Source of the DNA: Salipiger mucosus DSM 16094
GTDB taxonomy: Bacteria > Pseudomonadota > Alphaproteobacteria > Rhodobacterales > Rhodobacteraceae
Assembly: GCF_000442255.1 (NCBI RefSeq)
Contig: NZ_KE557273.1
Location: forward strand, 362,654-426,653
DNA: 64,000 nt
Direction of reading: 5' to 3'
A model generated the notes under the pieces. The model ran no database searches, was not told the DNA's origin, and worked only from the letters and a program-made list of their open reading frames with translations. The translations under genes were made by a program, and so were the position numbers. Positions 1 through 64,000 of this stretch are shown piece after piece (the first letter of the stretch is position 1; every line of letters begins with the position of its first letter).

Positions 1-83
1 CCGGCGCGCGCCCGGCGCCTCTCTACCTGCGCCCGGCCGATGCCGCGCCGGCGCGCGACGCGCCGCCGGTGATGCTGCCATGA
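1..83 (+). CDS. tsaB: C-terminal end of TsaB (tRNA threonylcarbamoyladenosine biosynthesis), partial
   Basis: The last 26 codons of an open frame enter from the left edge and end in TGA at 81-83. The tail reads PLYLRPADAAP, which matches the C-terminus typical of TsaB (YeaZ), the partner of TsaD in making the t6A base of ANN-decoding tRNAs. The stop overlaps the start of the next gene as ATGA, and tsaB-rimI is a common bacterial gene pair. Only the tail is visible, so the call rests on this short motif and the neighbour. Confidence 0.65.
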   Translation, partial: GARPAPLYLRPADAAPARDAPPVMLP

Positions 84-547
84 CGCCCGACCGGCTGGCC
101 GAGATCGCCGCCCGCGCCTATCGCCACATGACACCCTGGACGGCGGCCGACATCCGCGACACGCTCAAGCAGCCCTCGGCGCTGCTGGTCACGCGGATGC
201 AGGCCTTCGTCCTCGGCCGTGTCGTCGCCGACGAGGCCGAGATATTCGCCCTCGCCACCGATCCCGAGCATCAGCGCCGCGGCGCAGCCCGCGCGGCGCT
301 GGCCGCCTTCGAGCAGGCCGCCGCCGAGCGCGGGGCCGCCACCGTCCTGCTGGAGGTGGCCGAGGAGAACGAACCCGCGCGCGCCTTTTACGCCGCCTGC
401 GGCTACGAGGACTGCGGCCGGCGACGCGGCTACTATCACAGGCCCGACGGCAGCCGCGACGATGCGCTGCTCATGCGCCGGTCGTTGACCGGACGGCATC
501 CGGCGGACACGGTCAACCCTGCGGCAACACGCCCAAAAAGCGGTTGA
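80..547 (+). CDS. rimI: Ribosomal-protein-alanine N-acetyltransferase, RimI-type GNAT
   Basis: A 155-residue GNAT-fold protein. The acetyl-CoA binding loop is seen as DPEHQRRGAARAAL (about residues 56-69), followed by ENEPARAFYAACGYEDCGRR, the classic RimI segment near the acceptor site. RimI acetylates the N-terminal alanine of ribosomal protein S18 in the cytoplasm. The gene overlaps the preceding tsaB-like gene by four bases, which fixes the ATG. The last 25 residues after the GNAT core look unstructured and carry half of an inverted repeat. Confidence 0.85.
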   Translation: MTPDRLAEIAARAYRHMTPWTAADIRDTLKQPSALLVTRMQAFVLGRVVADEAEIFALATDPEHQRRGAARAALAAFEQAAAERGAATVLLEVAEENEPARAFYAACGYEDCGRRRGYYHRPDGSRDDALLMRRSLTGRHPADTVNPAATRPKSG

Positions 548-551
548 CCGT
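509..551. promoter_or_regulatory. Inverted repeat around the rimI stop, upstream of the BMP operon
   Basis: ACGGTCAACC at 509-518 is matched exactly by its reverse complement GGTTGACCGT at 542-551, with 23 bases between. It spans the rimI stop codon and lies about 100 bases ahead of the BMP binding-protein start. It could be an operator or a weak terminator; there is no T-tract. No regulator can be assigned. Confidence 0.3.
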
Positions 552-647
552 CCCGCGGACGGTGGCGTTAATCGTCCCAGACCTGGACGGATCAGGCATC
601 CGCGCGGCGCCGCGATGCCGCCGCCAACCAACACCTGGGAGCGATAC

Positions 648-1652
648 ATGACCTTGATGAAGCACTTCCTCGGCGCGACGACCGCCCTCGCCGCCAGTGC
701 CTGCGCGGCGCTGGCGGACCCGGCGCTGATCTACGATCTCGGCGGCAAGTTCGACAAGTCCTTCAACGAGGCGGCCTACAACGGGGCCGAGGCCTATGCC
801 GAGGCAACCGGCGGCTCCTACCGCGACATCGAGCTGCAGTCCGAGGCGCAGCGCGAGCAGGCCCTGCGCCGCTTCGCCGAGGCCGGCTTCAACCCGGTCG
901 TGACCACCGGCTTCTCGATGTCCTCGCCGATCGCCTCTGTCGCGGCGGATTATCCCGACACCAAGTTCGTGACCATCGACGGCTTCGTCGACCCCGAGGA
1001 ACACCCGAACGTGAAGTCGATCCTCTTCTCCGAGCACGAGGGCTCCTACCTCGTCGGCATGATGGCCGCCATGGCCTCCGAGACGGGCACCGTCGGCTTC
1101 GTGGGCGGCATGGACATCCCGCTGATCCGCAAGTTCGCCTGCGGCTACGCCCAGGGCGCCAAGGCCGTGAACGGCGACGTGACCGTCATCTCGAACATGA
1201 CCGGCACCACGCCAGCGGCCTGGAACGACCCGGTGAAGGGCTCCGAGCTGACCAAGGCCCAGATCAGCCAGGGCGCGGACGTCATCTTCGCCGCCGCCGG
1301 CGGCACCGGCCTGGGCGTGCTGCAGACCGCCGCCGACGAGGGCATCTACTCCATCGGCGTCGACAGCAACCAGAACCACCTGCACCCGGGCTCGGTCCTG
1401 ACCTCGATGCTCAAGCGCGTCGACGTGGCCGTCGAGGAGGCCATGACCGCCGGTGCCGATCTCGAAACCGGCGTCGAGGTGCTGGGCCTTGCCGAGGACG
1501 GCGTTGGCGTCGCGGTCGACGAGAACAACGAGGACCTCGTCACCGAGGAGATGATGGCGGCCGTCGAAGAGGCCAAGGCCAGCATCGTCGCCGGCGACAC
1601 CGAGGTGCACGACTACTCCTCGGACGACAGCTGCCCCGCGCTCAGCTTCTGA
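648..1652 (+). CDS. BMP/PnrA-family substrate-binding protein of a nucleoside-type ABC importer
   Basis: A 334-residue exported protein. A signal peptide ends near CAALA|DPAL. The mature part opens with LIYDLGGKFDKSFNEAAYNG, the signature of the BMP (basic membrane protein, PnrA-like) family, which binds purine nucleosides or related compounds in the periplasm. The frame is open from 615, but ATG 648 has GGGAG seven bases ahead and starts at the signal peptide. It heads an operon with a double-ATPase and two permeases of the matching class. Two strong stem-loops follow the stop. The exact ligand cannot be read from sequence. Confidence 0.9.
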   Translation: MTLMKHFLGATTALAASACAALADPALIYDLGGKFDKSFNEAAYNGAEAYAEATGGSYRDIELQSEAQREQALRRFAEAGFNPVVTTGFSMSSPIASVAADYPDTKFVTIDGFVDPEEHPNVKSILFSEHEGSYLVGMMAAMASETGTVGFVGGMDIPLIRKFACGYAQGAKAVNGDVTVISNMTGTTPAAWNDPVKGSELTKAQISQGADVIFAAAGGTGLGVLQTAADEGIYSIGVDSNQNHLHPGSVLTSMLKRVDVAVEEAMTAGADLETGVEVLGLAEDGVGVAVDENNEDLVTEEMMAAVEEAKASIVAGDTEVHDYSSDDSCPALSF

Positions 1653-1666
1653 TCCTGCGATTGCAC

Positions 1667-1720
1667 GGCGCGGGCCCGCCCGCGCCAGTTTCACTAGAGG
1701 CCGCGTGGCGCGCGGCCTCT
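1667..1720 (+). terminator. Two intercistronic stem-loops after the binding-protein gene
   Basis: GGCGCGGG (1667-1674) pairs with CCCGCGCC (1679-1686). AGAGGCCGCG (1696-1705) pairs perfectly with CGCGGCCTCT (1711-1720). They lie between the binding-protein and ATPase genes. Such hairpins in ABC operons often protect the binding-protein message and lower downstream expression; no T-tract is seen, so full termination is unlikely. Confidence 0.6.
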
Positions 1721-1748
1721 GCCCTGTCCGACAGGAGCCCATGACGCC

Positions 1749-3353
1749 ATGACCGACCCCGCGCCCGCCATCGAGCTCAAGGGCATCTCCAAGGCCTTCG
1801 GGCCCGTGCAGGCCAACAAGGATATCTCGATCCGCGTCATGCCGGGCACGATCCACGGCATCATCGGCGAGAACGGCGCGGGCAAGTCGACCCTGATGTC
1901 GATCCTCTACGGCTTCTACCGCGCCGATGCGGGCGAGGTCTGGATCAACGGCAACAAGACCGAGATCCCGGACAGCCAGGCCGCCATCAAGGCCGGCATC
2001 GGCATGGTCTTCCAGCACTTCAAGCTGGTGCAGAACTTCACCGTGCTGGAAAACGTGATCCTCGGCGCCGAGGAGGGCGGCCTGCTGAAACCCTCCCTCG
2101 CCAAGGCGCGCGGCGTGCTGAAGCACCTGGCCGAGGAATACGAGCTCTCGGTCGATCCCGAGCAGCTCATCGAGAACCTGTCCGTCGGCCACCAGCAGCG
2201 GGTCGAGATCCTCAAGGCGCTCTACCGGCAGGCCGATATCCTGATCCTCGACGAGCCCACCGGCGTGCTGACCCCGGCCGAGGCAGACCACCTGTTCCGG
2301 ATCCTCGACAACCTCCGCAAGGAGGGCAAGACGATCATCCTCATCACCCACAAGCTGCGCGAGATCATGGAGATCACCGATACCGTCTCGGTCATGCGCC
2401 GGGGCGAGATGACGGCCACGGTCAAGACCGCCGAGACCTCGCCCGAACAGCTGGCCGAGCTCATGGTCGGCCGCAAGGTGCTGCTGCGCGTCGACAAGAA
2501 ACCCGCCGCGCCGGGCGAGACCGTGCTCGACGTCGACAACCTGCGCCACGTCGACCGCCACGGCGTCGAGCGGCTCAAGGGCGTCTCGCTGCAGGTCCGC
2601 GCTGGCGAGATCCTGGGCATCGCGGGCGTCGCGGGCAACGGCCAGTCGGAGCTGCTCGAGGTGCTGGGCGGCTACGCCGAGGGCACCGGCGCGGTGCGCC
2701 TGCGCGGGCAGGAGATCGCGCTTGCCGGCAGAGGCTCGGACGGGCAGGCGCGCCGCGCCCGCAGCATCGCCCATGTCCCCGAGGACCGCCAGACCGAGGG
2801 GCTCATCATGAGCTACACCGCCTGGGAAAACACCGTCTTCGGCTACCACCACGACCCGCGCTACCAGTCCGGCCCGCTGATGAACAACGCCCTCATCCGC
2901 GAGGAGGCCGCGGGCAAGATGGAGCGCTTCGATGTGCGCCCGCCGGACCCGGATCTCGCCGCGCGCAACTTCTCGGGCGGCAACCAGCAGAAGATCGTGC
3001 TCGCCCGCGAGATCGACCGCGACCCCGATCTGCTGCTCGTGGGCCAGCCCACCCGCGGCGTCGATATCGGCGCCATCGAGTTCATCCACCAGGAGATCGT
3101 CCGCCTGCGCGACGCCGGCAAGGCGATCCTGCTGGTCTCGGTCGAACTCGACGAGATCCTGTCGCTCTCGGACCGCATCGCGGTGATGTTCGACGGCCGG
3201 GTGATGGGCGAACGCCGCCCCGACGAGACCGACCAGACCGAGCTCGGCCTGCTCATGGCCGGCGTCACCGAGCGACCCGAGGGCGACGCCATGAGCGCCA
3301 TCGACCGCTCGCTCGAGGCGAAAGAGACCCGCGAGGCCGAACGGCATGGCTGA
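1749..3353 (+). CDS. ABC transporter ATP-binding protein with two NBDs (nucleoside/BMP type)
   Basis: A 534-residue protein with two ATPase domains in tandem, as in YufO/NupO and RbsA-type importers. NBD1 has Walker A GENGAGKST (about residues 40-48), signature LSVGHQQR and Walker B LILDEPTG. NBD2 has a relaxed Walker A (GVAGNGQSE), signature FSGGNQQK and VGQPTRGVD in place of DEPTRG. That degeneracy is normal for this family and is not damage. It sits between the BMP binding protein and the two permeases and energises uptake. An out-of-frame ATG at 1741 lies near the AGGAG, but only 1749 opens the frame. Confidence 0.9.
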   Translation: MTDPAPAIELKGISKAFGPVQANKDISIRVMPGTIHGIIGENGAGKSTLMSILYGFYRADAGEVWINGNKTEIPDSQAAIKAGIGMVFQHFKLVQNFTVLENVILGAEEGGLLKPSLAKARGVLKHLAEEYELSVDPEQLIENLSVGHQQRVEILKALYRQADILILDEPTGVLTPAEADHLFRILDNLRKEGKTIILITHKLREIMEITDTVSVMRRGEMTATVKTAETSPEQLAELMVGRKVLLRVDKKPAAPGETVLDVDNLRHVDRHGVERLKGVSLQVRAGEILGIAGVAGNGQSELLEVLGGYAEGTGAVRLRGQEIALAGRGSDGQARRARSIAHVPEDRQTEGLIMSYTAWENTVFGYHHDPRYQSGPLMNNALIREEAAGKMERFDVRPPDPDLAARNFSGGNQQKIVLAREIDRDPDLLLVGQPTRGVDIGAIEFIHQEIVRLRDAGKAILLVSVELDEILSLSDRIAVMFDGRVMGERRPDETDQTELGLLMAGVTERPEGDAMSAIDRSLEAKETREAERHG

Positions 3354-3365
3354 ACGTCCCGCCCC

Positions 3366-3417
3366 ATCATCTTTCTCCAAATACGCCCGCCGGAGGCAAC
3401 CGCGCCCGCAGGGCGCG
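3366..3417. repeat. Short intergenic repeat (CAAATACGCC element) with hairpin, copy 1
   Basis: It starts with TCATCTTTC and CAAATACGCC, followed by the hairpin CGCGCCC-GCA-GGGCGCG (3401-3417). The same layout recurs at 9040-9103. From memory, elements of this form are common between genes in Rhodobacteraceae. This copy sits inside the ABC operon, between the ATPase and the first permease. Confidence 0.5.
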
Positions 3418-3439
3418 CCGAACAAGCGCGAGACCCAAG

Positions 3440-4534
3440 ATGGATAGAATGCCCGCCTGGGCCGACGCGGTCCTCGTCCCCCTGATCTCGATCCTGCTGG
3501 CGGCGGCGATCTCGGCGCTGGTGATCCTCGCCATCGGCGAGAACCCGGTCGATGCCTTCACGCTCATGGTCGAAGGCGCGCTCATGCGCTCCTCGGGCTG
3601 GGGCTACACGCTCTACTACACCACGAACTTCATCTTCACCGGCCTCTGCGTGGCGGTGGCCTTCCACGCCCGGATGTTCAACATCGGCGGCGAGGGGCAG
3701 GCGATGATCGGGGGCCTCGGCGTGGCGCTGGCCTGCCTCTTCCTGCCCATGCCGCACTGGACCCTCTCGCTGCTGGTGGCGACCTTCGCGGCGGCGGCCT
3801 TCGGCGCGGCCTGGGCCTTCGTCCCGGCCTGGCTGCAGGCGCGGCGGGGCAGTCACATCGTCATCACCACCATCATGTTCAACTTCATCGCCGCGGCGGT
3901 GCTGAACTACGTTCTGGTGAACCTGCTGCGCCCGGCGGGCGCCATGGACCCGGCTTCGGCCAACTTCCCCGAGACGACCCACCTGCCGACCTTCCAAGAC
4001 ATGTTCGCGGCCGAAGGCTCGGCGCTCTTCCGCGGCGCGCCCGCGAACGTGACCTTCTTCCTCGCGGTGCTCGCCTGCATCGGCGTCTGGGTGCTGATCT
4101 GGCGCACGCGGCTGGGCTACGAGATCCGCGCCTTCGGCCAGTCCGAGAGCGCCGCGCGCTACGCCGGGATCTCGCCGGTGCGCACCACCGTCTTCGCCAT
4201 GCTGATCTCGGGGGGGCTTGCCGGGATGATGGCGCTCAACACGACGATGGGCGAGGCCGAACGTCTGGTGATGAACGCGACCGAGGGCGCGGGCTTCATC
4301 GGGATCGCGGTGGCGCTCATGGGCCGGTCGCACCCGGCGGGGGTCTTTCTCGCGGCGCTGCTCTTCGGCTTTCTCTACCAGGGCGGGGCCGAGCTGGCGC
4401 TCTGGACCAACATCCCGCGCGAACTCATCACCGTGATCCAGGCGCTGGTGATCCTCTTCACCGGCGCGCTCGACAACATGGTGCGGATGCCGCTCGAGAA
4501 ACTCTTCGGGGCGCTGCGCAGGAGGGACGCCTGA
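3440..4534 (+). CDS. ABC transporter permease, BMP/nucleoside class (first)
   Basis: A 364-residue inner-membrane protein with about nine hydrophobic segments. The central stretch FHARMFNIGGEGQAMIGGLG is the hallmark of BPD_transp_2-type permeases paired with BMP binding proteins (YufP class). It forms the translocation channel with the next gene. The stop TGA overlaps the ATG of the next permease as TGATG. The gap to the ATPase gene holds a short repeat, so its translation is not coupled to that gene. Confidence 0.88.
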   Translation: MDRMPAWADAVLVPLISILLAAAISALVILAIGENPVDAFTLMVEGALMRSSGWGYTLYYTTNFIFTGLCVAVAFHARMFNIGGEGQAMIGGLGVALACLFLPMPHWTLSLLVATFAAAAFGAAWAFVPAWLQARRGSHIVITTIMFNFIAAAVLNYVLVNLLRPAGAMDPASANFPETTHLPTFQDMFAAEGSALFRGAPANVTFFLAVLACIGVWVLIWRTRLGYEIRAFGQSESAARYAGISPVRTTVFAMLISGGLAGMMALNTTMGEAERLVMNATEGAGFIGIAVALMGRSHPAGVFLAALLFGFLYQGGAELALWTNIPRELITVIQALVILFTGALDNMVRMPLEKLFGALRRRDA

Positions 4535-5499
4535 TGGACTTCGCGACGATCCTGCAGGTGCTCGATTCCACCGTGCGCCTCGCCACGCCACTGCTGCTGG
4601 CCTGCCTCGCCGGGCTCTTCTCCGAGCGCTCGGGCATCATCGACATCGGGCTCGAGGGCAAGATGCTCGCGGCGGCCTTCCTCTCGGCCGCGATCGCCGC
4701 CACGACCGGCTCGGTCTGGTGGGGGCTGCTGGCGGGCATCGTGGGTGCGAGCCTGATGTCGGGCATCCATGGGCTGGCCTCGATCACCTTCCGCGGCAAC
4801 CAGCTGATCTCCGGCGTGGCGATCAACTTCCTCGCCTCCGGCCTGACGGTGCTGATCGCGCAGGACTGGTTCGGGCAGGGCGGGCGCACGCCCTCGCTCA
4901 TGGGCGGCGGGCGCTTCGAGAGCATCACCCTGCCGCTGGCCGAGACGCTGCGCCCGGTGCCGGTGCTGGGGCCGATCTACGCCGAGCTGATCTCGGGGCA
5001 CTCGATCCTTGTCTACGTGGCCTTCCTGATGGTGCCGGCGACCTGGTGGGTGCTCTTCCGCACGCGCTTCGGGCTGCGCCTGCGCGCCGTGGGCGAGGCG
5101 CCCGAGGCGGTCGACACCGCCGGCGTCTCGGTCATCGGGCTGCGCTACGCGGCCATCGCCATCTGCGGGCTGCTCTGCGGGCTGGCGGGGGCCTACCTCG
5201 CGACCGGGCTGCAGGCGGGCTTCGTGCGCGAGATGACGGCCGGGCGCGGCTACATCGCGCTTGCGGCGCTGATCTTCGCCAAGTGGCGGCCCTGGTACGC
5301 ACTCTATGCCTGCCTGCTCTTCGGCCTGCTGCAGGCTGTGGCGCTGCGCTACCAGAGCATCGACCTCGGCGGGGTGGTGATCCCGGTGCAGGTGATGGAC
5401 GCGTTGCCCTACATTCTGACGGTGGTGATCCTCGCGGGCTTCGTCGGCAAGGCCATCCCGCCGCGCGCTGGCGGCGAGCCCTACGTCAAGGAGCGCTGA
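4534..5499 (+). CDS. ABC transporter permease, BMP/nucleoside class (second)
   Basis: A 321-residue polytopic membrane protein. The segment FSERSGIIDIGLEGKMLAAA is the counterpart of the glycine-rich motif in the first permease and identifies the YufQ-class partner. The gene starts one base inside the preceding stop (TGATG), so the two permeases are probably translationally coupled. Together with the ATPase and BMP protein it completes one importer. The intergenic 158 bases after its stop show no gene. Confidence 0.88.
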   Translation: MDFATILQVLDSTVRLATPLLLACLAGLFSERSGIIDIGLEGKMLAAAFLSAAIAATTGSVWWGLLAGIVGASLMSGIHGLASITFRGNQLISGVAINFLASGLTVLIAQDWFGQGGRTPSLMGGGRFESITLPLAETLRPVPVLGPIYAELISGHSILVYVAFLMVPATWWVLFRTRFGLRLRAVGEAPEAVDTAGVSVIGLRYAAIAICGLLCGLAGAYLATGLQAGFVREMTAGRGYIALAALIFAKWRPWYALYACLLFGLLQAVALRYQSIDLGGVVIPVQVMDALPYILTVVILAGFVGKAIPPRAGGEPYVKER

Positions 5500-5657
5500 G
5501 CCTCCGGTCTGCGCAGGAAAAGGGCCGGGAATTTTCCACCGAATATTCCTCGCGCCGCCCCGACGCCGTGCCCGGATGCGTGTCAAAGGCGCACCGGGCG
5601 GACGCCCGGCGCCGCGCCCGAGTTGCCATTCTCCGCGGGGCGACGCAAAGTCGGTTC

Positions 5658-6563
5658 ATGCAGATCTACCTCCCCATCGCCGAGGTATCGGTCAACGTCT
5701 TCCTGCTCTTCGGGCTGGGCGGACTGGTCGGCGTGCTCTCGGGCATGTTCGGCGTGGGCGGCGGCTTTCTCATCACGCCGCTGCTGTTCTTCCTCGGCAT
5801 CCCGCCGGCCGTGGCCGTGGCCACCGGCGCCAACCAGATCGTCGCCAGCTCGGTCTCGGGCGTGCTCGCGCATCTCGCGCGCAAGTCGGTCGACCTGCGC
5901 ATGGGCGTGGTGCTGCTGGTCGGGGGCCTCGTCGGCTCGGGCGTGGGCGTGTGGATCTTCACCCTGCTCAAGGACATGGGCCAGGTCGATCTGCTGGTCC
6001 GGCTCTGCTACGTCGTCTTCCTCGGCGTCATCGGCGGGCTCATGTTCGCGGAGAGCCTGCGCGCGCTCTTCCGCACGCGCCGGGGCGGGGCGCCGAAGCG
6101 GCGGCATCACTCCTGGGTGCACGGGCTGCCCTTCAAGATGCGCTTCCGCACCTCGGGGCTCTACATCTCGGCGATCCCGCCGCTGCTGGTGGGCATGTCC
6201 GTGGGCGTGCTGGCGGCGATCATGGGCGTGGGCGGCGGATTCATCATGGTGCCGGCGATGATCTACCTGCTGGGGATGCCCACGCGCGTCGTCGTGGGCA
6301 CCTCGCTCTTCCAGATCATCTTCGTCACCGCCTTCACCACGATGCTGCATGCCGCGACCAGCTACACGGTCGACATCCTTCTGGCGCTGATCCTGCTGGT
6401 GGGCGGGGTGCTTGGCGCGCAGGTAGGCGCGGCCTTCGGAACGCGGCTCAAGGCCGAGCAGCTGCGCATCCTGCTGGCCTCGCTCGTGCTGCTGGTCTGC
6501 GGCAAGCTGGCGCTGGACCTCTTCCTGACGCCGGTCGAGCTGTTCGAGCTGGGGGCCTCGTGA
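5658..6563 (+). CDS. TSUP-family (TauE/SafE) transmembrane transporter
   Basis: A 301-residue membrane protein of the TauE/SafE family (sulfite/sulfoacetate and other anion exporters). It shows the two-fold repeat of the family: SGMFGVGGGFLITPLL near the N-terminus and AAIMGVGGGFIMVPAM in the second half. The frame extends upstream, but ATG 5658 begins the first membrane segment. It overlaps the following TIGR02186-like gene. That pairing recurs in alphaproteobacteria; the transported anion is not evident. Confidence 0.85.
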   Translation: MQIYLPIAEVSVNVFLLFGLGGLVGVLSGMFGVGGGFLITPLLFFLGIPPAVAVATGANQIVASSVSGVLAHLARKSVDLRMGVVLLVGGLVGSGVGVWIFTLLKDMGQVDLLVRLCYVVFLGVIGGLMFAESLRALFRTRRGGAPKRRHHSWVHGLPFKMRFRTSGLYISAIPPLLVGMSVGVLAAIMGVGGGFIMVPAMIYLLGMPTRVVVGTSLFQIIFVTAFTTMLHAATSYTVDILLALILLVGGVLGAQVGAAFGTRLKAEQLRILLASLVLLVCGKLALDLFLTPVELFELGAS

Positions 6564-7324
6564 TGCGCGCGGTCTGGCTGTTCGTGCTTCTGCTCGCCGC
6601 GCTGCCCGCGCGGGCGGAGGAGATCGTCATGGGGCTGAGCAAGGACAACGTCTCGATCTCGACCGATTTCGACGGCTCCGAGATCCTGATCTTCGGCGCC
6701 GTCAAGCGCGAGGACCCGATCCGCACCGAGCCGCCGCTGCAGGTCGTGCTCACGGTCGCCGGTCCCAAGACCCCGGTCACCGTCTGGCGCAAGGAGCGGC
6801 GGCTCGGGATCTGGGTCAATACCGAGGCGGTCGAGGTCGACGCCGCGCCCTCCTTCTACGCCGTGGCCACCAGCGTGCCCTGGCGCGAGGCGATCTCGGC
6901 GGTCGAGGACCTGCGCCACGAGGTCTCGATCCCGCGCGCCATCCGCTCGGTCGGCGCACCGATGGAGATCGAGGATGCCCAGGTCTTCACCGACGCGCTG
7001 ATCCGCATCCGCGAGCGCGCCGGCCTCTACCAGCTGCACGAGGGCATCGTGACGCTGACCGAGTCGACGCTCTTCGATGCCGCCATCTCGATGCCCGCCA
7101 ACATCACCGAGGGCCGCTACACGATCCGCGTCTTCCTGACCCGCGACGGCGCGGTGGTGGCACGGCATTCCTCAGTGATCGAGGTCCGCAAGGTCGGCCT
7201 CGAACGCTGGCTTTTCACCCTCTCCCGAAACGAGCCGCTGCTGTATGGCCTCATGTCCGTCGCCGCTGCCGTGCTGGCCGGATGGGGCGCCTCTGCGGCC
7301 TTCAGAGCCCTGAGATCCGGATGA
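6563..7324 (+). CDS. TIGR02186-family membrane-anchored protein
   Basis: A 253-residue protein with a signal peptide (ends LPARA|EE), a long periplasmic region beginning IVMGLSKDNVSISTDFDGSE, and one C-terminal membrane helix near residues 222-245. The opening segment and the TauE neighbour match the TIGR02186 family, whose role is unknown but which travels with TauE/SafE. ATG 6563 overlaps the preceding TGA; GTG 6560 is an alternative. Its stop overlaps the next start as ATGA. It probably acts beside the exporter at the inner membrane. Confidence 0.75.
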   Translation: MRAVWLFVLLLAALPARAEEIVMGLSKDNVSISTDFDGSEILIFGAVKREDPIRTEPPLQVVLTVAGPKTPVTVWRKERRLGIWVNTEAVEVDAAPSFYAVATSVPWREAISAVEDLRHEVSIPRAIRSVGAPMEIEDAQVFTDALIRIRERAGLYQLHEGIVTLTESTLFDAAISMPANITEGRYTIRVFLTRDGAVVARHSSVIEVRKVGLERWLFTLSRNEPLLYGLMSVAAAVLAGWGASAAFRALRSG

Positions 7325-7752
7325 CCCGAACCCCTCCTCCTGCCCGCGACGCCTTTGTCACCTTCTGCACCATTCCGACCCGGTGGAAGGACAACGACAA
7401 TTACGGCCACATCAACAACGCCGAGTACCTGTCGTTCCTCGACACGGCCATCTCGCTCTGGCAACTCGAACACGGCATGGACATCGCCGCGCCGACCAGC
7501 AACCGCTACCTCGCCGCCGACACCGGCTGCACCTACTTCGCCGAGGCGCGCTTTCCCGACGTGCTGCACCTCGGGCTGCGTATCGGGCACCTCGGCACCA
7601 GCTCGGTGCGCTACGAGCTCGGCGTCTTCCGCAACGAGGACCCCACCGCCTGCGCCATGGGCCACTTCGTGCACGTCTGCGTCGACGCGGACTCGCGTCC
7701 CGTGCCGATCCCGGATGAGGACCGCGCGCTCTTCGAGACGCTGCAGCGCTGA
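7321..7752 (+). CDS. Acyl-CoA thioesterase, 4HBT hot-dog family
   Basis: A 143-residue single-domain protein. [20 protein letters not shown] is the 4-hydroxybenzoyl-CoA thioesterase motif, with the catalytic Asp in the WxDxDxxGHxNN pattern. Such proteins hydrolyse acyl- or aroyl-CoA in the cytoplasm and often act as housekeeping thioesterases. It starts inside the preceding stop (ATGA), so it is co-transcribed with the TauE pair. The substrate cannot be stated. Confidence 0.85.
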
Positions 7753-7828
7753 GACTTGGCGCGCTATTCATCATGATAAATTGACAACGCCGCGCCCGGG
7801 CGACAGGCTCGGGCAAAGGAGTGCGCCC

Positions 7829-9031
7829 ATGCTGCCCGTCGATCCCGACCGTTTCCTGTCCGACCTGCACGCCCTGCGCCGCTTCGGCGCCGCGGGCACC
7901 GGAAAGGGCGTCTCGCGCCCCGCCTTCACGCCGGATGACATCGCCGCCCGCGACTGGCTCGCCTCGCGCATGGCCGAGGCCGGGCTGACGCCGCACTTCG
8001 ACCCGGTGGGCTCGCTCTTCGGCCTGGCCGAGGGGCACTCGCTGCTCATGGGCTCGCATTCCGACAGCCAGCCGGAGGGCGGCTGGCTCGACGGCGCGCT
8101 GGGCGTCGTGGCGGCGCTCGAGGTCGCCCGCGCGGCGCAGGAGGCCGGCGGCCCGCCGGTCTCGGTGGTCTCCTTCGAGGACGAGGAGGGCCGCTTCGGC
8201 GTCACCACCGGCAGTTCGGTCTGGTCCGGCAACCAGACGCTGGAGGGCGCCGACGCGCTGATCGACCCCTCTGGCATCACCTTCGCCGAGGCGCGTGCCG
8301 CCTTCGGCGACCGGCGCGGCGACTTCGTCGACCCGGCGCGGTTCTCGGGCTTCGTCGAGATGCACATCGAGCAGGGCCCGGTGCTCGACACCACCGGCGA
8401 GAAGCTGGGCGTGGTCGAGGCCATCGTCGGCATCCGCGACGTGCACGTCACCTTCACCGGCCAGCAGAACCACGCCGGCACCACGCCGATGCACCTGCGC
8501 CGCGACGCCTTCCAGGGCCTCGCCGCCTTCAACGCGCGCCTCGCCGAGCGCTTCGCCGAGGTCGTGACCCCCGCCACCGTCTGGACCGTGGGCCACGTCG
8601 CCCTGCACCCCAACGCGCCCTCCATCGTGCCCGGCCGCGCGCGCTTCTCGGTGCAGTGGCGCGACGGCGACAAGGCGCGCCTCGACCGGATGGAGGAGAT
8701 CGTCCGCACCACCGCGGCCGAGGTCGCCGCCGAGCGCGACCTCGGGCTCGACTTCGGCCCGATGATCGGCCTCGACCCGGTGACGATGGACCGGGGGCTT
8801 CGCGGCTCGCTGGAACGCGCGGCCGAGGCCGAGGCGCCGGGTCGCTGGCGCACGATGCCCTCGGGCGCGCTGCACGACGCCACCAGCGTCGCGCGGCACA
8901 TGCCGGTCGCCATGCTCTTCGTGCCCTCGATCGGCGGCATCAGCCACGACTTCGCCGAGGACACCGACGAGGCCGACCTCGTCGCCGGCCTCAACACCCT
9001 GGCGCGCGCCGTCTCGGACCTCGGCGCCTGA
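7829..9031 (+). CDS. Zn-dependent M20-type amidohydrolase (hydantoinase/carbamoylase family)
   Basis: A 400-residue enzyme of the N-carbamoyl-amino-acid hydrolase/allantoate amidohydrolase group. Metal ligands are visible: [19 protein letters not shown] (His77, Asp88), the EDEEGRFG segment (Glu119/120), [15 protein letters not shown] and [15 protein letters not shown] lies at the right distance before ATG 7829, although the frame is open from 7355. Next to a nucleoside-type importer it may act in purine or ureide breakdown, which is inference. It is the last gene of this group and ends near a repeat element. Confidence 0.85.
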
Positions 9032-9039
9032 CCACGTCT

Positions 9040-9103
9040 TTCATCTTTCCGTCAAATACGCCGGGGTGAATGCGCGCGCAGCGCGCAGAGGGGCTGGCCC
9101 CTC
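9040..9103. repeat. Short intergenic repeat (CAAATACGCC element) with hairpins, copy 2
   Basis: TCATCTTTCCGTCAAATACGCC is followed by a GCGCGC-rich segment and the hairpin GAGGGGC-TG-GCCCCTC (9088-9103). It lies between two convergent genes and may act as a two-way terminator. The front half matches the copy at 3366-3417. Confidence 0.55.
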
Positions 9104-9110
9104 CACGCCC

Positions 9111-9812
9111 TCAGGACCAGTCCACCTCGCCGAGAAAGATGTAGCCCGCCCCGTAGATCGTCTTGATCAGCCGCGGGTTCTTGGGGTCCTCGCGCAGCTT
9201 GGTGCGCAGCCGCGAGATGCGCACGTCCATCGCCCGGTCAAAGCTCTCGCCCGCCGCGCCGCCAAGGCTCTCCTGCATCTGCGCGCGCGAGATCAGCCGC
9301 TTCGGGCTTTCGAGGAAGAGCCGCAGGACCTCGCCCTCGGCCTGGCTGAAGGGGATCTCCACGCCTTCGGAATCCTCCAGCGCATAGCGGTCGAAATGCG
9401 CGGTCCAGCCGTTGAAGCGCGCGGTGGTGCCCTGAGCCGCGCCCCGGCGCGGGCCGCGCAGCCGGGCGCGGATGCGGGCCACGACCTCGGCCTGATCGAA
9501 GGGCTTGATGATGTAGTCGTCGGCGCCCAGTTCGAGCCCCGTCACCCGGTCCTGCACCTGCGCGCGGCCCGAGATGATGATCACCGCCGCGCCCTGTTCC
9601 AGCGCCAGCCGGTGCACGAGGCTCAGCCCGTCGCGGTCCGGCAGGCCGAGGTCCACGAGGCAGACGTCCGGCGGGCTGCGCTTCAGCGCCGCCTCGAACT
9701 CGGTCGCGCGCGAGAAGGCCAGGGTGCGGAAGCCGGCCTCGGTCAGGGCCTCCGACAGCATCGACCGGATCGCCGGTTCGTCGTCGAGGATGGTCACCAG
9801 CGGCGCGCTCAT
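9111..9812 (-). CDS. OmpR/PhoB-type response regulator
   Basis: A 233-residue two-domain regulator. The receiver has the acidic pair DDE (residues 10-12), phospho-acceptor Asp54 in LVDLGLPD, SGRA and Lys103 in IIKPFD. The C-terminal winged helix ends with DVRISRLRTKLREDP and the TIYGAGYIF turn. It starts four bases inside the upstream sensor-kinase gene (ATGA), so the two form a transcription unit. The signal is unknown. Confidence 0.92.
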   Translation of the reverse strand: MSAPLVTILDDEPAIRSMLSEALTEAGFRTLAFSRATEFEAALKRSPPDVCLVDLGLPDRDGLSLVHRLALEQGAAVIIISGRAQVQDRVTGLELGADDYIIKPFDQAEVVARIRARLRGPRRGAAQGTTARFNGWTAHFDRYALEDSEGVEIPFSQAEGEVLRLFLESPKRLISRAQMQESLGGAAGESFDRAMDVRISRLRTKLREDPKNPRLIKTIYGAGYIFLGEVDWS

Positions 9813-11689
9813 GCGACGGGCTCCGCCTGTCCGAGAAAGGCCGCGAGGTCCGCAGCCTCGAAGGGCTTGGCGATCACCGGCGCCACCTCGCGCGCCGCGC
9901 GGTGCAGCGGGTCGGTCTCGGGCCGCGCGGTCATCAGGAAGACCGGCAGGCCGGGCAGGCGGGCGGGCAGCTCGGTGCCCGGCGCCTCGCCCTCGAGCGA
10001 GACGTCCGAGATCACCAGCGCCACGTCCAGCCCCTCGGCCAGGGCGCAGGCCTCGTCGACCGAACTCGCCTCGACCACGGAATGGCCCATGCCGGTCAGC
10101 ATCTCGCGGATGCGGGCGCGCAGGTCGGCGTCGTCCTCGACCAGCAGCGCAAGCCCGCCGCCGGGGGCCGCCTGCGCCGGGCGCAGCGGCAGGCGCAGGG
10201 TGACGCGCGCGCCGGTGTCCGCGTTGGCGAGTTTCATCGCCCCGCCCGCGAGCTTCACCATGTCATAGACCATGGCCAGCCCCAGCCCCGACCCCTCGCC
10301 GCCCTTGGTGGTGAAGAACGGGTCCAGCGCATGCTCGAGCGCATGCGCGCTGAAGCCGGGGCCGGTGTCGCTCACCGCGATCTCGAGCCAGGTGTCCTGC
10401 ACCGCGCTGGCCGCCAGCGTGATCGTCCCGCCGCCCCGGCAGGCGTCGGCGGCGTTCAGCACGAGGTTCAGCGTCGCGTCCTGCAACAGGCCCGCGTCCA
10501 GCAGGTAGCGGCCCGCGGTCTCGTCGCGCACCGCGAGTGCCACGCCCTCGGGCAGGCTGGGCGTGGCCAGCGTGCGCAGGTCGTCGAGGAAGCCGGCCAG
10601 CGCCACCGGCTCGGGCCGCCAGGCGCGCGGCGCGGTGACGTCGGCGATGCGGTTCAGCAGGTCGCCGCCCCGCCGTGCCGCCTGGATGGTGGCCGCGATC
10701 AGCGGCTCGGCCCCGGGGGCGGTCTCGATGCGCGCGAGCTTGGACTGCATCCCGAGGATGATGGTCAGCAGGTTCGAGAAATCATGCGCCAGCCCCGAGG
10801 TGAGCTGCGCCGCCATCTCGCGCCGCCGCGTCTGCTGCAGAGCGGCGCGGGCCTGCGTCTCCTCGGTCACGTCCTGGCTGAGGATGTAGACCCCCGGCTC
10901 GACCGGGTCCGGCGTCAGGGCCGCGCGGATGCGCCGGGACGAGTCGTCGTCGGTGAACTCGAAGGTGCTCGGCCGCCCCGCGAAGGCACTCTCGAGGTGC
11001 GGCTTCACCTTGGCGTAGGCCGGGCCCAGCGTCTCCGAGATGTGCCGCCCGAGGATGTTGGACGGCCGCCCGGGCATCACCGACGACAGCCGCCGGTTGG
11101 AAAAGGTATAGCGCCCCTCGGCATCGACGCGGGCGATATGGGCCGGCATCATCTCGGTCGTGAGCCGCGTGCGGGCCTCGATCTCGGTCAGCTCGCGCCG
11201 GGCCTCCTCGAGCGCGGCATTGGCGGCGGCAAGCTGGCGGTTGGTGGCCGCGATCTCCTCGGAGCGGCGCAGCACCTCTTCCGACAGCAGCTCGGATCGG
11301 GTGCGCAACAGCTGCTCCTGCGCCCGCACGTCGGTGATGTCGGTGTAGACCGTCACCCAGCCCCCCTGCGGCAGCGGCGCGCCCTCGACGCTGATGACGC
11401 GGCCGTTGGCGCGGGTGCGCTCCATGTAGTGCGGCTCGAAGGCGCGCGCCTGCTCGACGCGGGTGCGCACGAAGCTCTCGGGGTCCTCGACGGTGCCGTA
11501 CTCGCCGCGCTCCACGAGGTGGCGGATCGTGTCCTCGAAATGCGCGCCCGGCGTGGTGAGCGATGGCGGCAGGTCGAACATGCGCGCGAAGGTGCGGTTG
11601 CAGACCGCGAGCCGCAGGTCGCTGTCGTAGATCGACAGCGCCTGCTGGATCAGGTTGAGACCGGCCTGCGTGAGCGCGTCCTTGTCCAT
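9809..11689 (-). CDS. PAS-containing hybrid sensor histidine kinase
   Basis: A 626-residue soluble kinase. Order: PAS-7-like domain (about 10-120), a coiled coil (124-175), a second PAS (176-276), the H-box GLAHDFSNLL with His302, an HATPase domain (NLVLNAADAC, DTGPGFS, GSGLGLAMVYD), and a C-terminal receiver with Asp in VISDVSLEG. No membrane segment is seen, so it senses a cytoplasmic signal. The frame is open from 11887, but ATG 11689 begins the PAS domain. It is transcribed with the response regulator and divergent from the ATP-grasp gene; 11690-11961 holds both promoters and no gene. Confidence 0.9.
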   Translation of the reverse strand: MDKDALTQAGLNLIQQALSIYDSDLRLAVCNRTFARMFDLPPSLTTPGAHFEDTIRHLVERGEYGTVEDPESFVRTRVEQARAFEPHYMERTRANGRVISVEGAPLPQGGWVTVYTDITDVRAQEQLLRTRSELLSEEVLRRSEEIAATNRQLAAANAALEEARRELTEIEARTRLTTEMMPAHIARVDAEGRYTFSNRRLSSVMPGRPSNILGRHISETLGPAYAKVKPHLESAFAGRPSTFEFTDDDSSRRIRAALTPDPVEPGVYILSQDVTEETQARAALQQTRRREMAAQLTSGLAHDFSNLLTIILGMQSKLARIETAPGAEPLIAATIQAARRGGDLLNRIADVTAPRAWRPEPVALAGFLDDLRTLATPSLPEGVALAVRDETAGRYLLDAGLLQDATLNLVLNAADACRGGGTITLAASAVQDTWLEIAVSDTGPGFSAHALEHALDPFFTTKGGEGSGLGLAMVYDMVKLAGGAMKLANADTGARVTLRLPLRPAQAAPGGGLALLVEDDADLRARIREMLTGMGHSVVEASSVDEACALAEGLDVALVISDVSLEGEAPGTELPARLPGLPVFLMTARPETDPLHRAAREVAPVIAKPFEAADLAAFLGQAEPVA

Positions 11690-11961
11690 CGTGGGGTCCG
11701 TATCGGGGCGCGAAAGCGCGCGGGGTGACGCATGGCTAGCACCCGCGCGGACGCCGGCAAAGCCTCGCGTGGCGGCACCCTGGCACCGCGTGCTGTTGAA
11801 ATCGACAGGCGGGACGCTACACTCCTGTCCTGAAAACGAAGAAGACGCGCAGGCGTGCTTGCCGGGTTCGGTTTTCACCTTTCCCATCCCGAGGCACGGG
11901 TGACGTGGCGTGGCCGTTCCGCCACGCTGCCGAGACTGCGCGCGGAAAGGAAGGACTGAAG

Positions 11962-13185
11962 ATGGAGAAGAATCCCGACAAGGGCTACGTCGCCATTCTG
12001 GGCTGGAGCCTCAACGCCATCGACGCGGTCGACCGTTTCGACCGCCGCTACGTCGTCGTCGCACCGCCGTGGGCGCAGGATTACTGCGAGCAGAACGGCA
12101 TCCCCTTCATCCCGTGGGACTTCGACCGTCTGAACGAGCGTTCGCACGAGATCGCGCATCGTCTCAAGGACGAGGGCGTCGATGTGGCCATTCCGATCTT
12201 CGAGGAGACCGTCGAATGGGCCGGGGCAATCAACGCGGTGCTGATGGGCAACCCGCGCCTGCTGGGCCAGTCCATGCTGTTCCGCGACAAGTCGCTGATG
12301 AAGCGCCGTGCCCAGCTGGGCGGCATCCGCGTCGGCGTCTTCGAGGAGGCGCACGACCGCGACGACGTCATCCGCTTCCTCAAGCGCGTGAACCAGACGC
12401 TGCTGAAGCTTGACGGCGACCCGAACGACCCGATCCACTTCAAGGCCTTCGACAAGTCCGGCACCGCCGGGCACCGGGTGATCCGCACCCCCGAGGATGT
12501 GGACAACATTCCCTCCGAGGAGTTCCCGGCGCTGCTGGAAAGCCACCTCGACGGCTGGGAGTTCGCGGTCGAGGCCTGGATCAAGGACCGCAAGATCCAG
12601 TTCCTCAACATCTCGGAATACGTCACGCTGGGCTACTCGGTCTTCGTGCCGGCCACGCCCGAGCTCGAGGCGCACCGCGAGCGCATCACCGAGGAGATCG
12701 AGAAGCTGATCGAGGTCTTCGATATCGATTTCGGCTTCATCCACCCGGAATACTTCCTGACCAGCGACAACAAGCTCTACTTCGGCGAAGTCGCCTACCG
12801 TCCGCCGGGCTTCAACGCGCTGGAGCTGATCGAGCGCGCCTACGGCTTCAACGGCTACCAAGGTCTTGTCGTGGCCTTCGATCCCAAGACCACGCAGGAG
12901 GAGCTCGAGGCCTTCTTCCCGACGCCGGTGACGGACGCGAAGGGCCACGCCGGCTGTTTCGGCGTCTATCCGCGCCGCCGTGTGGTCAGTCGGCTGGAAG
13001 TCCCCGAAGAGACGGCCAAGCATCCCTATTTCGAGTTCCACGAGCTCTCGGACCCGCGCGAGCAGAAGGTGGCCAAGCGCACGGCCTTCGGCACGCACTG
13101 GGGGCTGGCCTATTTCTTCGGTGACGATCCGCACAAACTGCGCGATCTGTTGAAGCACCAGGAAGAGCTGGACTACTACGTCTGA
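11962..13185 (+). CDS. ATP-grasp superfamily protein (carboxylate-amine ligase-like)
   Basis: A 407-residue protein with the ATP-grasp layout. An N-terminal preATP-grasp part (GYVAILGWSLNAIDAVDRFD) is followed by DKSLMKRRAQ, an ATP-binding middle (HFKAFDKSGTAGHRVI, EFAVEAWIKD) and the metal-binding end DFGFIHPEYFLTSDNKLYFGE. These enzymes ligate a carboxylate to an amine or thiol through an acyl-phosphate. AAGGAAGG precedes ATG 11962. Its TGA overlaps the start of an unknown gene (TGATG), so the two probably act together. The substrate and product are unknown. Confidence 0.8.
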   Translation: MEKNPDKGYVAILGWSLNAIDAVDRFDRRYVVVAPPWAQDYCEQNGIPFIPWDFDRLNERSHEIAHRLKDEGVDVAIPIFEETVEWAGAINAVLMGNPRLLGQSMLFRDKSLMKRRAQLGGIRVGVFEEAHDRDDVIRFLKRVNQTLLKLDGDPNDPIHFKAFDKSGTAGHRVIRTPEDVDNIPSEEFPALLESHLDGWEFAVEAWIKDRKIQFLNISEYVTLGYSVFVPATPELEAHRERITEEIEKLIEVFDIDFGFIHPEYFLTSDNKLYFGEVAYRPPGFNALELIERAYGFNGYQGLVVAFDPKTTQEELEAFFPTPVTDAKGHAGCFGVYPRRRVVSRLEVPEETAKHPYFEFHELSDPREQKVAKRTAFGTHWGLAYFFGDDPHKLRDLLKHQEELDYYV

Positions 13186-15189
13186 TGACCATGAACCCGG
13201 CGCCCGATGACGGGCGCAGCACCGAAGCGGTCGAGCGTCTCGCCGGGACGCTCGACTCCGTCCTGACCCGGCTGGAACAGGCGCGCGCCTTCTCGAAGCC
13301 GCGCCACCAGCGCCCTGCGCTCGACGTGATCGCCCGCATGCTGCCGCTGCCTGGCGGCATCGAGGTGGTTTACGACCGTGCGGGACGGCTGGACGCGGCC
13401 GGGCTCTTTGCCGGATCCGACTGGGACCGGCCCGAGGCGCTCGTGCCCCGGCTCGCCGGCGAGACGCTGGTGGCCGAGGACACGGTGCTTGCCGCGCTCG
13501 AGGCCACGAGCCTCCTGCGCCTCCTGGCGGTCGCCTCCGGCGATGCGCGGCACGAGAACCTTCACGCCGAGGGCGCGCGCCACTACCTGACGCAGGTGCT
13601 GGCGCTGAACCTGCGGCATATCTTCGACATGGCGGACGAGGCCAGCCGCGAGCTGGGCCAGCGGGGCGAGACGCGCGACCGGTTGCTGCGCTTCATCGCC
13701 GAGCGCGTGGGCCTGACCGACGTGCTGGGCGTGCTGGTGACCGAGATCTGGCGCATCCTCGAGCAGCGCCCGGTGCAGGTCGGCACGGTCAAGGACATGA
13801 TCGCGCAGATCGCCATCACGCTTCACAAGGAGGGCGGCGCGCTGGGCGGCGCACGCACCGGGGCCGAGCGCCTCGTGAGCGCGCTGTTCGGGCCGACGAC
13901 AGGCTCGCTCGACGACCCCGGCCTCGAGGCCTACATCGCGCGGCTGGAAACGAGCGACGAGGCGGGCCTTTCGCGCGAGGCGATGGGCTTTGCCCGCGCC
14001 ATGCACGACACCGGGCTCGTCTCCGACTACCACGCCGCCTTCCTGGTCTGGGCGGTCGACTATGCTCCCCGCCCGCTGGTGCCCGAGGCGCTGGGTCTGG
14101 GCACCACGGGGCTCGACTGCTGGCGCCACTATCGCGGCCTGATCGAGGAGCTGATCCGGTCTTCGGTCACTGTCGCCACGCCGCAGGCGGCCTACGGGCT
14201 TGCGCTGCTGCTGGACCGCGGCGTGCTGCACCACGCGCCGGTGGTGCCGGCGCTCAGCCGGCAGCTGCGCCTGCAACTGGACGGTGCGGTGCGCGAGCGG
14301 CTGGCGCTGGGCTTCGGCCCCGCCGTCGCGCCCGAGACGCACCTGCTGGCGGGCGTTCTTCAGGTGATCGGTCAGCCGCTGGGCGTGGGGCAGGGGGCCG
14401 AACCCGACCTGCCACGTCCGCCCGGGCCCGATCGCCACTGTGGGCGGTTGAACGATCCCGACCTATCTGCTGCACCTCATCGTTCAGGCGTGCGAGGCCG
14501 GCACCATCCGAATGCAGTTCGAGGGGGAGCCGATCAACTCCGCCGACCTGCCGATGGGGCTGGCGGGGGCCGGGCCCATCGACGCCGACGCGGTCTCGGT
14601 CGTGCTGGTGCCGCATCTCGACCGGATCTACGCCGAGATGGGCCGCCTCTGCGCCCCGCGCGGCGGCGATCCGCACCGCTGGGTGAACCCCGAGTTCCAC
14701 GGCTGGTGGGTGGCGCGCGACTGCGCCGTGGCGGTCGACGTGGGCACCGGCATGCTCGATGCCTACGACCGCTTCCTGGCGCGGTTCTGCGAAAGCTATC
14801 ACCCGGCCTACAATGGCGGGCTGCCGCTCATCCACCCGCAGCCGGCGGGGATCGCCGTCACGGACCCGAACGCGCAGTTCGTGGGCTGGCACGCCATCAC
14901 CATCCTGCGCGTGGCCGAGGACCAGTCCGGCGCCATGCGGGTCTATTTCTACAACCCCAACAACGACAGCGGGCAGGACTGGGGCGCGGGCGTCGTGGTG
15001 TCGACCGGGGGGCACGGCGAACGCTACGGCGAGGGCTCGCTGCCCTTCGAGCAGTTCCTCTCGCGGCTCTACCTCTTCCACGACCAGCCCCTGCGGGAAG
15101 GCACGGGCGCCGAGGTGCCCGCCGGCCTGCTGACCCGCGTGCTCGACATGGCGCGCGAGAGCTGGGCGACCGACCGGGTGCCGGCCTAG
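13185..15189 (+). pseudogene. Unknown protein coupled to the ATP-grasp gene; reading frame broken near 14460
   Basis: I do not recognise this protein. The first frame runs from ATG 13185 (overlapping the ATP-grasp stop) to about 14460. The second half continues one frame over, reading TYLLHLIVQACEAGTIRMQF onward to TAG 15189. Removing one G at about 14460 gives LNDPTYLLHLIVQ and one protein of about 667 residues. The N-terminal half is helical and acidic. The C-terminal half has GWHAITILRV and FYNPNNDSGQDWG, loosely like the His and Asn regions of papain-fold enzymes. That is a weak guess. It could be two genes, a read error or a real mutation. Its stop shares CTAG with the convergent gene. 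Confidence 0.6.
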
Positions 15190-16262
15190 GCGTCGCGCCC
15201 GCCCAGCAGGGCGGCGGCGACCATGTCCGCGGCCGAGGCGCTCAGCGCCACCGGCGTGTCGTGCAGCATGGCAAGGCGCGTCAGCGCCTGCAGGTCTGCG
15301 TCGCCGCCGTGCGCCGTGGTCGGGTCGGCGAAGAAGATCACCGCGTCGAGCTCGCCCGTGGCGATCAGCGCGCCGAGCTGCTGGTCTCCGCCGTGGCTGC
15401 CGCGCTGCAACCGGCGCACGGTCAGGTCCGGCGCCGTCTCGGTCACCAGCCGCCCGGTGCCGCCGGTGCAGATCAGCGCGTGCCCCTCCAGTGCGCGCGC
15501 ATGCCGCCGCACCCAGGCGCGCAGATGCGACTTGCGCGTGTCATGTGCCGCCAGCGCGATGCGCCGCGGCGCGGTCGAGCGCGCCCGGGCGCGCGCCGCC
15601 AGACGCAGGATCGCGCGGACCTGCTCGGCAAAGCCCTCGCCCTCGGCCGGGAAGGCGCCCGCCAGCGCCGCCGTGCCCACGGTGAAGCCCGCGGCGCCCG
15701 CTTCGGCCACCGCTTCGATCCGCTCGGGGCTGTCGATGGAGCCGGCCATGATCACGGGCTTTTCGACCGCCGAGCAGACATCACGCATCAGCCCCGGCAC
15801 GTCGCCCGCGAAACGGTAGGCCAGCAGGTCCAGCCCGTGCACGTGCTCGAGGTCCGCGAGCCTGCGGGCCGAGTCGACCACGTCCTCCGCCGGGCCCTCC
15901 AGCACGCTCGGGTGCCCGGTGATCCGCCCCGGGAAAGGGTAGTAGCGCAGCGGGTGCTGGCGGGTCAGCTGCGTGACCTCGCCCGCGCGCGTGCCGCCCA
16001 GCAGGCAGTCCACGTCCAGCTCGATCGCCGCGCGGGCCGAGGCGAGCTCGCTCTCGGCGTCGAGGCTCACCACCTCAAGGTAGGAGCGCCCGCCCGCCGC
16101 GCGGATCGTGTCGGCGAGGCCCTTCAGTTCCGCGAAGGGCAGGCCGACGTCCTTGAAGCCGATATGGCGCACGCCGCCCTCGAGCGCCTCCTCGAGCCGG
16201 GCGTGGGCGTCGGGAATGGTGCGGTCGTCGGCGGTGAGCATCAGGATGAAGTCGAAGGCCAT
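15186..16262 (-). CDS. TIM-barrel domain fused to a methylglyoxal-synthase-like domain
   Basis: A 358-residue two-domain protein. Residues 1-225 look like a phosphate-binding TIM barrel: KPVIMAGSIDSPERI then AGAAGFTVGTAAL, the HisF/PdxJ-like phosphate loop. Residues about 235-350 match MgsA, which converts dihydroxyacetone phosphate to methylglyoxal: ALAAHDTRK, CTGGTGRLV, GSHGGDQQLGALI (the catalytic Asp in GGDQQ) and IFFADP. The segment after FFADP has His shifted two positions relative to E. coli His98. The gene overlaps the stop of the convergent gene by four bases and is followed upstream by a pyridoxal-kinase-like gene. The role of the fusion is unknown to me. Confidence 0.75.
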   Translation of the reverse strand: MAFDFILMLTADDRTIPDAHARLEEALEGGVRHIGFKDVGLPFAELKGLADTIRAAGGRSYLEVVSLDAESELASARAAIELDVDCLLGGTRAGEVTQLTRQHPLRYYPFPGRITGHPSVLEGPAEDVVDSARRLADLEHVHGLDLLAYRFAGDVPGLMRDVCSAVEKPVIMAGSIDSPERIEAVAEAGAAGFTVGTAALAGAFPAEGEGFAEQVRAILRLAARARARSTAPRRIALAAHDTRKSHLRAWVRRHARALEGHALICTGGTGRLVTETAPDLTVRRLQRGSHGGDQQLGALIATGELDAVIFFADPTTAHGGDADLQALTRLAMLHDTPVALSASAADMVAAALLGGRDA

Positions 16263-16265
16263 GGG

Positions 16266-17064
16266 TCAGCTCTCCTCGCAGGGGTCATGGGGCAGGGGCG
16301 CGGCATGCGTCCAGCGCGCGGCGCTTTCGGCGATGGCAAGATGCGGCGCGCCGAGGCTCGCCTCGATGAGCGCGTCGAGGTGCCCCAGCGCCGCTCCGGG
16401 GGCGAGCCCGGCAGCGATCAGCCCCGCGAAGGCGTCGCCCACGCCATGCGGCACGCCGCGCCGCTGGGGCGTCCGCCAGTGACGCGTTGCTCCGGTCGTG
16501 ACCTCGGTCACGCCGGTCTGTCCCGCAGGCGCCGGGGCGGAGGTGACGATGACGCGCGGCACAGGCAGCGCGCGGGCCGCGGCGGCGCAGTCGCGGGCGC
16601 TCTCGCAGGGGCGTCGCGAGAGCCAGCCCAGTTCGAAGCGGTTGGGCGTCGCAACGTCTGCCAGTGGCAGGAGGTCGGTGCGCAGAGCCTCGCCCACCGC
16701 CTCGGGCAGGTAGAGCCCGCCCGGCGCGTCGCCCAGCACCGGGTCGACGACGACGCGCGGCGCGCCCAGGCCGCGCACCGTTTCGGCGGCGAGCGCGACG
16801 TGCTCGGGGCTGGGCAGGTAACCGGTCAGCACCGCGTCCACGTGCGTGAGCCAGCCGTTGGCCGCAAGCGCGTCGCGCATGGTCGCCAGCTGCGCGACCG
16901 GAACGGCGCCCCCGGCGACATGATCAAAGCCGGGATGATTGCTGAGCATCGTCGTGGGCAGGTGCATGACCTCGTGTCCCAGCCCCCGCAGCACGGGTGC
17001 GGCGGCACTTCCGCCCACGTGGCCCGCGGCCACCCAGCTCGACGAGGATCAGGATGCGCGCCAC
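16266..17064 (-). pseudogene. pdxY: Pyridoxal-kinase-like (PdxY/PdxK family) gene with an apparent +1 frameshift at the 5' end
   Basis: The long frame (from 17033) encodes AAGHVGGSAAAPVLRGLGHE, LSNHPGFDHVAGG, VVVDPVLGD, ATPNRFELGWLS and a C-terminal GVGDAFAGL, the ribokinase-superfamily pyridoxal kinase pattern (pyridoxal to PLP). The expected start ARILILSSWVAAGHVG is split: GTG 17064 reads ARILIL, then one extra G at 17043 must be skipped to read SSWVAAG. Without it the protein would be about 265 residues, near family length. Translation from GTG 17033 would lose the first strand and part of the nucleoside site. It lies four bases upstream of the TIM-barrel/MgsA gene. Confidence 0.65.
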
Positions 17065-17208
17065 GGCGCCGCACCTCGTATCCCGGAAACCGCCGCCATG
17101 TCGCCTGATCCTCCACCGCGCCTGCCTTGCCCGTCTAGCATTCGGACGGGCGCGGTGGAATGGCCTCGCGGGAGATCCGCGCGGAGACCCCGGCAGGTCC
17201 CGGTGGAT

Positions 17209-17805
17209 CTACCCGTTGTTGCCCGAGATCGTGGTGCCCTGCATGTGCGGATGAAGGACCACGCGGGAATTCATCGGCACGCGGGCGTAGAGGTCGATCA
17301 TGTGCTCGTTGATGAGGCCCGCGCAGCCGTTCGACACGGCGCGGCCGATGGTGTTCGGATCGTCGGTCCCGTGGATGCGCAGGAAGGTATCGCCGCGCTC
17401 CTCGGTGAAGAGATAAAGCGCGCGTGCCCCGAGAGGGTTGCCCGGACCGCCGGGCATGCCCGACTCCTCGTACTTGGCGTACTTCTCCGGCTCGCGTTCG
17501 ATCATGCCCGGTGTCGGCGTCCAGGAGGGCCACTCCTTCTTGGCGCCGACGAAATACGTCCCCGGCTCGTAGAGGTCGTCTTTCCCGATGCGGACCGGGT
17601 AGACGATGGCGCGACCCTCGGGCAGCGTCAGGTAGAGGCGGAAGGTCTCCGGAATGACGTGGACTTCCCCGGCGGGCGGGTAGGGCGCGGCCATCTGGAC
17701 GACATGTGGGGGCGTCAGCTCCGTGGCCTCTTGCGCGGCCGCGGATGACACCGCGGGCAGGCACCCCAGTGCCAGCCCGCTCAGGATGAAGTTTCTGCGT
17801 TTCAT
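17209..17805 (-). CDS. Exported L,D-transpeptidase (YkuD/ErfK family)
   Basis: A 198-residue protein with a twin-arginine-like leader (MKRRNFILSG...VSSAAA). The YkuD catalytic pattern is intact: HGTDDPNTIG (His145) and SNGCAGL (Cys161). These enzymes make 3-3 peptidoglycan cross-links or attach lipoproteins in the periplasm. The ATG at 17805 was chosen because it begins the signal peptide; the open frame runs much farther upstream without coding character. It stands alone between the kinase-like gene and the LysR gene. Confidence 0.88.
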   Translation of the reverse strand: MKRRNFILSGLALGCLPAVSSAAAQEATELTPPHVVQMAAPYPPAGEVHVIPETFRLYLTLPEGRAIVYPVRIGKDDLYEPGTYFVGAKKEWPSWTPTPGMIEREPEKYAKYEESGMPGGPGNPLGARALYLFTEERGDTFLRIHGTDDPNTIGRAVSNGCAGLINEHMIDLYARVPMNSRVVLHPHMQGTTISGNNG

Positions 17806-17941
17806 GACTTTTCCAGATAGTGCGGCCTCGTGCGTCGACAGGGCTTGGTATGCAAATTTCTGCGACCATGACGTTACTTGCGCGATCCGGGCGACCGTCC
17901 GCGCACCGGGATCGTCCGCCGGAGCCAGTGAGGTGCCGGCG

Positions 17942-18841
17942 TCAGCCGGCATGACGCAGACTGGCCGCCTCGGCCTGGGTTGCCGTGCGGATGTAGTCGG
18001 CCACCCTCCGGACCCGGGAATTCTCGCGGTCGTCCTCGCTGAAGAGCAGCCAGTAGGCGCGCGAGAAGGCGATCTCGTCGGGCAGGATCGTGACGAGGTC
18101 GCGGCCCCTCGTGATGAAGCAGGGCAGGACGCCGAGCCCGGCACCCGCGAGGATCGCGTCGAGCTGCGCCTGCACCGTCGCGGCCTTGTAGCGCGTGACG
18201 ATGCCGGGATGGATCTTGCGGTTGAAATCGAGTTCGCGGGTGTAGAGCAGCTCGTCGATGTATCCGACGAAGGGCAGCGCCGCGAGGGCGTCCCGGGTTT
18301 GCGGCAGGCCGTGCCGGGCCACGAAGTCCCGCGAGGCATAGAGCCGCAGGTCGTAGTCCGCGAGGCGCTGCATGATCATCCGTCCACTCTCGGGCCGGTC
18401 GAGGCTCACGGCGATGTCCACCTCGCGCGTCGAGAGCTTGTGCGTCGCCGGCAGGGGCACGAGTTCCACGGTCAGGTTCGGCTCCTGCGCGCAGAGGCCC
18501 GGCAGAAGGCGCGAGAGCACCGCGTTTCCGAACCCGTCGGGCGCGCCGATGCGCACCCGCCCCGCCAGCCCGCCCGGACGCTGGAAAAGGTCGCGGATGG
18601 TCACCGCGCGGGCCTCCATGTCTTCGGCAAGAGGCATCAGCGCCGCGCCGGCCTCGGTCGGGGTCAGGCCGTCGGCGCCAGGCTCGAAGAGCTTGGTCTG
18701 CAGCAGCGTCTCGATCCGCTCGACATGGCGTGCCACCGTCGTATGGCTCACCCCCATCCGCTTACCAGCCCGGCTCATCTGCCTCGCGCGCGCGGTCTCG
18801 AGGAAGAAGCGAACGTCGTTCCAGTCAAGTTTGTCGGGCAT
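17942..18841 (-). CDS. LysR-family transcriptional regulator
   Basis: A 299-residue LysR-type protein. The winged HTH is at residues 1-65 (WNDVRFFLETARARQMSRAG then MGVSHTTVARHVERIE), followed by an effector-binding domain starting RVRIGAPDGFG. It is transcribed divergently from the GMC oxidoreductase gene. A perfect 11-base palindrome lies in the shared promoter region, the usual setting for a LysR protein controlling its neighbour and itself. The effector is unknown. Confidence 0.9.
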   Translation of the reverse strand: MPDKLDWNDVRFFLETARARQMSRAGKRMGVSHTTVARHVERIETLLQTKLFEPGADGLTPTEAGAALMPLAEDMEARAVTIRDLFQRPGGLAGRVRIGAPDGFGNAVLSRLLPGLCAQEPNLTVELVPLPATHKLSTREVDIAVSLDRPESGRMIMQRLADYDLRLYASRDFVARHGLPQTRDALAALPFVGYIDELLYTRELDFNRKIHPGIVTRYKAATVQAQLDAILAGAGLGVLPCFITRGRDLVTILPDEIAFSRAYWLLFSEDDRENSRVRRVADYIRTATQAEAASLRHAG

Positions 18842-18865
18842 GCATCCCTCCGTTTCTCAGATGCA

Positions 18866-18908
18866 GAATGCACGAAAACTGGCTCGGATTGTGCAAATTC
18901 GTGCATTC
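18866..18908. promoter_or_regulatory. Palindromic operator in the LysR/GMC intergenic region
   Basis: GAATGCACGAA (18866-18876) and its exact reverse complement TTCGTGCATTC (18898-18908) are separated by 21 bases, so the half-site centres are about three helical turns apart. A further TTGTGCAAATTC lies inside. The site sits between divergent genes and is a likely binding site for the LysR protein. Confidence 0.65.
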
Positions 18909-18965
18909 CCTTCCCCTGCACTGCGCGGACACAATAGCCGAGACGGGAGCAAGGGGAGCGTTGCA

Positions 18966-20585
18966 GTGGAAGATCTCGGAACCTACGACTACGTGATCGT
19001 CGGCGCGGGCAGTGCCGGCTGCGTTCTGGCCAACCGGCTGAGCGAGGAGCCGGACAAGCGTGTGCTGCTGCTCGAAGCGGGCGGACGCGACAACTACCAC
19101 TGGATCCACATTCCGGTCGGCTATCTCTACTGCATCGGCAATCCGCGCACCGACTGGGGCTACAAGACACAGGCCTGCGACGGGCTGAACGGGCGCGAGC
19201 TTCTCTACCCGCGCGGCCGCGTTCTGGGGGGCTGCTCGTCGATCAACGGCATGCTCTACCTGCGGGGGCAGGCGGCCGACTACGACGGCTGGCGGCAGAT
19301 GGGGCTCACCGGATGGGGCTGGGACGACGTGCTGCCCTACTTCCGCAAGTCCGAGGACTATGTCTCCGGAGCCGACGAGATGCACGGCGAGGGCGGCGAG
19401 TGGCGGGTCGAGGACCAGCGCCTGAACTGGGAGATCCTAGACGCCTGGAAGACGGCCGCGATCGAGGCCGGCATACCCGAGACCGCGGATTTCAACCGCG
19501 GCGACAATTTCGGTGTCGGCTACTTCAAGGTGAACCAGCGCAACGGGTGGCGCTGGAGCACCGCCAAGGGGTTCCTGCGCCCCGCCCGGAACCGGCCCAA
19601 CCTGCGGGTCGTCACGCAGGCCCAGGCCGAGAAGGTCCTCTTCGAGAACCGCCGCGCCGTGGGCGTGCAGCTCCGCCACGAGGGCCGGCCGGCCCGCGCC
19701 ATGGCCTCGGGCGAAGTGATCCTGTCGTCCGGGGCGATCGGCTCCGTTCAGCTCCTGCAACTCTCCGGGGTGGGGCGCGGCGAGTACCTGAAGTCGCTCG
19801 GCATCGACGTGGTGCACGACCGGCCCGAGGTTGGCGAGAACCTGCAGGATCACCTGCAGGTCCGCTGCGCCTACAGGGTCCGCAATGCCACGACCCTCAA
19901 CACGCTTGCGAATACCATGGGTGGCAAGGCCCGGATCGGGCTGGAGTACCTGCTGACGCGCTCCGGCCCGATGTCGATGGCGCCAAGCCAGCTCGGCGCC
20001 TTTGCCTACTCGTCGCCGGACGTCGCGACGCCGGACCTCGAGTATCACGTCCAGCCGGTCACGCTCGACGCCTTCGGGCAGCCGCCGCACGATTTCCCGG
20101 CCATGACGGCGAGCGTCTGCAACCTGCGTCCCGAGAGCCACGGGCACGTCCGGATCACATCGCCCGACCCGCAGGACCATCCCGAGATCCAGCCGAACTA
20201 CCTGTCGACCGAGGGCGACCGGCGGGTCGCGGCCCGCGCGGTCAAGCTCACGCGCAAGATCATGGCCCAGCCCGCGCTCGCGCCCTACGCGCCGGAGGAG
20301 TTCAAGCCCGGCCCGCATTACCAGACCGACGAAGACCTCGTGCGCGGGGCAGGGGACATCGCCTCGACCATCTTCCACCCGGTCGGCACGGCGCGCATGG
20401 GCTCCGACCCCGGCGCCGTGGTCGATGGCGCGCTGCGCGTGAACGGGGTGCAGGGGCTGCGCGTGGTCGACGCCTCGGTCATGCCGCGCATCACCTCGGG
20501 CAATACGAACTCGCCGACGATCATGATCGCGGAAAAGGCGGCCGACCTGATCCGCGCGGCGGCAAGGACGGGCGAGATGGCCTGA
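18966..20585 (+). CDS. GMC-family FAD oxidoreductase (choline/alcohol dehydrogenase-like)
   Basis: A 539-residue flavoprotein. The FAD-binding GAGSAGC is at residues 13-19, then LLLEAGGRD, YPRGRVLGGCSSINGMLYLRG (the GMC signature), and the C-terminal HPVGTARMGSDP and SGNTNSPTIMIAEKAADL that carry the active-site His/Asn region. The family oxidises primary alcohols. GTG 18966 has AAGGGGAG seven bases ahead and starts just before the first strand, so it is preferred over in-frame upstream codons. It is probably controlled by the divergent LysR regulator. Betaine synthesis is possible, but no betaine aldehyde dehydrogenase is adjacent. Confidence 0.88.
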   Translation: MEDLGTYDYVIVGAGSAGCVLANRLSEEPDKRVLLLEAGGRDNYHWIHIPVGYLYCIGNPRTDWGYKTQACDGLNGRELLYPRGRVLGGCSSINGMLYLRGQAADYDGWRQMGLTGWGWDDVLPYFRKSEDYVSGADEMHGEGGEWRVEDQRLNWEILDAWKTAAIEAGIPETADFNRGDNFGVGYFKVNQRNGWRWSTAKGFLRPARNRPNLRVVTQAQAEKVLFENRRAVGVQLRHEGRPARAMASGEVILSSGAIGSVQLLQLSGVGRGEYLKSLGIDVVHDRPEVGENLQDHLQVRCAYRVRNATTLNTLANTMGGKARIGLEYLLTRSGPMSMAPSQLGAFAYSSPDVATPDLEYHVQPVTLDAFGQPPHDFPAMTASVCNLRPESHGHVRITSPDPQDHPEIQPNYLSTEGDRRVAARAVKLTRKIMAQPALAPYAPEEFKPGPHYQTDEDLVRGAGDIASTIFHPVGTARMGSDPGAVVDGALRVNGVQGLRVVDASVMPRITSGNTNSPTIMIAEKAADLIRAAARTGEMA

Positions 20586-20915
20586 GCCCGGCGGTCTCGC
20601 GTCCTGCTCCCTCCTGGGCCCGGGGACGACCACAGGTTGCCGGAAGTCATGTCGATCGCGTGGGTCTCTCCACCCGGTGCCGCTTCGGGCAAGGCTTTTC
20701 GCGGCACCAGTGCGTTGGCAGGCCGGTGCTCTTGCCGGTGATACGGTCGCACCACCGGAACTGCCCCAGGCAAGCGCCGGTCCCGCTTCCGCAGCGCGGA
20801 GCCGGGTAGTTTTGCGGACCATGCTCGCCATCGCCCGGGGGCGGCAGGCGCTTGCCACAACGACTCAGGTGCGGATTGCTGGCAAATTTGGTAGAACGTG
20901 CGCGGGGAGGACATC
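20586..20915. other. Intergenic region without a recognised gene
   Basis: About 330 bases between the GMC gene and the GNAT gene. Several short frames cross it on both strands, but none shows domain motifs or a ribosome binding site. GGGGAGG at 20904-20910 belongs to the GNAT gene. No clear promoter or repeat was seen. Confidence 0.4.
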
Positions 20916-21539
20916 ATGCCATACACGAACAGGATGGGTTCGGGCGTGCTCGGCATGCCATCGAGCCGCGAGGCTGCGCTCCGATACGAGATCGATGGCC
21001 TGAAAAGCGACCTGCGGGCCTTCGTCGCCGTCGCCCTGCAGCATGGCCTCAGGGATTTCTGCGAACAGCGGTACCCGGACATCGTGCGGGAGCTCGAGGC
21101 GGGCGTCGAGCGGTCGGAGGAGCGCGTCGAGCGCAAGTACGCCAAGATTCTTGCGGCGCTCGAAAGCGTCCCGGGGCTGAGAGCCACCCGCGGCGAGACC
21201 GGAGAGCGGACCTATTACCGGAATGCCGTCGATGACGTCGCCTATCTCGAGCATGGACTCGAGGACAGACGCTTGGTTCTCAATGGTATCTGGGTCGCGC
21301 CCTCATACCGGGGCCGGGGGATCGCGCATCGCATCCTGCGGCGCCTCGTGGAGGCGGCGGACGAGGCCGACTGCGGAATTGTGCTCTACCATGAGCCCTT
21401 CGGGGACCAGGGGTTGGAACGGGACGACCTCGAGGATTTCTACAATCGCCACGGGTTCCAGCGCCACGAAGCAACGCCGGACGGGTTGTTCCGCTTCCCG
21501 AAAACGCCCCTGGACCTTTACGCACGCCACCAGGGCTGA
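20916..21539 (+). CDS. GNAT-fold acetyltransferase with a long N-terminal extension
   Basis: A 207-residue protein. The C-terminal half holds a GNAT domain: WVAPSYRGRGIAHRILRRL is the acetyl-CoA loop (Q/RxxGxG/A) and EDFYNRHGFQRHEA is the usual last helix/strand. The first ~80 residues are charged and helical, possibly a coiled coil, and are not part of the fold. GGGGAGG five bases before ATG 20916 fixes the start, against a GTG at 20898. It appears monocistronic, with a terminator after it. The substrate is unknown. Confidence 0.75.
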   Translation: MPYTNRMGSGVLGMPSSREAALRYEIDGLKSDLRAFVAVALQHGLRDFCEQRYPDIVRELEAGVERSEERVERKYAKILAALESVPGLRATRGETGERTYYRNAVDDVAYLEHGLEDRRLVLNGIWVAPSYRGRGIAHRILRRLVEAADEADCGIVLYHEPFGDQGLERDDLEDFYNRHGFQRHEATPDGLFRFPKTPLDLYARHQG

Positions 21540-21562
21540 GGCGCCTCTCCCGCGCCGCGTTC

Positions 21563-21587
21563 GCGCCCGGACGCCTGCGTCCGGCGC
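21563..21587 (+). terminator. Hairpin after the GNAT gene
   Basis: GCGCCCGGACGC pairs with GCGTCCGGCGC with one bulged C. It lies 24 bases after the stop and is followed by TTG only. It is a probable terminator; the rest of 21588-21834 holds no gene, and its AT-rich last 60 bases probably carry the next promoter. Confidence 0.5.
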
Positions 21588-21834
21588 TTGACGTGTTGCG
21601 CGCTCTGGCGGCATGCGATCGCGGTCGCACGACACCGGCTTCGCGTCACGGCAGCCTTGATCCAAGAGGCCACCTCGTCGCGCCGAACTGACCCATGATC
21701 GCGGGCGTTTCCGGGAGGTCAGGTCCGGGCCTTTCGAAGAACGCCTTGCTTCGTCGCGTTGCACAGTTGCCATGCACAACTTTGACGTGCAATCTTGTTT
21801 CCATTACTCCATTTGATGGAAAGATCTTGTCTTC

Positions 21835-24825
21835 ATGCCGCGCTTTCTCTCCGCCCTCGTCGTGCTGGCGTTGCTGTCCGTCGACCGCGCTTCGGCGCAG
21901 GATGACGCCGCCGGTCTCCCGCTGCCCTCGTCGCTGCCGCTTCTCGACTACCAGTCGACGCTCTATCCCTTCATCGCCGAACGCCGGTTTGCCGAGCTGG
22001 GCTGGCTGCGCGACAAGCGCTGGCGCGACACCGGGCCCTTCGTGCTCGACACCTCATACGGCATCCATCCGGCCGTGCGGATGTACTACTCGCCCGAGAT
22101 CGTGGACTGGCTCGAAGGCGGCCGCGAGGGCCGCGTTCCCGACGGCGCGGTGGTGGTCAAGGAAATGGCGACGCCGCCCTCGGCGCGCTACGTCGAATAT
22201 CGCCGGATGCTAGACTACCTGCACCCCGACGCGCCCGAAACCGTCGAGACGAAGATGCTCGACTTTCTGCGCAAGACAGGCGGGCTGAACTGGACGGTCA
22301 TGGTGCGCGACAGCGCCCTGTCGCACGGCGGTTGGTTCTTCGCCGGGATCGGGCAATCGGCCGAGGTCGACAGCTTCGACGCGCCCTTCGCGCCGGCCTC
22401 GGGGCAGGCGGCCGACGGCATGTGCATGCGCTGCCATGCCTCCTCGGCCGAGGAACTGATCTTTTCCTCGCTCGAGAACGTCGAGGGCTATCCGGGCGAG
22501 CCGCTGATTTTCCGTGTCGATGAAAGCTGGCGCGACATGGAGGGTTTTCCGCCCGGGCCCTTCAACCTGCCGCCCGCGCAGCGCCCGGCCATGGGTCAGA
22601 GCGAGGCCGCGCTCATCAGGGATGTCTTTCACAGCGACGCGGCTTTCGCCGCCTCGAACAAGACCGGCGACACGTCGCCGACAAAGATCAACCCGGCCTT
22701 CGCCGAGGCCTTCCCGCCCACCGGCGGCATCTCGATCCCTGTCTCGCAGGTGCAGACCATGCCGAGCGAGTGGCTCGACCACGTGCCCTCGCGCCCGGAG
22801 GGGCCGCAGCACTTCCTGACCTCGGACAACTGCATCGGCTGCCACGGCGGTCTGGGCGGCCCGCCTTCGGGCACCACGATGTTCCTGCAGACCGGCCCGG
22901 ACTACGGCGACGGCTACAACATCTCGGAATACGGCGAATGGCGCTGGTCGCCGATGGGCCTCGCTGGCCGCGACCCGATCTTCTTCGCGCAACTGGAAAG
23001 CGAGTTCGCCCTGCTCGAGCAGGCCGGCGCCGGCGATCTGTCGGGCAGCCTCGGCACCACATGCCTGTCGTGCCACGGCGCCATGGGGCAGCGGCAGCTG
23101 CAGATCGACGCGCAGGCGGACCCGGACGCGGGGCTCGATCCGAACGTCTTCAAGCCCGAGTACCTGTCCCTGCACGCCCCGCTGACCGAGGCGGAGGAGG
23201 CGGCGCAGAAGGCCGATGGCACCTTCCCATACCACGAGTACGGCAACCTCGCCCGCGAGGGCATTTCCTGCGCCGTGTGCCACCATATCGCGCCGCCCGA
23301 ACGGGCCGAGGGGCAGCCGGACTACAACGCGCTCGACACCTACCTGATGAACGGCACCACCGGCGTCTTCCGGATGACCGAGGCCGACCGGCTGATCGGC
23401 CCCTTCGAGGACGTCCGGCAGAAGCCCATGCAGAACGCCATGGGCATCACACCGGTGCAGGACGACTACATCAAGGATAGCGAGCTTTGCGGCGCCTGCC
23501 ACACGATCAACCTGCCCAACGTCGATGCCGACAAGGACGAGCCGCTGGATGGCTATACCGAGGCGGACCAGGCGGTCTTCAACCAGGCGGCCGCGAATGG
23601 CGCCGCGTTCCTCGGGCGGGAATACGGCGTGACATTTCCCGAGGATCTGACCGGTTTCCAGCATTCGGTCGAGCAGGCGACCTACCTCGAATGGGTCAAC
23701 AGTATCTACAGCGAGGCGGGGACGGCGCGCTCCTGTCAGGACTGCCACATGAAGTCCGACTTCCAGAGTGCCGACGGCAAGCTGTCGGTGCCCTTCATCA
23801 CCACGCAGATCGCGACCATCCAGGATACCACCCTGCCTGCGGTGACGAACCTGCTGCCTGAGGAGGAGGTCGACGTGCCCTTCCGGCAGGGCTATCGCCG
23901 TCACAGCTTCGTCGGTCTCAACGTCTTCATGGTCGAGATGATGCGCCAGTTCCAGGACCAGACGGGCCTGAGCCGCACCGACCCGATGACCTACGCCACC
24001 AATGGCGCGCAGCTCTCGATCGACACCATGGCGCTTCAGGCGGCCAACGAGACCGCCGGGATCACGCTGAACCTGCGGGCCGAGGCCGAGGCGCTGGTGG
24101 CCGACGTCGGCGTGACCAACCGGACCGGGCACCGGCTGCCCTCGGGCGTGGGCTTCCGCCGCGCCTTTCTCGAGGTGCGGGCGGTGAACATGCTGGGCGA
24201 AACGCTCTGGTGCTCGGGCTGCACCAACGGCGCCGGGGTGATCGTCGACGGCGCGGGCATGCCGCTGGAGACCGAGTTTCTCGACGTCGTGCCCGAGGGC
24301 GCGGACATGGCGCTCTACCAGCCGCATCACCGTGTCGTCAGCGACCAGTCCCAGGTGCAGATCTACGAGGAACTGACGCGCAACGCCAAGGGCGCCTTCA
24401 CCACCAGCTTCGTGCACCGGGTCTCGCACCCCAAGGACAACCGCATCCTGCCGCACGGCGCGCGGAGGCCGGGCACGCCGGAATTCGCCGCCAAGTTCGG
24501 CGACAGCGAGGTCACCGCCGCCTTCATGAAGGCCACGGTTCCCGAGGGGCAGGCCGTGCAGGACGTGGATTTCGTCGCGGGAGAGGATCGCGTGCAATAT
24601 CGCATGAGCCTCCCCGAGGGCACGGATCCGGCGGATGTGACGGTAACGGCGACCCTCTATTCGCAGGCGATCCCGCCCTACTACCTCAAGCAGCGCTTCG
24701 AGACGGCGCCCGATGGCCCGGCCACCCGGCGCCTCTACTACATGGCCAGCCGGCTGGAAACCGAGGGCACCCTGATCGAGGACTGGAAGCTTGCGACGGG
24801 GACCGCCACGGCGCGCCTGCCCTGA
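21835..24825 (+). CDS. Exported hexaheme c-type cytochrome with a P460-like N-terminal region
   Basis: A 996-residue protein with a signal peptide ending RASAQ. Six CXXCH heme sites are present, with first Cys at residues 197 (CMRCH), 333 (CIGCH), 410 (CLSCH), 479 (CAVCH), 552 (CGACH) and 634 (CQDCH). A seventh CSGC near 790 lacks the His. The segment before the first heme (NWTVMVRDSALSHGGWFFAG, then CMRCHASSAEELIFS) resembles the cytochrome P460 domain. The last 300 residues have no heme and look beta-rich (VGVTNRTGHRLPSG). It probably works in periplasmic electron transfer, perhaps as a dehydrogenase. The next gene encodes a one-heme partner. I do not recognise a named family for the whole. 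Confidence 0.75.
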   Translation: MPRFLSALVVLALLSVDRASAQDDAAGLPLPSSLPLLDYQSTLYPFIAERRFAELGWLRDKRWRDTGPFVLDTSYGIHPAVRMYYSPEIVDWLEGGREGRVPDGAVVVKEMATPPSARYVEYRRMLDYLHPDAPETVETKMLDFLRKTGGLNWTVMVRDSALSHGGWFFAGIGQSAEVDSFDAPFAPASGQAADGMCMRCHASSAEELIFSSLENVEGYPGEPLIFRVDESWRDMEGFPPGPFNLPPAQRPAMGQSEAALIRDVFHSDAAFAASNKTGDTSPTKINPAFAEAFPPTGGISIPVSQVQTMPSEWLDHVPSRPEGPQHFLTSDNCIGCHGGLGGPPSGTTMFLQTGPDYGDGYNISEYGEWRWSPMGLAGRDPIFFAQLESEFALLEQAGAGDLSGSLGTTCLSCHGAMGQRQLQIDAQADPDAGLDPNVFKPEYLSLHAPLTEAEEAAQKADGTFPYHEYGNLAREGISCAVCHHIAPPERAEGQPDYNALDTYLMNGTTGVFRMTEADRLIGPFEDVRQKPMQNAMGITPVQDDYIKDSELCGACHTINLPNVDADKDEPLDGYTEADQAVFNQAAANGAAFLGREYGVTFPEDLTGFQHSVEQATYLEWVNSIYSEAGTARSCQDCHMKSDFQSADGKLSVPFITTQIATIQDTTLPAVTNLLPEEEVDVPFRQGYRRHSFVGLNVFMVEMMRQFQDQTGLSRTDPMTYATNGAQLSIDTMALQAANETAGITLNLRAEAEALVADVGVTNRTGHRLPSGVGFRRAFLEVRAVNMLGETLWCSGCTNGAGVIVDGAGMPLETEFLDVVPEGADMALYQPHHRVVSDQSQVQIYEELTRNAKGAFTTSFVHRVSHPKDNRILPHGARRPGTPEFAAKFGDSEVTAAFMKATVPEGQAVQDVDFVAGEDRVQYRMSLPEGTDPADVTVTATLYSQAIPPYYLKQRFETAPDGPATRRLYYMASRLETEGTLIEDWKLATGTATARLP

Positions 24826-24897
24826 GGCGGGCCGCGCCCGCGCGGACGACAGGATTTTTCAACGACGGATTTCAATGTAGCAAGGGAGGAGATCATC

Positions 24898-26082
24898 ATG
24901 CCAAGGGTATTCAAGGGGCTGGCGACCGCCGCCTTCATCCTCGTGCCGGCCGTTCCGGTCATGGCGCAGGATTACAGCGGCTGTACCGCCGACGGCTGGC
25001 TCGACAAGAGCGACGAGGCCTTTGCCGCCGATTGTGCCGGGATGGCCTTCTCGGACTCGCTCGAGGACCGGGAGCGGGTGGCGTGGATGTTCTTCGCGCG
25101 CGTCAACCAGCTGATCCAGGACCCGGACGGGGACGGCATGTCCGGGTCGGGACAGGTCCCCGTCTGGATGGCCTGGCCCACGGACCCCGACACCTTCGAC
25201 TCGGCGCAGCCCTTCGATTTCGGAGACCCGCCGCGCAACGAGATGCTCCCGAGCACGGAAAAGAAGGACATCCTCGCGGGCCGGATCGCGACCGAGGATC
25301 CCGACGGCGCGAACGAGGAGGTGACCCGCAACAAGACCAGCTACGACTACCTTGTCAGCAGCGGACTGACGACCAAGCGCGACGTTGCCGCCTTCTTCGA
25401 CGAGAACGACTACGTCGACATGCCCGTCGGCTCGGTCGAGCTGAAGGCCTCGTGGCTGCAGGTGCCCGACGGCACGCAGGCCCCCGAGGGCGCGCTCACC
25501 TTTGCCTTCGAGAGCGACACCTACTGGTGGCGCGGCATCCACATCATGGTGAAGATGCAGCCGCTGCCGGACCCGGCGCAGATGTTCTACTCCGAGGAGC
25601 CCAGCTGGTTCTGGACGACCTTCGAGTTCAACGACAATCCCGGCGTCGGCCACGTTCGCGAAGACCTGACAACGCAGCGTGCGCCGCTCTCCGAAACCGC
25701 GATCGCGGGCATCCTCGAGACCGCTGGCCTCTCCGGGTTCGGGTTCGAGGCCTATGCCCCGAACGGCACCCAGATTCGCTTCACCAAGGGCGGCACAGGC
25801 GAGACCCCGGTGATCCTTGGTCACACGGACATGGAGGATTTCGCCGGCAGCCCCAACACGGCGCAGCCCCGCTACTGGACCGGCTTCGAGGCCAGTTGCC
25901 ACAGCTGTCACGCCACGGCGGCCTACCATCCCGGGACCAAGGCCTTCTTTCCGTTCTCGGTGCCGACCGGCGCGCTCGATCCGGGGTACAACAAGGCCGA
26001 CAAGGACGGGATCGTGCGGTACCTGGGCCAGGGCTACAAGCCGCTCGACTTCATGTGGCCCATCGCGTTCCAGGCGCGCTGA
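24898..26082 (+). CDS. Exported single-heme c-type cytochrome-like protein
   Basis: A 394-residue protein with a signal peptide ending PVMAQ. One heme site, CHSCH, has its first Cys at residue 334, near the C-terminus. The long N-terminal region is rich in Trp and acidic residues (DTYWWRGIHIMVKMQ) and matches no fold I can name. AAGGGAGGAG precedes ATG 24898. It follows the hexaheme gene by 72 bases on the same strand and ends at a terminator, so the two form an operon and probably a redox pair. Confidence 0.75.
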   Translation: MPRVFKGLATAAFILVPAVPVMAQDYSGCTADGWLDKSDEAFAADCAGMAFSDSLEDRERVAWMFFARVNQLIQDPDGDGMSGSGQVPVWMAWPTDPDTFDSAQPFDFGDPPRNEMLPSTEKKDILAGRIATEDPDGANEEVTRNKTSYDYLVSSGLTTKRDVAAFFDENDYVDMPVGSVELKASWLQVPDGTQAPEGALTFAFESDTYWWRGIHIMVKMQPLPDPAQMFYSEEPSWFWTTFEFNDNPGVGHVREDLTTQRAPLSETAIAGILETAGLSGFGFEAYAPNGTQIRFTKGGTGETPVILGHTDMEDFAGSPNTAQPRYWTGFEASCHSCHATAAYHPGTKAFFPFSVPTGALDPGYNKADKDGIVRYLGQGYKPLDFMWPIAFQAR

Positions 26083-26102
26083 GACCAGCGGATGCAGTGG
26101 CG

Positions 26103-26128
26103 CGCGCCCGTTCTTGCGAACGGGCGCG
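26103..26128. terminator. Strong hairpin between the cytochrome operon and the RTX gene
   Basis: An 11-base perfect stem: CGCGCCCGTTC (26103-26113), loop TTGC, then GAACGGGCGCG (26118-26128). It lies 20 bases after the cytochrome stop, between convergent genes, and can serve both strands. Confidence 0.7.
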
Positions 26129-26223
26129 GCCGCTTTGCCGGCCAGATTCCTCCCCCTGGGACGAACCGGCTCCGCGGGGCGCGCGGATCAAGGGGCTGAC
26201 GGCGGTTCAGCCCGGGCCCAAGC

Positions 26224-27800
26224 TTAAAGGACCAGGTTCTCGGCTCCGATGTCCACGCCGACCTCGATAACCAGGTCGGCTGCTCCGTCGCCGTCGACGT
26301 CGCCAAGCAGCCGCCCGCCGGATTGCCACAGGGATGCGCTGCCCTCTTCGCCGAACACGAAGGCCTGGTGTCCGGGCGCCTGGCTGTCCGCGTCCACGTG
26401 CGCCAGGTTGATGCGGTCGAAGTCCGGGTCGAAGTCGAGGAGGATGTCCATCTCGTTCCAGGTGCTGTCGGTCGCCTCGCGGAACTGGAAGATGTCATAG
26501 CCGCTGCCGCTTTCCAGGGTGTCCGCACCGGGCCCGCCGACCAGCATGTCGCTGCCGGTGCCCGAGGAGAGGCGGTCGTCTCCCGCTCCGCCCCAGAGCA
26601 CGTCCCGGCCGCCACGGGACCAGATCGTCGTCCCCGGCGCCGCCCCGCAGGATGTTGCGTGCATCGTTGCCGACGAGGATGTTGTCGGTCGCCCCGCCAC
26701 GGCCGTCGATAGCACGTCGTTGCCCGCGCCCCGTCCAGCCAGTCGCCGCCGGGTGTTCCGGAGACGCTGTCGTCGCGGCGGCTGCCCACGAGTTCCGAGA
26801 CCATGACCGTGTTCGCGGTCCGGTCCGTCGGCGCGCCGTAGGAGGTGCCGTCGTTGAAGAAGTTGCTGGGCGACAGGAGGTCCATCGCCGCATCGCGCAG
26901 GCTGCGGTCCACGAGCACCGTGTTGCCGGTGTCTCGGCCGCCGTGGAAAATCACGTCGCGGTCGGTCTCGGCGATATGCACGAGGTTGCCCGCGGCAGAG
27001 GACCAGCTGGCGAAGACCACCGAGTGCCGCATCTCCTGATCGGTCAGCTCGACAAGGCGGCTGTCGAAGACGTCACGCAACTGGATGGCATATCCGTTTC
27101 CGCCGCCGCCCCGGTTGTGCGCCCCGGTGACGATCAGGCCATCGGCCGAGAGATTCGCGCTTTGCGCGATGTTGATCCCGACGGAGGGCACGTCATGCAG
27201 GGCGATATCCGCGAGGTGCAGCCCGGCCGTGCCCTCGATCGCGATCGCGGCGTCGCGGTAGTACGCCGGCAGTGTGTTAGAGAACTGCGACGGATCGGCC
27301 GGGCCAAGTCCGTAGTCCACCGACAGGCGCTCGAGCGTCACGTTCTCGGCAAGGTCGATCTCGCGCAGGGTCGTGACATCCATGCCGAACTCGAAATGCA
27401 CGCCGGTCTCGAGGGTCACGTCGTTGCCGTCCACGTCCGCGACCCTGACGAGCGAGCCGCGCAGCGGCGAGTCGGTCTTTCGCCAGTCGGTGTCGCCGAT
27501 CGCGTCGAGGAACGAGTTCGTGTTGGCGGCCTCGATCTCGAGCCAGTCGCCGGCGGTGATCTCGTGCGGCCCCGCGACCACGATGTGCCGCGCTCCGAGC
27601 GCCGCGTCGGAGGCCAGCGCGAGCGCGTCGCCGGTCTCGGTGGTGCCGACGCGGATGGCCGGTCCGTCGAGCTCCTCGGCGCCGAGGATGGTCTCGCCTG
27701 CGCCGGCCCCGACAATGGCGATGTCGTCTCGGGTCACGGTGAGAGGCTCCATCAGCCCGTAGACACCGGCGGCGAGGCGCAGGGTCGTGCCGGCGGACGG
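26224..27800 (-). pseudogene. Secreted beta-helix/RTX calcium-binding protein, frameshifted and 5'-truncated
   Basis: Read from about 27800 downward. A right-handed beta-helix region is visible (LRLAAGVYGLMEPLTVTRDD, IAIVGAGAGETILG, NGYAIQLRDVFDSR). It is followed by RTX nonapeptides that need three frames to read: GDWLDGA, then GGATDNILVGNDARNILRGG, then GGAGDDRLSSG and GGPGADTLESG, ending VDIGAENLVL. Frame changes lie near 26730 and 26630. RTX proteins leave by type I secretion. No start codon with coding character is seen: homology stops near 27795, where a LuxR fragment begins on the other strand. Beside an alginate-type cluster it may be a polymer-modifying enzyme, but no DPH(E/D) epimerase motif is seen. 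Confidence 0.65.
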
Positions 27801-27999
27801 CACAGACGGGCCGTCGGACCGGGAACGGGACGTGCTCCTGGCCTTCGCCCGGGGCGATCCGGCCAAGATCATCGCCCGCGCACTGTCGATCAGCCCGAAA
27901 ACCGTCGAGACCCACAAGTACCGGGGGCTGTCCAAGCTCGGCCTCTCGGGACGGTCCAGCCTTCTGAGCCACGCCCTCGATCATGGCTGGCAGCTCTGA
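27787..27999 (+). pseudogene. LuxR/NarL-type HTH fragment lacking its N-terminal domain
   Basis: Only 70 codons from GTG 27787. The frame encodes a full LuxR-type HTH: SDRERDVLLAFARGDPAKII, then ALSISPKTVETHKYRGLSKL and HALDHGWQL. The receiver or sensor domain expected in front is absent, and the sequence upstream belongs to the RTX gene on the other strand. The stop overlaps the next regulator gene by 17 bases. The C-terminal layout matches that downstream gene, so this is probably a tandem paralogue cut by a deletion or misjoin. A free-standing HTH protein is less likely. Confidence 0.6.
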
Positions 28000-28633
28000 C
28001 GCGAGCGGCGGCGATCGGAATGCGTGCCGGGTCGTCGTCGCGGACGCCTCCCCGATTTTCGCCGACGCCCTGTCGGCGCTTCTGAACAGCAGTCCCGAGC
28101 CCGGACGCGAGATCCGGGCCGTGGCCGTCGCCGGTGGCGCGATCGCCGTGATCGACGCGCGCCCGGACCTGGTGATCGTCGATCCGAACCAGGAAAGCGC
28201 GCTCGAGGATTTCGTCGCGCAGGTGGGCGAGGCCTGTCCCGAGGCACGTTTCGTGGCCTGTGCCTCGAATCCCTCGCTCGAGCTTGCGCGGTTCTGCATG
28301 GAGCTCGATTTTCGCGGCTTCCTGCCCAAGAGCCTGTCGCGTGAAGCGATGATTCGCGCCCTGGCCGTCATCGTCGCCGGCGGCAGCTACGTCGACCGGC
28401 AGTTCGGGCGGCGGCTGATGCGACCGGGCGGTGGGCGCAGCCCGCTCAGCCGGCGCGAAGAGACCGTACTGCGCCGCATGTCCGAGGGCAGCAGTGCCGC
28501 CGAGATCGCCGACGGGCTCGGCATCTCGTTCAAGACAGTCGACACGCATCGCGTGCGCGCGATGACCAAGCTCGATCTCGCCGACCGCAGGGCGCTGGTG
28601 CGCCATGCGCTGGCCCGCGGCTGGCTGGCCTGA
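27983..28633 (+). CDS. NarL/FixJ-type response regulator next to the alginate-type cluster
   Basis: A 216-residue regulator. The N-terminal receiver-like domain (CRVVVADASPIFADALSALL, then LVIVDPNQES with the likely acceptor Asp) has an unusual acidic pocket, ADAS in place of the DD pair, so phosphorylation is uncertain. The C-terminus is a LuxR HTH (LSRREETVLRRMSEGSSAAE, GISFKTVDTHRVRAMTKL). It lies 270 bases upstream of algD on the same strand, with a hairpin between, and may control the cluster. Confidence 0.8.
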   Translation: MAGSSDASGGDRNACRVVVADASPIFADALSALLNSSPEPGREIRAVAVAGGAIAVIDARPDLVIVDPNQESALEDFVAQVGEACPEARFVACASNPSLELARFCMELDFRGFLPKSLSREAMIRALAVIVAGGSYVDRQFGRRLMRPGGGRSPLSRREETVLRRMSEGSSAAEIADGLGISFKTVDTHRVRAMTKLDLADRRALVRHALARGWLA

Positions 28634-28666
28634 CCGCCGCTGCAACATTCGAACAGGGTTTAGACC

Positions 28667-28704
28667 CAAGCGGGCGGCGCCTTGACCGGGCGGCCGTCCG
28701 CTTG
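28667..28704 (+). terminator. Hairpin between the NarL-type gene and algD
   Basis: CAAGCGGGCGGC (28667-28678) pairs with GCCGTCCGCTTG (28693-28704) with one G-T pair, loop 14 bases. It probably separates the regulator from the alg operon. The rest of 28705-28903 holds no gene. A 10-base palindrome GGAAATTTCC is at 28730-28739 and the algD ribosome site GGAAAGGA at 28888. The algD promoter should lie here, but no clear -35/-10 pair could be assigned. Confidence 0.5.
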
Positions 28705-28903
28705 CGTTCGGCCCATGCGCGGCCGGGTCGGAAATTTCCCACGCCGCACTGCAGAACAAACCTTGGAACCTGTCACCGGTCCCACAGCAGATCGGGAAAT
28801 CGTCCCGACTGAAGACCGCTCCGCCGTTTCGATACGCCTGTGTCCAGCAAGAACGATGCGCGGTTGCGAGTTGTAGCGGCGCCCTTCGGAAAGGATATTG
28901 GTT

Positions 28904-30223
28904 ATGACACGGATCAGCGTTTTCGGGATCGGCTACGTGGGGGTCGTCTCCGCCGCCTGCCTCGCCCGCGACGGACACGAAGTAATCGCGGTGGATGTCG
29001 ACGCCGACCGCGTCGATGCTCTCAACCAGGGCCGGCCGCCCATCGTGGAGAAGGGGCTCGACGAGCTTCTGGCCGAGGTCGTCGCAAGCGGCAAGCTTCG
29101 CGCCACGACCGACGCGCAGCAGGCGGTGATGGACACCGACGCCTCCTTCGTCTGCGTCGGCACGCCGAGCGCTCCCGACGGCTCGGTCGGCCTCACCTAC
29201 GTGATCTCTGTCTGCGAGGATATCGGCCGCGCCCTGCGCGCCAAGGACGCGCATCACAGCGTCATCATGCGCTCGACCATCGTGCCGGGCACCATGGAGG
29301 AGGTCTGCATACCGACGCTCGAGAAGGCCTCGGACAAGCGTGCGGGCACCGGCTTCGGCGTCGGCTACTTCCCCGAATTCCTGCGCGAGAGCACCGCGAT
29401 CGAGGACTATGCCGATCCGGGTCTCGTCGTCTTCGGCTCGCTCGATCCCGAGACCGAGGCAGTGCTGACCGAGGTCAACGCGGACCTGCCCTGCGAGATG
29501 CACCGCGTCGACATCCGCACCGCCGAGATGGTCAAGTATACCTCGAACGCCTGGCGGGCCGCCAAGATCAGCTTCGCCAACGAGATCGGCAACATCGCCA
29601 AGGCCAACAAGCTCGACGGCCAGAAGGTGATGGGCATCCTGCAGTCCGACCACAAGGTCGCGATGTCGCCGGCCTTCCTGCGCCCGGGCTTCGCCTTTGG
29701 CGGCTCGTGCCTGCCCAAGGACGTGCGCGCGCTGCGCTCGGTCGGGCGCCAGTGCCGCGTCGCCACGCCGATCCTCGACGCCATCCTCGAGGCCAACAGC
29801 GAGCAGATCGTCCGGGCCGAGGACATGGTCCGTTCCGCCTCCAAGAAGGCCGTCGGCCTGGTGGGTGTCAGCTTCAAGTCGGGCACGGACGACCTGCGCG
29901 AAAGCCCGCTCGCGGACCTAGCGGCGCGCCTGATCGAAAGCGGCCAGGACGTGCGGATCTACGACCCCTACGTCTCCACCGCCTTCGAGAACGATCCCGG
30001 CGCCGAGGGGCGCGGCAACGCGGTGGTTCCCGGCCTCGCGGGCCGCATGGAGCGCGATCTGGACGCGCTGATCGACCGCTCGGAGGTCATCGTCGTCGGC
30101 AACCGTTACCCGGAAGTGCAGGACCGGATCGCCGAGCGCGGCTCGGACCGCCGCATCGTCGACCTGACGAGGATCGATCCCGGCCGGCTGTCGGGCGCGG
30201 AATACCAGGGCATCTGCTGGTAA
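28904..30223 (+). CDS. algD: GDP-mannose 6-dehydrogenase
   Basis: A 439-residue enzyme of the UDP-glucose/GDP-mannose dehydrogenase family, making GDP-mannuronate, the committed precursor of alginate. Visible are the NAD loop FGIGYVGVVSA (residues 5-15), YFPEFLRES, the substrate region EMVKYTSNAWRAAKISFANE, and the catalytic cysteine in FAFGGSCLPKD. GGAAAGGA lies before ATG 28904. First gene of the alginate-type operon and, as in Pseudomonas, directly followed by alg8. GDP-mannose rather than UDP-glucose is inferred from length (about 436 in AlgD) and context. Confidence 0.9.
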   Translation: MTRISVFGIGYVGVVSAACLARDGHEVIAVDVDADRVDALNQGRPPIVEKGLDELLAEVVASGKLRATTDAQQAVMDTDASFVCVGTPSAPDGSVGLTYVISVCEDIGRALRAKDAHHSVIMRSTIVPGTMEEVCIPTLEKASDKRAGTGFGVGYFPEFLRESTAIEDYADPGLVVFGSLDPETEAVLTEVNADLPCEMHRVDIRTAEMVKYTSNAWRAAKISFANEIGNIAKANKLDGQKVMGILQSDHKVAMSPAFLRPGFAFGGSCLPKDVRALRSVGRQCRVATPILDAILEANSEQIVRAEDMVRSASKKAVGLVGVSFKSGTDDLRESPLADLAARLIESGQDVRIYDPYVSTAFENDPGAEGRGNAVVPGLAGRMERDLDALIDRSEVIVVGNRYPEVQDRIAERGSDRRIVDLTRIDPGRLSGAEYQGICW

Positions 30224-30229
30224 TCCGCG

Positions 30230-31696
30230 ATGCTCGGTCATGTGGCATATCTCGCGCTCTGTGCGGTGCTGGCGCTTTCGGTCACGAACCGGAACTTCAC
30301 GGGCACGGAAGGCGCGCTGGTCACGCTCGGCATGATCGGGACGTGGCGGTACAGTTGGGCGTTCGTGAACTTCGTTCGCGCCCAGCTCTACACCCGCCGC
30401 GTCTATCCTCGCGCCCGGCGCCGGGCCGAGGCGGCCTATGCCGCGCGCCCGGCGCCGGCGCATGCCTACTTCATGGTGACGACCTTCAAGATCGAGCCGG
30501 GCGTGACGACGCGCGTCTACGATTCGATCTTCGCGGCGGCCGGCGCCTCGCGCGGGGGGGCGACCATCGTCGCCTCGGTCGTGGACGCCGCCGACCTGCG
30601 CGTCATCCGCGACCTCTGGGAGGCGCGACGCCATGACATGCCGCAGGTGAAGCTGGTGATCGATCGCATCCCCGGCTCGGGCAAGCGCGACGCCATCGCC
30701 CGCTCGCTCCGCCTGCTGCGCCGCGAGTCGCCCACGTCGCGCGACGTCCTCGTCCTCGTCTTCGTCGACGGCGACAGCTGCGTGCCGCTGGACATCGTCG
30801 AACGTGCGGCGCCGTTCTTCACCGATCCGCGCATGGGCGCGCTGACCACCGACGAACAGGTCGAGATCCCCGAGCCGCTGTTCCGCGACTGGTTCAAGCT
30901 GCGTTTCACGCAGTGCCAGATGATGATGTCGTCCATGGCCTACGGTGGCCGCGTGCTGACGCTGACGGGCCGCATGTCCGTCTTCCGCGCGGACCTCGCC
31001 ACCGATCCGACCTTCATCGCGCAGGTGCAGTCGGACCATATCGACCACTGGCGCCTCGGGCGGGTGAACTTCCTGACCGGCGACGACAAGTCGACCTGGT
31101 ACTGGCTGCTGAGCCGCGGCTTCCGCATGACCTACCTGCCGGACGTCCACTCGCTGTCGATGGAAAGCCAGCCGATGCCGGGCTTCTTCGAAAGCGCCTT
31201 CGCGCTGATGCGCCGCTGGTTCGGCAACATGCTGCGGACCAACGGCCGCGCGCTGGCGCTGGGCCCGCGCCGCATCGGGACCTTTACCTGGTGGTCGATC
31301 CTCGACCAGCGGATGTCGATCTGGACGACGCTGATCGGTCCGATCGCGATCCTGCTGACCGCGATTTTCGTCACGCCGGCGGTGATCCCCGCCTACATCG
31401 CCTGGATCATGTTCACCCGCTACCTCTTCTGCTGGGCGCTCTCGACCTTTCGCGGCGGCGGTTTCCCGATCGTCTACGCGCCGCTCCTCTACTTCGGCCA
31501 GATCAGCGGCGCCGCGATCAAGAGCTACGCGCTCTTCCGGCTCGACCAGCAGAAATGGACGCGCCAGGCGGCCTCTTCGGCCAAGGCGGCGCTTCCCCTG
31601 GGCGCGCGGCTGCGCGCGGCCTCCTCCACCTACATGCACGCGCTCGCCCTCGGCTGGCTGACACTGGGCGTGCTCCTTCTCACCGGCATTCTCTGA
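30230..31696 (+). CDS. alg8: Alg8-type mannuronan synthase glycosyltransferase
   Basis: A 488-residue inner-membrane family-2 glycosyltransferase (Pseudomonas Alg8 is about 494). Two hydrophobic segments lie at the N-terminus. The cytoplasmic catalytic part carries VFVDGDSCVP (donor-binding DGD), FLTGDDKSTWYWLL (the GDD/K motif conserved in Alg8), and PMPGFFESAFALMRRWFGNM. At least four membrane helices follow from about residue 360. It polymerises GDP-mannuronate and needs Alg44. The start lies seven bases after the algD stop. The catalytic motifs are intact. Confidence 0.92.
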   Translation: MLGHVAYLALCAVLALSVTNRNFTGTEGALVTLGMIGTWRYSWAFVNFVRAQLYTRRVYPRARRRAEAAYAARPAPAHAYFMVTTFKIEPGVTTRVYDSIFAAAGASRGGATIVASVVDAADLRVIRDLWEARRHDMPQVKLVIDRIPGSGKRDAIARSLRLLRRESPTSRDVLVLVFVDGDSCVPLDIVERAAPFFTDPRMGALTTDEQVEIPEPLFRDWFKLRFTQCQMMMSSMAYGGRVLTLTGRMSVFRADLATDPTFIAQVQSDHIDHWRLGRVNFLTGDDKSTWYWLLSRGFRMTYLPDVHSLSMESQPMPGFFESAFALMRRWFGNMLRTNGRALALGPRRIGTFTWWSILDQRMSIWTTLIGPIAILLTAIFVTPAVIPAYIAWIMFTRYLFCWALSTFRGGGFPIVYAPLLYFGQISGAAIKSYALFRLDQQKWTRQAASSAKAALPLGARLRAASSTYMHALALGWLTLGVLLLTGIL

Positions 31697-31719
31697 GCCC
31701 CCGATAGCAGGATTTTCCG

Positions 31720-32880
31720 ATGACCGTCTCACAAGGATCAGACCACGGGCCCGGCGCGCCGGACGCACCGGCGCCGATGCACGGCGGCAATGAATACCCG
31801 CTGCTCGACATCCCCTTCTCGGTGATGATCGAGGGCCGCCGCTACGCCGGCGAAGGATTGTCGATGGTCGGGGCCGAGGTCACCGGTCTCGTCGACCCGG
31901 CGCTCGACGGCAGCACGGGCATCGCGCGTCTGCTCTTCGATTTCCCGGGCTACCAGCTGGCGCTGACGCCCTCGGTGCTGATCCGCGTGGTGGATTCGAA
32001 CCGCATGGAGCTGGCCTTCACCGAGCCGACGGGCGAGCACGCACCGCAGCTGCGCCAGGTGCTCGGCGACTACATCTCGGGCGATATCACGGCCTCGGGC
32101 TCGGTGATCCGGGCGGGCGCCTTCGCCGAGACGCGCGGGGTCAAGGCGCCCGCCCCGAAGCCGACCTTCGGCCAGCGCCTGCGCGGCGGGGTGGGCTCGG
32201 TGCCGGTCATCGGTGCGACCATTGCGCTGGTCGCCACCGCGGTCGGGCTGGCGCAGTCCAAGCTGCTGACCACGGCCATTCCGGCGCCCGGGCGGGTGAT
32301 CCCGGACGGCCAGACCATGCGCGCCACGGCCGACGGGCAGATCACCTACGTCGACCTCGAGGCGCCCGAGGGCGAGGTGCTCTACAGCATCGACAGCGTC
32401 GATGGGGAAACCCTGTCGATCGCCATGCCCTGCGATTGCAACGCCTACGGCACCGGGGTTGCCGAGGGGAGCACCGTGCTCGCCGGAGAGCCCGTGGTCG
32501 CCGTCGCCCCGCAGGATGCGCAGATGGTCGTCGAGGCCCAGCTGCCGCAGGAACTGCTGTTCCGGATCCAGCGCGCCGGCGGCGTCGGCGTGGAGCTGTC
32601 GGGCGGCGGGGAATTCGAGGCGCGGCTCGACGAGAGCTTCCGCCCGCCCGGCATCGAGGCCGCGGATGAGCCCGAACGCGCGATCCTGCGGCCCGAGATC
32701 GAACTCGAGCCCGAAGCGATGGGCCAGGTCGCCGCGCTGACCGTGCGCTGGGACGCCCTCGCGGGGTTCGAGCCCGTCATCGACGCCTTCGACCGGATCG
32801 GGGCCGAGGTGTCGCGTCAATACACCCAGAACATCCGGCCGCTTCTGGCCGACATTTCAGAGACCGTTGGAGACCAGTAA
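31720..32880 (+). CDS. alg44: Alg44-type polymerisation co-factor with a degenerate PilZ region
   Basis: A 386-residue protein (Pseudomonas Alg44 is 389). An N-terminal PilZ-like region (about 25-130), a single membrane helix near residues 163-185 and a periplasmic HlyD-like region (ITYVDLEAPEGEVLYSI, TVLAGEPVVAVAPQD) are all present. In Pseudomonas, PilZ binds c-di-GMP through RxxxR and (D/N)xSxxG. Here the first segment reads NEYPLLDIPFSVMIEG with no RxxxR, and the second reads GLSMVGAEV. Direct c-di-GMP control therefore looks absent or changed. The stop TAA overlaps the next ATG. Confidence 0.85.
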   Translation: MTVSQGSDHGPGAPDAPAPMHGGNEYPLLDIPFSVMIEGRRYAGEGLSMVGAEVTGLVDPALDGSTGIARLLFDFPGYQLALTPSVLIRVVDSNRMELAFTEPTGEHAPQLRQVLGDYISGDITASGSVIRAGAFAETRGVKAPAPKPTFGQRLRGGVGSVPVIGATIALVATAVGLAQSKLLTTAIPAPGRVIPDGQTMRATADGQITYVDLEAPEGEVLYSIDSVDGETLSIAMPCDCNAYGTGVAEGSTVLAGEPVVAVAPQDAQMVVEAQLPQELLFRIQRAGGVGVELSGGGEFEARLDESFRPPGIEAADEPERAILRPEIELEPEAMGQVAALTVRWDALAGFEPVIDAFDRIGAEVSRQYTQNIRPLLADISETVGDQ

Positions 32881-34298
32881 TGAGCGACCAGAAGATTCAT
32901 CCGATCGTCCTTTCCGGCGGCATGGGAACCCGGCTCTGGCCGATGTCCCGGGTCCGCCAGCCCAAGCAGTTGCAGCCGGTCGACGGCATCGAGGGACCGA
33001 GCTTCCTGCAGGACACCGTCCTGCGTCATCGCGGCGCGGGCTATCACCGGCCGCTGATGGTGGCGAGCGCCTCGGAGGAGGCGCTGATCTTCGAGCAGCT
33101 CGCGCAGATCGACATGCCGGGCGGCTTCGTCGGCGAACCCATGGGCCGCAACACCGGCCCCGCCGTCCTGGCGGCGGCGCTTCACCTCGCCGAGCAGGAC
33201 CCGGAGGCGGTGATGCTCGTGCTGCCCTCGGATCACCGGATCGCCGGCGATCTCGACACCACGCTCGCCGCCGCGCGCCAGGCGGCGTCCGAGGGGGCCA
33301 TCGTCCTCATCGGGATCGTGCCGCGCAGCCCCGAGACCGGCTTCGGCTATATCACCGGCGGCGAGGCGCTGCCCGGTCATTCGGGGGTCTTCGCGGTGGA
33401 TCGCTTCGTCGAGAAGCCGGACCTCGCGCATGCCGAGGCGCTTCTGGCGGCCGGCGGAACCTTCTGGGCCTCGGGCATCAGCATGATGCGCGCCGACGTC
33501 GCAATCGCCGAGTTCGAACGCCACGCGCCGGAAACGCTCGCGGCCGTCCGCGCGGCCTTCGACCGCGCCCGGAACTGCGAGCACGGCATCGTGCTCGACG
33601 GCGAGGGCTTCGCGCAGGCCGAGAACGAACCGACGGAGCGCCTTGTCTTCGAACGCAGCGACCGCGTCGCCGTGGCGCCGTCGAACGTCGACTGGAACGA
33701 TGTCGGCGCCTGGACGGCGATCCATTCGATCGGCGAGAAAAGCTCGCTGGGCAATGTCGAGACAGGGCAGGTCGTGTCGCTCGAGACGCGCAACTCCCTG
33801 ATCCGCGCGGGCAGCGACAAGCTGGTGACGGTGATCGGGATGGAGGACCTGATCGTCATCGACACGCCCGACGCGCTGCTGGTGACCAACCACGCCCACG
33901 CGCAGATGGTGAAGGAGGCGGTGACCGAGCTCAAGGACCAGAACCGGTCCGAGGTCTTCTCTCACCGCGAGGCGCCCTCCGACCGTCCCGAGGCGGGCGC
34001 CATCGCGTCGCACGAGGTCGCCCCGGGCGACACGCTGACCGTCACCGGCGCGGTGCCGGGCGGTGCCATACTGGCGGTGGTCTCCGGCGACAGCGCGGTG
34101 CTGACCGGGGCCGAGACCGGGGCCGCCGATCCGGGCGTGCATGTCTCTGTGCCCGAGGGCGAAAGCGTCATGGTCGAGAACCACGGCAAGACCGACCTGC
34201 GGCTCGTGACCATCGACCTCGCCGCCTCGACCGCGCCGGCACGCCCGGCCGACGAGGACGCGCGAGCGCCGCAGTTCCTGGGCCGCGCCAGTGCCTGA
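32880..34298 (+). CDS. algA: Mannose-1-phosphate guanylyltransferase (AlgA-type) with degenerate C-terminal cupin
   Basis: A 472-residue protein. The GMP domain is intact: VLSGGMGTRLWPMSRVRQPK, GEPMGRNTGPAVL, LVLPSDHRI, GFGYITGG, FVEKPD and VDWNDVGAWTA. It makes GDP-mannose from mannose-1-phosphate. In bifunctional AlgA the C-terminal cupin is a phosphomannose isomerase with a QMHHHRAEHW metal site. Here that place reads TVTGAVPGGAILAVVSGDSA with no His or Glu ligands, so isomerase activity is probably missing and must come from another gene. The start overlaps the alg44 stop and the end overlaps the next gene by eight bases. Confidence 0.85.
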   Translation: MSDQKIHPIVLSGGMGTRLWPMSRVRQPKQLQPVDGIEGPSFLQDTVLRHRGAGYHRPLMVASASEEALIFEQLAQIDMPGGFVGEPMGRNTGPAVLAAALHLAEQDPEAVMLVLPSDHRIAGDLDTTLAAARQAASEGAIVLIGIVPRSPETGFGYITGGEALPGHSGVFAVDRFVEKPDLAHAEALLAAGGTFWASGISMMRADVAIAEFERHAPETLAAVRAAFDRARNCEHGIVLDGEGFAQAENEPTERLVFERSDRVAVAPSNVDWNDVGAWTAIHSIGEKSSLGNVETGQVVSLETRNSLIRAGSDKLVTVIGMEDLIVIDTPDALLVTNHAHAQMVKEAVTELKDQNRSEVFSHREAPSDRPEAGAIASHEVAPGDTLTVTGAVPGGAILAVVSGDSAVLTGAETGAADPGVHVSVPEGESVMVENHGKTDLRLVTIDLAASTAPARPADEDARAPQFLGRASA

Positions 34299-35667
34299 AC
34301 GTCTTCGCACAGGCACCGCGGCGGCGCTGCTTGCGGCGCTCCTCTCCGCGCCCCTTCCGGGCGCGGCGCAGGAGGCCGTCACCGTGGCGGTGCAGGACGC
34401 GCGGCTGGCGCTCATGCAGCTCGCCGCGGGAACCGGGCGCTCGCAGTCGGGGCTGCTCGATGCGGCCTCGCGCGCGATCTACCTGCAGGACGGCAGCGCG
34501 ACGCTGTCCGAGCTCGACGCCGCGGCCGACGAGGCGGGCTCGCTCGATGCGATGACCGCCGGGGCCAACGGCACGGTGACCGCGCATCGCCCGATCGTCG
34601 TGCTGCAGGGCGCCGAGCTGCGGCTCGATCCCGGCGACCGGCTGGCGCTCGACCGCAGGGCGGGGGCCTTCGTGCTGTCGCTCGGCGCCACGGTCTTCGA
34701 CGGGGCCGAGGTCGCCGTCACCGGCGGACGGCATCCCCGGGTCGACGGCTTCCGTCCCTTCATCGCGGGCCTTGGCGAGACCAGCCTCACGCTGCAGGAC
34801 ACGACCTTCACCGGCCTTGGCTACAACGCCGAGTCCACGACCTCGGGCGTGTCGCTCGTGGGGGGCGGGCTCCTGGCCAGCGGCACTGCCGCGCCGGTCA
34901 CAGGCAACACCTTCGAGAACCTGCGCACCGTCTCGCTGAGCGAGCTGGACACGCTGGAGGTCACCGGCAACCGCGTCACGGAGGCGCGAGGCAGCGGCCT
35001 GCGGATCCGGTCTGTGCGCGAGGCCCGGATCCAGGACAACCTGGTCGCACGGCCGCATGGCGCCGAGGCGCTTCACGCCTCCGGGCTGGCCCGCGCGACG
35101 ATCTCGGGCAACCGTTTCGAGGCGGGGCAGGGCAAGGGCGTGCGCATCGACGACGCGAGCCGCGAGCTGCGCTTCACCGGCAACCGCGTCGCCGGCTTCG
35201 ACGGCTCCGGCGTGACCCTCGCCGAGGGGGCCGAGTGCGTCCTGCTTGCGCAGAACGAGGTCGCCGACAACCGCGGCTCCGGCATCTCGGTGCGCGACGC
35301 CGGGACCTTCATCCTGTCGGGCAACGAGGTGCGCGACAACATGGGCCCGGGCATCGGTGTCATCGCCCAGGCCGACGGAAGCGAGGGTCTGATCCTTCGC
35401 AACGTTTTCTCGGGCAATCGGCAGGGTATCCGCGCCACGCGCGTCACGCGTCTTCGGCTTGCCGAAAACGATCTTTCCAAGCAGATGCCCCGGCTTTTCG
35501 GTGGTGATCTCGATCAACACACGCCCGGCTGGCTCAAGGACCGCCGCGCCGATGGCGCGACAAGCATGGTGCTCGAAGAGGCCGCGGCCCGCACCGATGC
35601 CGCCCTTCGCCGCAACGCGGCTGCCGATGCCTACGCCGCGTGCAGCCAGACCGAAGGAGGCGTCTGA
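34291..35667 (+). CDS. algG: AlgG-like periplasmic beta-helix protein lacking the DPHD epimerase motif
   Basis: A 458-residue exported protein (AlgG is about 540) starting at GTG 34291, inside the algA stop region, with signal peptide ending PGAAQ. GFRPFIAGLGETSLTLQDTT corresponds to AlgG HRPFLRGWGGT, and the right-handed beta-helix repeats follow (GNRFEAGQGKGVRIDDASRE, QNEVADNRGSGISV). AlgG converts mannuronate to guluronate and also guides the polymer through the periplasm. At the position of YGIDPHDRS I read GSGLRIRSVRE, so the catalytic DPHD is not there. A structural role, or a different activity, is likely. Confidence 0.7.
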   Translation: MPERLRTGTAAALLAALLSAPLPGAAQEAVTVAVQDARLALMQLAAGTGRSQSGLLDAASRAIYLQDGSATLSELDAAADEAGSLDAMTAGANGTVTAHRPIVVLQGAELRLDPGDRLALDRRAGAFVLSLGATVFDGAEVAVTGGRHPRVDGFRPFIAGLGETSLTLQDTTFTGLGYNAESTTSGVSLVGGGLLASGTAAPVTGNTFENLRTVSLSELDTLEVTGNRVTEARGSGLRIRSVREARIQDNLVARPHGAEALHASGLARATISGNRFEAGQGKGVRIDDASRELRFTGNRVAGFDGSGVTLAEGAECVLLAQNEVADNRGSGISVRDAGTFILSGNEVRDNMGPGIGVIAQADGSEGLILRNVFSGNRQGIRATRVTRLRLAENDLSKQMPRLFGGDLDQHTPGWLKDRRADGATSMVLEEAAARTDAALRRNAAADAYAACSQTEGGV

Positions 35668-35670
35668 GCC

Positions 35671-36411
35671 ATGGTGTTTTCGTCCGAGACTTTCCTGTTC
35701 CTGTTCCTGCCCGGGTTCCTGGCGCTTTATTACCTGACGCCGTGGCGGTGGAAGTCCGCGACGTTGCTGGCCGGCTCCTACGTCTTCTACGCCTGGTGGC
35801 GGGTCGACTTCCTGCTGCTGCTGATCGGCACGACGGTCTGGACCTACATGACGGGCCGCGCGATCCGCGCCTCCGAGGGCGCGCGTCGGCGCATGTGGAC
35901 CGGCATCGGGGTGGCGGGCTGCCTCGCGGTGCTCGGCGGGCTCTGGCACGGCGCGGCCTGGACCTATGTCCTCTGGGGCGCGTGGCACGGCGGCTGGCTG
36001 GCGCTCGAGCGCTATACCGGCTGGGCGAAGTCGCGCAGTCCCGCCGCGCTCCTGCGCACGCTGCTGCTGGTGCTGCTGGGCTGGGTGATGTTCCGCGCCA
36101 CCTCGGTCGCCGAAGCGGGCGAGGTGCTGGCCGGCATGGCGGGCCTCAACGGCATCGGCATGTCGGCCACCTCGGCCTTCCAGATGACCGGCGAAAGCCT
36201 CGTTTTCCTTGCGCTGGCGATCTTCGTCGCGGCGGCCGAGCCTGGGCTGCGCCGCTCCCGCGTCGCCTCGGTCGAGCCCGCCAAGGGCGGCGGCGCGGTC
36301 ACGGTCGCGAACACGCTTCTGCCCAGCCTCGCGACGCTGATCGTCGCCATCCTCGCCGTGCTCAAGCTCTCCGAGCAGAGCTTTTCGCCCTTCCTCTACT
36401 TCCAGTTCTGA
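35671..36411 (+). CDS. algI: AlgI-like membrane O-acetyltransferase missing its central half
   Basis: A 246-residue open frame, about half the length of AlgI (about 520). The N-terminus (MVFSSETFLFLFLPGFLALY, GSYVFYAWWRVDFLLLLIG) and the C-terminal part (GLWHGAAWTYVLWGAWHGGW to LKLSEQSFSPFLYFQF) both match AlgI closely. What is missing lies between them, about 230 residues including the WRRWHISLS region of the MBOAT core. The two parts join in frame at GCLAVLG|GLWHG near 35931-35940. AlgI moves acetyl groups across the inner membrane to AlgJ/AlgX; this shortened form is unlikely to do so. It is either a true deletion or a collapsed assembly. Confidence 0.75.
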   Translation: MVFSSETFLFLFLPGFLALYYLTPWRWKSATLLAGSYVFYAWWRVDFLLLLIGTTVWTYMTGRAIRASEGARRRMWTGIGVAGCLAVLGGLWHGAAWTYVLWGAWHGGWLALERYTGWAKSRSPAALLRTLLLVLLGWVMFRATSVAEAGEVLAGMAGLNGIGMSATSAFQMTGESLVFLALAIFVAAAEPGLRRSRVASVEPAKGGGAVTVANTLLPSLATLIVAILAVLKLSEQSFSPFLYFQF

Positions 36412-36419
36412 GGTCCATC

Positions 36420-37520
36420 ATGCCGCGCATCATTTCCCTGTCGCGATACGCACTGCCGGTCCTGTTCCTGGGCTACGCGGGCTTCGTCAACGTCTCGGTC
36501 TTCACGGGCGACGGCGGCTTCGGCGAGGTCGAGGGCGACATCGTCACCGGCGACGCGACCCAGGTGGTGAACACCCTTTACAGCGAGGCGCAGCCGCACC
36601 GCGAACTCGCGGTCTCGGCCCTTGGCGCGGCGCGCTACCTCGCCCTCGGAGAAGGCCGCGAGGGCGTGACCGTGAGCGAGGGGGGCTGGCTCTTCACCGG
36701 CGAGGAGATGACGCCCGCGACACCGGCGCAGATGACCTCGGCGGTCGAGGGCATCGCCGCTGTCGAGGCGCGGCTGGTCGAGCTTGGCACCTCGCTCGTG
36801 CTCGCGCCGATCCCTGCCAAGGTGGACATCTACCGTGACAAGGGCAGCGCCAAGGCGGGGGCGGCGATGCGGATGCAGTACGATGCCTTCCGCGCCGCGC
36901 TTGCGGACGAGGGCATCGACGCGGTGGACACGCGCCCCGCGCTGGCCCGCGCCTCGGGCGACGCGCCCGTCTTCCTGACCAGCGACACGCACTGGACGCC
37001 CAAGGGCGCGCGCCGCGTGGCCGAGCGCATCGCCGCCTCGGGCCTTGTGCCCGAGGGCGACACCGCGTTCGAGAAGGTGCCCGCGCGCCCGCAACACTTC
37101 ACCGGCGACCTCGTCTCCTTTGTCACCTCGGACGCGCTCGCGCCGCATCTCGGCCTCGGGGCCGAGCGGGTGACGCCCTACGTGGCCGAGCCGGCCGAGA
37201 CGGACGGGGCCGGCGGGGACAGCATCTTCGCCTCGGATCAGCAGTCCATCGACGCGGTGCTGGTCGGCACGAGCTACAGCGCCAACGAGAACTGGAGCTT
37301 CGTGCCCGCGCTGAAGATCGCGCTGCATCGCGACGTGCTGAACCTCGCCGAGGAAGGGCAGGGGCCGGTTGCGCCGATGGAAGCCTTCCTCGGCGACCCC
37401 GCACTCGCCGAGGCGCCGCCCGAAATCGTCATCTGGGAATACCCGGTCCGCTACCTCGGCGTCCCCGCGTCCGGGGCGGCGAATGACACGCCCGAAGAAA
37501 CGGAGGCACCTCATGGCTAG
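36420..37520 (+). CDS. algJ: AlgJ-type alginate O-acetyltransferase, SGNH-like
   Basis: A 366-residue protein with one N-terminal membrane anchor (YALPVLFLGYAGFVNVSVF) and a periplasmic SGNH-like domain. The catalytic pattern is present: SDTHW (Asp189, His191) and GTSYS (Ser285). It probably accepts acetyl groups passed by AlgI and hands them to AlgX or the polymer. ATG 36420 is the start after the algI stop; the frame is open farther upstream inside algI. The end overlaps the next gene by eight bases. Confidence 0.82.
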   Translation: MPRIISLSRYALPVLFLGYAGFVNVSVFTGDGGFGEVEGDIVTGDATQVVNTLYSEAQPHRELAVSALGAARYLALGEGREGVTVSEGGWLFTGEEMTPATPAQMTSAVEGIAAVEARLVELGTSLVLAPIPAKVDIYRDKGSAKAGAAMRMQYDAFRAALADEGIDAVDTRPALARASGDAPVFLTSDTHWTPKGARRVAERIAASGLVPEGDTAFEKVPARPQHFTGDLVSFVTSDALAPHLGLGAERVTPYVAEPAETDGAGGDSIFASDQQSIDAVLVGTSYSANENWSFVPALKIALHRDVLNLAEEGQGPVAPMEAFLGDPALAEAPPEIVIWEYPVRYLGVPASGAANDTPEETEAPHG

Positions 37521-38352
37521 GCTTCTTACGATGGCCATTCTCGCCGGCATGGCGACCCCGGCTGTCGCGGCACCGGTTCCGCTCTCGCTTGACGCGCCCG
37601 GCACGCCGGCCGTGGTCAAGGTCTTCGACAACCGCATCCAGAGCACGAACGACCTGCCGACGCTCGAACTGCGGCGCCTGCGCAGGCGGATGCAGGACGG
37701 CGACAGGCTGAGCTTCCAGGAGATGCGGAGCCTCGCCGATGCCGGCGACGGGCTGGCCGCGTTTCGCTATGGCCAATGGCTTGTGGAGATGGACGATCCC
37801 GAGGTGCTGCCGGCGGCGGCGCTCTACTTCGCCTCGGCGGCCTACACGGACCGCGATTATGCCGTGCGCCCGCTGATCGAGATCCTCGAGCGTGGCGACC
37901 TTGGCATGTCCGACAAACGGCTCGATCACCTCGAGAATGCGCTGCGGGCCTTCGCGATCCGGGGCAATCCGCATGCCTCGGCGGCTCTCGCGCGCTTCTA
38001 CGAAAAGGGCTCTCCCTTCGGCCGCCATCCCGACAGGGCGCAGTCTCTTCTGGTCGAGATGGCCGAGGCCGGAGACCACGAGGCGGCCATGACGCTGGTG
38101 ACGAAGACGATGTCCGGAAAGGCCGATCTGCCCGAGCAAAGGCTGCGCGGGCTGCTCGGCCAGGTCGTCGAAAACGCCGAAACGCTTGGTCGAAAGAGCG
38201 TGGCAAAGACCCTGCTGCGGCGCCTGGACAATGGTCCGCCCGAGACCGCGACGACGGCGGGCGGCACTGACGCCGCCGACGCGACCGGCGTGCAGCGACG
38301 CGAAGACGGCGGCTCGACAGGGATCTTTGCCGCCGGATCGGAGGACGGATGA
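37513..38352 (+). CDS. Exported Sel1/TPR-like repeat protein in the alg operon
   Basis: A 279-residue protein with a signal peptide ending AVAAP. The middle is made of helical repeats of Sel1/TPR type (SLADAGDGLAAFRYGQWLVE, AFAIRGNPHASAALARFYEK, EMAEAGDHEAAMTLVTKTM). The C-terminus is low-complexity. AlgK, the outer-membrane TPR lipoprotein of alginate export, has the same fold, but a longer Sel1 protein encoded downstream is the better AlgK candidate. No lipobox is seen. It overlaps algJ and algX, so it is tightly coupled. A scaffold role in the periplasm is inferred. Confidence 0.7.
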   Translation: MARLLTMAILAGMATPAVAAPVPLSLDAPGTPAVVKVFDNRIQSTNDLPTLELRRLRRRMQDGDRLSFQEMRSLADAGDGLAAFRYGQWLVEMDDPEVLPAAALYFASAAYTDRDYAVRPLIEILERGDLGMSDKRLDHLENALRAFAIRGNPHASAALARFYEKGSPFGRHPDRAQSLLVEMAEAGDHEAAMTLVTKTMSGKADLPEQRLRGLLGQVVENAETLGRKSVAKTLLRRLDNGPPETATTAGGTDAADATGVQRREDGGSTGIFAAGSEDG

Positions 38353-39704
38353 TGACAGTTGGAAATCTCAAGACCGGTGCCGCGATGCTGACGGCCGCCC
38401 TGGCCGGTCTCGGCGGGCTCGCCGCGACGCCGCTCGCGGCGCAGCAGGCGGATGCCTCGAGCTATGGCTGCCGCGACCTGACCTCGGCCAAGCCGATGGC
38501 CTTTCTCGAGGGCGAGGGCGGGGTCTTCTACCGCCTGAATCTCGACATGCGGATGAACCACCCGTTCTCCGAGCGCGCGGCGGCCAGCGTCAAGGCGCTC
38601 TCGGACGCGCTCGCGGCCAAGGGCACGACGCTGGTCTACCTGCCGGTGCCGACGAAAAGCCTCGCCATGCCCGACGAATTGCCGCCGGCCGCCGCCAGCT
38701 TCGGCTACGACGGCGCAGTCGCTCGGAAGGCCTACCGGGCCTTCATCGATCGTTTCCGCGAGGTCGGCGTGCCGGTGGTCGACACCGCGACGGCGATGCG
38801 CGGGGCCGAGGGCCCGGAGCCGCCCTTCGTGGCGACCGATTTCCACTGGTCGTCGACCGGCGCCCGCGCCGTCGCGGGACAGGTGGCCGAGACGCTCGCG
38901 GCGCTGCCGGTCCATGAGGACATGGCGAAAACCGACCATGTCACGCGAAAGACCGAGACGGACAAGCTCGCCTCGGCCATGCGGCGGCGCATCCAGCCCT
39001 ACTGCAGCGACAGCATCCCCCAGGCCGAGACGCAGGGCTTCGTGACCGAGGCGACCTCCGACAGCGGCGGCTCGACCGAGGGCGGCATCTTTGCCGACGC
39101 GGAGAGCGCGCCGCCGATCTCGCTCGTCGGCACGTCGATGTCCGCCGAACCCGCGTTCAACTTCGAGGGCTTCCTTGCCGAGGCCGCGGGCGCCGAGGTG
39201 GCCAACTACGCGATCACCGGCGGCAACCAGTTCGGCTCGATCACCTCCTACCTTCTGTCGGCCGATTTCCGCGACGCGCCGCCCGACGTGCTGATCTGGG
39301 AGAACCCGATCTACAACAACCTCGGCGAATTCGGCGAGCTTCCCTGGCTCGAGCTGATCGCGGCGGTGCAGGACAGCTGCGAGCCGGTCGAGACGACGAT
39401 CTCGGACGACGGGACGCTCTCGGCGCAGCTTTCGACCGACGCGCTGGGCCCGGACGTGTCGATCCGCGCCGACAGCGGTGACGCCAACGGGCGCCAGGCC
39501 TCGTTCCGCTTCAGGACCGAGGAAGGGTTCGCCGTCGACAGCACGATCACGCGGCCCGACCGCTACGAGCCAACGCGCTGGTTCTACCAGGCGCTGGCGC
39601 CGCTGCAGCGCAGCGACTTCACCCGCGTCGAGGTCGGCTTCGATCAGCCGGCCACCGACGACGCGACCATTGCCCTCTGCAACATGAAGGACCCGCAGAC
39701 ATGA
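38349..39704 (+). CDS. algX: AlgX-type alginate O-acetyltransferase with carbohydrate-binding C-terminus
   Basis: A 451-residue exported protein (AlgX is about 474). The SGNH catalytic triad matches AlgX: TDFHW (Asp164, His166) and GTSMS (Ser263). Other AlgX-like segments are VYLPVPTKSLAMP and PDVLIWENPIYNN. The last 110 residues correspond to the carbohydrate-binding module. AlgX puts acetyl groups on the polymer in the periplasm and takes part in the export complex. The ATG at 38349 overlaps the previous stop as ATGA. It looks intact. Confidence 0.88.
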   Translation: MMTVGNLKTGAAMLTAALAGLGGLAATPLAAQQADASSYGCRDLTSAKPMAFLEGEGGVFYRLNLDMRMNHPFSERAAASVKALSDALAAKGTTLVYLPVPTKSLAMPDELPPAAASFGYDGAVARKAYRAFIDRFREVGVPVVDTATAMRGAEGPEPPFVATDFHWSSTGARAVAGQVAETLAALPVHEDMAKTDHVTRKTETDKLASAMRRRIQPYCSDSIPQAETQGFVTEATSDSGGSTEGGIFADAESAPPISLVGTSMSAEPAFNFEGFLAEAAGAEVANYAITGGNQFGSITSYLLSADFRDAPPDVLIWENPIYNNLGEFGELPWLELIAAVQDSCEPVETTISDDGTLSAQLSTDALGPDVSIRADSGDANGRQASFRFRTEEGFAVDSTITRPDRYEPTRWFYQALAPLQRSDFTRVEVGFDQPATDDATIALCNMKDPQT

Positions 39705-40321
39705 AAACGACCCTGATCCTTTCGGCATCGATGATCGCCGCCGCGCTGGCCCTCCCCGCGAATGCACAGGACGACAGCCTCTATCCCGACCCCTCGGCGC
39801 CCGACGCCTCCTTCCTGCGGGTCATCCTGCCCGATGGCGCCACCGCCACGGTGGACGGCACCGCGGTCGAAGCCCCCGAAGCGGGCGTGACCGCCTATGC
39901 CGAAGTGTCGCCGGGCGAGGTCGAGATCGCGGTTGATGACACCACCCAGACCGTCGAGGTCGGCGCCAACACGCACTACACCTGGACTGCCGCCGCAGCC
40001 GAGCCCGCGCTCGTCACCGACATGGTCGAGGATTCGCCCGCGCAGGCGGATCTGCTGATGTACAACCTGTCGGAGGCAGACCCCGTGACGCTCTACGCGG
40101 TCGAGGGCGAAACCGCCGCGCTCGAGGGCGTCGAGACCGGCACGCATGACGGCGTGGGCCTCAAGGCGCCCCTGACGCTGACCTTCGAGATCCGCCAGGA
40201 CGGCGAGACGCTCACCTCGCTCGACCCGGTGGACCTGCGCCGCGGGGCGGCCACGACCATCGTCGTGACCGGCCCGGCGGACGCACCGGAGGCCGCGGCG
40301 ACCGACAGAGTCTACCAGTAA
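39701..40321 (+). CDS. algF: AlgF-type alginate acetylation adaptor
   Basis: A 206-residue exported protein (AlgF is about 216). The signal peptide ends PANAQ and the mature protein begins with a Tyr-Pro segment as in AlgF (LYPDPSAPDASFLRVILPDG). It is followed by beta-rich repeats (YAEVSPGEVEIAVDDTTQTV, LLMYNLSEADPVTLYAVEG). AlgF binds AlgJ and AlgX during acetylation in the periplasm. It overlaps the algX stop by four bases. The match rests on the N-terminal motif, size and context. Confidence 0.8.
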   Translation: MKTTLILSASMIAAALALPANAQDDSLYPDPSAPDASFLRVILPDGATATVDGTAVEAPEAGVTAYAEVSPGEVEIAVDDTTQTVEVGANTHYTWTAAAAEPALVTDMVEDSPAQADLLMYNLSEADPVTLYAVEGETAALEGVETGTHDGVGLKAPLTLTFEIRQDGETLTSLDPVDLRRGAATTIVVTGPADAPEAAATDRVYQ

Positions 40322-40359
40322 GCCGCCCCTGAACCACTCAACCGAGGCCCGGAGGTACC

Positions 40360-42329
40360 ATGCCAAGATTGACACTCAGAGCCGCGAGCGTGCTTGCCTT
40401 CGGGCTGTCGGCGGTCGAGGCGGCCGCCAGCCCCGTCGCGGTTGATTTCGCGCCGCCCGAAGTTTCGGTGCGTGACGTCTGCGTCGCGCGCCCGACCAGT
40501 GCCGAACTGGAAGCGCGCTGGTCGGACTGGGACGGCGCCCTGGACGACAGGCCGCTGTCGCTTGTCCGCAGGGACCTCCGCCTCCTGCGCAGCAGCGACG
40601 CCGAGCGGTGGTACGACACGCTCGAACGCGCCTACGAGACGCTGGAAGCCGAAGTGGAAAGCTACGGGCCGAACGACCACGCGCTCGCCCGGATCGACCT
40701 TCTCGTCGCCGCGGGCCGCTACGAGGAGCTGCGCGCGAGCGGGCTCTTCGACCGGCTGACCACGCTGGCCGACGGCGGCAACCGCGGTGCGATGGTCACC
40801 GCAGCCGAGCTCATCGAAGGGGGCGAGGTCGTCGAGGAGGACAGCGACCGCGCGCTCGCCTACTGGCGCCGCGCGGCCTATGCCGGGCACCCCTCGGCGC
40901 TTCTCGAGATGGCGGGCCGCAGCGCCGAAGGCGCGCGGATCGAGGACTGGACGATCGCGCCCGACATCGCCGTGACCATGGGCTTCGGTGCCATCGTCGG
41001 CGACATCGGACGCCACCATCTGCGACCGGGTCAGCCGCATCGGCACACGCTACCGCAAGGGGGACGTGGTGCAGCAGGACCTGGCGCTGGCCCGAAAGCT
41101 GGTATCGCCTGGCGGCGCAGCTCGGCGGCGCTGACGGCGCGTGGAACGTGGCCCAGCTTCACAAGGAGGCCGAGGGCGTCGGCCGCGACGTGGAGGTGAT
41201 GGTCGCGCATCTCGAACAGGCCGCCGAGGCAGGCCTGCCCTACGCCATGCTGGAGCTGGCCGAGGTGCTGGAACGCGGCGGCATCGTCGAGCGTGACCTC
41301 GACCGTGCCCGTGAGCTCTACCGCGTGGCGGCCGACAAAGGCGACAAGACCGCGCTGATCCGCCTCGTCAACATGGAACGCAAGCTCGGCGGAGATCCCG
41401 CCAAGGCGCGCGCCCGCGTGATCGACGCGCTGCGGCGGCTCACCGAGACCGAGGAACCGCCCGCCTGGGCCTTCATGCAGCTCGGCGACGAGGTCCTTGC
41501 CCGCGACGGCCGCTGGGCCGGCGAGCAGGTCGCGACCGAGAACTACCGCCGGGCGCTCGAGCTGGACCCCGAACACACGCCCGCCCGGATCCGTCTCGCA
41601 CAGTTCGAGTCGCGCTACATCGAGACCCCGCAGGACTTCGAGACGGTCGCGTCCAAGCTGCGCCACGCCGTCCGGGCCGAGGGCCTGACCTCGCCGATGC
41701 AGGATCTCGGCAACGCCTTCCTGTGCCGGCAGCCGACCGCGCCCGAGCTGGGCAGCGCCACCTACTGGCGGCAGATGGAGGCCTTTTCCGGCGACTCGAG
41801 CATCGAGCCCACCATGCGGCAGCTGCGCCGCCTCACCGCGGAAAGCGATCCGCTGGTCTATGCGCAGCTGCAGGCGCAGGCGATCAACGCGCGCTCCCGC
41901 TCGACCGCGAACTTCCTCGAGATCGCCGGACGGGATCGCATCGGCGAGCCGTTCTCCGGTCTGCGCGCGGTGACACGGCGGCAGTCCGACCGCTTCCTGC
42001 AGTCTCAGGCCAAGGTCGACCGCAGGCTGGGCCGCCTGCAGAAGGCGAAGAGCCATCTCGAGGCCGCGCTCGAGGCGGACTAGCCGGGGGCGGGAACCGG
42101 CCTGCTGGACCTGCTGTCCGACGAGGGCGCCATGTCCGACGGCGACCGAGCGCGTGTGCTCGATCTCGCCCGGACCCTCGCAGACGAGGGCAACGGGCAG
42201 GCGATCCGCGCTGTCGTGGCGCTCGACCACGAAACGTCCCGTGAGTGGCTGCGTCGCGCGGCGGATGCCGGTAACGCAGAGGCCCAGTCCACGGCCCGCA
42301 TGATGACACGCGAAAGGACCGACAGCTGA
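40360..42329 (+). pseudogene. algK: AlgK-like Sel1 repeat protein, two frameshifts and an in-frame TAG
   Basis: Starts at ATG 40360 with signal peptide (LAFGLSAVEAAAS). Sel1/TPR repeats run through three frames: ALAYWRRAAYAGHPSALLEM, then TICDRVSRIGTRYRKGDVVQ, then WYRLAAQLGGADGAWNVAQL and LERGGIVERDLDRARELYRV. One extra base near 41008 and one near 41097 explain the breaks. The frame then meets TAG at 42081 but reads on in the same frame with another Sel1 repeat (WLRRAADAGNAEAQ) to TGA 42329, which overlaps algL. Joined, it would be about 655 residues, longer than Pseudomonas AlgK (475). AlgK is a TPR lipoprotein placing the export porin; no clear lipobox is seen here. Confidence 0.7.
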
Positions 42330-43375
42330 TGAAACGCACTTTCTGCCTCAACGCGGCGCTTGGCCTTGCAGCCCTGACCGCCGGCCCCGTACTCGCACAG
42401 TCCGACGAGGCCGGATCGCACCAGGGCGACGTGACCTGCATCGACGTGCCCGAACCGGTCGTGTCGCTGTCCTACGGCAGCCGCTACACCGACGAGAGCG
42501 AGGACCGCTCGGACATCGACCAGGACGCCAACGCTGCCGTCAACGAGGCGCTCGGGCCGATCGACGATTTCATCGTCGATCTGACCGCGCGCGCCAACGA
42601 GGCCGCGTCTGGTGGCGAGGAGGCCGGGCAGGCCGCCTCCTGCGTGGTGGAGGCGCTTGCCGTCTGGGCCGAGGCCGACGCGCTGAGCGAGATGGAAACG
42701 ATGAACGCCAACATCTCCAGCCCCTCGCGGATCGGCGCCCTGGCGCTTGCCTACATCCGGGCGAAACAGATGGGCGAGATCGACCGCGAGCGTGCCGAGC
42801 TGATCGAGACCTGGCTCTCCGCGCGGGCGCACCACGCCATGGACTACTTCGACGCCGAGGCCCCGCCCAAGGCCAGCCGGAACAACCTGCGCGCCTGGGC
42901 CGGCCTCGCGGCGACGGCCGTGGGCCGGACCGCCGATGACGAGGTCCTGACCTCCTGGCGCGCGCATACGCTGGCCCTCGTGGCCTGCCAGGCGGACGAG
43001 GATGGCGCGCTGCCGCTCGAGATGGACCGCGGCCCCCGGGCCCTGCATTACCAGCTGCACGCGGTCGGTCCGCTGGTGGTCTCGGCCGGCCTGCTGGAGC
43101 AGGACGGCTACCCGGCCTTCGGCATCTGCGACGACGCCGTGCCGCGGATCGTCGATTTCACCACGAGGGCCGTCGAGGCCCCCGAGCTTGCCGAGGAGAA
43201 GGCGGGCGAGCCGCAAACCTATCAGAAGGGCGAGGACGAAGTGCAGGCCTTCGAACTGGCTTGGGCGGACGCCTACCTGTCCTTTTTCGAGGACGCGGAG
43301 CTTGCCCGCCTCGTCGAGCCCTTCCGCCCGCTTGGCAACTCCAAGCTCGGCGGCGATCAGTCCCTGCTCTGGTAG
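42329..43375 (+). CDS. algL: AlgL-type alginate lyase (PL5) with NNL in place of NNH
   Basis: A 348-residue exported protein of the (alpha/alpha) toroid alginate lyase family. The signal peptide ends PVLAQ, followed by SLSYGSRYTDESEDRSDID, EALGPIDDFI, SPSRIGALALAYIRAKQMG and LPLEMDRGPRALHYQLHAVG. In AlgL the active site contains NNH(S/R)YW; here residues 185-190 read NNLRAW, so the usual catalytic His is Leu187, while Arg237 and Tyr241 remain. This may be a feature of an alphaproteobacterial subfamily. AlgL clears stray polymer from the periplasm. It starts inside the previous stop (TGATG) and ends the operon before a strong hairpin. Confidence 0.82.
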   Translation: MKRTFCLNAALGLAALTAGPVLAQSDEAGSHQGDVTCIDVPEPVVSLSYGSRYTDESEDRSDIDQDANAAVNEALGPIDDFIVDLTARANEAASGGEEAGQAASCVVEALAVWAEADALSEMETMNANISSPSRIGALALAYIRAKQMGEIDRERAELIETWLSARAHHAMDYFDAEAPPKASRNNLRAWAGLAATAVGRTADDEVLTSWRAHTLALVACQADEDGALPLEMDRGPRALHYQLHAVGPLVVSAGLLEQDGYPAFGICDDAVPRIVDFTTRAVEAPELAEEKAGEPQTYQKGEDEVQAFELAWADAYLSFFEDAELARLVEPFRPLGNSKLGGDQSLLW

Positions 43376-43387
43376 AACGGCGCCGCT

Positions 43388-43434
43388 GACCCGGGCCTCG
43401 TCCGCTTCTTCGGCGGACGAGGCGTGCCCGGGTC
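43388..43434. terminator. Terminator between the convergent alg and eut operons
   Basis: A two-part stem: GACCCGGGC (43388-43396) with GCCCGGGTC (43426-43434), and CTCGTCCGC (43397-43405) with GCGGACGAG (43413-43421), joined by a GCGT bulge and a seven-base loop. It sits 12 bases after the algL stop. It can stop transcription from both sides; 43435-43598 shows no gene. Confidence 0.75.
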
Positions 43435-43598
43435 GCAGTCTCCGATGCGTGCGCACCCCCTTGGGCCGCATCGACGCGTGGAAAAGCAGCCGCTGTCAGG
43501 GCGGCATCATCGGGAGAGGCGGAACGGCCACTGGCATCGCTGTCCCGGTTCCGCGCGACCGTTTCAGCCCCCGACGCGGCATCACGGCCCGCGGTCAG

Positions 43599-44342
43599 TC
43601 AGCTCTGCGCCTCTCCCAGAACAGAGGGTTGCGCCGCGCTGGTGTCCTTGAGAGCGATGCCCGTGGCCCCCAGGGCGAACGCCTGTTCGATGAGCCAGGC
43701 AATCCGCGCGGCCGCTGCCTCGTGCGAGAGGCCGCCGTACGCGTGGATGTTCGACACGCAATTGCGCGCGCTGTCCCGCGTGCCGATGCGCGGGGCCCAG
43801 GTCAGGTAGGCGCCCAGGCTGTCCGAGACAGACAATCCCGGCCGCTCGCCGATCAGCATCAGAACCATCTCCGCCCCGGCCGCTTCGCCGATCTCGTCGC
43901 CGAGCGCGACGCGGGCCTGCTCGGCGAGAAAGACCGGCGCCTCCCGCGACTCTGGGCACTGTGCACGCAGGCATTCCATCAGCCGGGCGGCATTGGCCAT
44001 GACCGCGGGCGGGGACAGCCCGTCGGCAATCACCACCGCGAGCCTCGGCTCTGTCCGGGCGACCGCGCTGTCGTGCGACAGCCGCCGCCCGAGGTCGGGC
44101 CGCCGCAGGTAGCTTGCCCGGTCGCGCGCGCGGCTGCGCAGCAGCGGCGCGGGGCAGTCCAGCGCCGTGCGCAGCGCGCCCCAGTCCGGGGCCGTGAAGA
44201 TCGCGTCCCGCGCCGCCGCGTGGTCCTCCTGGAACGACAGCAGGTGACCCATTGGCAGCGGCCGCGCCTGCGCGTCGAGCCGCACGCGCGAGGGCGTCAT
44301 CGCCGCCAGCGCAGCGAGCCGCTCCTGAAGCCCGGCGCTCAT
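43599..44342 (-). CDS. eutC: Ethanolamine ammonia-lyase small subunit
   Basis: A 247-residue protein matching EutC: MGHLLSFQEDHAAARDAIFT, SYLRRPDLGRRLS, VIADGLSP, LIGERPGLSVSDSLGAYLTW (the GERPGL.....LG..LT signature) and ARNCVSNIHAYGG. With EutB it forms the adenosylcobalamin enzyme that turns ethanolamine into acetaldehyde and ammonia. It is the last gene of the minus-strand operon and overlaps eutB by four bases. No reactivase (EutA) or aldehyde dehydrogenase gene is next to it. Confidence 0.93.
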   Translation of the reverse strand: MSAGLQERLAALAAMTPSRVRLDAQARPLPMGHLLSFQEDHAAARDAIFTAPDWGALRTALDCPAPLLRSRARDRASYLRRPDLGRRLSHDSAVARTEPRLAVVIADGLSPPAVMANAARLMECLRAQCPESREAPVFLAEQARVALGDEIGEAAGAEMVLMLIGERPGLSVSDSLGAYLTWAPRIGTRDSARNCVSNIHAYGGLSHEAAAARIAWLIEQAFALGATGIALKDTSAAQPSVLGEAQS

Positions 44343-45721
44343 GCCACCAGCCCCAGCGAGTCGAGAAAGCGCGCCGGGTCGGGCAGGGCGGCCCGCCCGC
44401 CCGAAGCAAGGCCCGCGCCCTCCAGCCAGGCCGCGAACTCGGGCGCCGGGCCGCGCCCCGAGACCTCGCGGAGGTAGCCGATGTCCTCGAACCCGAGGCT
44501 CTGGTAGCCGAGCATCGCGTCGTCCGCGCCCGGCACCGTGATGAGAAAGGTCACCCCCGCCTCGACCAGCAGGGTCGCGAGCGTGTCCATGTCGTCCTGG
44601 TCGGCCTGCACATGGTTGGTGTAGCAGACGTCGACCCCCATCGGCAGGCCCAGCAGCTTGCCGCAGAAATGGTCCTCGAGACCCGCGCGTATGATCTGCT
44701 TGCCGTCGTAGAGGTATTCGGGGCCGATGAAGCCCACCACCGTGTTGGCGATCATCGGGTCATAGGCCCGCGCCACGCCGTAGGCGCGCGCCTCCAGCGT
44801 CTGCTGGTCGACGCCGTGGTGCGCGTCGGCCGAGAGCGCCGCGCCCTGTCCGGTCTCGAAGTACATCACGTTCCGCCCCAGCGTGCCCCGGTCCGCGGCC
44901 AGCGCGGCCTCCTGCGCCTCGCGCAGGACCTCCAGCGTCACGCCGAAGCCCCCGTTCGCGGCATTGGTTCCGGCGATCGACTGGAAGACGAGGTCGATCG
45001 GCGCACCCGCCTCGAACAGATCGAGCGTGTTGGTCACATGCGTCAGCACCGAGGTCTGCGTCGGGATCTCGAAGCGGGCGCGGATGTCGTCGAGCGCGAT
45101 CAGCAGGTCCCGGCAGTTGCCGATGTTGTCCGAGGCCGGGTTGATTCCGATCACCGCGTCGCCCGCGCCGAAGAACAGCCCGTCGAGGACCGCCACCGCG
45201 ATCCCCTTCGGATCGTCCGCCGGGTGGTTCGGCTGCAGCCGGGTCGACAGCGTCCCCCGCCGTCCCAGCGTGTTGCGGAAGCGGGTCACCACCTCGGCCT
45301 TCCGCGCGACGCGCACGAGGTCCTGGTTGCGCATCAGCTTGCAGACCGCCGCGATCATCTCCGGCGTGAAGCCCGGCGCGGCCGCGGCGAGGCTCTGCGC
45401 GTCGGCCGCGGGCGAGAGCAGCCAGTCGCGCAGCTCGCCCACCGTCATGGACGCAAAGGGCACGAAGGCCCCTGCGTCGTGGCTTTCGAGGATCAGCCGC
45501 GTGACCGCGTCGCCGTCGCAGGGCACCACCGTCTCGCGCAGGAACGTGTCCAGCGGCAGGTCCATCAGAACCCGCCGCGCCGCCACCCGCTCGAGCGCCG
45601 AGGCGGCGCCGATGCCCGCCAGCTGGTCGCCGGACTTCTCGGGGCTCGCGGCCGCGAGCAGATGCGCCAGCGAGCGGAAGGTGAACCGTTCGCCGCGCGC
45701 GGTGGCCGAGAGGCGCGCCAT
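44339..45721 (-). CDS. eutB: Ethanolamine ammonia-lyase large subunit
   Basis: A 460-residue protein of normal EutB length. Diagnostic segments: SPEKSGDQLAGIGA, RLQPNHPADDP, DAVIGINPASDN, FQSIAGTNAANGGFGV, NVMYFETGQGAALSADAHHG and VDVCYTNHVQADQDDM. It carries the active site and cobalamin-binding surface. ATG 45721 overlaps the preceding kinase stop (TGATG) and matches the family start (ARLSATARGERFTFRSLAHL). The frame is open farther upstream but non-coding there. Use of ethanolamine nitrogen or carbon is the clear role of this operon end. Confidence 0.95.
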   Translation of the reverse strand: MARLSATARGERFTFRSLAHLLAAASPEKSGDQLAGIGAASALERVAARRVLMDLPLDTFLRETVVPCDGDAVTRLILESHDAGAFVPFASMTVGELRDWLLSPAADAQSLAAAAPGFTPEMIAAVCKLMRNQDLVRVARKAEVVTRFRNTLGRRGTLSTRLQPNHPADDPKGIAVAVLDGLFFGAGDAVIGINPASDNIGNCRDLLIALDDIRARFEIPTQTSVLTHVTNTLDLFEAGAPIDLVFQSIAGTNAANGGFGVTLEVLREAQEAALAADRGTLGRNVMYFETGQGAALSADAHHGVDQQTLEARAYGVARAYDPMIANTVVGFIGPEYLYDGKQIIRAGLEDHFCGKLLGLPMGVDVCYTNHVQADQDDMDTLATLLVEAGVTFLITVPGADDAMLGYQSLGFEDIGYLREVSGRGPAPEFAAWLEGAGLASGGRAALPDPARFLDSLGLVA

Positions 45722-46662
45722 CACAGCCGCCTCAGGTGCAGGCCCCAGTCGGGGTCTTCCATGATCGAACGCGCGCGCATCTTCTTCCACATGCCGTACT
45801 TGTGGAAATCGAAATCCAGCCGCGACACCGCAAGCTGCACCATCGACCACAGCGCCCATTTCACGTCGGCCAGCGCCTTGTGCACGATCACGCGCGACAC
45901 GATCTCGGGCCGCACCTCGCCGAAGTATTCCTCGATCAGCTCCAGCTCACGCTGCGGCGTGAAGAACATCTCACCGAACCAGATGCCCAGATCGTAGCAG
46001 CGGTCGTTCATCGAGGCGTACTCGTAGTCGATCAGCATGATCGAGCCGTCCTCGCCGATCATGAAGTTGCCGGGCATCGGGTCGTTGAAGCAGGGCACGA
46101 GGTCGAGCCCCGAGGCGTGCAGCGCCTCGCGCGCGATGTCCGCGTTGAGCATCATCCACGCGCCGTCGCGGTACTGCCGCGCGCCGAGGTCGGCGACCTG
46201 CGCGGCGTGTTCGTCGATCATGTCGAAGACCGTCTTGGTCAGCCCCAGCGGCGGCAGCCCGTGCATGGTGCGATAGGCCGCGATGGCCGCGCGGCAGGGC
46301 TCCAGCCGGTTGAAATCGCTGTGGGTCGAGGCCCGCCGGTCGGGCAGGAAGTCGTTGATCTCGACGCCGCGCTCGGCAAGATCGTCGTAGACGCGCGGGC
46401 CAAGCCCCGCCGCCGCCGCCTTGCGCGAGGCATCCAGCGCCGCGACCCGGTCGATGAACATCTCGGTGCCGTTGCCCGGCACCTTCACGAACCAGTCTCC
46501 GCCCGCCGCGCTCTGCACGCGCCAGTTCTCGTTCGAGATCCCGCCAGAGACCGGTCCGTAGACCAGCCCCTCGGCGCCGGAAAACAGTGGCGCCTCGCGG
46601 ATCATGGTCTCGATGGTCTCCTCCATCTCGTGCGCGGCCGAGCCAAGGGGTTTCATCATCAT
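45721..46662 (-). CDS. Choline/ethanolamine-kinase-like phosphotransferase (first of two)
   Basis: A 313-residue protein of the APH/choline kinase fold. GPVSGGISNENWRV is the glycine-rich loop, FNDPMPGNFM the catalytic loop (Brenner motif with His replaced by Phe but Asp and Asn kept), and IDYEYASMNDRCYDLGIWFG the metal-binding DYE region of choline kinases. It probably phosphorylates an amino alcohol in the cytoplasm. Three ATGs in a row begin the gene; 46662 has GGGAGAGG upstream and overlaps the preceding stop. It lies directly before eutB. Its true substrate is unproven. Confidence 0.8.
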   Translation of the reverse strand: MMMKPLGSAAHEMEETIETMIREAPLFSGAEGLVYGPVSGGISNENWRVQSAAGGDWFVKVPGNGTEMFIDRVAALDASRKAAAAGLGPRVYDDLAERGVEINDFLPDRRASTHSDFNRLEPCRAAIAAYRTMHGLPPLGLTKTVFDMIDEHAAQVADLGARQYRDGAWMMLNADIAREALHASGLDLVPCFNDPMPGNFMIGEDGSIMLIDYEYASMNDRCYDLGIWFGEMFFTPQRELELIEEYFGEVRPEIVSRVIVHKALADVKWALWSMVQLAVSRLDFDFHKYGMWKKMRARSIMEDPDWGLHLRRL

Positions 46663-47588
46663 GCCGCCTCTCCCGTGATGCGGAGTTTCTCCTCGAAGGT
46701 GGGGTGCTGCAGGCACATGCGCAGGCGCAGCAGGCGCCATTCACCGTATTTCAGCCACTCCACGGCGCCGCGTTCCGACCGGTGCGCCATGAGCCGGGCC
46801 CAGAGCGCGTGCAGCATGTCGTCGACATGCGACCACAGCCGCGCGCGCGCGAACGCCGCGCGGTCGAACCCGCCCGTGTAGGCGGCGAAGCCCGCTTCCA
46901 TGTCGCTTTCGAGGTCGGTCATTTCGGCCAGCAGGCAGCCCAGGTCGTAGAGCGGGTCGTTCATGCCCGCGCGGTCGTAGTCCACCAGCATGACCTGCCC
47001 CTCGGGGCCCAGCATGACGTTCGACGACGAGCCGTCGTTGCGGCAGGGTGCCAGCGCCGCGCCCTCGGTCAGCGGCTCGATCTGCGCGATGACGCGCCGC
47101 AGCCAGAGGAAGTCGTCGGGCAGGGCGATGCCGGCCTTGCCGTGCGCCTCGATCACCGCGTCGATGCGCGCGAAGGGATCGAACCGTGCGGCCACCGCCG
47201 CGCCGCCGTGCAGGCACTTCATCGCCGCGACGATGGCTGTGACGGTCCCGGCGTCCTGCAGGTGGTGCTGGCGCCCGGTGACCCAGCCCTCGCCGAGCGC
47301 CTCCATCGCGATGGCGCCCATCTCGGCGTCGTGCCACAGCACGCGCGGGCCCGCGCCCGCCTCGCCCGCGGCGACGGCGGCCTGCATGGCGGTCCCGAGG
47401 TCGAACCATTCGCGCATCTCGGGATGGATGCGCTTGACGAAGGCATCGCCGGCCAGGGCCGAGCGGCTTTCCAGCGCCATGTAGCTGGGCGAGGCCAGCG
47501 CCGCCGGTCCGGGCCGGGCGCCTTCGACGGGCAGACCCGCCGCGCGGATCGCCTCCTGCATCATCTCGTCGGTCACGACTGCGCTCAT
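46659..47588 (-). CDS. Choline/ethanolamine-kinase-like phosphotransferase (second of two)
   Basis: A 309-residue paralogue of the next kinase gene. The catalytic loop reads RNDGSSSNVMLG (Asp and Asn kept, first His absent), and the metal loop LVDYDRAGMNDPLYDLGCLL. The N-terminal glycine loop is not recognisable (ASPSYMALESRSALAGDAFV), so ATP binding may differ and it could act as a partner subunit rather than an independent kinase. Both ends overlap neighbours by four bases, showing tight coupling with the amidohydrolase and the first kinase. Confidence 0.75.
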   Translation of the reverse strand: MSAVVTDEMMQEAIRAAGLPVEGARPGPAALASPSYMALESRSALAGDAFVKRIHPEMREWFDLGTAMQAAVAAGEAGAGPRVLWHDAEMGAIAMEALGEGWVTGRQHHLQDAGTVTAIVAAMKCLHGGAAVAARFDPFARIDAVIEAHGKAGIALPDDFLWLRRVIAQIEPLTEGAALAPCRNDGSSSNVMLGPEGQVMLVDYDRAGMNDPLYDLGCLLAEMTDLESDMEAGFAAYTGGFDRAAFARARLWSHVDDMLHALWARLMAHRSERGAVEWLKYGEWRLLRLRMCLQHPTFEEKLRITGEAA

Positions 47589-48856
47589 GAGTCCTCCGCT
47601 GCCTTGTCCAGGTTTCCACCGGCGCGGTCGATGCGCCGGATCATGTCGAGAAGCACGTCGCCCCCGGCCACCAGGTCCTCGGGCGAGGTGTATTCGTCGT
47701 TGCGGTGGATCACCCCGCCGACCGAGGGCACGGCGACCACGATGGCCGGCAACACCGCGTTGACGGCCACCGCGTCGTGCCCGCCGATGGTGTCGATGCG
47801 CATCTTCGGGTAGCCGAAATCGTCGGCCGCGCGCTCGGCCAGCGCCACCAGCCGCGCGTCGAAGCGCCCCGCCGGGCGCCGATCGACCGAGACGATCTCG
47901 GCCTCGACGGCGGCCTTCTCGGCCAGCCCCGGCAGCGCGGCGCGCAGCTCGGCCTCGGACCATTCCAGCATCGCCGGTTCCGGCGCGCGCAGCTCGCAGA
48001 ACAGCACCGCCTTGCCGGGCACGATGTTGGGCGAATTGGGCGAAACGTCGAGCCGCGCCACCGAGGTGTAGAGCGTGTCGCTGGCCGTATCGGCCAGCTC
48101 GCGCACCTTGGCGACGATGTAGGCCGCGCCCAGCACCGCGTCGCGACGGTCTTCCATCGGGGTGGGGCCGGTGTGGTTCTGCTCGCCCGTGACCTCGATG
48201 CGGACCTTGAGCGCGCCCCAGTGGCGGATGAAGGGCGCGATGCGTGCGCCCGCCGCCTCCATCTTGCTGTCGCCCTCGATGTGGATCTCGAGGTAGAGGT
48301 CCGGCTGCGGCGCCGGGTCGCTGCCCATGTAGCCGATGCGCTCCAGCTCCGCGCCCACGCTCAGGCCGTCGCGATCGGTCCGCGCCAGCGCGAAGTCGCG
48401 CGTCAGCCCCCCGGCATAGACCGACGAGCCCAGCAGCGAGGGCTGGAACCGAGCGCCTTCCTCGTTCATCCAGTCCACGATGACGTAGTTGCAGGCCGGC
48501 GCCTCGGCCTCGCGGCGCCACGACTCGACGGCGGCCAGCGCCGCGACGACGCCGTAGGCCCCGTCGAAGCGCCCGCCGCGCGGCTGGCTGTCGAGGTGCG
48601 AGCCCACCATGACCAGCGGCGCCCCGGGCCCGGCAAGCTCGAGCCGGCCGAAGAGGTTGCCGATGTCGTCCACCAGCACCTCGTAGCCGCGCGCGCGCAA
48701 CTCGCCGCAGAACCAGTCGCGGGCGGCCTTGTGCGCGTCGGTCAGCACCGGGCGGTCGACGCCGCCGTCGCCGGTGCTGCCGAACTCGGACACCTTGTCC
48801 ATCAGCTGTTGCAGCAGGCCGGCGTCGATGCCGGCGCGGTCGAGCGTGTCACTCAT
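47585..48856 (-). CDS. Zn-dependent amidohydrolase, M20 carbamoylase-like, with altered HIEQG motif
   Basis: A 423-residue enzyme of the N-carbamoyl-amino-acid hydrolase group. Metal ligands: GSHLDSQPRGGRFDGAYGV, DWMNEEGARF, and IGGHDAVAVN near the C-terminus with VGGVIHRNDEYTSPEDL. The usual HIEQGP reads HIEGDSKM, which suggests a substrate other than the common carbamoyl amino acids. NHTGPTPMEDRRDA is the dimerisation/substrate motif. It overlaps the ABC ATPase gene by eight bases and the kinase gene by four, so it belongs to the eut-linked operon. Cleaving an amide of ethanolamine or a peptide-like conjugate is inference. Confidence 0.82.
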   Translation of the reverse strand: MSDTLDRAGIDAGLLQQLMDKVSEFGSTGDGGVDRPVLTDAHKAARDWFCGELRARGYEVLVDDIGNLFGRLELAGPGAPLVMVGSHLDSQPRGGRFDGAYGVVAALAAVESWRREAEAPACNYVIVDWMNEEGARFQPSLLGSSVYAGGLTRDFALARTDRDGLSVGAELERIGYMGSDPAPQPDLYLEIHIEGDSKMEAAGARIAPFIRHWGALKVRIEVTGEQNHTGPTPMEDRRDAVLGAAYIVAKVRELADTASDTLYTSVARLDVSPNSPNIVPGKAVLFCELRAPEPAMLEWSEAELRAALPGLAEKAAVEAEIVSVDRRPAGRFDARLVALAERAADDFGYPKMRIDTIGGHDAVAVNAVLPAIVVAVPSVGGVIHRNDEYTSPEDLVAGGDVLLDMIRRIDRAGGNLDKAAEDS

Positions 48857-50678
48857 CCCGGTCCTCCTCGGGGGTCTCGTCGTTCAGGAAGCAGGCGGCC
48901 AGCGCCTGGCCGCCGCGGCTGCGCAGCGCGGGGTTCTCGCGCCGGCAGCGGTCGAAGGCATGCGGGCAGCGCCCGGCAAAGGCGCAGCCCGGCGGCAGGT
49001 CGATGGGCGAGGGCGGCTCGCCCTCGAGCAGGCAGTCCTCGGGGCGGTAACGGCGCTCCTCCAGCGTCGGCGCCGCCGAGAGCAGCGCGCGGCTGTAGGG
49101 ATGGCCGGGGTCGAAGAACAGGCGCTCGTTCGGGGCCACCTCGACGGTCTCGCCGAGGTACATCACCGCGATGCGTGAGCAGACCCGCCGCACCATCGTC
49201 AGATCGTGCGAGATGAAGATGTAGGTGAAGCCGTGCTGCGCTTGCAGCCGCTCGAAGAGATCCAGCAGCTTGCCCTGTTCGGTCTGGTCGAGCGCCGAGA
49301 GCGTCTCGTCCATGATCAGCAGCCGCGGCTCGAGCACCATGGCGCGGGCGACGTTCAGCCGCTGGCGCTGCCCGGCCGAGAGGCCCGTGGGCAGGCTGTC
49401 GTAGAGGCTGTCGGCCAGCCCGACCTCGCTCAATGCCGCGCGGGCGCGCTCGCGTCGCTTGGCGCGGCTGCCCAGACGGTGGATCTTGAGCGGCTCCTCC
49501 ACGATGGAGCCGATCGAGGATTGCGGCGGCAGCGAGCCGTAGGGATCCTGAAGCACCAGCTGGAACCGCCGCCGAAGCTCGCGCAGGCGGCGGGGCGAGG
49601 CCTCGCCCACGTTCTCGTTCTCGAAGAAGATCGAGCCGGCGTCCGGCCGCTCGAGCCCGGTCAGCAGCCGCATCAGCGAGGACTTGCCGCAGCCCGACTC
49701 GCCCACGATGCCGAAGTTGTCGCCGGGAAAGACGTCGAACTCGACGTTGCGGACCGCCTGCACCAGCGCCTTGCCGCTCTTGCCGCGCGTCTCGTAGTGC
49801 TTGGCCACGCCGCGCACCGACATGATCGCCGCCTGCTCGCGGTCCTGGCGGGTGTCCCGCCCCTCCGGGCCGCCTTCCCAGAGCGTCGGAAGCTCCTCGA
49901 TCAGCCCGCGCGTGTAGCCGTGCCCGGGCTGGACCACCAGCGCATTGGGCGTCTGCCGCTCGACCACGCGGCCGGCGTGCAGCACCATGACCTCGTCCGC
50001 CGCGTCGCAGGCCACCGGCAGCGACGAGCAGATGAACAGCACCGCGGTCGAGAAATTCTCGTTCAGCTCGCGCATGAGCTTGAGGATCTGCGCCGCGACC
50101 GTCACGTCGAGCGGCTGGGTGATGTTGTCGGCGATCAGCAGCGCGGGGTCCGAGATCAGCGCGTCGACGATCATCGCCCGCTGCATCATGCCGCCCGAAT
50201 ACTGGAACGGATACTCGTGGAAGCGCCGCTCGGCCGAGGGGATCTTGACGGCCTCGAGCAGCCGCACCGCCTTCTCGCGCGCCTGCGCCGCCGGGATGTC
50301 GGGCCGCACCGCGCGCAGCTTCTCGACCAGCTGGGCGCCGACGGTCATCGTCGGGTCGAGCGCGCCCGCCGGGTTGCCGCCGACGTAGGCGATCTCGCGC
50401 CCGGCAAGGCTGCGGGCATGGGCGGGGTCCGAGACAAGGTCGCGCCCCTCGAAGAGCACCTCGCCGCCGGTGATGTGCAACGGGGCCGAGAGCCAGCTTG
50501 CCAGCGCACGCGCCAGAACCGTCTTGCCCGAGCCGCTCTCGCCGATGACCGACAGGATCTGCCGCGGCTTCAGCTCGAAGCTGATCCGGTCGAGCACCAC
50601 GCGCCCGCCCTCGGCGGCGACCGTCAGGTCGCGCACCGAAAGCAGCGCCTCGCGGGTGGTTGCCGTGTCGAGCGCCAT
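48849..50678 (-). CDS. Dipeptide-type ABC transporter ATPase, DppD-DppF fusion with degenerate first NBD
   Basis: A 609-residue fusion of two NBDs. NBD2 is canonical: GESGCGKSS, LSAGQRQRLNVARA, LLIMDETLSALD, FISHDL. NBD1 keeps Walker A (GESGSGKT, about 46-53) and YSGGMMQR, but the Q-loop reads YVGGNPAGALDP (Gln replaced by Gly101), Walker B reads LIADNITQPLD (Glu replaced by Asn185) and the H-loop reads FICSSL (His replaced by Ser218). One ATP site is probably non-hydrolytic. The C-terminal tail has the Oligo_HPY cysteines (GCAFAGRCPHAFDRCRRENP). It powers the permeases encoded just upstream. Confidence 0.88.
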   Translation of the reverse strand: MALDTATTREALLSVRDLTVAAEGGRVVLDRISFELKPRQILSVIGESGSGKTVLARALASWLSAPLHITGGEVLFEGRDLVSDPAHARSLAGREIAYVGGNPAGALDPTMTVGAQLVEKLRAVRPDIPAAQAREKAVRLLEAVKIPSAERRFHEYPFQYSGGMMQRAMIVDALISDPALLIADNITQPLDVTVAAQILKLMRELNENFSTAVLFICSSLPVACDAADEVMVLHAGRVVERQTPNALVVQPGHGYTRGLIEELPTLWEGGPEGRDTRQDREQAAIMSVRGVAKHYETRGKSGKALVQAVRNVEFDVFPGDNFGIVGESGCGKSSLMRLLTGLERPDAGSIFFENENVGEASPRRLRELRRRFQLVLQDPYGSLPPQSSIGSIVEEPLKIHRLGSRAKRRERARAALSEVGLADSLYDSLPTGLSAGQRQRLNVARAMVLEPRLLIMDETLSALDQTEQGKLLDLFERLQAQHGFTYIFISHDLTMVRRVCSRIAVMYLGETVEVAPNERLFFDPGHPYSRALLSAAPTLEERRYRPEDCLLEGEPPSPIDLPPGCAFAGRCPHAFDRCRRENPALRSRGGQALAACFLNDETPEEDRDE

Positions 50679-50679
50679 G

Positions 50680-51591
50680 TCAGGCCCCTCCGTAGATCTT
50701 GTTGCGCGACCGCTCGAGCGCGGCGCCCATGAGGTTGATCGAGGTCAGCGTGAGCACCAGGAAGACGCCGGGCATGGTGGCGATCCACCAGGCGTTCATC
50801 AGGTACTTGCGCCCGTCCGCGATGATGTTGCCGAAGGTGGGGGTGGGCGGCTGCACGCCGAGACCCAGAAAGCCCAGCACCGACTCGAAGATCATCATCC
50901 GCGCGATATCCAGCACGGCGACGAAGGCGATGGGCGGCAGCACCAGCGGCAGGATCAGGGTGAACATGATCCGCCAGTCGTTGGCCCCCAGCACCATGGC
51001 GCCGCGCACGAACTCCTTCTTGCGCTCCGACATCACGGTCGAGCGCATGACCCGCGCGTAGACCGGCCAGCCCGCCAGCCCCAGAACCAGGATGATCGAG
51101 GGGATCGTCGGCCGCGACACGCCCAGGATGGTGATCGCGAGAATGATCATCGGGATCGACAGCTGCGCGTCGGTGAGCCGCATCAGCACCGTGTCGATCC
51201 GCCCGCCGAAGTAGCCCGAGAACAGTCCGATCATGGCGCCCACGGCCAGCATCAGCACCGTCGTCGCGATCCCGATCAGCAGCGAATAGCGCAGCCCGAC
51301 CAGCGAACGGGCCAGCATGTCGCGCCCCAGCTGGTCGGTGCCCAGCGGGTGCGCCCAGCTCCAGCCCTCGCCCATGAAGACCGGCGGCGACAGCTTGGCG
51401 CGGATGTTCATCTTGGTCGGGTCGATCTCGGACAGCCACGGGTAGAGCAGCGCCGCCGCGACCAGCACCGTGAACACGGCCAGTCCGATGCGGAACTCGA
51501 TGGAGGAAAAGGCCTCGGACCAGATCCGGGCCGAGATCTTGCGGCCCTTGCGGCGGGGCAGGGCCTCGGGGGCGATGTCGATGGAGCTCAT
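50680..51591 (-). CDS. Dipeptide-type ABC permease, DppC-like
   Basis: A 303-residue inner-membrane protein. HPLGTDQLGRDMLARSLVG is the DppC/OppC signature after the first helix, and FVRGAMVLGANDWRIMFTLI with the EAA-type loop contacts the ATPase. Six membrane segments are expected. ATG 51591 overlaps the TGA of the DppB-like gene by one base; the frame stays open upstream but without coding sense there. It is separated from the ATPase gene by one base. Confidence 0.88.
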   Translation of the reverse strand: MSSIDIAPEALPRRKGRKISARIWSEAFSSIEFRIGLAVFTVLVAAALLYPWLSEIDPTKMNIRAKLSPPVFMGEGWSWAHPLGTDQLGRDMLARSLVGLRYSLLIGIATTVLMLAVGAMIGLFSGYFGGRIDTVLMRLTDAQLSIPMIILAITILGVSRPTIPSIILVLGLAGWPVYARVMRSTVMSERKKEFVRGAMVLGANDWRIMFTLILPLVLPPIAFVAVLDIARMMIFESVLGFLGLGVQPPTPTFGNIIADGRKYLMNAWWIATMPGVFLVLTLTSINLMGAALERSRNKIYGGA

Positions 51592-52571
51592 CAGTAATCC
51601 AGCCTCGGGTCGATGGCCGTCGCGCAGAGGTCGACGACGATGTTGATCAGGACGAAGGCGGCGGCGGTGACGATGGCGATGCCCTGGATCAGCGGGAAGT
51701 CGCGCTGCATCACGGCGTTGATGGTCAGAAGGCCGAGCCCGGGGTAGTCGAAGATGAATTCGATCACGAGCACGCCGCCCAGCAGCATCGAAAACTGCAC
51801 GCCCAGCAGGTTCAGCAGCGGCACCGATGAATTCTTGATCGCGTGGCGAAAGACGATCTGGTTGCGCGTCAGCCCGCGCACCGCGGCGATGTCGATGAAG
51901 CTCTGCCCCATGACGCCCGCGACCGAGACGGTCAGCGTGCGGATAATGAAGGGCGCGATCTCGATGGCCAGCACGAAGGCGGGCAGGATCGTGTAGGCGA
52001 AGCCCTCGTAGCCGATGGCCGGCACCAGCTCGAGGTGCACCGAGAGCAGCAGCGCCAGAACGATCCCCAGCCAGAAGTTGGGCAGGCTCACGAAGAGCGA
52101 CGACAGGTAGAGCGCGATCCGGTCGGGCAGGCGTCCGGGCCTCAGCCCGCCCCAGACCCCGATGGGCACCGCGATCACCAGCGCGAAGGCCATGGCCAGC
52201 AGCGCCAGCTGCAGCGTCATGGGCGCGGTCTGCGCGATCAGGTCCCAGACCTCGGCGCGCTCGCCCCGCGTGCTGTCGTCGAAGCTGGCCCCGCCCACGG
52301 CGGCGCCGTTCGCCGGCCGCACGAAGCTCTGGCCCAGGTCGCCCTGCACCACGCCCGCGACGTATCGGCCGAACTGCTGGTAGATCGGGTCGCGCAGGCC
52401 CATGTCCTCGGCGATCTGCTCGATCAGCGCCTCGGGCGCCATGCCGCCGGCCATGAGCCGCACCGGGTCGCCGGGCACGACGCGCAGCAGGGTGAAGATC
52501 AGCGCCGAGACCAGGAAGACGATGACGGCCCCCTGCAGCAGCCGGCGGGCCAGGAATCTGACGATGAACAT
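51591..52571 (-). CDS. Dipeptide-type ABC permease, DppB-like
   Basis: A 326-residue inner-membrane protein. The N-terminus (MFIVRFLARRLLQGAVIVFL) and RVVPGDPVRLMAGG are the DppB/OppB hallmark, and IDIAAVRGLTRNQIVFRHAI is the EAA loop. The loop after the first helix has an insertion (SFDDSTRGERAEVWD) compared with short DppB proteins. It forms the channel with the DppC-like permease. The gene follows the binding-protein gene after 67 bases. Confidence 0.88.
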   Translation of the reverse strand: MFIVRFLARRLLQGAVIVFLVSALIFTLLRVVPGDPVRLMAGGMAPEALIEQIAEDMGLRDPIYQQFGRYVAGVVQGDLGQSFVRPANGAAVGGASFDDSTRGERAEVWDLIAQTAPMTLQLALLAMAFALVIAVPIGVWGGLRPGRLPDRIALYLSSLFVSLPNFWLGIVLALLLSVHLELVPAIGYEGFAYTILPAFVLAIEIAPFIIRTLTVSVAGVMGQSFIDIAAVRGLTRNQIVFRHAIKNSSVPLLNLLGVQFSMLLGGVLVIEFIFDYPGLGLLTINAVMQRDFPLIQGIAIVTAAAFVLINIVVDLCATAIDPRLDY

Positions 52572-52638
52572 CGACGTCTCCGTTCGGTGTCAGGGAAGGT
52601 CGCAGGCGGGGCCCGGTCCGGGGCCCCGCCATGATCGC

Positions 52639-54213
52639 TCAGCCGATGGTGGCCTCGGAGGCGTCGGTCGAGCCGTCGGGATAGATGAACATCCCGTCGA
52701 GATCGGCGCGCATGCCGTGGATCATCACCGAGGTGAACAGGCTCAGCGCCGGGACCTTGTCGGCCAGCATGGGCATGAGGTTCGTCTGCAGCGATTCCTC
52801 GCGCGCCTCGAGCGTCTCGGCGTTCCGCTCGGCGTCGAGCGCGGCGTCGATCTCGGGGTCCTCGATGCCGCAGATCCGCTTCGAGCCCGAGTGGAAGTGC
52901 GTGCGCAGCACGAGGTCGGGCTCGGGCGAGCCGGTCGACCAGCCGCAGTCGACCATGTGGCCGGGGCCGCCGCCCGGACGGTCATACAGCCGCTCGTTCC
53001 AGGCCGCGACCTCCATCACGTTCAGCGTGACCGGGAAGCCCTGCTCCTGCAGCAGCGCGGTGATGACCTCGCCGTATTCCTTGGTCTTGGGATAGAAGCC
53101 GGTCGAGGTGATGTATTCCAGCTCGGGCAGGCCCTCGCCGCCGGGGAAGCCCGCCTCGGCCAGCAGGCGCTGGCATTCCTCGGGGTCGTACTCGGGGTAG
53201 TTCTCGAGGTCGGTGTAGCCGAACTTGATCGGCGAGACGAAGTTGGACGAGAACTCGCCGGCCGAGCCCATGATCTGCATGATCAGGTCGCGGTCGATGG
53301 CGTGGCAGGCCGCCTTGCGCACCAGCGGGTTGTCGAAGGGCGGCTTCGAGCAGCGGAACCACAGGTACTTGTTCTCGACGGAGACGAGCCGCGACAGCTT
53401 GATGTCGTCCTCGCCTTCCAGCGTCTCGACCTGCTCGGGCTCGAGCCGCTCGATCACGTCCGCCTGGCCGTTCATCAGCGACAGCATCCGCGTGGTGGCA
53501 TCGCCCACGAAGGAGAAGGTCACGCCGGGCACGGTGGGCGTGCCCTTGAAGTAGTCCTCGTAGGCCTCCATCACGGTGTCGTTGCCGTCCTGCTCGACGA
53601 AGCGGAAGGGCCCGGTGCCGTTCAGCCGGGTCGAGAGCACGCCGTTCGGCCCCTCGGCGATGTCCGTGGCCGACATCATCGGCAGGTAGGCGGCCAGGAA
53701 GATGAACAGGTGCGCGCCGTAGCCGCCCTTCGAGGTGTCCACGATCACCGTGTAGTCGTCCGGCGTGGTGACCTCGAAGGTCTCGTTCGAGCCGGGATAC
53801 CACTGCGCCGGACGGTCGGGCAGCGAGCCGTATTCGAATGTCGCCTTCACGTCCTCGGCCTTGAAGGGCTTGCCGTCGTGGAAGGTCACGTCGTCGCGCA
53901 GCTTGATCTCGAGCCGGTAGGGGTCGAGCTGCGTGATCTCGGTCGCCAGCTCCATGTTCATCGCGCCCGGGTCGTCGGGGCGCATGGGCGCGCGGGCCAG
54001 GAAGCCCATGACGAAGCCCTCGATGGTCTTCTGCGACAGCGTGGTATGCGCGGTCGGGTCCCAGTTGCCGGTGATGTTCTCGGCCGACAGGAACATCAGC
54101 GGGCGCGAGCCCTGCGCGCGGGCGGAACTGATGAAGAAGTCGGGGTTGATCTGCGGTGCGGCCACGGCGGCGCCCGCCATCATGCCGTAGCGAAGGAAAT
54201 TCCGTCTGTCCAT
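52639..54213 (-). CDS. ABC transporter substrate-binding protein, SBP_bac_5 (peptide/opine class)
   Basis: A 524-residue exported protein with a twin-arginine leader (MDRRNFLRYGMMAGAAVAA). The family 5 core is seen in YRLEIKLRDDVTFHDGKPFK, GTGPFRFVEQDG and NPLVRKAACHAIDRDLI. It captures the ligand in the periplasm for the DppBC/DF parts encoded downstream. The family takes peptides, opines, nickel or glycosides, so the ligand is open. In an operon with an amidohydrolase, two kinases and ethanolamine ammonia-lyase, an ethanolamine-containing conjugate is a reasonable guess. Confidence 0.88.
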   Translation of the reverse strand: MDRRNFLRYGMMAGAAVAAPQINPDFFISSARAQGSRPLMFLSAENITGNWDPTAHTTLSQKTIEGFVMGFLARAPMRPDDPGAMNMELATEITQLDPYRLEIKLRDDVTFHDGKPFKAEDVKATFEYGSLPDRPAQWYPGSNETFEVTTPDDYTVIVDTSKGGYGAHLFIFLAAYLPMMSATDIAEGPNGVLSTRLNGTGPFRFVEQDGNDTVMEAYEDYFKGTPTVPGVTFSFVGDATTRMLSLMNGQADVIERLEPEQVETLEGEDDIKLSRLVSVENKYLWFRCSKPPFDNPLVRKAACHAIDRDLIMQIMGSAGEFSSNFVSPIKFGYTDLENYPEYDPEECQRLLAEAGFPGGEGLPELEYITSTGFYPKTKEYGEVITALLQEQGFPVTLNVMEVAAWNERLYDRPGGGPGHMVDCGWSTGSPEPDLVLRTHFHSGSKRICGIEDPEIDAALDAERNAETLEAREESLQTNLMPMLADKVPALSLFTSVMIHGMRADLDGMFIYPDGSTDASEATIG

Positions 54214-54298
54214 GTCGTCACTCTCCTGTTGGTCGGTCTGTCGTTGTCTTTGTCTTCGTGGTTGTCCCGTCCCTGTCGGCCTGCCCGCCGGGGTGCGT

Positions 54299-55093
54299 TC
54301 AGGCCGCCTCGTCGGCGCGCAGCCGCGCCAGCTCGTCGAGCATCTGCGCGTGCAGCTCGGCCGTGGCCGAGGCCAGCACGTCGCCCCCCGACCCGGTGCC
54401 GAGCGGTTCGCCCTGCCAGTCGGTGATCACGCCGCCCGCGCCGCGGACGACCTGCACCACCGGCAGGAAATCGTAGGGTTCCAGCCCGGTCTCGAGCACG
54501 AGGTCGCAGTGCCCCGAGGCCAGCAGCGCGTAGTTGTAGCAATCGCCGCCGTAGCGCAGCAGGCGGGTCTTGCCCCGCAGCATGTCGAAGACCGCGCGGC
54601 GCGGTCCCGCGAAGAGCATCGGGTCCGTGGTATAGGCATAGGCATCGGCCAGCGCCCGGCACGCGCTGGTCCGCACCGGCGCCCCGTTCAGCGTGGTCGG
54701 CGCCCCGGTGATGCCGCACCAGCGTTCGCCGGTCGCGGGCATGTCGATCTGCCCCAGGCAGGGCTCGCCCCGCTCCAGCAGCTCCATCAGCCCGCCGAAC
54801 AGCGGATGCCCGGTGACAAAGCTCTTGGTGCCGTCGATGGGGTCGACCACCCAGACGTGATCGCGGTCGAGGTTCTCGACCCCGTGCTCCTCGCCGAAGA
54901 TGCCGTGGTCGGGATAGGCCGTGGCGATCTGCTCGCGCAGGAAGGTCTCGATGCCGCGGTCGACCACGGTGACCGGGCTGTCGTCGGCCTTGTGCTCGAC
55001 GCTCAGCGGGCGTCGGAAATGATCGAGAGCGAGCTTTCCGGCCCCGTCCGCGGATCTGTTCGCGAAGTCGAGGGCCTCGGCGAGGTTGAGCAT
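54299..55093 (-). CDS. Inositol-monophosphatase-family phosphatase (HisN-like)
   Basis: A 264-residue Li-sensitive-type phosphatase. Metal motifs: GIFGEEHG (Glu pair), WVVDPIDGTKSFVTGHPLFG (DPIDGT signature) and YGGDCYNYALLASGHCDLVL then GLEPYDFLPV. Such enzymes remove phosphate from inositol-phosphate, histidinol-phosphate or related small molecules in the cytoplasm. ATG 55093 was taken because it begins the first helix; 12 in-frame codons upstream lack support. First gene of the eut-linked operon, divergent from a DeoR regulator. Its presence with two kinases is notable. Confidence 0.88.
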   Translation of the reverse strand: MLNLAEALDFANRSADGAGKLALDHFRRPLSVEHKADDSPVTVVDRGIETFLREQIATAYPDHGIFGEEHGVENLDRDHVWVVDPIDGTKSFVTGHPLFGGLMELLERGEPCLGQIDMPATGERWCGITGAPTTLNGAPVRTSACRALADAYAYTTDPMLFAGPRRAVFDMLRGKTRLLRYGGDCYNYALLASGHCDLVLETGLEPYDFLPVVQVVRGAGGVITDWQGEPLGTGSGGDVLASATAELHAQMLDELARLRADEAA

Positions 55094-55365
55094 GTGCGCC
55101 TCTGCGTTGGTCGTTGACTGGCCCGGCAAGGGCGCTTGTCTCGACTGTCAGGCTGAGGGAGCACAAATCCCAACATGAATCCAACCAGAAGCACACAAAC
55201 GCACGAATTGCCGAATCTTTGGGCCGATTTTTCGACAATCTGGCGCTAATCTGCGCTCATTTCGCACGCGTCCGGTCATAAATCCACATTTATCCAAGAT
55301 TCGTGTGGAATTGCCTGTCCGGGCTGACTAGGTGTGGTCCGCAGGCGAAGGCAGGGGTAGCGTTT
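55094..55365. promoter_or_regulatory. Divergent promoter region of the eut-linked operon and deoR-like gene
   Basis: 272 bases, visibly more AT-rich than the flanks, between divergent genes. It contains repeated CGAAT/CGATTTTTCG stretches near 55215-55245 that could be DeoR sites, but no perfect palindrome. Promoters for both directions should lie here; -35/-10 boxes were not assigned. Confidence 0.4.
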
Positions 55366-56127
55366 ATGTGGTCGCACGAGCGTCAGTCCAAAATTCTCGA
55401 GCACCTCGGGCGCGACGGCAAGGTCCAGACGCATCGGCTGGCGGAGCTCTTCGAGGTCTCGCGCGAGACGATCCGCCGTGACCTCCTCGAGCTCGACCAG
55501 AAGGGCAGCCTCGTGCGGGTGCACGGCGGAGCGGTCCAGTCAGAGCGCGAGATCCTGCCCGAACCGGCCTTCTCCGACCGTCTCGTTGCCCATGCCGAGG
55601 TCAAGCGCGCCATCGGCCGCACGGCTGCCGCGCTGATCGAGCCGGGCGCGACGCTCCACATCGACGCGGGCACCACCACGCGGGCCTTCGCGCGCGAGCT
55701 GATCCAGCAGCATGACGACCTGCGGATCATCACCAACTCGATCGAGATCGCCCAGATGCTCGCCGTCGAGGACGGCTTCGAGGTGCTGCTCCTGGGCGGC
55801 AAGCCGCACGGCGATGTGCCCGCCACCTTCGGCGAGCTGACGCTCTCCGAGATCGACCGCTTTCTCGCGGACTACGCGGTCATCTCGCCGGTCGGCCTCA
55901 ACGCCGCGCGCGGGGCGACCGACTACGAGCTGCACGAGGCCGAGGTTGCCCGCAAGATGATCCGCTGCGCGCGCAGCTGCCTCATGCTGTGCCATGCGTC
56001 CAAGATCGGCGCCGAAAGCCGCGTCGCGGTCTGCCGCACCGAGGAGATCGACCAGGTGGTCACCGACGCCGCCGCCGACCCGGAGTTCCGCCTGCCGAAC
56101 GGCAGGGTTCACGTCGCTCGGGACTGA
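55366..56127 (+). CDS. DeoR/GlpR-family transcriptional repressor
   Basis: A 253-residue regulator. The N-terminal HTH is typical (RQSKILEHLGRDGKVQTHRL, FEVSRETIRRDLLELDQKG, LVRVHGGAV). It is followed by the DeoR C-terminal effector domain (IHIDAGTTTRAFARE-like HIDAGTTTRAF, LLLGGKPHG, YAVISPVGLNAARG, CHASKIG). DeoR proteins sense sugar phosphates or similar phosphorylated ligands, which fits an operon with kinases and a phosphatase. ATG 55366 begins the HTH; 21 in-frame codons upstream have no ribosome site. It is divergent from the operon it probably represses. Confidence 0.9.
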   Translation: MWSHERQSKILEHLGRDGKVQTHRLAELFEVSRETIRRDLLELDQKGSLVRVHGGAVQSEREILPEPAFSDRLVAHAEVKRAIGRTAAALIEPGATLHIDAGTTTRAFARELIQQHDDLRIITNSIEIAQMLAVEDGFEVLLLGGKPHGDVPATFGELTLSEIDRFLADYAVISPVGLNAARGATDYELHEAEVARKMIRCARSCLMLCHASKIGAESRVAVCRTEEIDQVVTDAAADPEFRLPNGRVHVARD

Positions 56128-56258
56128 TGGCGCGGCCACCTTGGCGTGCGCTCGGCCTCAGGGATGCGGACAGGATTGCCGCGCTCTACAGGCCTGCCGC
56201 GAAGGACGAAATGCCACCGCCTCCTGCGGTCGGTGCCAAGCCCGCAATCCGGGGTGTA

Positions 56259-56882
56259 TCAGCTTCCCCAGGTCCGGACTGGCCCGGAATCGATATGCGT
56301 GAAGCGTGAGCCATAGCGCCCGACACCGCCGACCTCGAGCCATTCGGCCAGTCGGGCGACCTCTTCCGGTGGAATGCCCTCGAAACGGATATCCGCCGCG
56401 CGCCGCTTCATGTGGTAGCTCGTCGATGAGGCGCCCGAGCCACGGCTTTGCAGCAAATGCGTCGTCTCCGGTGTCCGATACCCCGAAAGCAGCGTTATCT
56501 GGCCCGCATGTCCTTCTTGTTTCACGGCATTCGAAAGTGTCGCCAGGGCCCAGTAGATCCGGCGATCGATCTCCGGGGCCTCTTCGTCTCGCCAGTCCCG
56601 AAAGATCCAGTCGAGGCGGCGCAGCGCTCTGCGTTTTTCACGGCCGTCGGCCATGAACCGGAGCGCTACCTGCTCGCCGGTATGGGCATTCTTGATATCG
56701 AGATGGCTGTCCATCTGTGGGAACATCGCGTCGAGGCGTGTTCCCGACCGCGAAGGCGGGGGGAGAGGTTCGTGGCTACGAAAGCCGCACCCTGACACCA
56801 GTGGCACGCTCAGGCTTGCTCCGAGGGCGCAAAGAAGACGGCGCCGGTCGAAGCGGTTCTCGGAAACGGGTCGTTTGATCAT
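56259..56882 (-). CDS. YcbK/DUF882-type M15 peptidase-like protein
   Basis: A 207-residue exported protein. The leader is rich in Arg (FDRRRLLCALGASLSVPLVS) with VSGC as a possible lipobox. The catalytic domain shows LLSGYRTPETTHLL, SYHMKRRAADIRF (Zn ligands His and Asp) and FTHIDSGPVRTWG (His), as in the peptidase M15 / DUF882 group of peptidoglycan endopeptidases (YcbK/MepK). It is near family length. It stands alone; 56128-56258 upstream of its stop holds no gene. Confidence 0.82.
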   Translation of the reverse strand: MIKRPVSENRFDRRRLLCALGASLSVPLVSGCGFRSHEPLPPPSRSGTRLDAMFPQMDSHLDIKNAHTGEQVALRFMADGREKRRALRRLDWIFRDWRDEEAPEIDRRIYWALATLSNAVKQEGHAGQITLLSGYRTPETTHLLQSRGSGASSTSYHMKRRAADIRFEGIPPEEVARLAEWLEVGGVGRYGSRFTHIDSGPVRTWGS

Positions 56883-57097
56883 CGGTTGCCCAACTGCTGC
56901 TCGGCCCCGTTGTCCGGGGTCTCAAGACGGGGCGATCATGTCGGCGCCCCAAGGATGAGCATGAAGTCTGCATCTGGTTGAGACAAGAAAATTGAAGCGA
57001 TATCGCATGAATTCCGCCGGCGCGCGTTCTTTCGATCACTGGTCCGAAGCTGCGAACGATGGCGGACAAAAGGAATTTTCAGTGTATGCCGGGCCAC

Positions 57098-57492
57098 GGG
57101 CTTTGTTGCGCAAAGGGCGCGAAGCCCGGACCTCCCCTTTCCCCGGAGGCACTTATCCCAGGGGCTCCGTGACAGGTATGCCGAGCGCGGTGTCGCCGTT
57201 GAGCACGGCGGCGCGGATCTGGAGTTCGGCGACCTGGCGATCGAAATCGCGAGCCATGCCCCGTCCGGCAGCACATTCGGAAAATGTGTCAGAGGAGGGC
57301 TCTGCCCCAGCAGTTTCACGCAATGCATCCGCTGCCCGGCAAGGCATTGCGCAGCAATGTCCCGAAAGGGATCGGCAGGTTCAGTGGCCCCTGCGAGCCG
57401 CGGTATGGAATGGACACGGCCAAGGTCTTCTGGCGCCGGCTCAGCGTGCTGAAATCGGGCACCGCCCAGTCGAGGCCGACGAGACGTAGATC
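57098..57492 (-). mobile_element. IS5-family transposase remnant with one terminal end
   Basis: Three pieces of an IS5-type transposase read on the minus strand. The N-terminal part is LVGLDWAVPDFSTLSRRQ then KTLAVSIPYRGSQGPLNL (about 57385-57492). Next is CVKLLGQ (about 57302-57325). The C-terminal part is MARDFDRQVAELQIRAAV then LNGDTALGIPVTEPLG (57153-57257), in another frame. The middle, including the DDE residues, is gone. GGGCTTTGTTGCGCAAAG at 57098-57115 looks like the element end; its partner was not found. Dead element. Confidence 0.75.
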
Positions 57493-57960
57493 GGAGGTGA
57501 GCCCGCGGGCGAATGAGGCAATTTCATTTTCGGCGGCCTCGACGAGCCATGCCGCTAAGTCACCCTTCTTCCCGTCGTGTACCATGGCGACGAACCGGTG
57601 GACGAGGAGGCGGGCGGCCGCCAAATTTGGAGGCGCGACTTCGCCTTGTGCGAAGAGGCAGGCGCCGGCCTTGGAAACATGATCGCCTGCCGAGATCATG
57701 AGCCGCGCGATCTTGGGCGCTTGGGGCTGCTGCCTGGACCGGTACAGTACCGCGCTTTCGGCGAGCCGCTGTCACGTCGCCAATTCGCCGAGAACCCGAA
57801 GGCTGCCACCAGAGCCGGAGGCGCGAAGCCGACGCCAGAGTTCCGTTGCCTTGCGCCACCCACTGCCGCGCCACCCGAGATAGTCAGGGGCAGGCTGTTC
57901 CGGTGCACAAGGAAGACATCGCCCCACAGGATCCGACGGACAAGGTCTCGACATCTTAAT
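57493..57960 (-). mobile_element. ISL3-like transposase remnant, frameshifted and cut by the IS5 piece
   Basis: Minus-strand fragments resemble the C-terminal half of ISL3-type transposases: KATELWRRLRASGSGGSLRV, then in other frames LAAARLLVHRFVAMVHDGKK and DLAAWLVEAAENEIASFARG. The coding sense stops at GLTSD, where IS5 sequence begins (about 57492), so the IS5 copy joined or inserted here. No intact frame or terminal repeat remains. Identification is from motif memory and is moderate. Confidence 0.55.
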
Positions 57961-58356
57961 CAGGTGGCGGCTCCTTCGACCGCACGCGCGTGTGTCAGGG
58001 CCTTGTCGTCAAGCAGTTCGACCCGTCTTCGACCCCACGGGCAGCAACGGCGGTCAATCCATTTCTGATGCCATCAGTAACCTCCAGCGAACATCGCCGG
58101 AATGTAGCGTCGCGACTGTTCTCATGCGCCAGACCCAGGGCTGCGTACTTATCGATGGCTCAATAGGTTGAAGGGTTTTCCGGTCCAAATGGCACGTATG
58201 GAGCGGCTTCCAAAGACGCCGCCGTCAATCCGATCGGTGCAAGTCGAGAGAATAAAAATGAATTTATGGAACTATTTTAGAAATTAAAATGAACTTTTGT
58301 CACGTTGCGGCTGCGCCTACAGTTCCCGCAGAAACAGATCAGGCCAGCGACGAAAC
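57961..58356 (+). promoter_or_regulatory. Gene-free, AT-rich upstream region of the TPP-enzyme operon with direct repeats
   Basis: About 395 bases without a gene. The stretch 58240-58300 is the most AT-rich of the window. AAAATGAATTT (58255-58265) and AAAATGAACTT (58286-58296) form a direct repeat 31 bases apart, about three helical turns. It probably holds the promoter and an activator or repressor site for the operon starting at 58357. Confidence 0.5.
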
Positions 58357-60003
58357 ATGAAAGATACGGCGAATACCATGAAACTGCATCAGGCGCTGGC
58401 CAAGGCGCTCGGTGGGCACGGCACGACCCACCTTTATGGTCTGGTTGGAGATGCCAACCTGTTCATGGTCAATTCCTACGTCGAGGCCGGACTCGGGCGC
58501 TACGTCGCCTGCACCCATGAGGCGAACGCCGTCCTGGCCGCTATTGGGTTGGCCCAAGCTATGGGACAGACCGGTGTTGCCACGATCACCCATGGACCCG
58601 GGCTGACCAATGTCGTCACACCGCTCGCCGAAGCGGCCCGGGGTGGCATCCCCCTCGTCGTTCTCTGTGGCGACACTGCGCCCGGCGATCTTCAGCATCT
58701 CCAGAAGATCGATCAGCGCGAAGTGGTCGCCAGCACGGGGGGCGCCTTCATCGAGATGCGCAGCGCGGCCACCGCGATCGAGGACCTCGACCGCGCCTTC
58801 CGCATCGCCGCACACCGCCGCTGCCCGGTCGTCTTCAACATGCGTGTCGACCTGATGTGGGATGACCTTGCGACGACGTCCGGTTCCGCCCCCGTTCCCG
58901 CCTGCGCGATGGCGCCTGCCTCTGGGCACGCACTGGAAGACGCGGCCGGGATGCTGGCCTCGTCCCGGCGTCCGCTGATCCTCGCGGGCAGGGGCGCGGC
59001 GAGCCCGGAAGCGCGCTCGGCGCTGCTCGCGCTGGCCGCGCGGATCGAGGCCCCGGTCGCCACCACGCTCAAGGCGCAGGGCCTTTTCCACGGAGAGCGC
59101 TTCAACATCGGCATTTGTGGCGGGCTCAGCCACCCGGTCGCATCCGAGGTCATCATGCAGTCGGACTGCATCCTCGCCTTCGGCGTGAGCCTGAGCAAGC
59201 ACACCACCGAGGAGCGTGCCTACACCAAGGGCAAGCGCGTGATCCAGGTCTTGCCCGACATCCAGGAAACGCCCCGCCTCGACACGCCGACACTGCGCCT
59301 GATCGGCGACATTGCAGGTACCGCGCGCGCGATTGAAGAGCTTCTGGACATGGCCGAGATCCCCGGATCGGGGGCCGTGGACGACGATCTCGCGGCACGT
59401 CTGGCGGCCGAGGCCGAGGCCTTCGCTGAGGTTCCCGCCGCCGCACGGACCGCCGCCGGAACCGTTGATTTCGCCCCGGCGCTACGGCGCCTGAACCAGG
59501 CCCTGCCGCGCGAGCGGGTGCTGGTCGCCGACCTGGGGCGCTTCGTGACGACGGCCTGGCGCAACCTGCCCGTCACCCGGCCCGCGGACCTCGTCTACAC
59601 CTCGCATTTTGGCGCCATCGGCTGCGGCCTCGGACAAGCCATCGGCACGGCGACCGCGATCGAGGATCGCCCGACGGTGCTGGTCGCCGGGGATGGCGGG
59701 TTCACCCTTTCGGGTCTCAGCGAACTGGTCACCGCCGTGCGCGAGAAATCGGACCTTGTCGTCATCCTCTGCAACGACGGCAGCTACGGCGCGGAACATG
59801 TACAATTCACCAACAGGAAGATGAGTCCCGAGCTTTCGATGATCGCCCGGATCGACTTTGCCAGCACCTGCGCCACGCTCGGCCTTGCGACGGTGCGCGT
59901 TACCGATGACGCCAGCCTGGATGCAGCCTGCGCCGCCATCGCGGAACGCGACGGCCCCGTACTGATCGACCTGCGTATCGATCCCATGATGATCGAGATG
60001 TAG
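58357..60003 (+). CDS. Thiamine-pyrophosphate-dependent enzyme, acetolactate-synthase-like
   Basis: A 548-residue TPP enzyme with the usual three domains. The N-terminal PYR domain has HLYGLVGDANLFM and the catalytic Glu in CTHEANAVLAAIGLAQ. A central domain (RPLILAGRGAASPEARSALL) follows, then a C-terminal PP domain with the Mg/TPP motif GDGGFTLSGLSELVTAVRE then CNDGSYG. It decarboxylates or condenses a 2-keto acid or similar. Anabolic acetolactate synthase is unlikely because no small subunit follows. ATG 58357 is used; ATG 58378 is possible. It is transcribed with a polyamine-type ABC importer. Confidence 0.82.
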   Translation: MKDTANTMKLHQALAKALGGHGTTHLYGLVGDANLFMVNSYVEAGLGRYVACTHEANAVLAAIGLAQAMGQTGVATITHGPGLTNVVTPLAEAARGGIPLVVLCGDTAPGDLQHLQKIDQREVVASTGGAFIEMRSAATAIEDLDRAFRIAAHRRCPVVFNMRVDLMWDDLATTSGSAPVPACAMAPASGHALEDAAGMLASSRRPLILAGRGAASPEARSALLALAARIEAPVATTLKAQGLFHGERFNIGICGGLSHPVASEVIMQSDCILAFGVSLSKHTTEERAYTKGKRVIQVLPDIQETPRLDTPTLRLIGDIAGTARAIEELLDMAEIPGSGAVDDDLAARLAAEAEAFAEVPAAARTAAGTVDFAPALRRLNQALPRERVLVADLGRFVTTAWRNLPVTRPADLVYTSHFGAIGCGLGQAIGTATAIEDRPTVLVAGDGGFTLSGLSELVTAVREKSDLVVILCNDGSYGAEHVQFTNRKMSPELSMIARIDFASTCATLGLATVRVTDDASLDAACAAIAERDGPVLIDLRIDPMMIEM

Positions 60004-60113
60004 GGGCACACCGGAATCCCGCCGCCGGCGTGGCGGGTAATTTGGTCGGTCGCGGCACTTGCTACCCTGACGCCGCGACTGGTCAGGATAAGGACCCAAC
60101 AGGAGACAGCTCA

Positions 60114-61145
60114 ATGACCCTCACACGACGCAACTTCCTCAAGACCTCGGCCGGTGCCGCGGCTCTCGGCGCCATCGGCGCTCCGTCCCTTGCCCAGTCG
60201 GACACCTTCATCGTGAACATGTTCGGCGGCCGTTGGGAGAACGACTGGCGCGAGCACGTCATGCCGAAATTCGCCGAGCAGATCGGCCGCGATTTCGACC
60301 TCGACATCGGCCTCGGCATGGCCTGGATCTCGAACTTCCGCGCGGCCGGCGCGCGACAACCCCCGTTCCCGGCGGTCATGCTGAACGAGAAGTATACGGC
60401 GATGATCCGCAATGACGGCTACTTCGCCGAGCTGACGCCCGAGAAGGTGCCGAACATGGCCGACGTCATCGAGCCGGCGATCCTCAAGGGCAACACCGCC
60501 GTCACCGGCATGCTTGCGCCGCTCGTCATTGCGTATCGCACCGACCTCGTGTCCGAGCCGCCCAAGGGCTGGGCCGACCTCTGGGACGAGCGCTTCAAGG
60601 GCCAGCTGGGCCTCTACAAGATCACCAACTCGGCCGCGACCATGATGGCGATGTGGGCCGGCGAGCACTTCGGCTCGGGGCGCGACGACATCGAGACCGC
60701 CGTGGCGAAGTTCAAGGAGCTCGGCCCGTTCCCGCAGATCGGCTACTCGGCACAGCTCACGCCGCTGCTGACCCAGGGCCAGATCGCCGTGGCGCCCATC
60801 GACCTCGGCGAGGTCAAGACCATGCAGGAACAGGGGCTTCCGATCGACTACGTCGTGCCCGAGGAAGGCATGCTGGTCTTCGACCACTCCTTCTCGGTCT
60901 TCGAGAACCACCCGGACAAGCAGACCGGCTTCGACTACGTCAACTTCGTGCTCTCGCCCGAGATCCAGCTGTGGATGGCCGAGAACTGGCTCATCGCGCC
61001 GACCAACAAGACGGTCGAACTGCCCGAGGAACTCCAGAAGTGGCCGCTGCAGCCCGAGGTTGTCAGCCAGGCGATCCGCTTCGACTGGGACGAAACGCTC
61101 GCCATCATGCCGGGCCTGAACGACCTCTGGGAACGGACGATCTGA
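60114..61145 (+). CDS. ABC substrate-binding protein, PotD/iron class, Tat-exported
   Basis: A 343-residue protein with a twin-arginine leader (TRRNFLKTSAGAAALGAIG) and mature start SDTFIVNMFGGRWENDW. It belongs to the family 1/8 extracellular binding proteins used with PotABC-like importers (YRTDLVSEPPKGWADLWDER is typical). AGGAGA lies before ATG 60114. The next three genes encode the ATPase and two permeases. The ligand may be a polyamine, an organic acid or another small solute processed by the TPP enzyme. Confidence 0.85.
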   Translation: MTLTRRNFLKTSAGAAALGAIGAPSLAQSDTFIVNMFGGRWENDWREHVMPKFAEQIGRDFDLDIGLGMAWISNFRAAGARQPPFPAVMLNEKYTAMIRNDGYFAELTPEKVPNMADVIEPAILKGNTAVTGMLAPLVIAYRTDLVSEPPKGWADLWDERFKGQLGLYKITNSAATMMAMWAGEHFGSGRDDIETAVAKFKELGPFPQIGYSAQLTPLLTQGQIAVAPIDLGEVKTMQEQGLPIDYVVPEEGMLVFDHSFSVFENHPDKQTGFDYVNFVLSPEIQLWMAENWLIAPTNKTVELPEELQKWPLQPEVVSQAIRFDWDETLAIMPGLNDLWERTI

Positions 61146-61148
61146 GTA

Positions 61149-62207
61149 ATGGCGACGGTTGAAGTCAGGGATCTGCGCAAGCGGTATCAGGATTTCCTCG
61201 CGCTCGACGGGGTGTCACTGAAGGCCGAATCCGGCCAGCTGGTGACGCTCCTCGGGCCCTCGGGATGCGGCAAGAGCACCACGTTGCGGTGCCTCGCGGG
61301 CTTTCTCGAGGCGAATGGCGGGGACATCACGGTAGACGGGGAGTCGATCCTCTCGACCCCGGCCAACCGTCGCGGTTTCGGCGTGGTCTTCCAGAACTAC
61401 GCCCTTTTCCCGCACATGACCGTAGCCGAGAATATCGGCTACGGCCTCAAGCTCCAGAAGCTGCCGAAGTCCGAGATCGAGACACGCGTGAAGGACGTGA
61501 TGCAGCTGGTCCGGCTCGGCGGTCTCGGCGACCGGCTTCCACGCGAGATATCGGGCGGCCAGCAGCAGCGCGTGGCCCTGGCGCGAGCGCTGGTATTGAA
61601 GCCCAAGTTGCTGCTGCTCGACGAGCCGCTCGCGAATCTCGATGCGCGGCTGCGCGACGAGGTCCGCTGGCTGATCCGCGACCTGCAGCAGCAGTCCGGC
61701 ATCACCGCCTTCTACGTCACTCACGACCAGTCCGAGGCGATGGCCATGTCCGACATGGTTGCGGTCATGAAGCAGGGCCGCGTGGCACAGTTCGCGACTC
61801 CGCGCGAAATCTACCAGAAGCCCGTCGAACGCTATGTCGCCGACTTCACCGGCGAGGCGAACTTCATCGCCTGCAGCTCGGTCATGTCGGTGGGCGAGGC
61901 GCGCTATGCCGTCACGGCCGCCGGCGCGTCGCTTGAAGTGGCCGGCGTGCCGGAGATCACCGGCTCGGCTGAACTGCTGTTGCGCCCGGAGGCGCTGGAA
62001 CTGACCGCGCCGGCCGCGGGCACCTTCCAGGGCACCGTCACGAAATCGGCCTTTCTCGGCGCCGCTCTGCATTGCGAGATCGCACTGGCGGACGGAAGCA
62101 TCCTGAAGCTGACCGCCGAGCCGAACCACCAGGTCGAGACAGGCGAAGAGGTCGGCATTGCCATCGACCACAGCCACACCTGGCTGATGCCCGAGGTCGC
62201 GCCATGA
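61149..62207 (+). CDS. ABC transporter ATPase, PotA-like
   Basis: A 352-residue ATPase. Walker A GPSGCGKST (about residues 36-44), Q-loop VFQNYALFPHMTV, signature EISGGQQQRVALARAL, Walker B LLLLDEPLANLD and H-loop YVTHDQSEAM are all intact. The last 110 residues are a TOBE regulatory domain (LLLRPEALEL). It energises the permeases encoded downstream. It starts three bases after the binding-protein stop and its end overlaps the next ATG. Confidence 0.9.
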   Translation: MATVEVRDLRKRYQDFLALDGVSLKAESGQLVTLLGPSGCGKSTTLRCLAGFLEANGGDITVDGESILSTPANRRGFGVVFQNYALFPHMTVAENIGYGLKLQKLPKSEIETRVKDVMQLVRLGGLGDRLPREISGGQQQRVALARALVLKPKLLLLDEPLANLDARLRDEVRWLIRDLQQQSGITAFYVTHDQSEAMAMSDMVAVMKQGRVAQFATPREIYQKPVERYVADFTGEANFIACSSVMSVGEARYAVTAAGASLEVAGVPEITGSAELLLRPEALELTAPAAGTFQGTVTKSAFLGAALHCEIALADGSILKLTAEPNHQVETGEEVGIAIDHSHTWLMPEVAP

Positions 62208-63058
62208 GCCTGCGAAACCCGAAACTGTTTCTCGCCATCCCGGCGATCGCGCTGATCTTCGTCTTCATGATCCTGCCGATCACCAACATGGTCGACATGA
62301 GCTTCCGCACGCCGGGGCAGTCCGATCCTTTCGGCGATGACTACACCACGATGCACTACGATCGCATCGTCGGGGACGCCTACTACTGGGGGGTTCTGCT
62401 GCGCTCGCTGCTGACGGCGGGGGCGGTGACCCTGCTCTGTCTCCTGGTCAGCTACCCCATCGCCTGGCACATGTCGAAGGCGAAGGGCATGAAGGCGGTG
62501 TTCCTCTATGCCTGCATCGCCTCGCCTCTGATGACCGGCGTGCTGGTGCGCAACTTCGGCTGGATGATCGCCGCGGCCTTGAACGGGCCGCTCAACGAAT
62601 TCCTGCTCGGGCTCGGCATCATCCAGCAGCCGTTGCGGCTGCTGTTCACCCAGGGGCTGGTGATCCTCGCGCTGGTGCACGTCTTCGTGCCCTTCATGGT
62701 GCTGCCCATCAACAACGCCCTGCGCAACATCTCTCCGACGCTGATCGAGGCCTCCACCTCGATGGGCGCCACCCGCCGGCAGGTGTTCCGCGACATCATC
62801 CTTCCGCTGAGCTTTCCCGGGATCTACCCCGGCATGATCCTCGTCTACGTGCTGGCCGTGGCGGCCTACGTCACCCCGGCGCTGCTGGGCGGGCAGATGG
62901 TCAGCTACATGCCGACGCTCATCATCGGCGAACTCACGGGCACGTTCCAGTGGCCCTTCGGCTCGGCGCTCGCCATCGTGCTGTCGGTCTCCACCATCCT
63001 CGTCGTGGGGCTGTTCACGGCACTGACCGCGCGCCTCATGGAAAGGTCCAAGGCATGA
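62204..63058 (+). CDS. ABC permease, PotB-like
   Basis: A 284-residue inner-membrane permease with about six helices. The EAA loop reads EASTSMGATRRQVFRDIILP. The first periplasmic loop FRTPGQSDPFGDDYTTMHY follows helix 1 as in PotB/PotH proteins. ATG 62204 overlaps the ATPase stop (ATGA); an upstream open frame is not coding. It pairs with the PotC-like permease encoded next. Confidence 0.88.
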   Translation: MSLRNPKLFLAIPAIALIFVFMILPITNMVDMSFRTPGQSDPFGDDYTTMHYDRIVGDAYYWGVLLRSLLTAGAVTLLCLLVSYPIAWHMSKAKGMKAVFLYACIASPLMTGVLVRNFGWMIAAALNGPLNEFLLGLGIIQQPLRLLFTQGLVILALVHVFVPFMVLPINNALRNISPTLIEASTSMGATRRQVFRDIILPLSFPGIYPGMILVYVLAVAAYVTPALLGGQMVSYMPTLIIGELTGTFQWPFGSALAIVLSVSTILVVGLFTALTARLMERSKA

Positions 63059-63867
63059 GCGAAGCAACCTCCGCCTTCTCCAACCAGCGTGCGGTGAACA
63101 TCGGTTTCGGTGTGCTGATCGTGCTGCTCTACGTCTTCCTGATGGCGCCGCTGGTGATGATCGTCGGTGCGTCCTTCACCAACGGTCTTCTCATCGAGTT
63201 CCCGCCGCAGGGCCTGTCGCTGCGCTGGTATGTCGAGTTCTTCGACCGGCAGGACCTGGTCGACGGCCTGCTCCTGTCGCTGCGCATCGGTGCCGTCACG
63301 GCGATCGTGACCATGACCGTCGCGATGATGGCGGCCATGGCGGGGCAGGTGATCAGCGGACGGCTCTCGGGCTGGTTCCAGCTCGGCATGACCCTGCCGC
63401 TGCTCGTGCCCGAGCTGCTGACCGCGGTGGGCCTGCTGTTCTTCCTCTACAAGATCCAGCTGGCCAAGACGGTCATGGGTCTGCAGATGGGGCACATCCT
63501 GATGTCCTTCCCCTACGCCTACGTCTCCATCGCGGCCGCGATGCGGCAGGTGCCTGCCTCGCTCGAGGAAGCCTCGGCCAGCATGGGGGCCACCGGGTGG
63601 CAGACCTTTCGGCTGGTGATCCTGCCGCTGGTGATGCCCGGGCTGGCGATGGGCGGCATCTTCGCCTTCATCAACAGCTTCGACCTCTACACCATCTCGC
63701 TGCTGCTCAAGCCGCTCGGGGGCAACACCCTGCCGCTCGCGCTGTTCGACTTCCTGACCTACGAGTTCAAGCCCACGGCGGCGGCCGCCGCGACGCTGTC
63801 GATCCTGTTGTCCATCCTCGGCGTGGCGCTCGTGCAGAAACTCGTCGGCCTGCAGCGCGCCTTCTGA
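63055..63867 (+). CDS. ABC permease, PotC-like
   Basis: A 270-residue inner-membrane permease. The EAA loop reads EEASASMGATGWQTFRLVIL, and SFTNGLLIEFPPQGLSLRWY follows the first helix, as in PotC/PotI. About six helices. It overlaps the PotB-like stop by four bases, so the transporter genes are translationally coupled. With the preceding gene it forms the channel. Confidence 0.88.
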   Translation: MSEATSAFSNQRAVNIGFGVLIVLLYVFLMAPLVMIVGASFTNGLLIEFPPQGLSLRWYVEFFDRQDLVDGLLLSLRIGAVTAIVTMTVAMMAAMAGQVISGRLSGWFQLGMTLPLLVPELLTAVGLLFFLYKIQLAKTVMGLQMGHILMSFPYAYVSIAAAMRQVPASLEEASASMGATGWQTFRLVILPLVMPGLAMGGIFAFINSFDLYTISLLLKPLGGNTLPLALFDFLTYEFKPTAAAAATLSILLSILGVALVQKLVGLQRAF

Positions 63868-63900
63868 TCGGACCCGACCATGACCCAGGGAGACACCTCC

Positions 63901-64000
63901 ATGCCCGATGTGTCGGCCAGGCCCCGCCTGCTTTATCAGCTCGCCAGCCCCCTGCACCGCACCGCAGGCGACAAGACAGTCCGGCGACGGCTGGACATGC
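63901..64000 (+). CDS. Start of an unknown gene following the ABC operon, partial
   Basis: Only about 33 codons are in the window (MPDVSARPRLLYQLASPLHR...). GGGAG lies eight bases before ATG 63901; an in-frame ATG at 63880 is an alternative. It is 33 bases after the last permease on the same strand and probably belongs to the operon. No function can be given. Confidence 0.45.
   Translation, partial: MPDVSARPRLLYQLASPLHRTAGDKTVRRRLDM

Follow-up and report, generated by a model that had tools for sequence, protein, structure and literature searches.

We consider it fairly probable that the operon at 28904-43375 of the window, by which we mean the whole 64,000-nucleotide stretch of Salipiger mucosus DSM 16094 DNA analyzed here, is a decaying copy from an alphaproteobacterial branch of alginate synthases, and that the intact members of this branch secrete an unepimerised polymannuronate, with or without acetylation.

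Organization of the operon

The earlier note on this DNA had described twelve co-directional, mostly overlapping genes of the alg type. Such ORFs were indeed found at 28904-43375, all on the plus strand and supported by Pfam, tblastn and profile searches, in the order D-8-44-A-G-I-J-small gene-X-F-K-L. The operon and its neighbors comprise the following features.

26034..27935, minus strand: gene for a secreted beta-helix and RTX protein, apparently frameshifted; read by translation, the RTX repeats (26224-26715) lie in a separate frame from the beta-helix
27983..28633, plus strand: LuxR/GerE-type regulator directly upstream of algD (Pfam GerE, 1.5e-15)
28904..30223, plus strand: algD, GDP-mannose 6-dehydrogenase (Pfam UDPG_MGDP_dh; best match 1mfz)
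30230..31696, plus strand: alg8, GT2 polymerase (Pfam Glyco_tranf_2_3; DGD, GDD and RW motifs present)
31720..32880, plus strand: alg44, co-polymerase; PilZ-like N-terminus without RxxxR/DxSxxG
32880..34298, plus strand: algA-like mannose-1-phosphate guanylyltransferase (Pfam NTP_transferase and ManC beta-helix)
34291..35667, plus strand: algG-like beta-helix protein without the DPHD motif (Pfam beta-helix; best fold match AlgG 4nk6, E=4.6e-13)
35671..36411, plus strand: algI remnant in which the N- and C-terminal parts share a frame; 681 bp gone at 35924-35938
36420..37520, plus strand: algJ, DTHW and GTS motifs present (Pfam ALGX, within the longer frame 35640-37517)
37513..38352, plus strand: small gene between J and X, called a Sel1 gene in the earlier note; homologue at the same site in many relatives (profile search)
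38349..39704, plus strand: algX, catalytic D163/H165/S262 present (Pfam ALGX)
39701..40321, plus strand: algF (Pfam AlgF, 5.2e-10)
40360..42329, plus strand: algK pseudogene with two frame changes (near 41006 and near 41094), a TAG at 42081 and a deficit of about 250 codons
42329..43375, plus strand: algL-like PL5-fold protein (Pfam Alginate_lyase); catalytic His replaced by Leu187 and catalytic Tyr by His244, Arg237 unchanged

The Pfam family ALGX was matched twice, by J and X, and a single Sel1 repeat was located in K. The window copies of Alg44, AlgI and the small gene gave no Pfam match; for Alg44 and AlgI the assignment comes from tblastn matches at the corresponding positions in relatives, and for the small gene from a profile seeded from one relative (L012). 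AlgD reached 437 bits against the GDP-mannose dehydrogenase 1mfz, compared with 240 bits for the best UDP-glucose dehydrogenase. The algA product gave no match to an isomerase-domain Pfam model, and the predicted fold of the leader (28640-28904) was unremarkable (z -1.08).

A widespread lineage with its own gene order

Among 107 loci with matches, 45 have the order D-8-44-A-G-I-J-X-F-K and another eight have the same order plus L. Since so many loci share it, this order is not due to chance, and the suggestion of the earlier note that the deviating order marks a separate lineage is borne out. Judged by gene content and order, this is an alphaproteobacterial lineage with a fixed arrangement of its own, widespread and poorly annotated, and a rebuilt homologue of the Pseudomonas alginate machinery. 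The lineage type of Alg8 was present in 31 of 394 sampled genomes of the family, a count of Alg8 matches and not of operons; one further genome (G608, 5.1e-163) passed the threshold as the 32nd, but scored like Alg8 from outside the lineage and was left out. The lineage Alg8 also occurs in named strains of Rhizobium, Devosia, Yoonia, Sulfitobacter and Marinovum. In two plasmid records the operon genes carry generic labels (nucleotide sugar dehydrogenase, glycosyltransferase, NosD domain, sel1 repeat, hypothetical, alginate lyase family), so that the operon is easily missed.

The collection comprises 89 lineage loci, with three genomes present twice (L014/L041, L016/L060 and L017/L074) and other near-copies. 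Two sublineages can be distinguished: sublineage 1 bears AlgI, and sublineage 2 is without AlgI, AlgJ and AlgF; nine loci were too short or too odd to be placed. Unbroken operons are present, for example, in Palleronia salina DSM 26892 (sublineage 1) and Marinovum algicola FF3 (sublineage 2). For the comparisons below, 87 of 88 AlgG and 90 of 95 Alg44 sequences were kept. A LuxR gene lies upstream of algD in 51 of the 59 AlgI-bearing loci whose upstream DNA was long enough, compared with 2 of 17 loci of the AlgI-less sublineage. Neither the sublineage without acetylation genes nor the usual position of this regulator in sublineage 1 had been mentioned in the earlier note.

Polymerization genes

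The comparison of Alg8 with cellulose and other synthases, which the first reading of this DNA had named as a check on its assignment, spoke for Alg8. In BLAST the window protein showed 39-44% identity and 295-412 bits to Alg8 of six non-lineage loci, while none of eight other GT2 enzymes scored above 33 bits. A tree calculated with a quick method agreed with this separation, although its outgroup was poor: it consisted of 8 of 14 GT2 rows (three others are Alg8 themselves and three shorter ones were omitted), and it is not trusted because the end branches of four rows stand at 10 and one row (L200) is placed with the Alg8 rows. The distinction of Alg8 from cellulose-type and other GT2 synthases is supported and rests on the BLAST scores.

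In Alg44 the c-di-GMP motif (RxxxR, DxSxxG) was found in none of 83 lineage sequences, compared with 7 of 7 outside the lineage. For Alg44 mutations that abolish c-di-GMP binding, the accessible text of PMC8461298 reports a loss of alginate production. The missing motif suggests that polymerization in the lineage may be independent of c-di-GMP at Alg44.

AlgG and the question of epimerization

The model of the window AlgG (pLDDT 93) has AlgG 4nk6 as the closest PDB structure, but the DPHD motif was present in 0 of 80 lineage members checked, compared with 5 of 7 sequences outside the lineage. The columns of the lineage alignment that are conserved to at least 90% (51 sequences) contain a single D but none of the residues H, Y, R, K and E. 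In PMC4444821, as far as its text was available, the His of DPHD is linked to epimerization, and mutants without AlgK, AlgX or AlgG are described as producing no alginate. AlgG of the lineage appears to retain the fold, and the absent motif suggests that it does not epimerise. The guess of the earlier note that the product is a polymannuronate-like polymer gains support from the absence of the epimerase motif in all 80 sequences; the identity of the polymer as polymannuronate is what these sequences would predict.

An ordinary alginate with M and G residues, made either by an AlgG with relocated catalytic residues or through extracellular epimerization by the secreted RTX beta-helix protein, appears doubtful by comparison. 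It would fit the conserved AlgG fold and the presence of algG in both sublineages, and the identity of only 24-26% between lineage AlgG and non-lineage loci leaves room for a displaced active site; the lack of any conserved H, Y, R, K or E argues against such a site. Of 38 operon-bearing genomes, 37 gave no further gene scoring like a canonical AlgG; the exception, Rhizobium tibeticum (G484), has one elsewhere in the genome. Some sublineage 1 loci do adjoin a secreted beta-helix RTX gene, and its product resembles the Azotobacter AlgE epimerases in general layout. Extracellular epimerization is therefore conceivable at these loci, despite the absence of the DPH motif from all 18 RTX ORFs that cluster together. 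This neighbor is limited to 12 of 47 eligible loci of sublineage 1 and to none of 15 of sublineage 2. The window RTX ORF belongs to the same cluster (e.g. with the 675 aa protein of L030) and gave no Pfam match itself; two proteins of relatives matched HemolysinCabind, and one of these also had a weak match to Pect-lyase_RHGA_epim. The PDB matches of the L030 protein begin at residue 363 or beyond, that is, in the RTX part.

AlgL, AlgX and AlgE

At the position of the catalytic His, AlgL has Leu in 57 of 58 sequences, and one sequence retains His. At the Tyr position 54 of 58 have His, three retain Tyr and one has a gap (L072). The window protein has Leu187, Arg237 and His244 at the positions of H202, R249 and Y256, so that one of the three is kept. 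Its model shows a PL5 fold, and the nearest structure is that of Smlt1473, which its title calls a multi-functional polysaccharide lyase. The accessible part of PMC8829089 describes AlgL H202A, R249A/E and Y256F as without detectable activity, and P. aeruginosa H202A as inactive in vitro, yet wild-type-like in vivo.

The acetylation set AlgI/J/F/X occurs in the AlgI-bearing relatives; in the window the middle of algI is missing. The catalytic triad of AlgX is present in 57 of 57 loci with AlgI and in 0 of 19 of the AlgI-less sublineage, and was thus lost together with AlgI, AlgJ and AlgF. These 19 belong to 22 AlgX-bearing loci without AlgI; of the others, L070 is odd and retains the triad, and L139 and L141 are not lineage operons.

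AlgE matches occurred in 6 of the 107 loci and in no lineage locus. The AlgE family PF13372 gave one weak match among 30 lineage genomes and none in six other operon-bearing congeners, and E < 1e-74 in four genomes with the Pseudomonas gene order. A non-lineage control (G245) also had weak AlgE-family matches only, so AlgE is not a constant feature of non-lineage genomes either. An AlgE-family gene on another contig of the S. mucosus genome was rejected as the exit channel of the operon, because its neighbors are beta-lactamase-like and mechanosensitive-channel genes and it is absent from the other 19 congeners searched. The absence of AlgE, the AlgL residue changes and the Alg44 motif loss are observations additional to the earlier note.

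Damage to algI and algK

The operon had been called complete-looking, which does not hold. The window AlgI has 246 aa, compared with 472-492 aa in aligned relatives. Exactly 681 bp are absent relative to five of five near relatives, in frame, and the break is flanked by short GTGCTGGG-like repeats. AlgK aligns to relatives of 907-910 aa across three successive frames, and because of these frame changes and the internal stop it is not one open frame. A protein-similarity search with AlgI hit one place in the genome, with no second full-length algI seen, and the MBOAT family PF03062 had no match in the whole genome. Besides the window, one other locus has a short AlgI call (L057, 383 aa). Read from its sequence, the operon is a decaying copy in which algI and algK are damaged. 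With both genes broken, the strain is probably without normal acetylation or export of the polymer.

Alternatively, the gap in algI and the frame changes in algK and the RTX gene could be assembly errors, with an intact operon in the cell. The assembly is a draft of 30 contigs, and a further frameshift-like place lies at 13.2-15.2 kb, outside the operon. We nevertheless consider this explanation unlikely, since the loss of 681 bp between short repeats is not a base-call error and algK carries two frame changes, a stop and absent repeats together. A crude, low-sensitivity scan gave a single frameshift-like place for the window and a single one for 180 kb outside it (nine other 20-kb stretches); it is a weak control for sequencing errors, as the frame changes at 26.7 and 41.0 kb escaped it. 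The same scan also listed internal stops: six for the window, including the terminal codons of algD and algG and the stop within algK, and eight for the nine other stretches. A megablast search against plasmids gave no near-identical copy for testing the lesions.

Proposed pathway

For the intact members of the lineage we propose that AlgA and AlgD provide GDP-mannuronate, which Alg8 and Alg44 would polymerize across the inner membrane with no c-di-GMP requirement at Alg44. The AlgG-fold beta-helix and the repeat protein AlgK may steer the chain through the periplasm, with no epimerization by AlgG. In sublineage 1 the chain would be acetylated by AlgI, J, F and X; in sublineage 2, after loss of AlgI/J/F, AlgX may act as a scaffold only. 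AlgL, with a PL5 fold and a rebuilt active site, could be an enzyme of weak or altered activity or else serve to bind the chain, and export would use an outer-membrane channel other than AlgE. As the chain would stay unepimerised, the secreted product would be polymannuronate, acetylated in part of the lineage.

That the product is another mannuronate- or glucuronate-containing polymer, and not beta-1,4-mannuronan, would account for the active-site changes in AlgL and AlgG and fits the proximity of the AlgL model to Smlt1473 and the PF14099 polysaccharide lyase gene adjoining algD in 13 of 17 sublineage 2 loci, but it is quite improbable given that AlgD and AlgA indicate GDP-mannuronate, that Alg8 is so similar to Alg8 of other loci and that the acetylation genes are homologous to those of alginate.

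Extended to the whole lineage, the polymannuronate reading would mean that a major natural branch in the Alphaproteobacteria makes pure or only acetylated polymannuronate, with no active epimerase, no c-di-GMP switch at Alg44 and no AlgE, a rebuilt AlgL and, in part of the branch, an AlgX turned non-catalytic scaffold; for this broader proposal we see even chances. According to a 2015 review, mannuronan has no known natural producer, which makes the proposal testable. The lineage provides a concrete set of candidates for natural polymannuronate producers. If the proposal is true, alginate-type secretion would not depend on epimerization, on canonical lyase activity or on control of Alg44 by c-di-GMP, and natural sources of polymannuronate would be on offer.

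Comparison with known systems

The order of the Pseudomonas/Azotobacter operon, algD-8-44-K-E-G-X-L-I-J-F-A, was seen in two of our loci (L132 and L134). The lineage shares with this operon homologues of eleven of the twelve genes, among them the GDP-mannuronate precursor genes, the Alg8/Alg44 core, the AlgI/J/F/X set, AlgK and AlgL. It differs in gene order, in the absence of AlgE, in an AlgG without DPHD and an Alg44 without the c-di-GMP motif, in an AlgL without the catalytic His and usually without the Tyr, in an AlgK of about 910 aa, in the extra small gene and, in sublineage 1, in the LuxR gene usually located upstream.

Bundalovic-Torma et al. 2020 (PMC7112194) described 64 alginate operons, atypical ones among them, the majority from Pseudomonas. 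Like the lineage, these include rearranged orders and losses of algKE or modification genes; in the accessible text neither an alphaproteobacterial lineage of this kind nor a loss of motifs is named. Alginate biosynthesis genes were also reported for an alphaproteobacterial kelp MAG of the family Micavibrionaceae (PMC9238374); compared by the gene list in the available part of that source, the MAG has five genes including algE, whereas the lineage is without algE. On the structural level, the folds of AlgG (4nk6), AlgL (4ozv) and Smlt1473 (7fhv) match the models of the AlgG- and AlgL-like proteins of the window, while the catalytic residues differ.

Gene order and distribution of the operon

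The twelve same-strand alg-like genes listed in the earlier note (algD, alg8, alg44, algA, algG, algI, algJ, a small gene named there as a Sel1 gene, algX, algF, algK and algL) are present at positions 28904-43375 of the window. Their order, D-8-44-A-G-I-J-small gene-X-F-K-L, belongs to an alphaproteobacterial branch of alg operons, here called the lineage. In order strings that leave out the small gene, D-8-44-A-G-I-J-X-F-K was found in 45 of the 107 loci with matches, a group whose retrieved DNA mostly stops before L, and the same order followed by L in 8 of the 107. A targeted search detected AlgL in all 30 named genomes of AlgI-bearing loci (sublineage 1). Sublineage 2 has the order D-8-44-A-G-small gene-X-K-L without I, J and F (18-19 loci); in the Alg8 tree its members cluster as a single group (20 rows including locus L092, support 100). 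Tateyamaria omphalii carries an operon resembling those of sublineage 2 on its repABC plasmid pDOK1-4-5 (54 kb, L181), which also contains type II secretion genes.

Within the genus Alg8 occurred in 7 of 20 genomes, and in the first draw of relatives in 10 of 61, two of which (G046 and G051) have a distant Alg8 only and lack the lineage operon. A family-wide draw of almost one genome per genus gave 31 of 394 genomes with Alg8 at E 1e-200 or better, and a phylum draw 24 of 398 at E 1e-30, a count that takes in operons of Pseudomonas order. Scanning of named genomes yielded at least 558 confirmed stretches; the best 80 of these come mostly from Rhodobacteraceae in the wide sense, with Rhizobium, Agrobacterium, Ciceribacter, Devosia, Cohaesibacter and Roseibium as further hosts. 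Among the same best 80 of at least 558, the window Alg8 clusters with Palleronia, Maritimibacter and Roseivivax (74-77% identity). In the tree it falls within an 11-row set (support 99), and Alg8 of its congeners is found at two other places. The natural reading of this split placement, taken from the Alg8 tree alone, is that the operon may have been transferred horizontally more than once. In three loci of family f74 (L128, L129 and L130) unassigned genes separate D-8 from L-like and K-like genes downstream; these loci appear to represent a further Alg8-based system.

Genes next to the operon

A LuxR gene lies upstream of algD in 51 of 59 sublineage-1 loci and in 2 of 17 of sublineage 2. A PF14099 polysaccharide lyase gene divergent from algD is present in 13 of 17 sublineage-2 loci and in none of the 59 of sublineage 1. 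Secreted proteins combining a beta-helix with RTX sequences are encoded beside several operons.

Genes beside the operon in individual loci
L065, 7321-8325, minus strand, PF14099 polysaccharide lyase (Pfam)
L100, 7442-8368, minus strand, PF14099 polysaccharide lyase (Pfam)
L030, 5432-7459, secreted beta-helix and RTX protein
L041, 4186-6963, secreted beta-helix and RTX protein
Window, 26034-27935, secreted beta-helix and RTX protein

The layout of the beta-helix and RTX proteins resembles that of the Azotobacter AlgE epimerases; the DPH motif was not found in them. Directly downstream of the window operon, on the opposite strand, EutC, EutB and a choline/ethanolamine kinase-like gene are located (43599-46740, minus strand).

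Altered sites in AlgG, Alg44 and AlgL

The DPHD motif is absent from all 80 AlgG sequences inside the lineage, compared with its presence in 5 of 7 outside. The modelled window AlgG (pLDDT 93.2) still has AlgG 4nk6 as its top structure match (E 4.6e-13, TM 0.63/0.68). Among the alignment columns with a conservation of 90% or more (51 sequences) a single D occurs, and H, Y, R, K and E are all missing; such residue conservation would be more in keeping with a scaffold than with an enzyme. Of 38 operon-bearing genomes, one has a gene of canonical AlgG strength at another genomic site. Another alphaproteobacterial cluster, L143 (D-8-44-G-L), carries AlgG with DPHD, and Rhizobium tibeticum (G484:C76:179688-181046) has, besides its lineage operon, an AlgG of similar strength to that of L143 with an alginate-lyase-like match nearby. 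Outside the Alphaproteobacteria, L133 and L135 (D-A-8-44-E-I-J-F-X-L-G) contain an AlgG-like gene without DPHD and an Alg44 that keeps the c-di-GMP motif.

In Alg44 the pattern RxxxR...DxSxxG was found in 0 of 83 sequences inside the lineage versus 7 of 7 outside. The catalytic His of NNH in AlgL is replaced by Leu in 28 of 28 sequences and in 29 of 30 further genomes, and the catalytic Tyr by His in 24 of 28 (three Tyr, one gap) and in all 30 further genomes. In a phmmer alignment Leu187 stands opposite the residue mutated in 7fi2, titled Smlt1473-H168A. Because the pattern around the altered residues, NLRAW...ALHYQLHA, is conserved, the active-site change does not look like random decay.

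The AlgX residues D, H and S are kept in 57 of 57 AlgI-bearing loci, the window being included despite its AlgI remnant, and in 6 of 6 loci outside the lineage; the triad is lost in 19 of 19 loci of the AlgI-less sublineage. This joint loss provides the strongest internal support for the annotated roles, as judged from sequence. The AlgE family PF13372 was matched at E <1e-74 in four genomes with Pseudomonas gene order and weakly in a fifth control (G245); the search of 30 lineage genomes gave nothing beyond one weak match.

Lesions in the window copy

The operon had been described as complete-looking, a view which algI and algK contradict. The window AlgI has 246 amino acids, of which the first 89 and the last ~160 align to relatives, while the middle is absent; 59 of 61 lineage copies have at least 440 (the other copy that appears short is that of L057). 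The loss amounts to 681 bp, is in frame and has the identical size against each of five near relatives, with the break at 35924-35938, although a separate DNA alignment placed the gap at another spot. In the relatives a GTGCTGGG-like stretch flanks the lost segment at both ends, and a deletion between short repeats would be the simplest cause. A whole-genome search found no second AlgI. The algK stretch matches AlgK of the five nearest relatives (907-910 amino acids) in successive frames, contains a TAG at 42081 and is ~250 codons short. The beta-helix RTX gene seems to be frameshifted as well. From these three lesions we conclude that the operon is probably decaying in this strain. The main rival explanation is a fault of the assembly, a 5.69-Mb draft of 30 contigs in which the window is G000:C1:362654-426653. 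If decay is the correct reading, the strain should neither export nor acetylate the polymer, since algK and algI are broken. Outside the operon, a gene without Pfam match shows a frameshift-like break (13185-15189, plus strand).

Putative product and comparison with known systems

Mannuronan is reported as the initial product in alginate synthesis (PMC4444821, PMC8829089, PMC8461298). The His of DPHD is described as the probable proton abstractor in epimerisation (PMC4444821), AlgL with H202A, R249A/E or Y256F had undetectable activity in vitro (PMC8829089), and Alg44 mutations that block c-di-GMP binding prevented alginate production (PMC8461298). In the sequence comparison the lineage differs at all three sites, those for epimerase, lyase and c-di-GMP. 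Most simply, its product would be an unepimerised polymannuronate, acetylated only in sublineage 1, with synthesis under a control other than c-di-GMP at Alg44; in sublineage 1 the LuxR regulator suggests itself as the candidate for this role. Loss of AlgK, AlgX or AlgG is reported to abolish alginate production in mutants (PMC4444821).

The window copy is a broken example, and the interest lies in the lineage. No description of it was found in the open-access literature searched. In two plasmid records its genes carry generic names. Among known systems, algA and algC are mentioned in Phaeobacter inhibens (PMC6224355, PMC12363192), one gene of a Yangia strain is filed under 'O-acetylation, alginate biosynthesis' (PMC7892980), and an alphaproteobacterial MAG of another family is reported with five alginate genes including algE (PMC9238374). 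The 64 alginate operons surveyed in PMC7112194 are mostly from Pseudomonas, and some of them are atypical.
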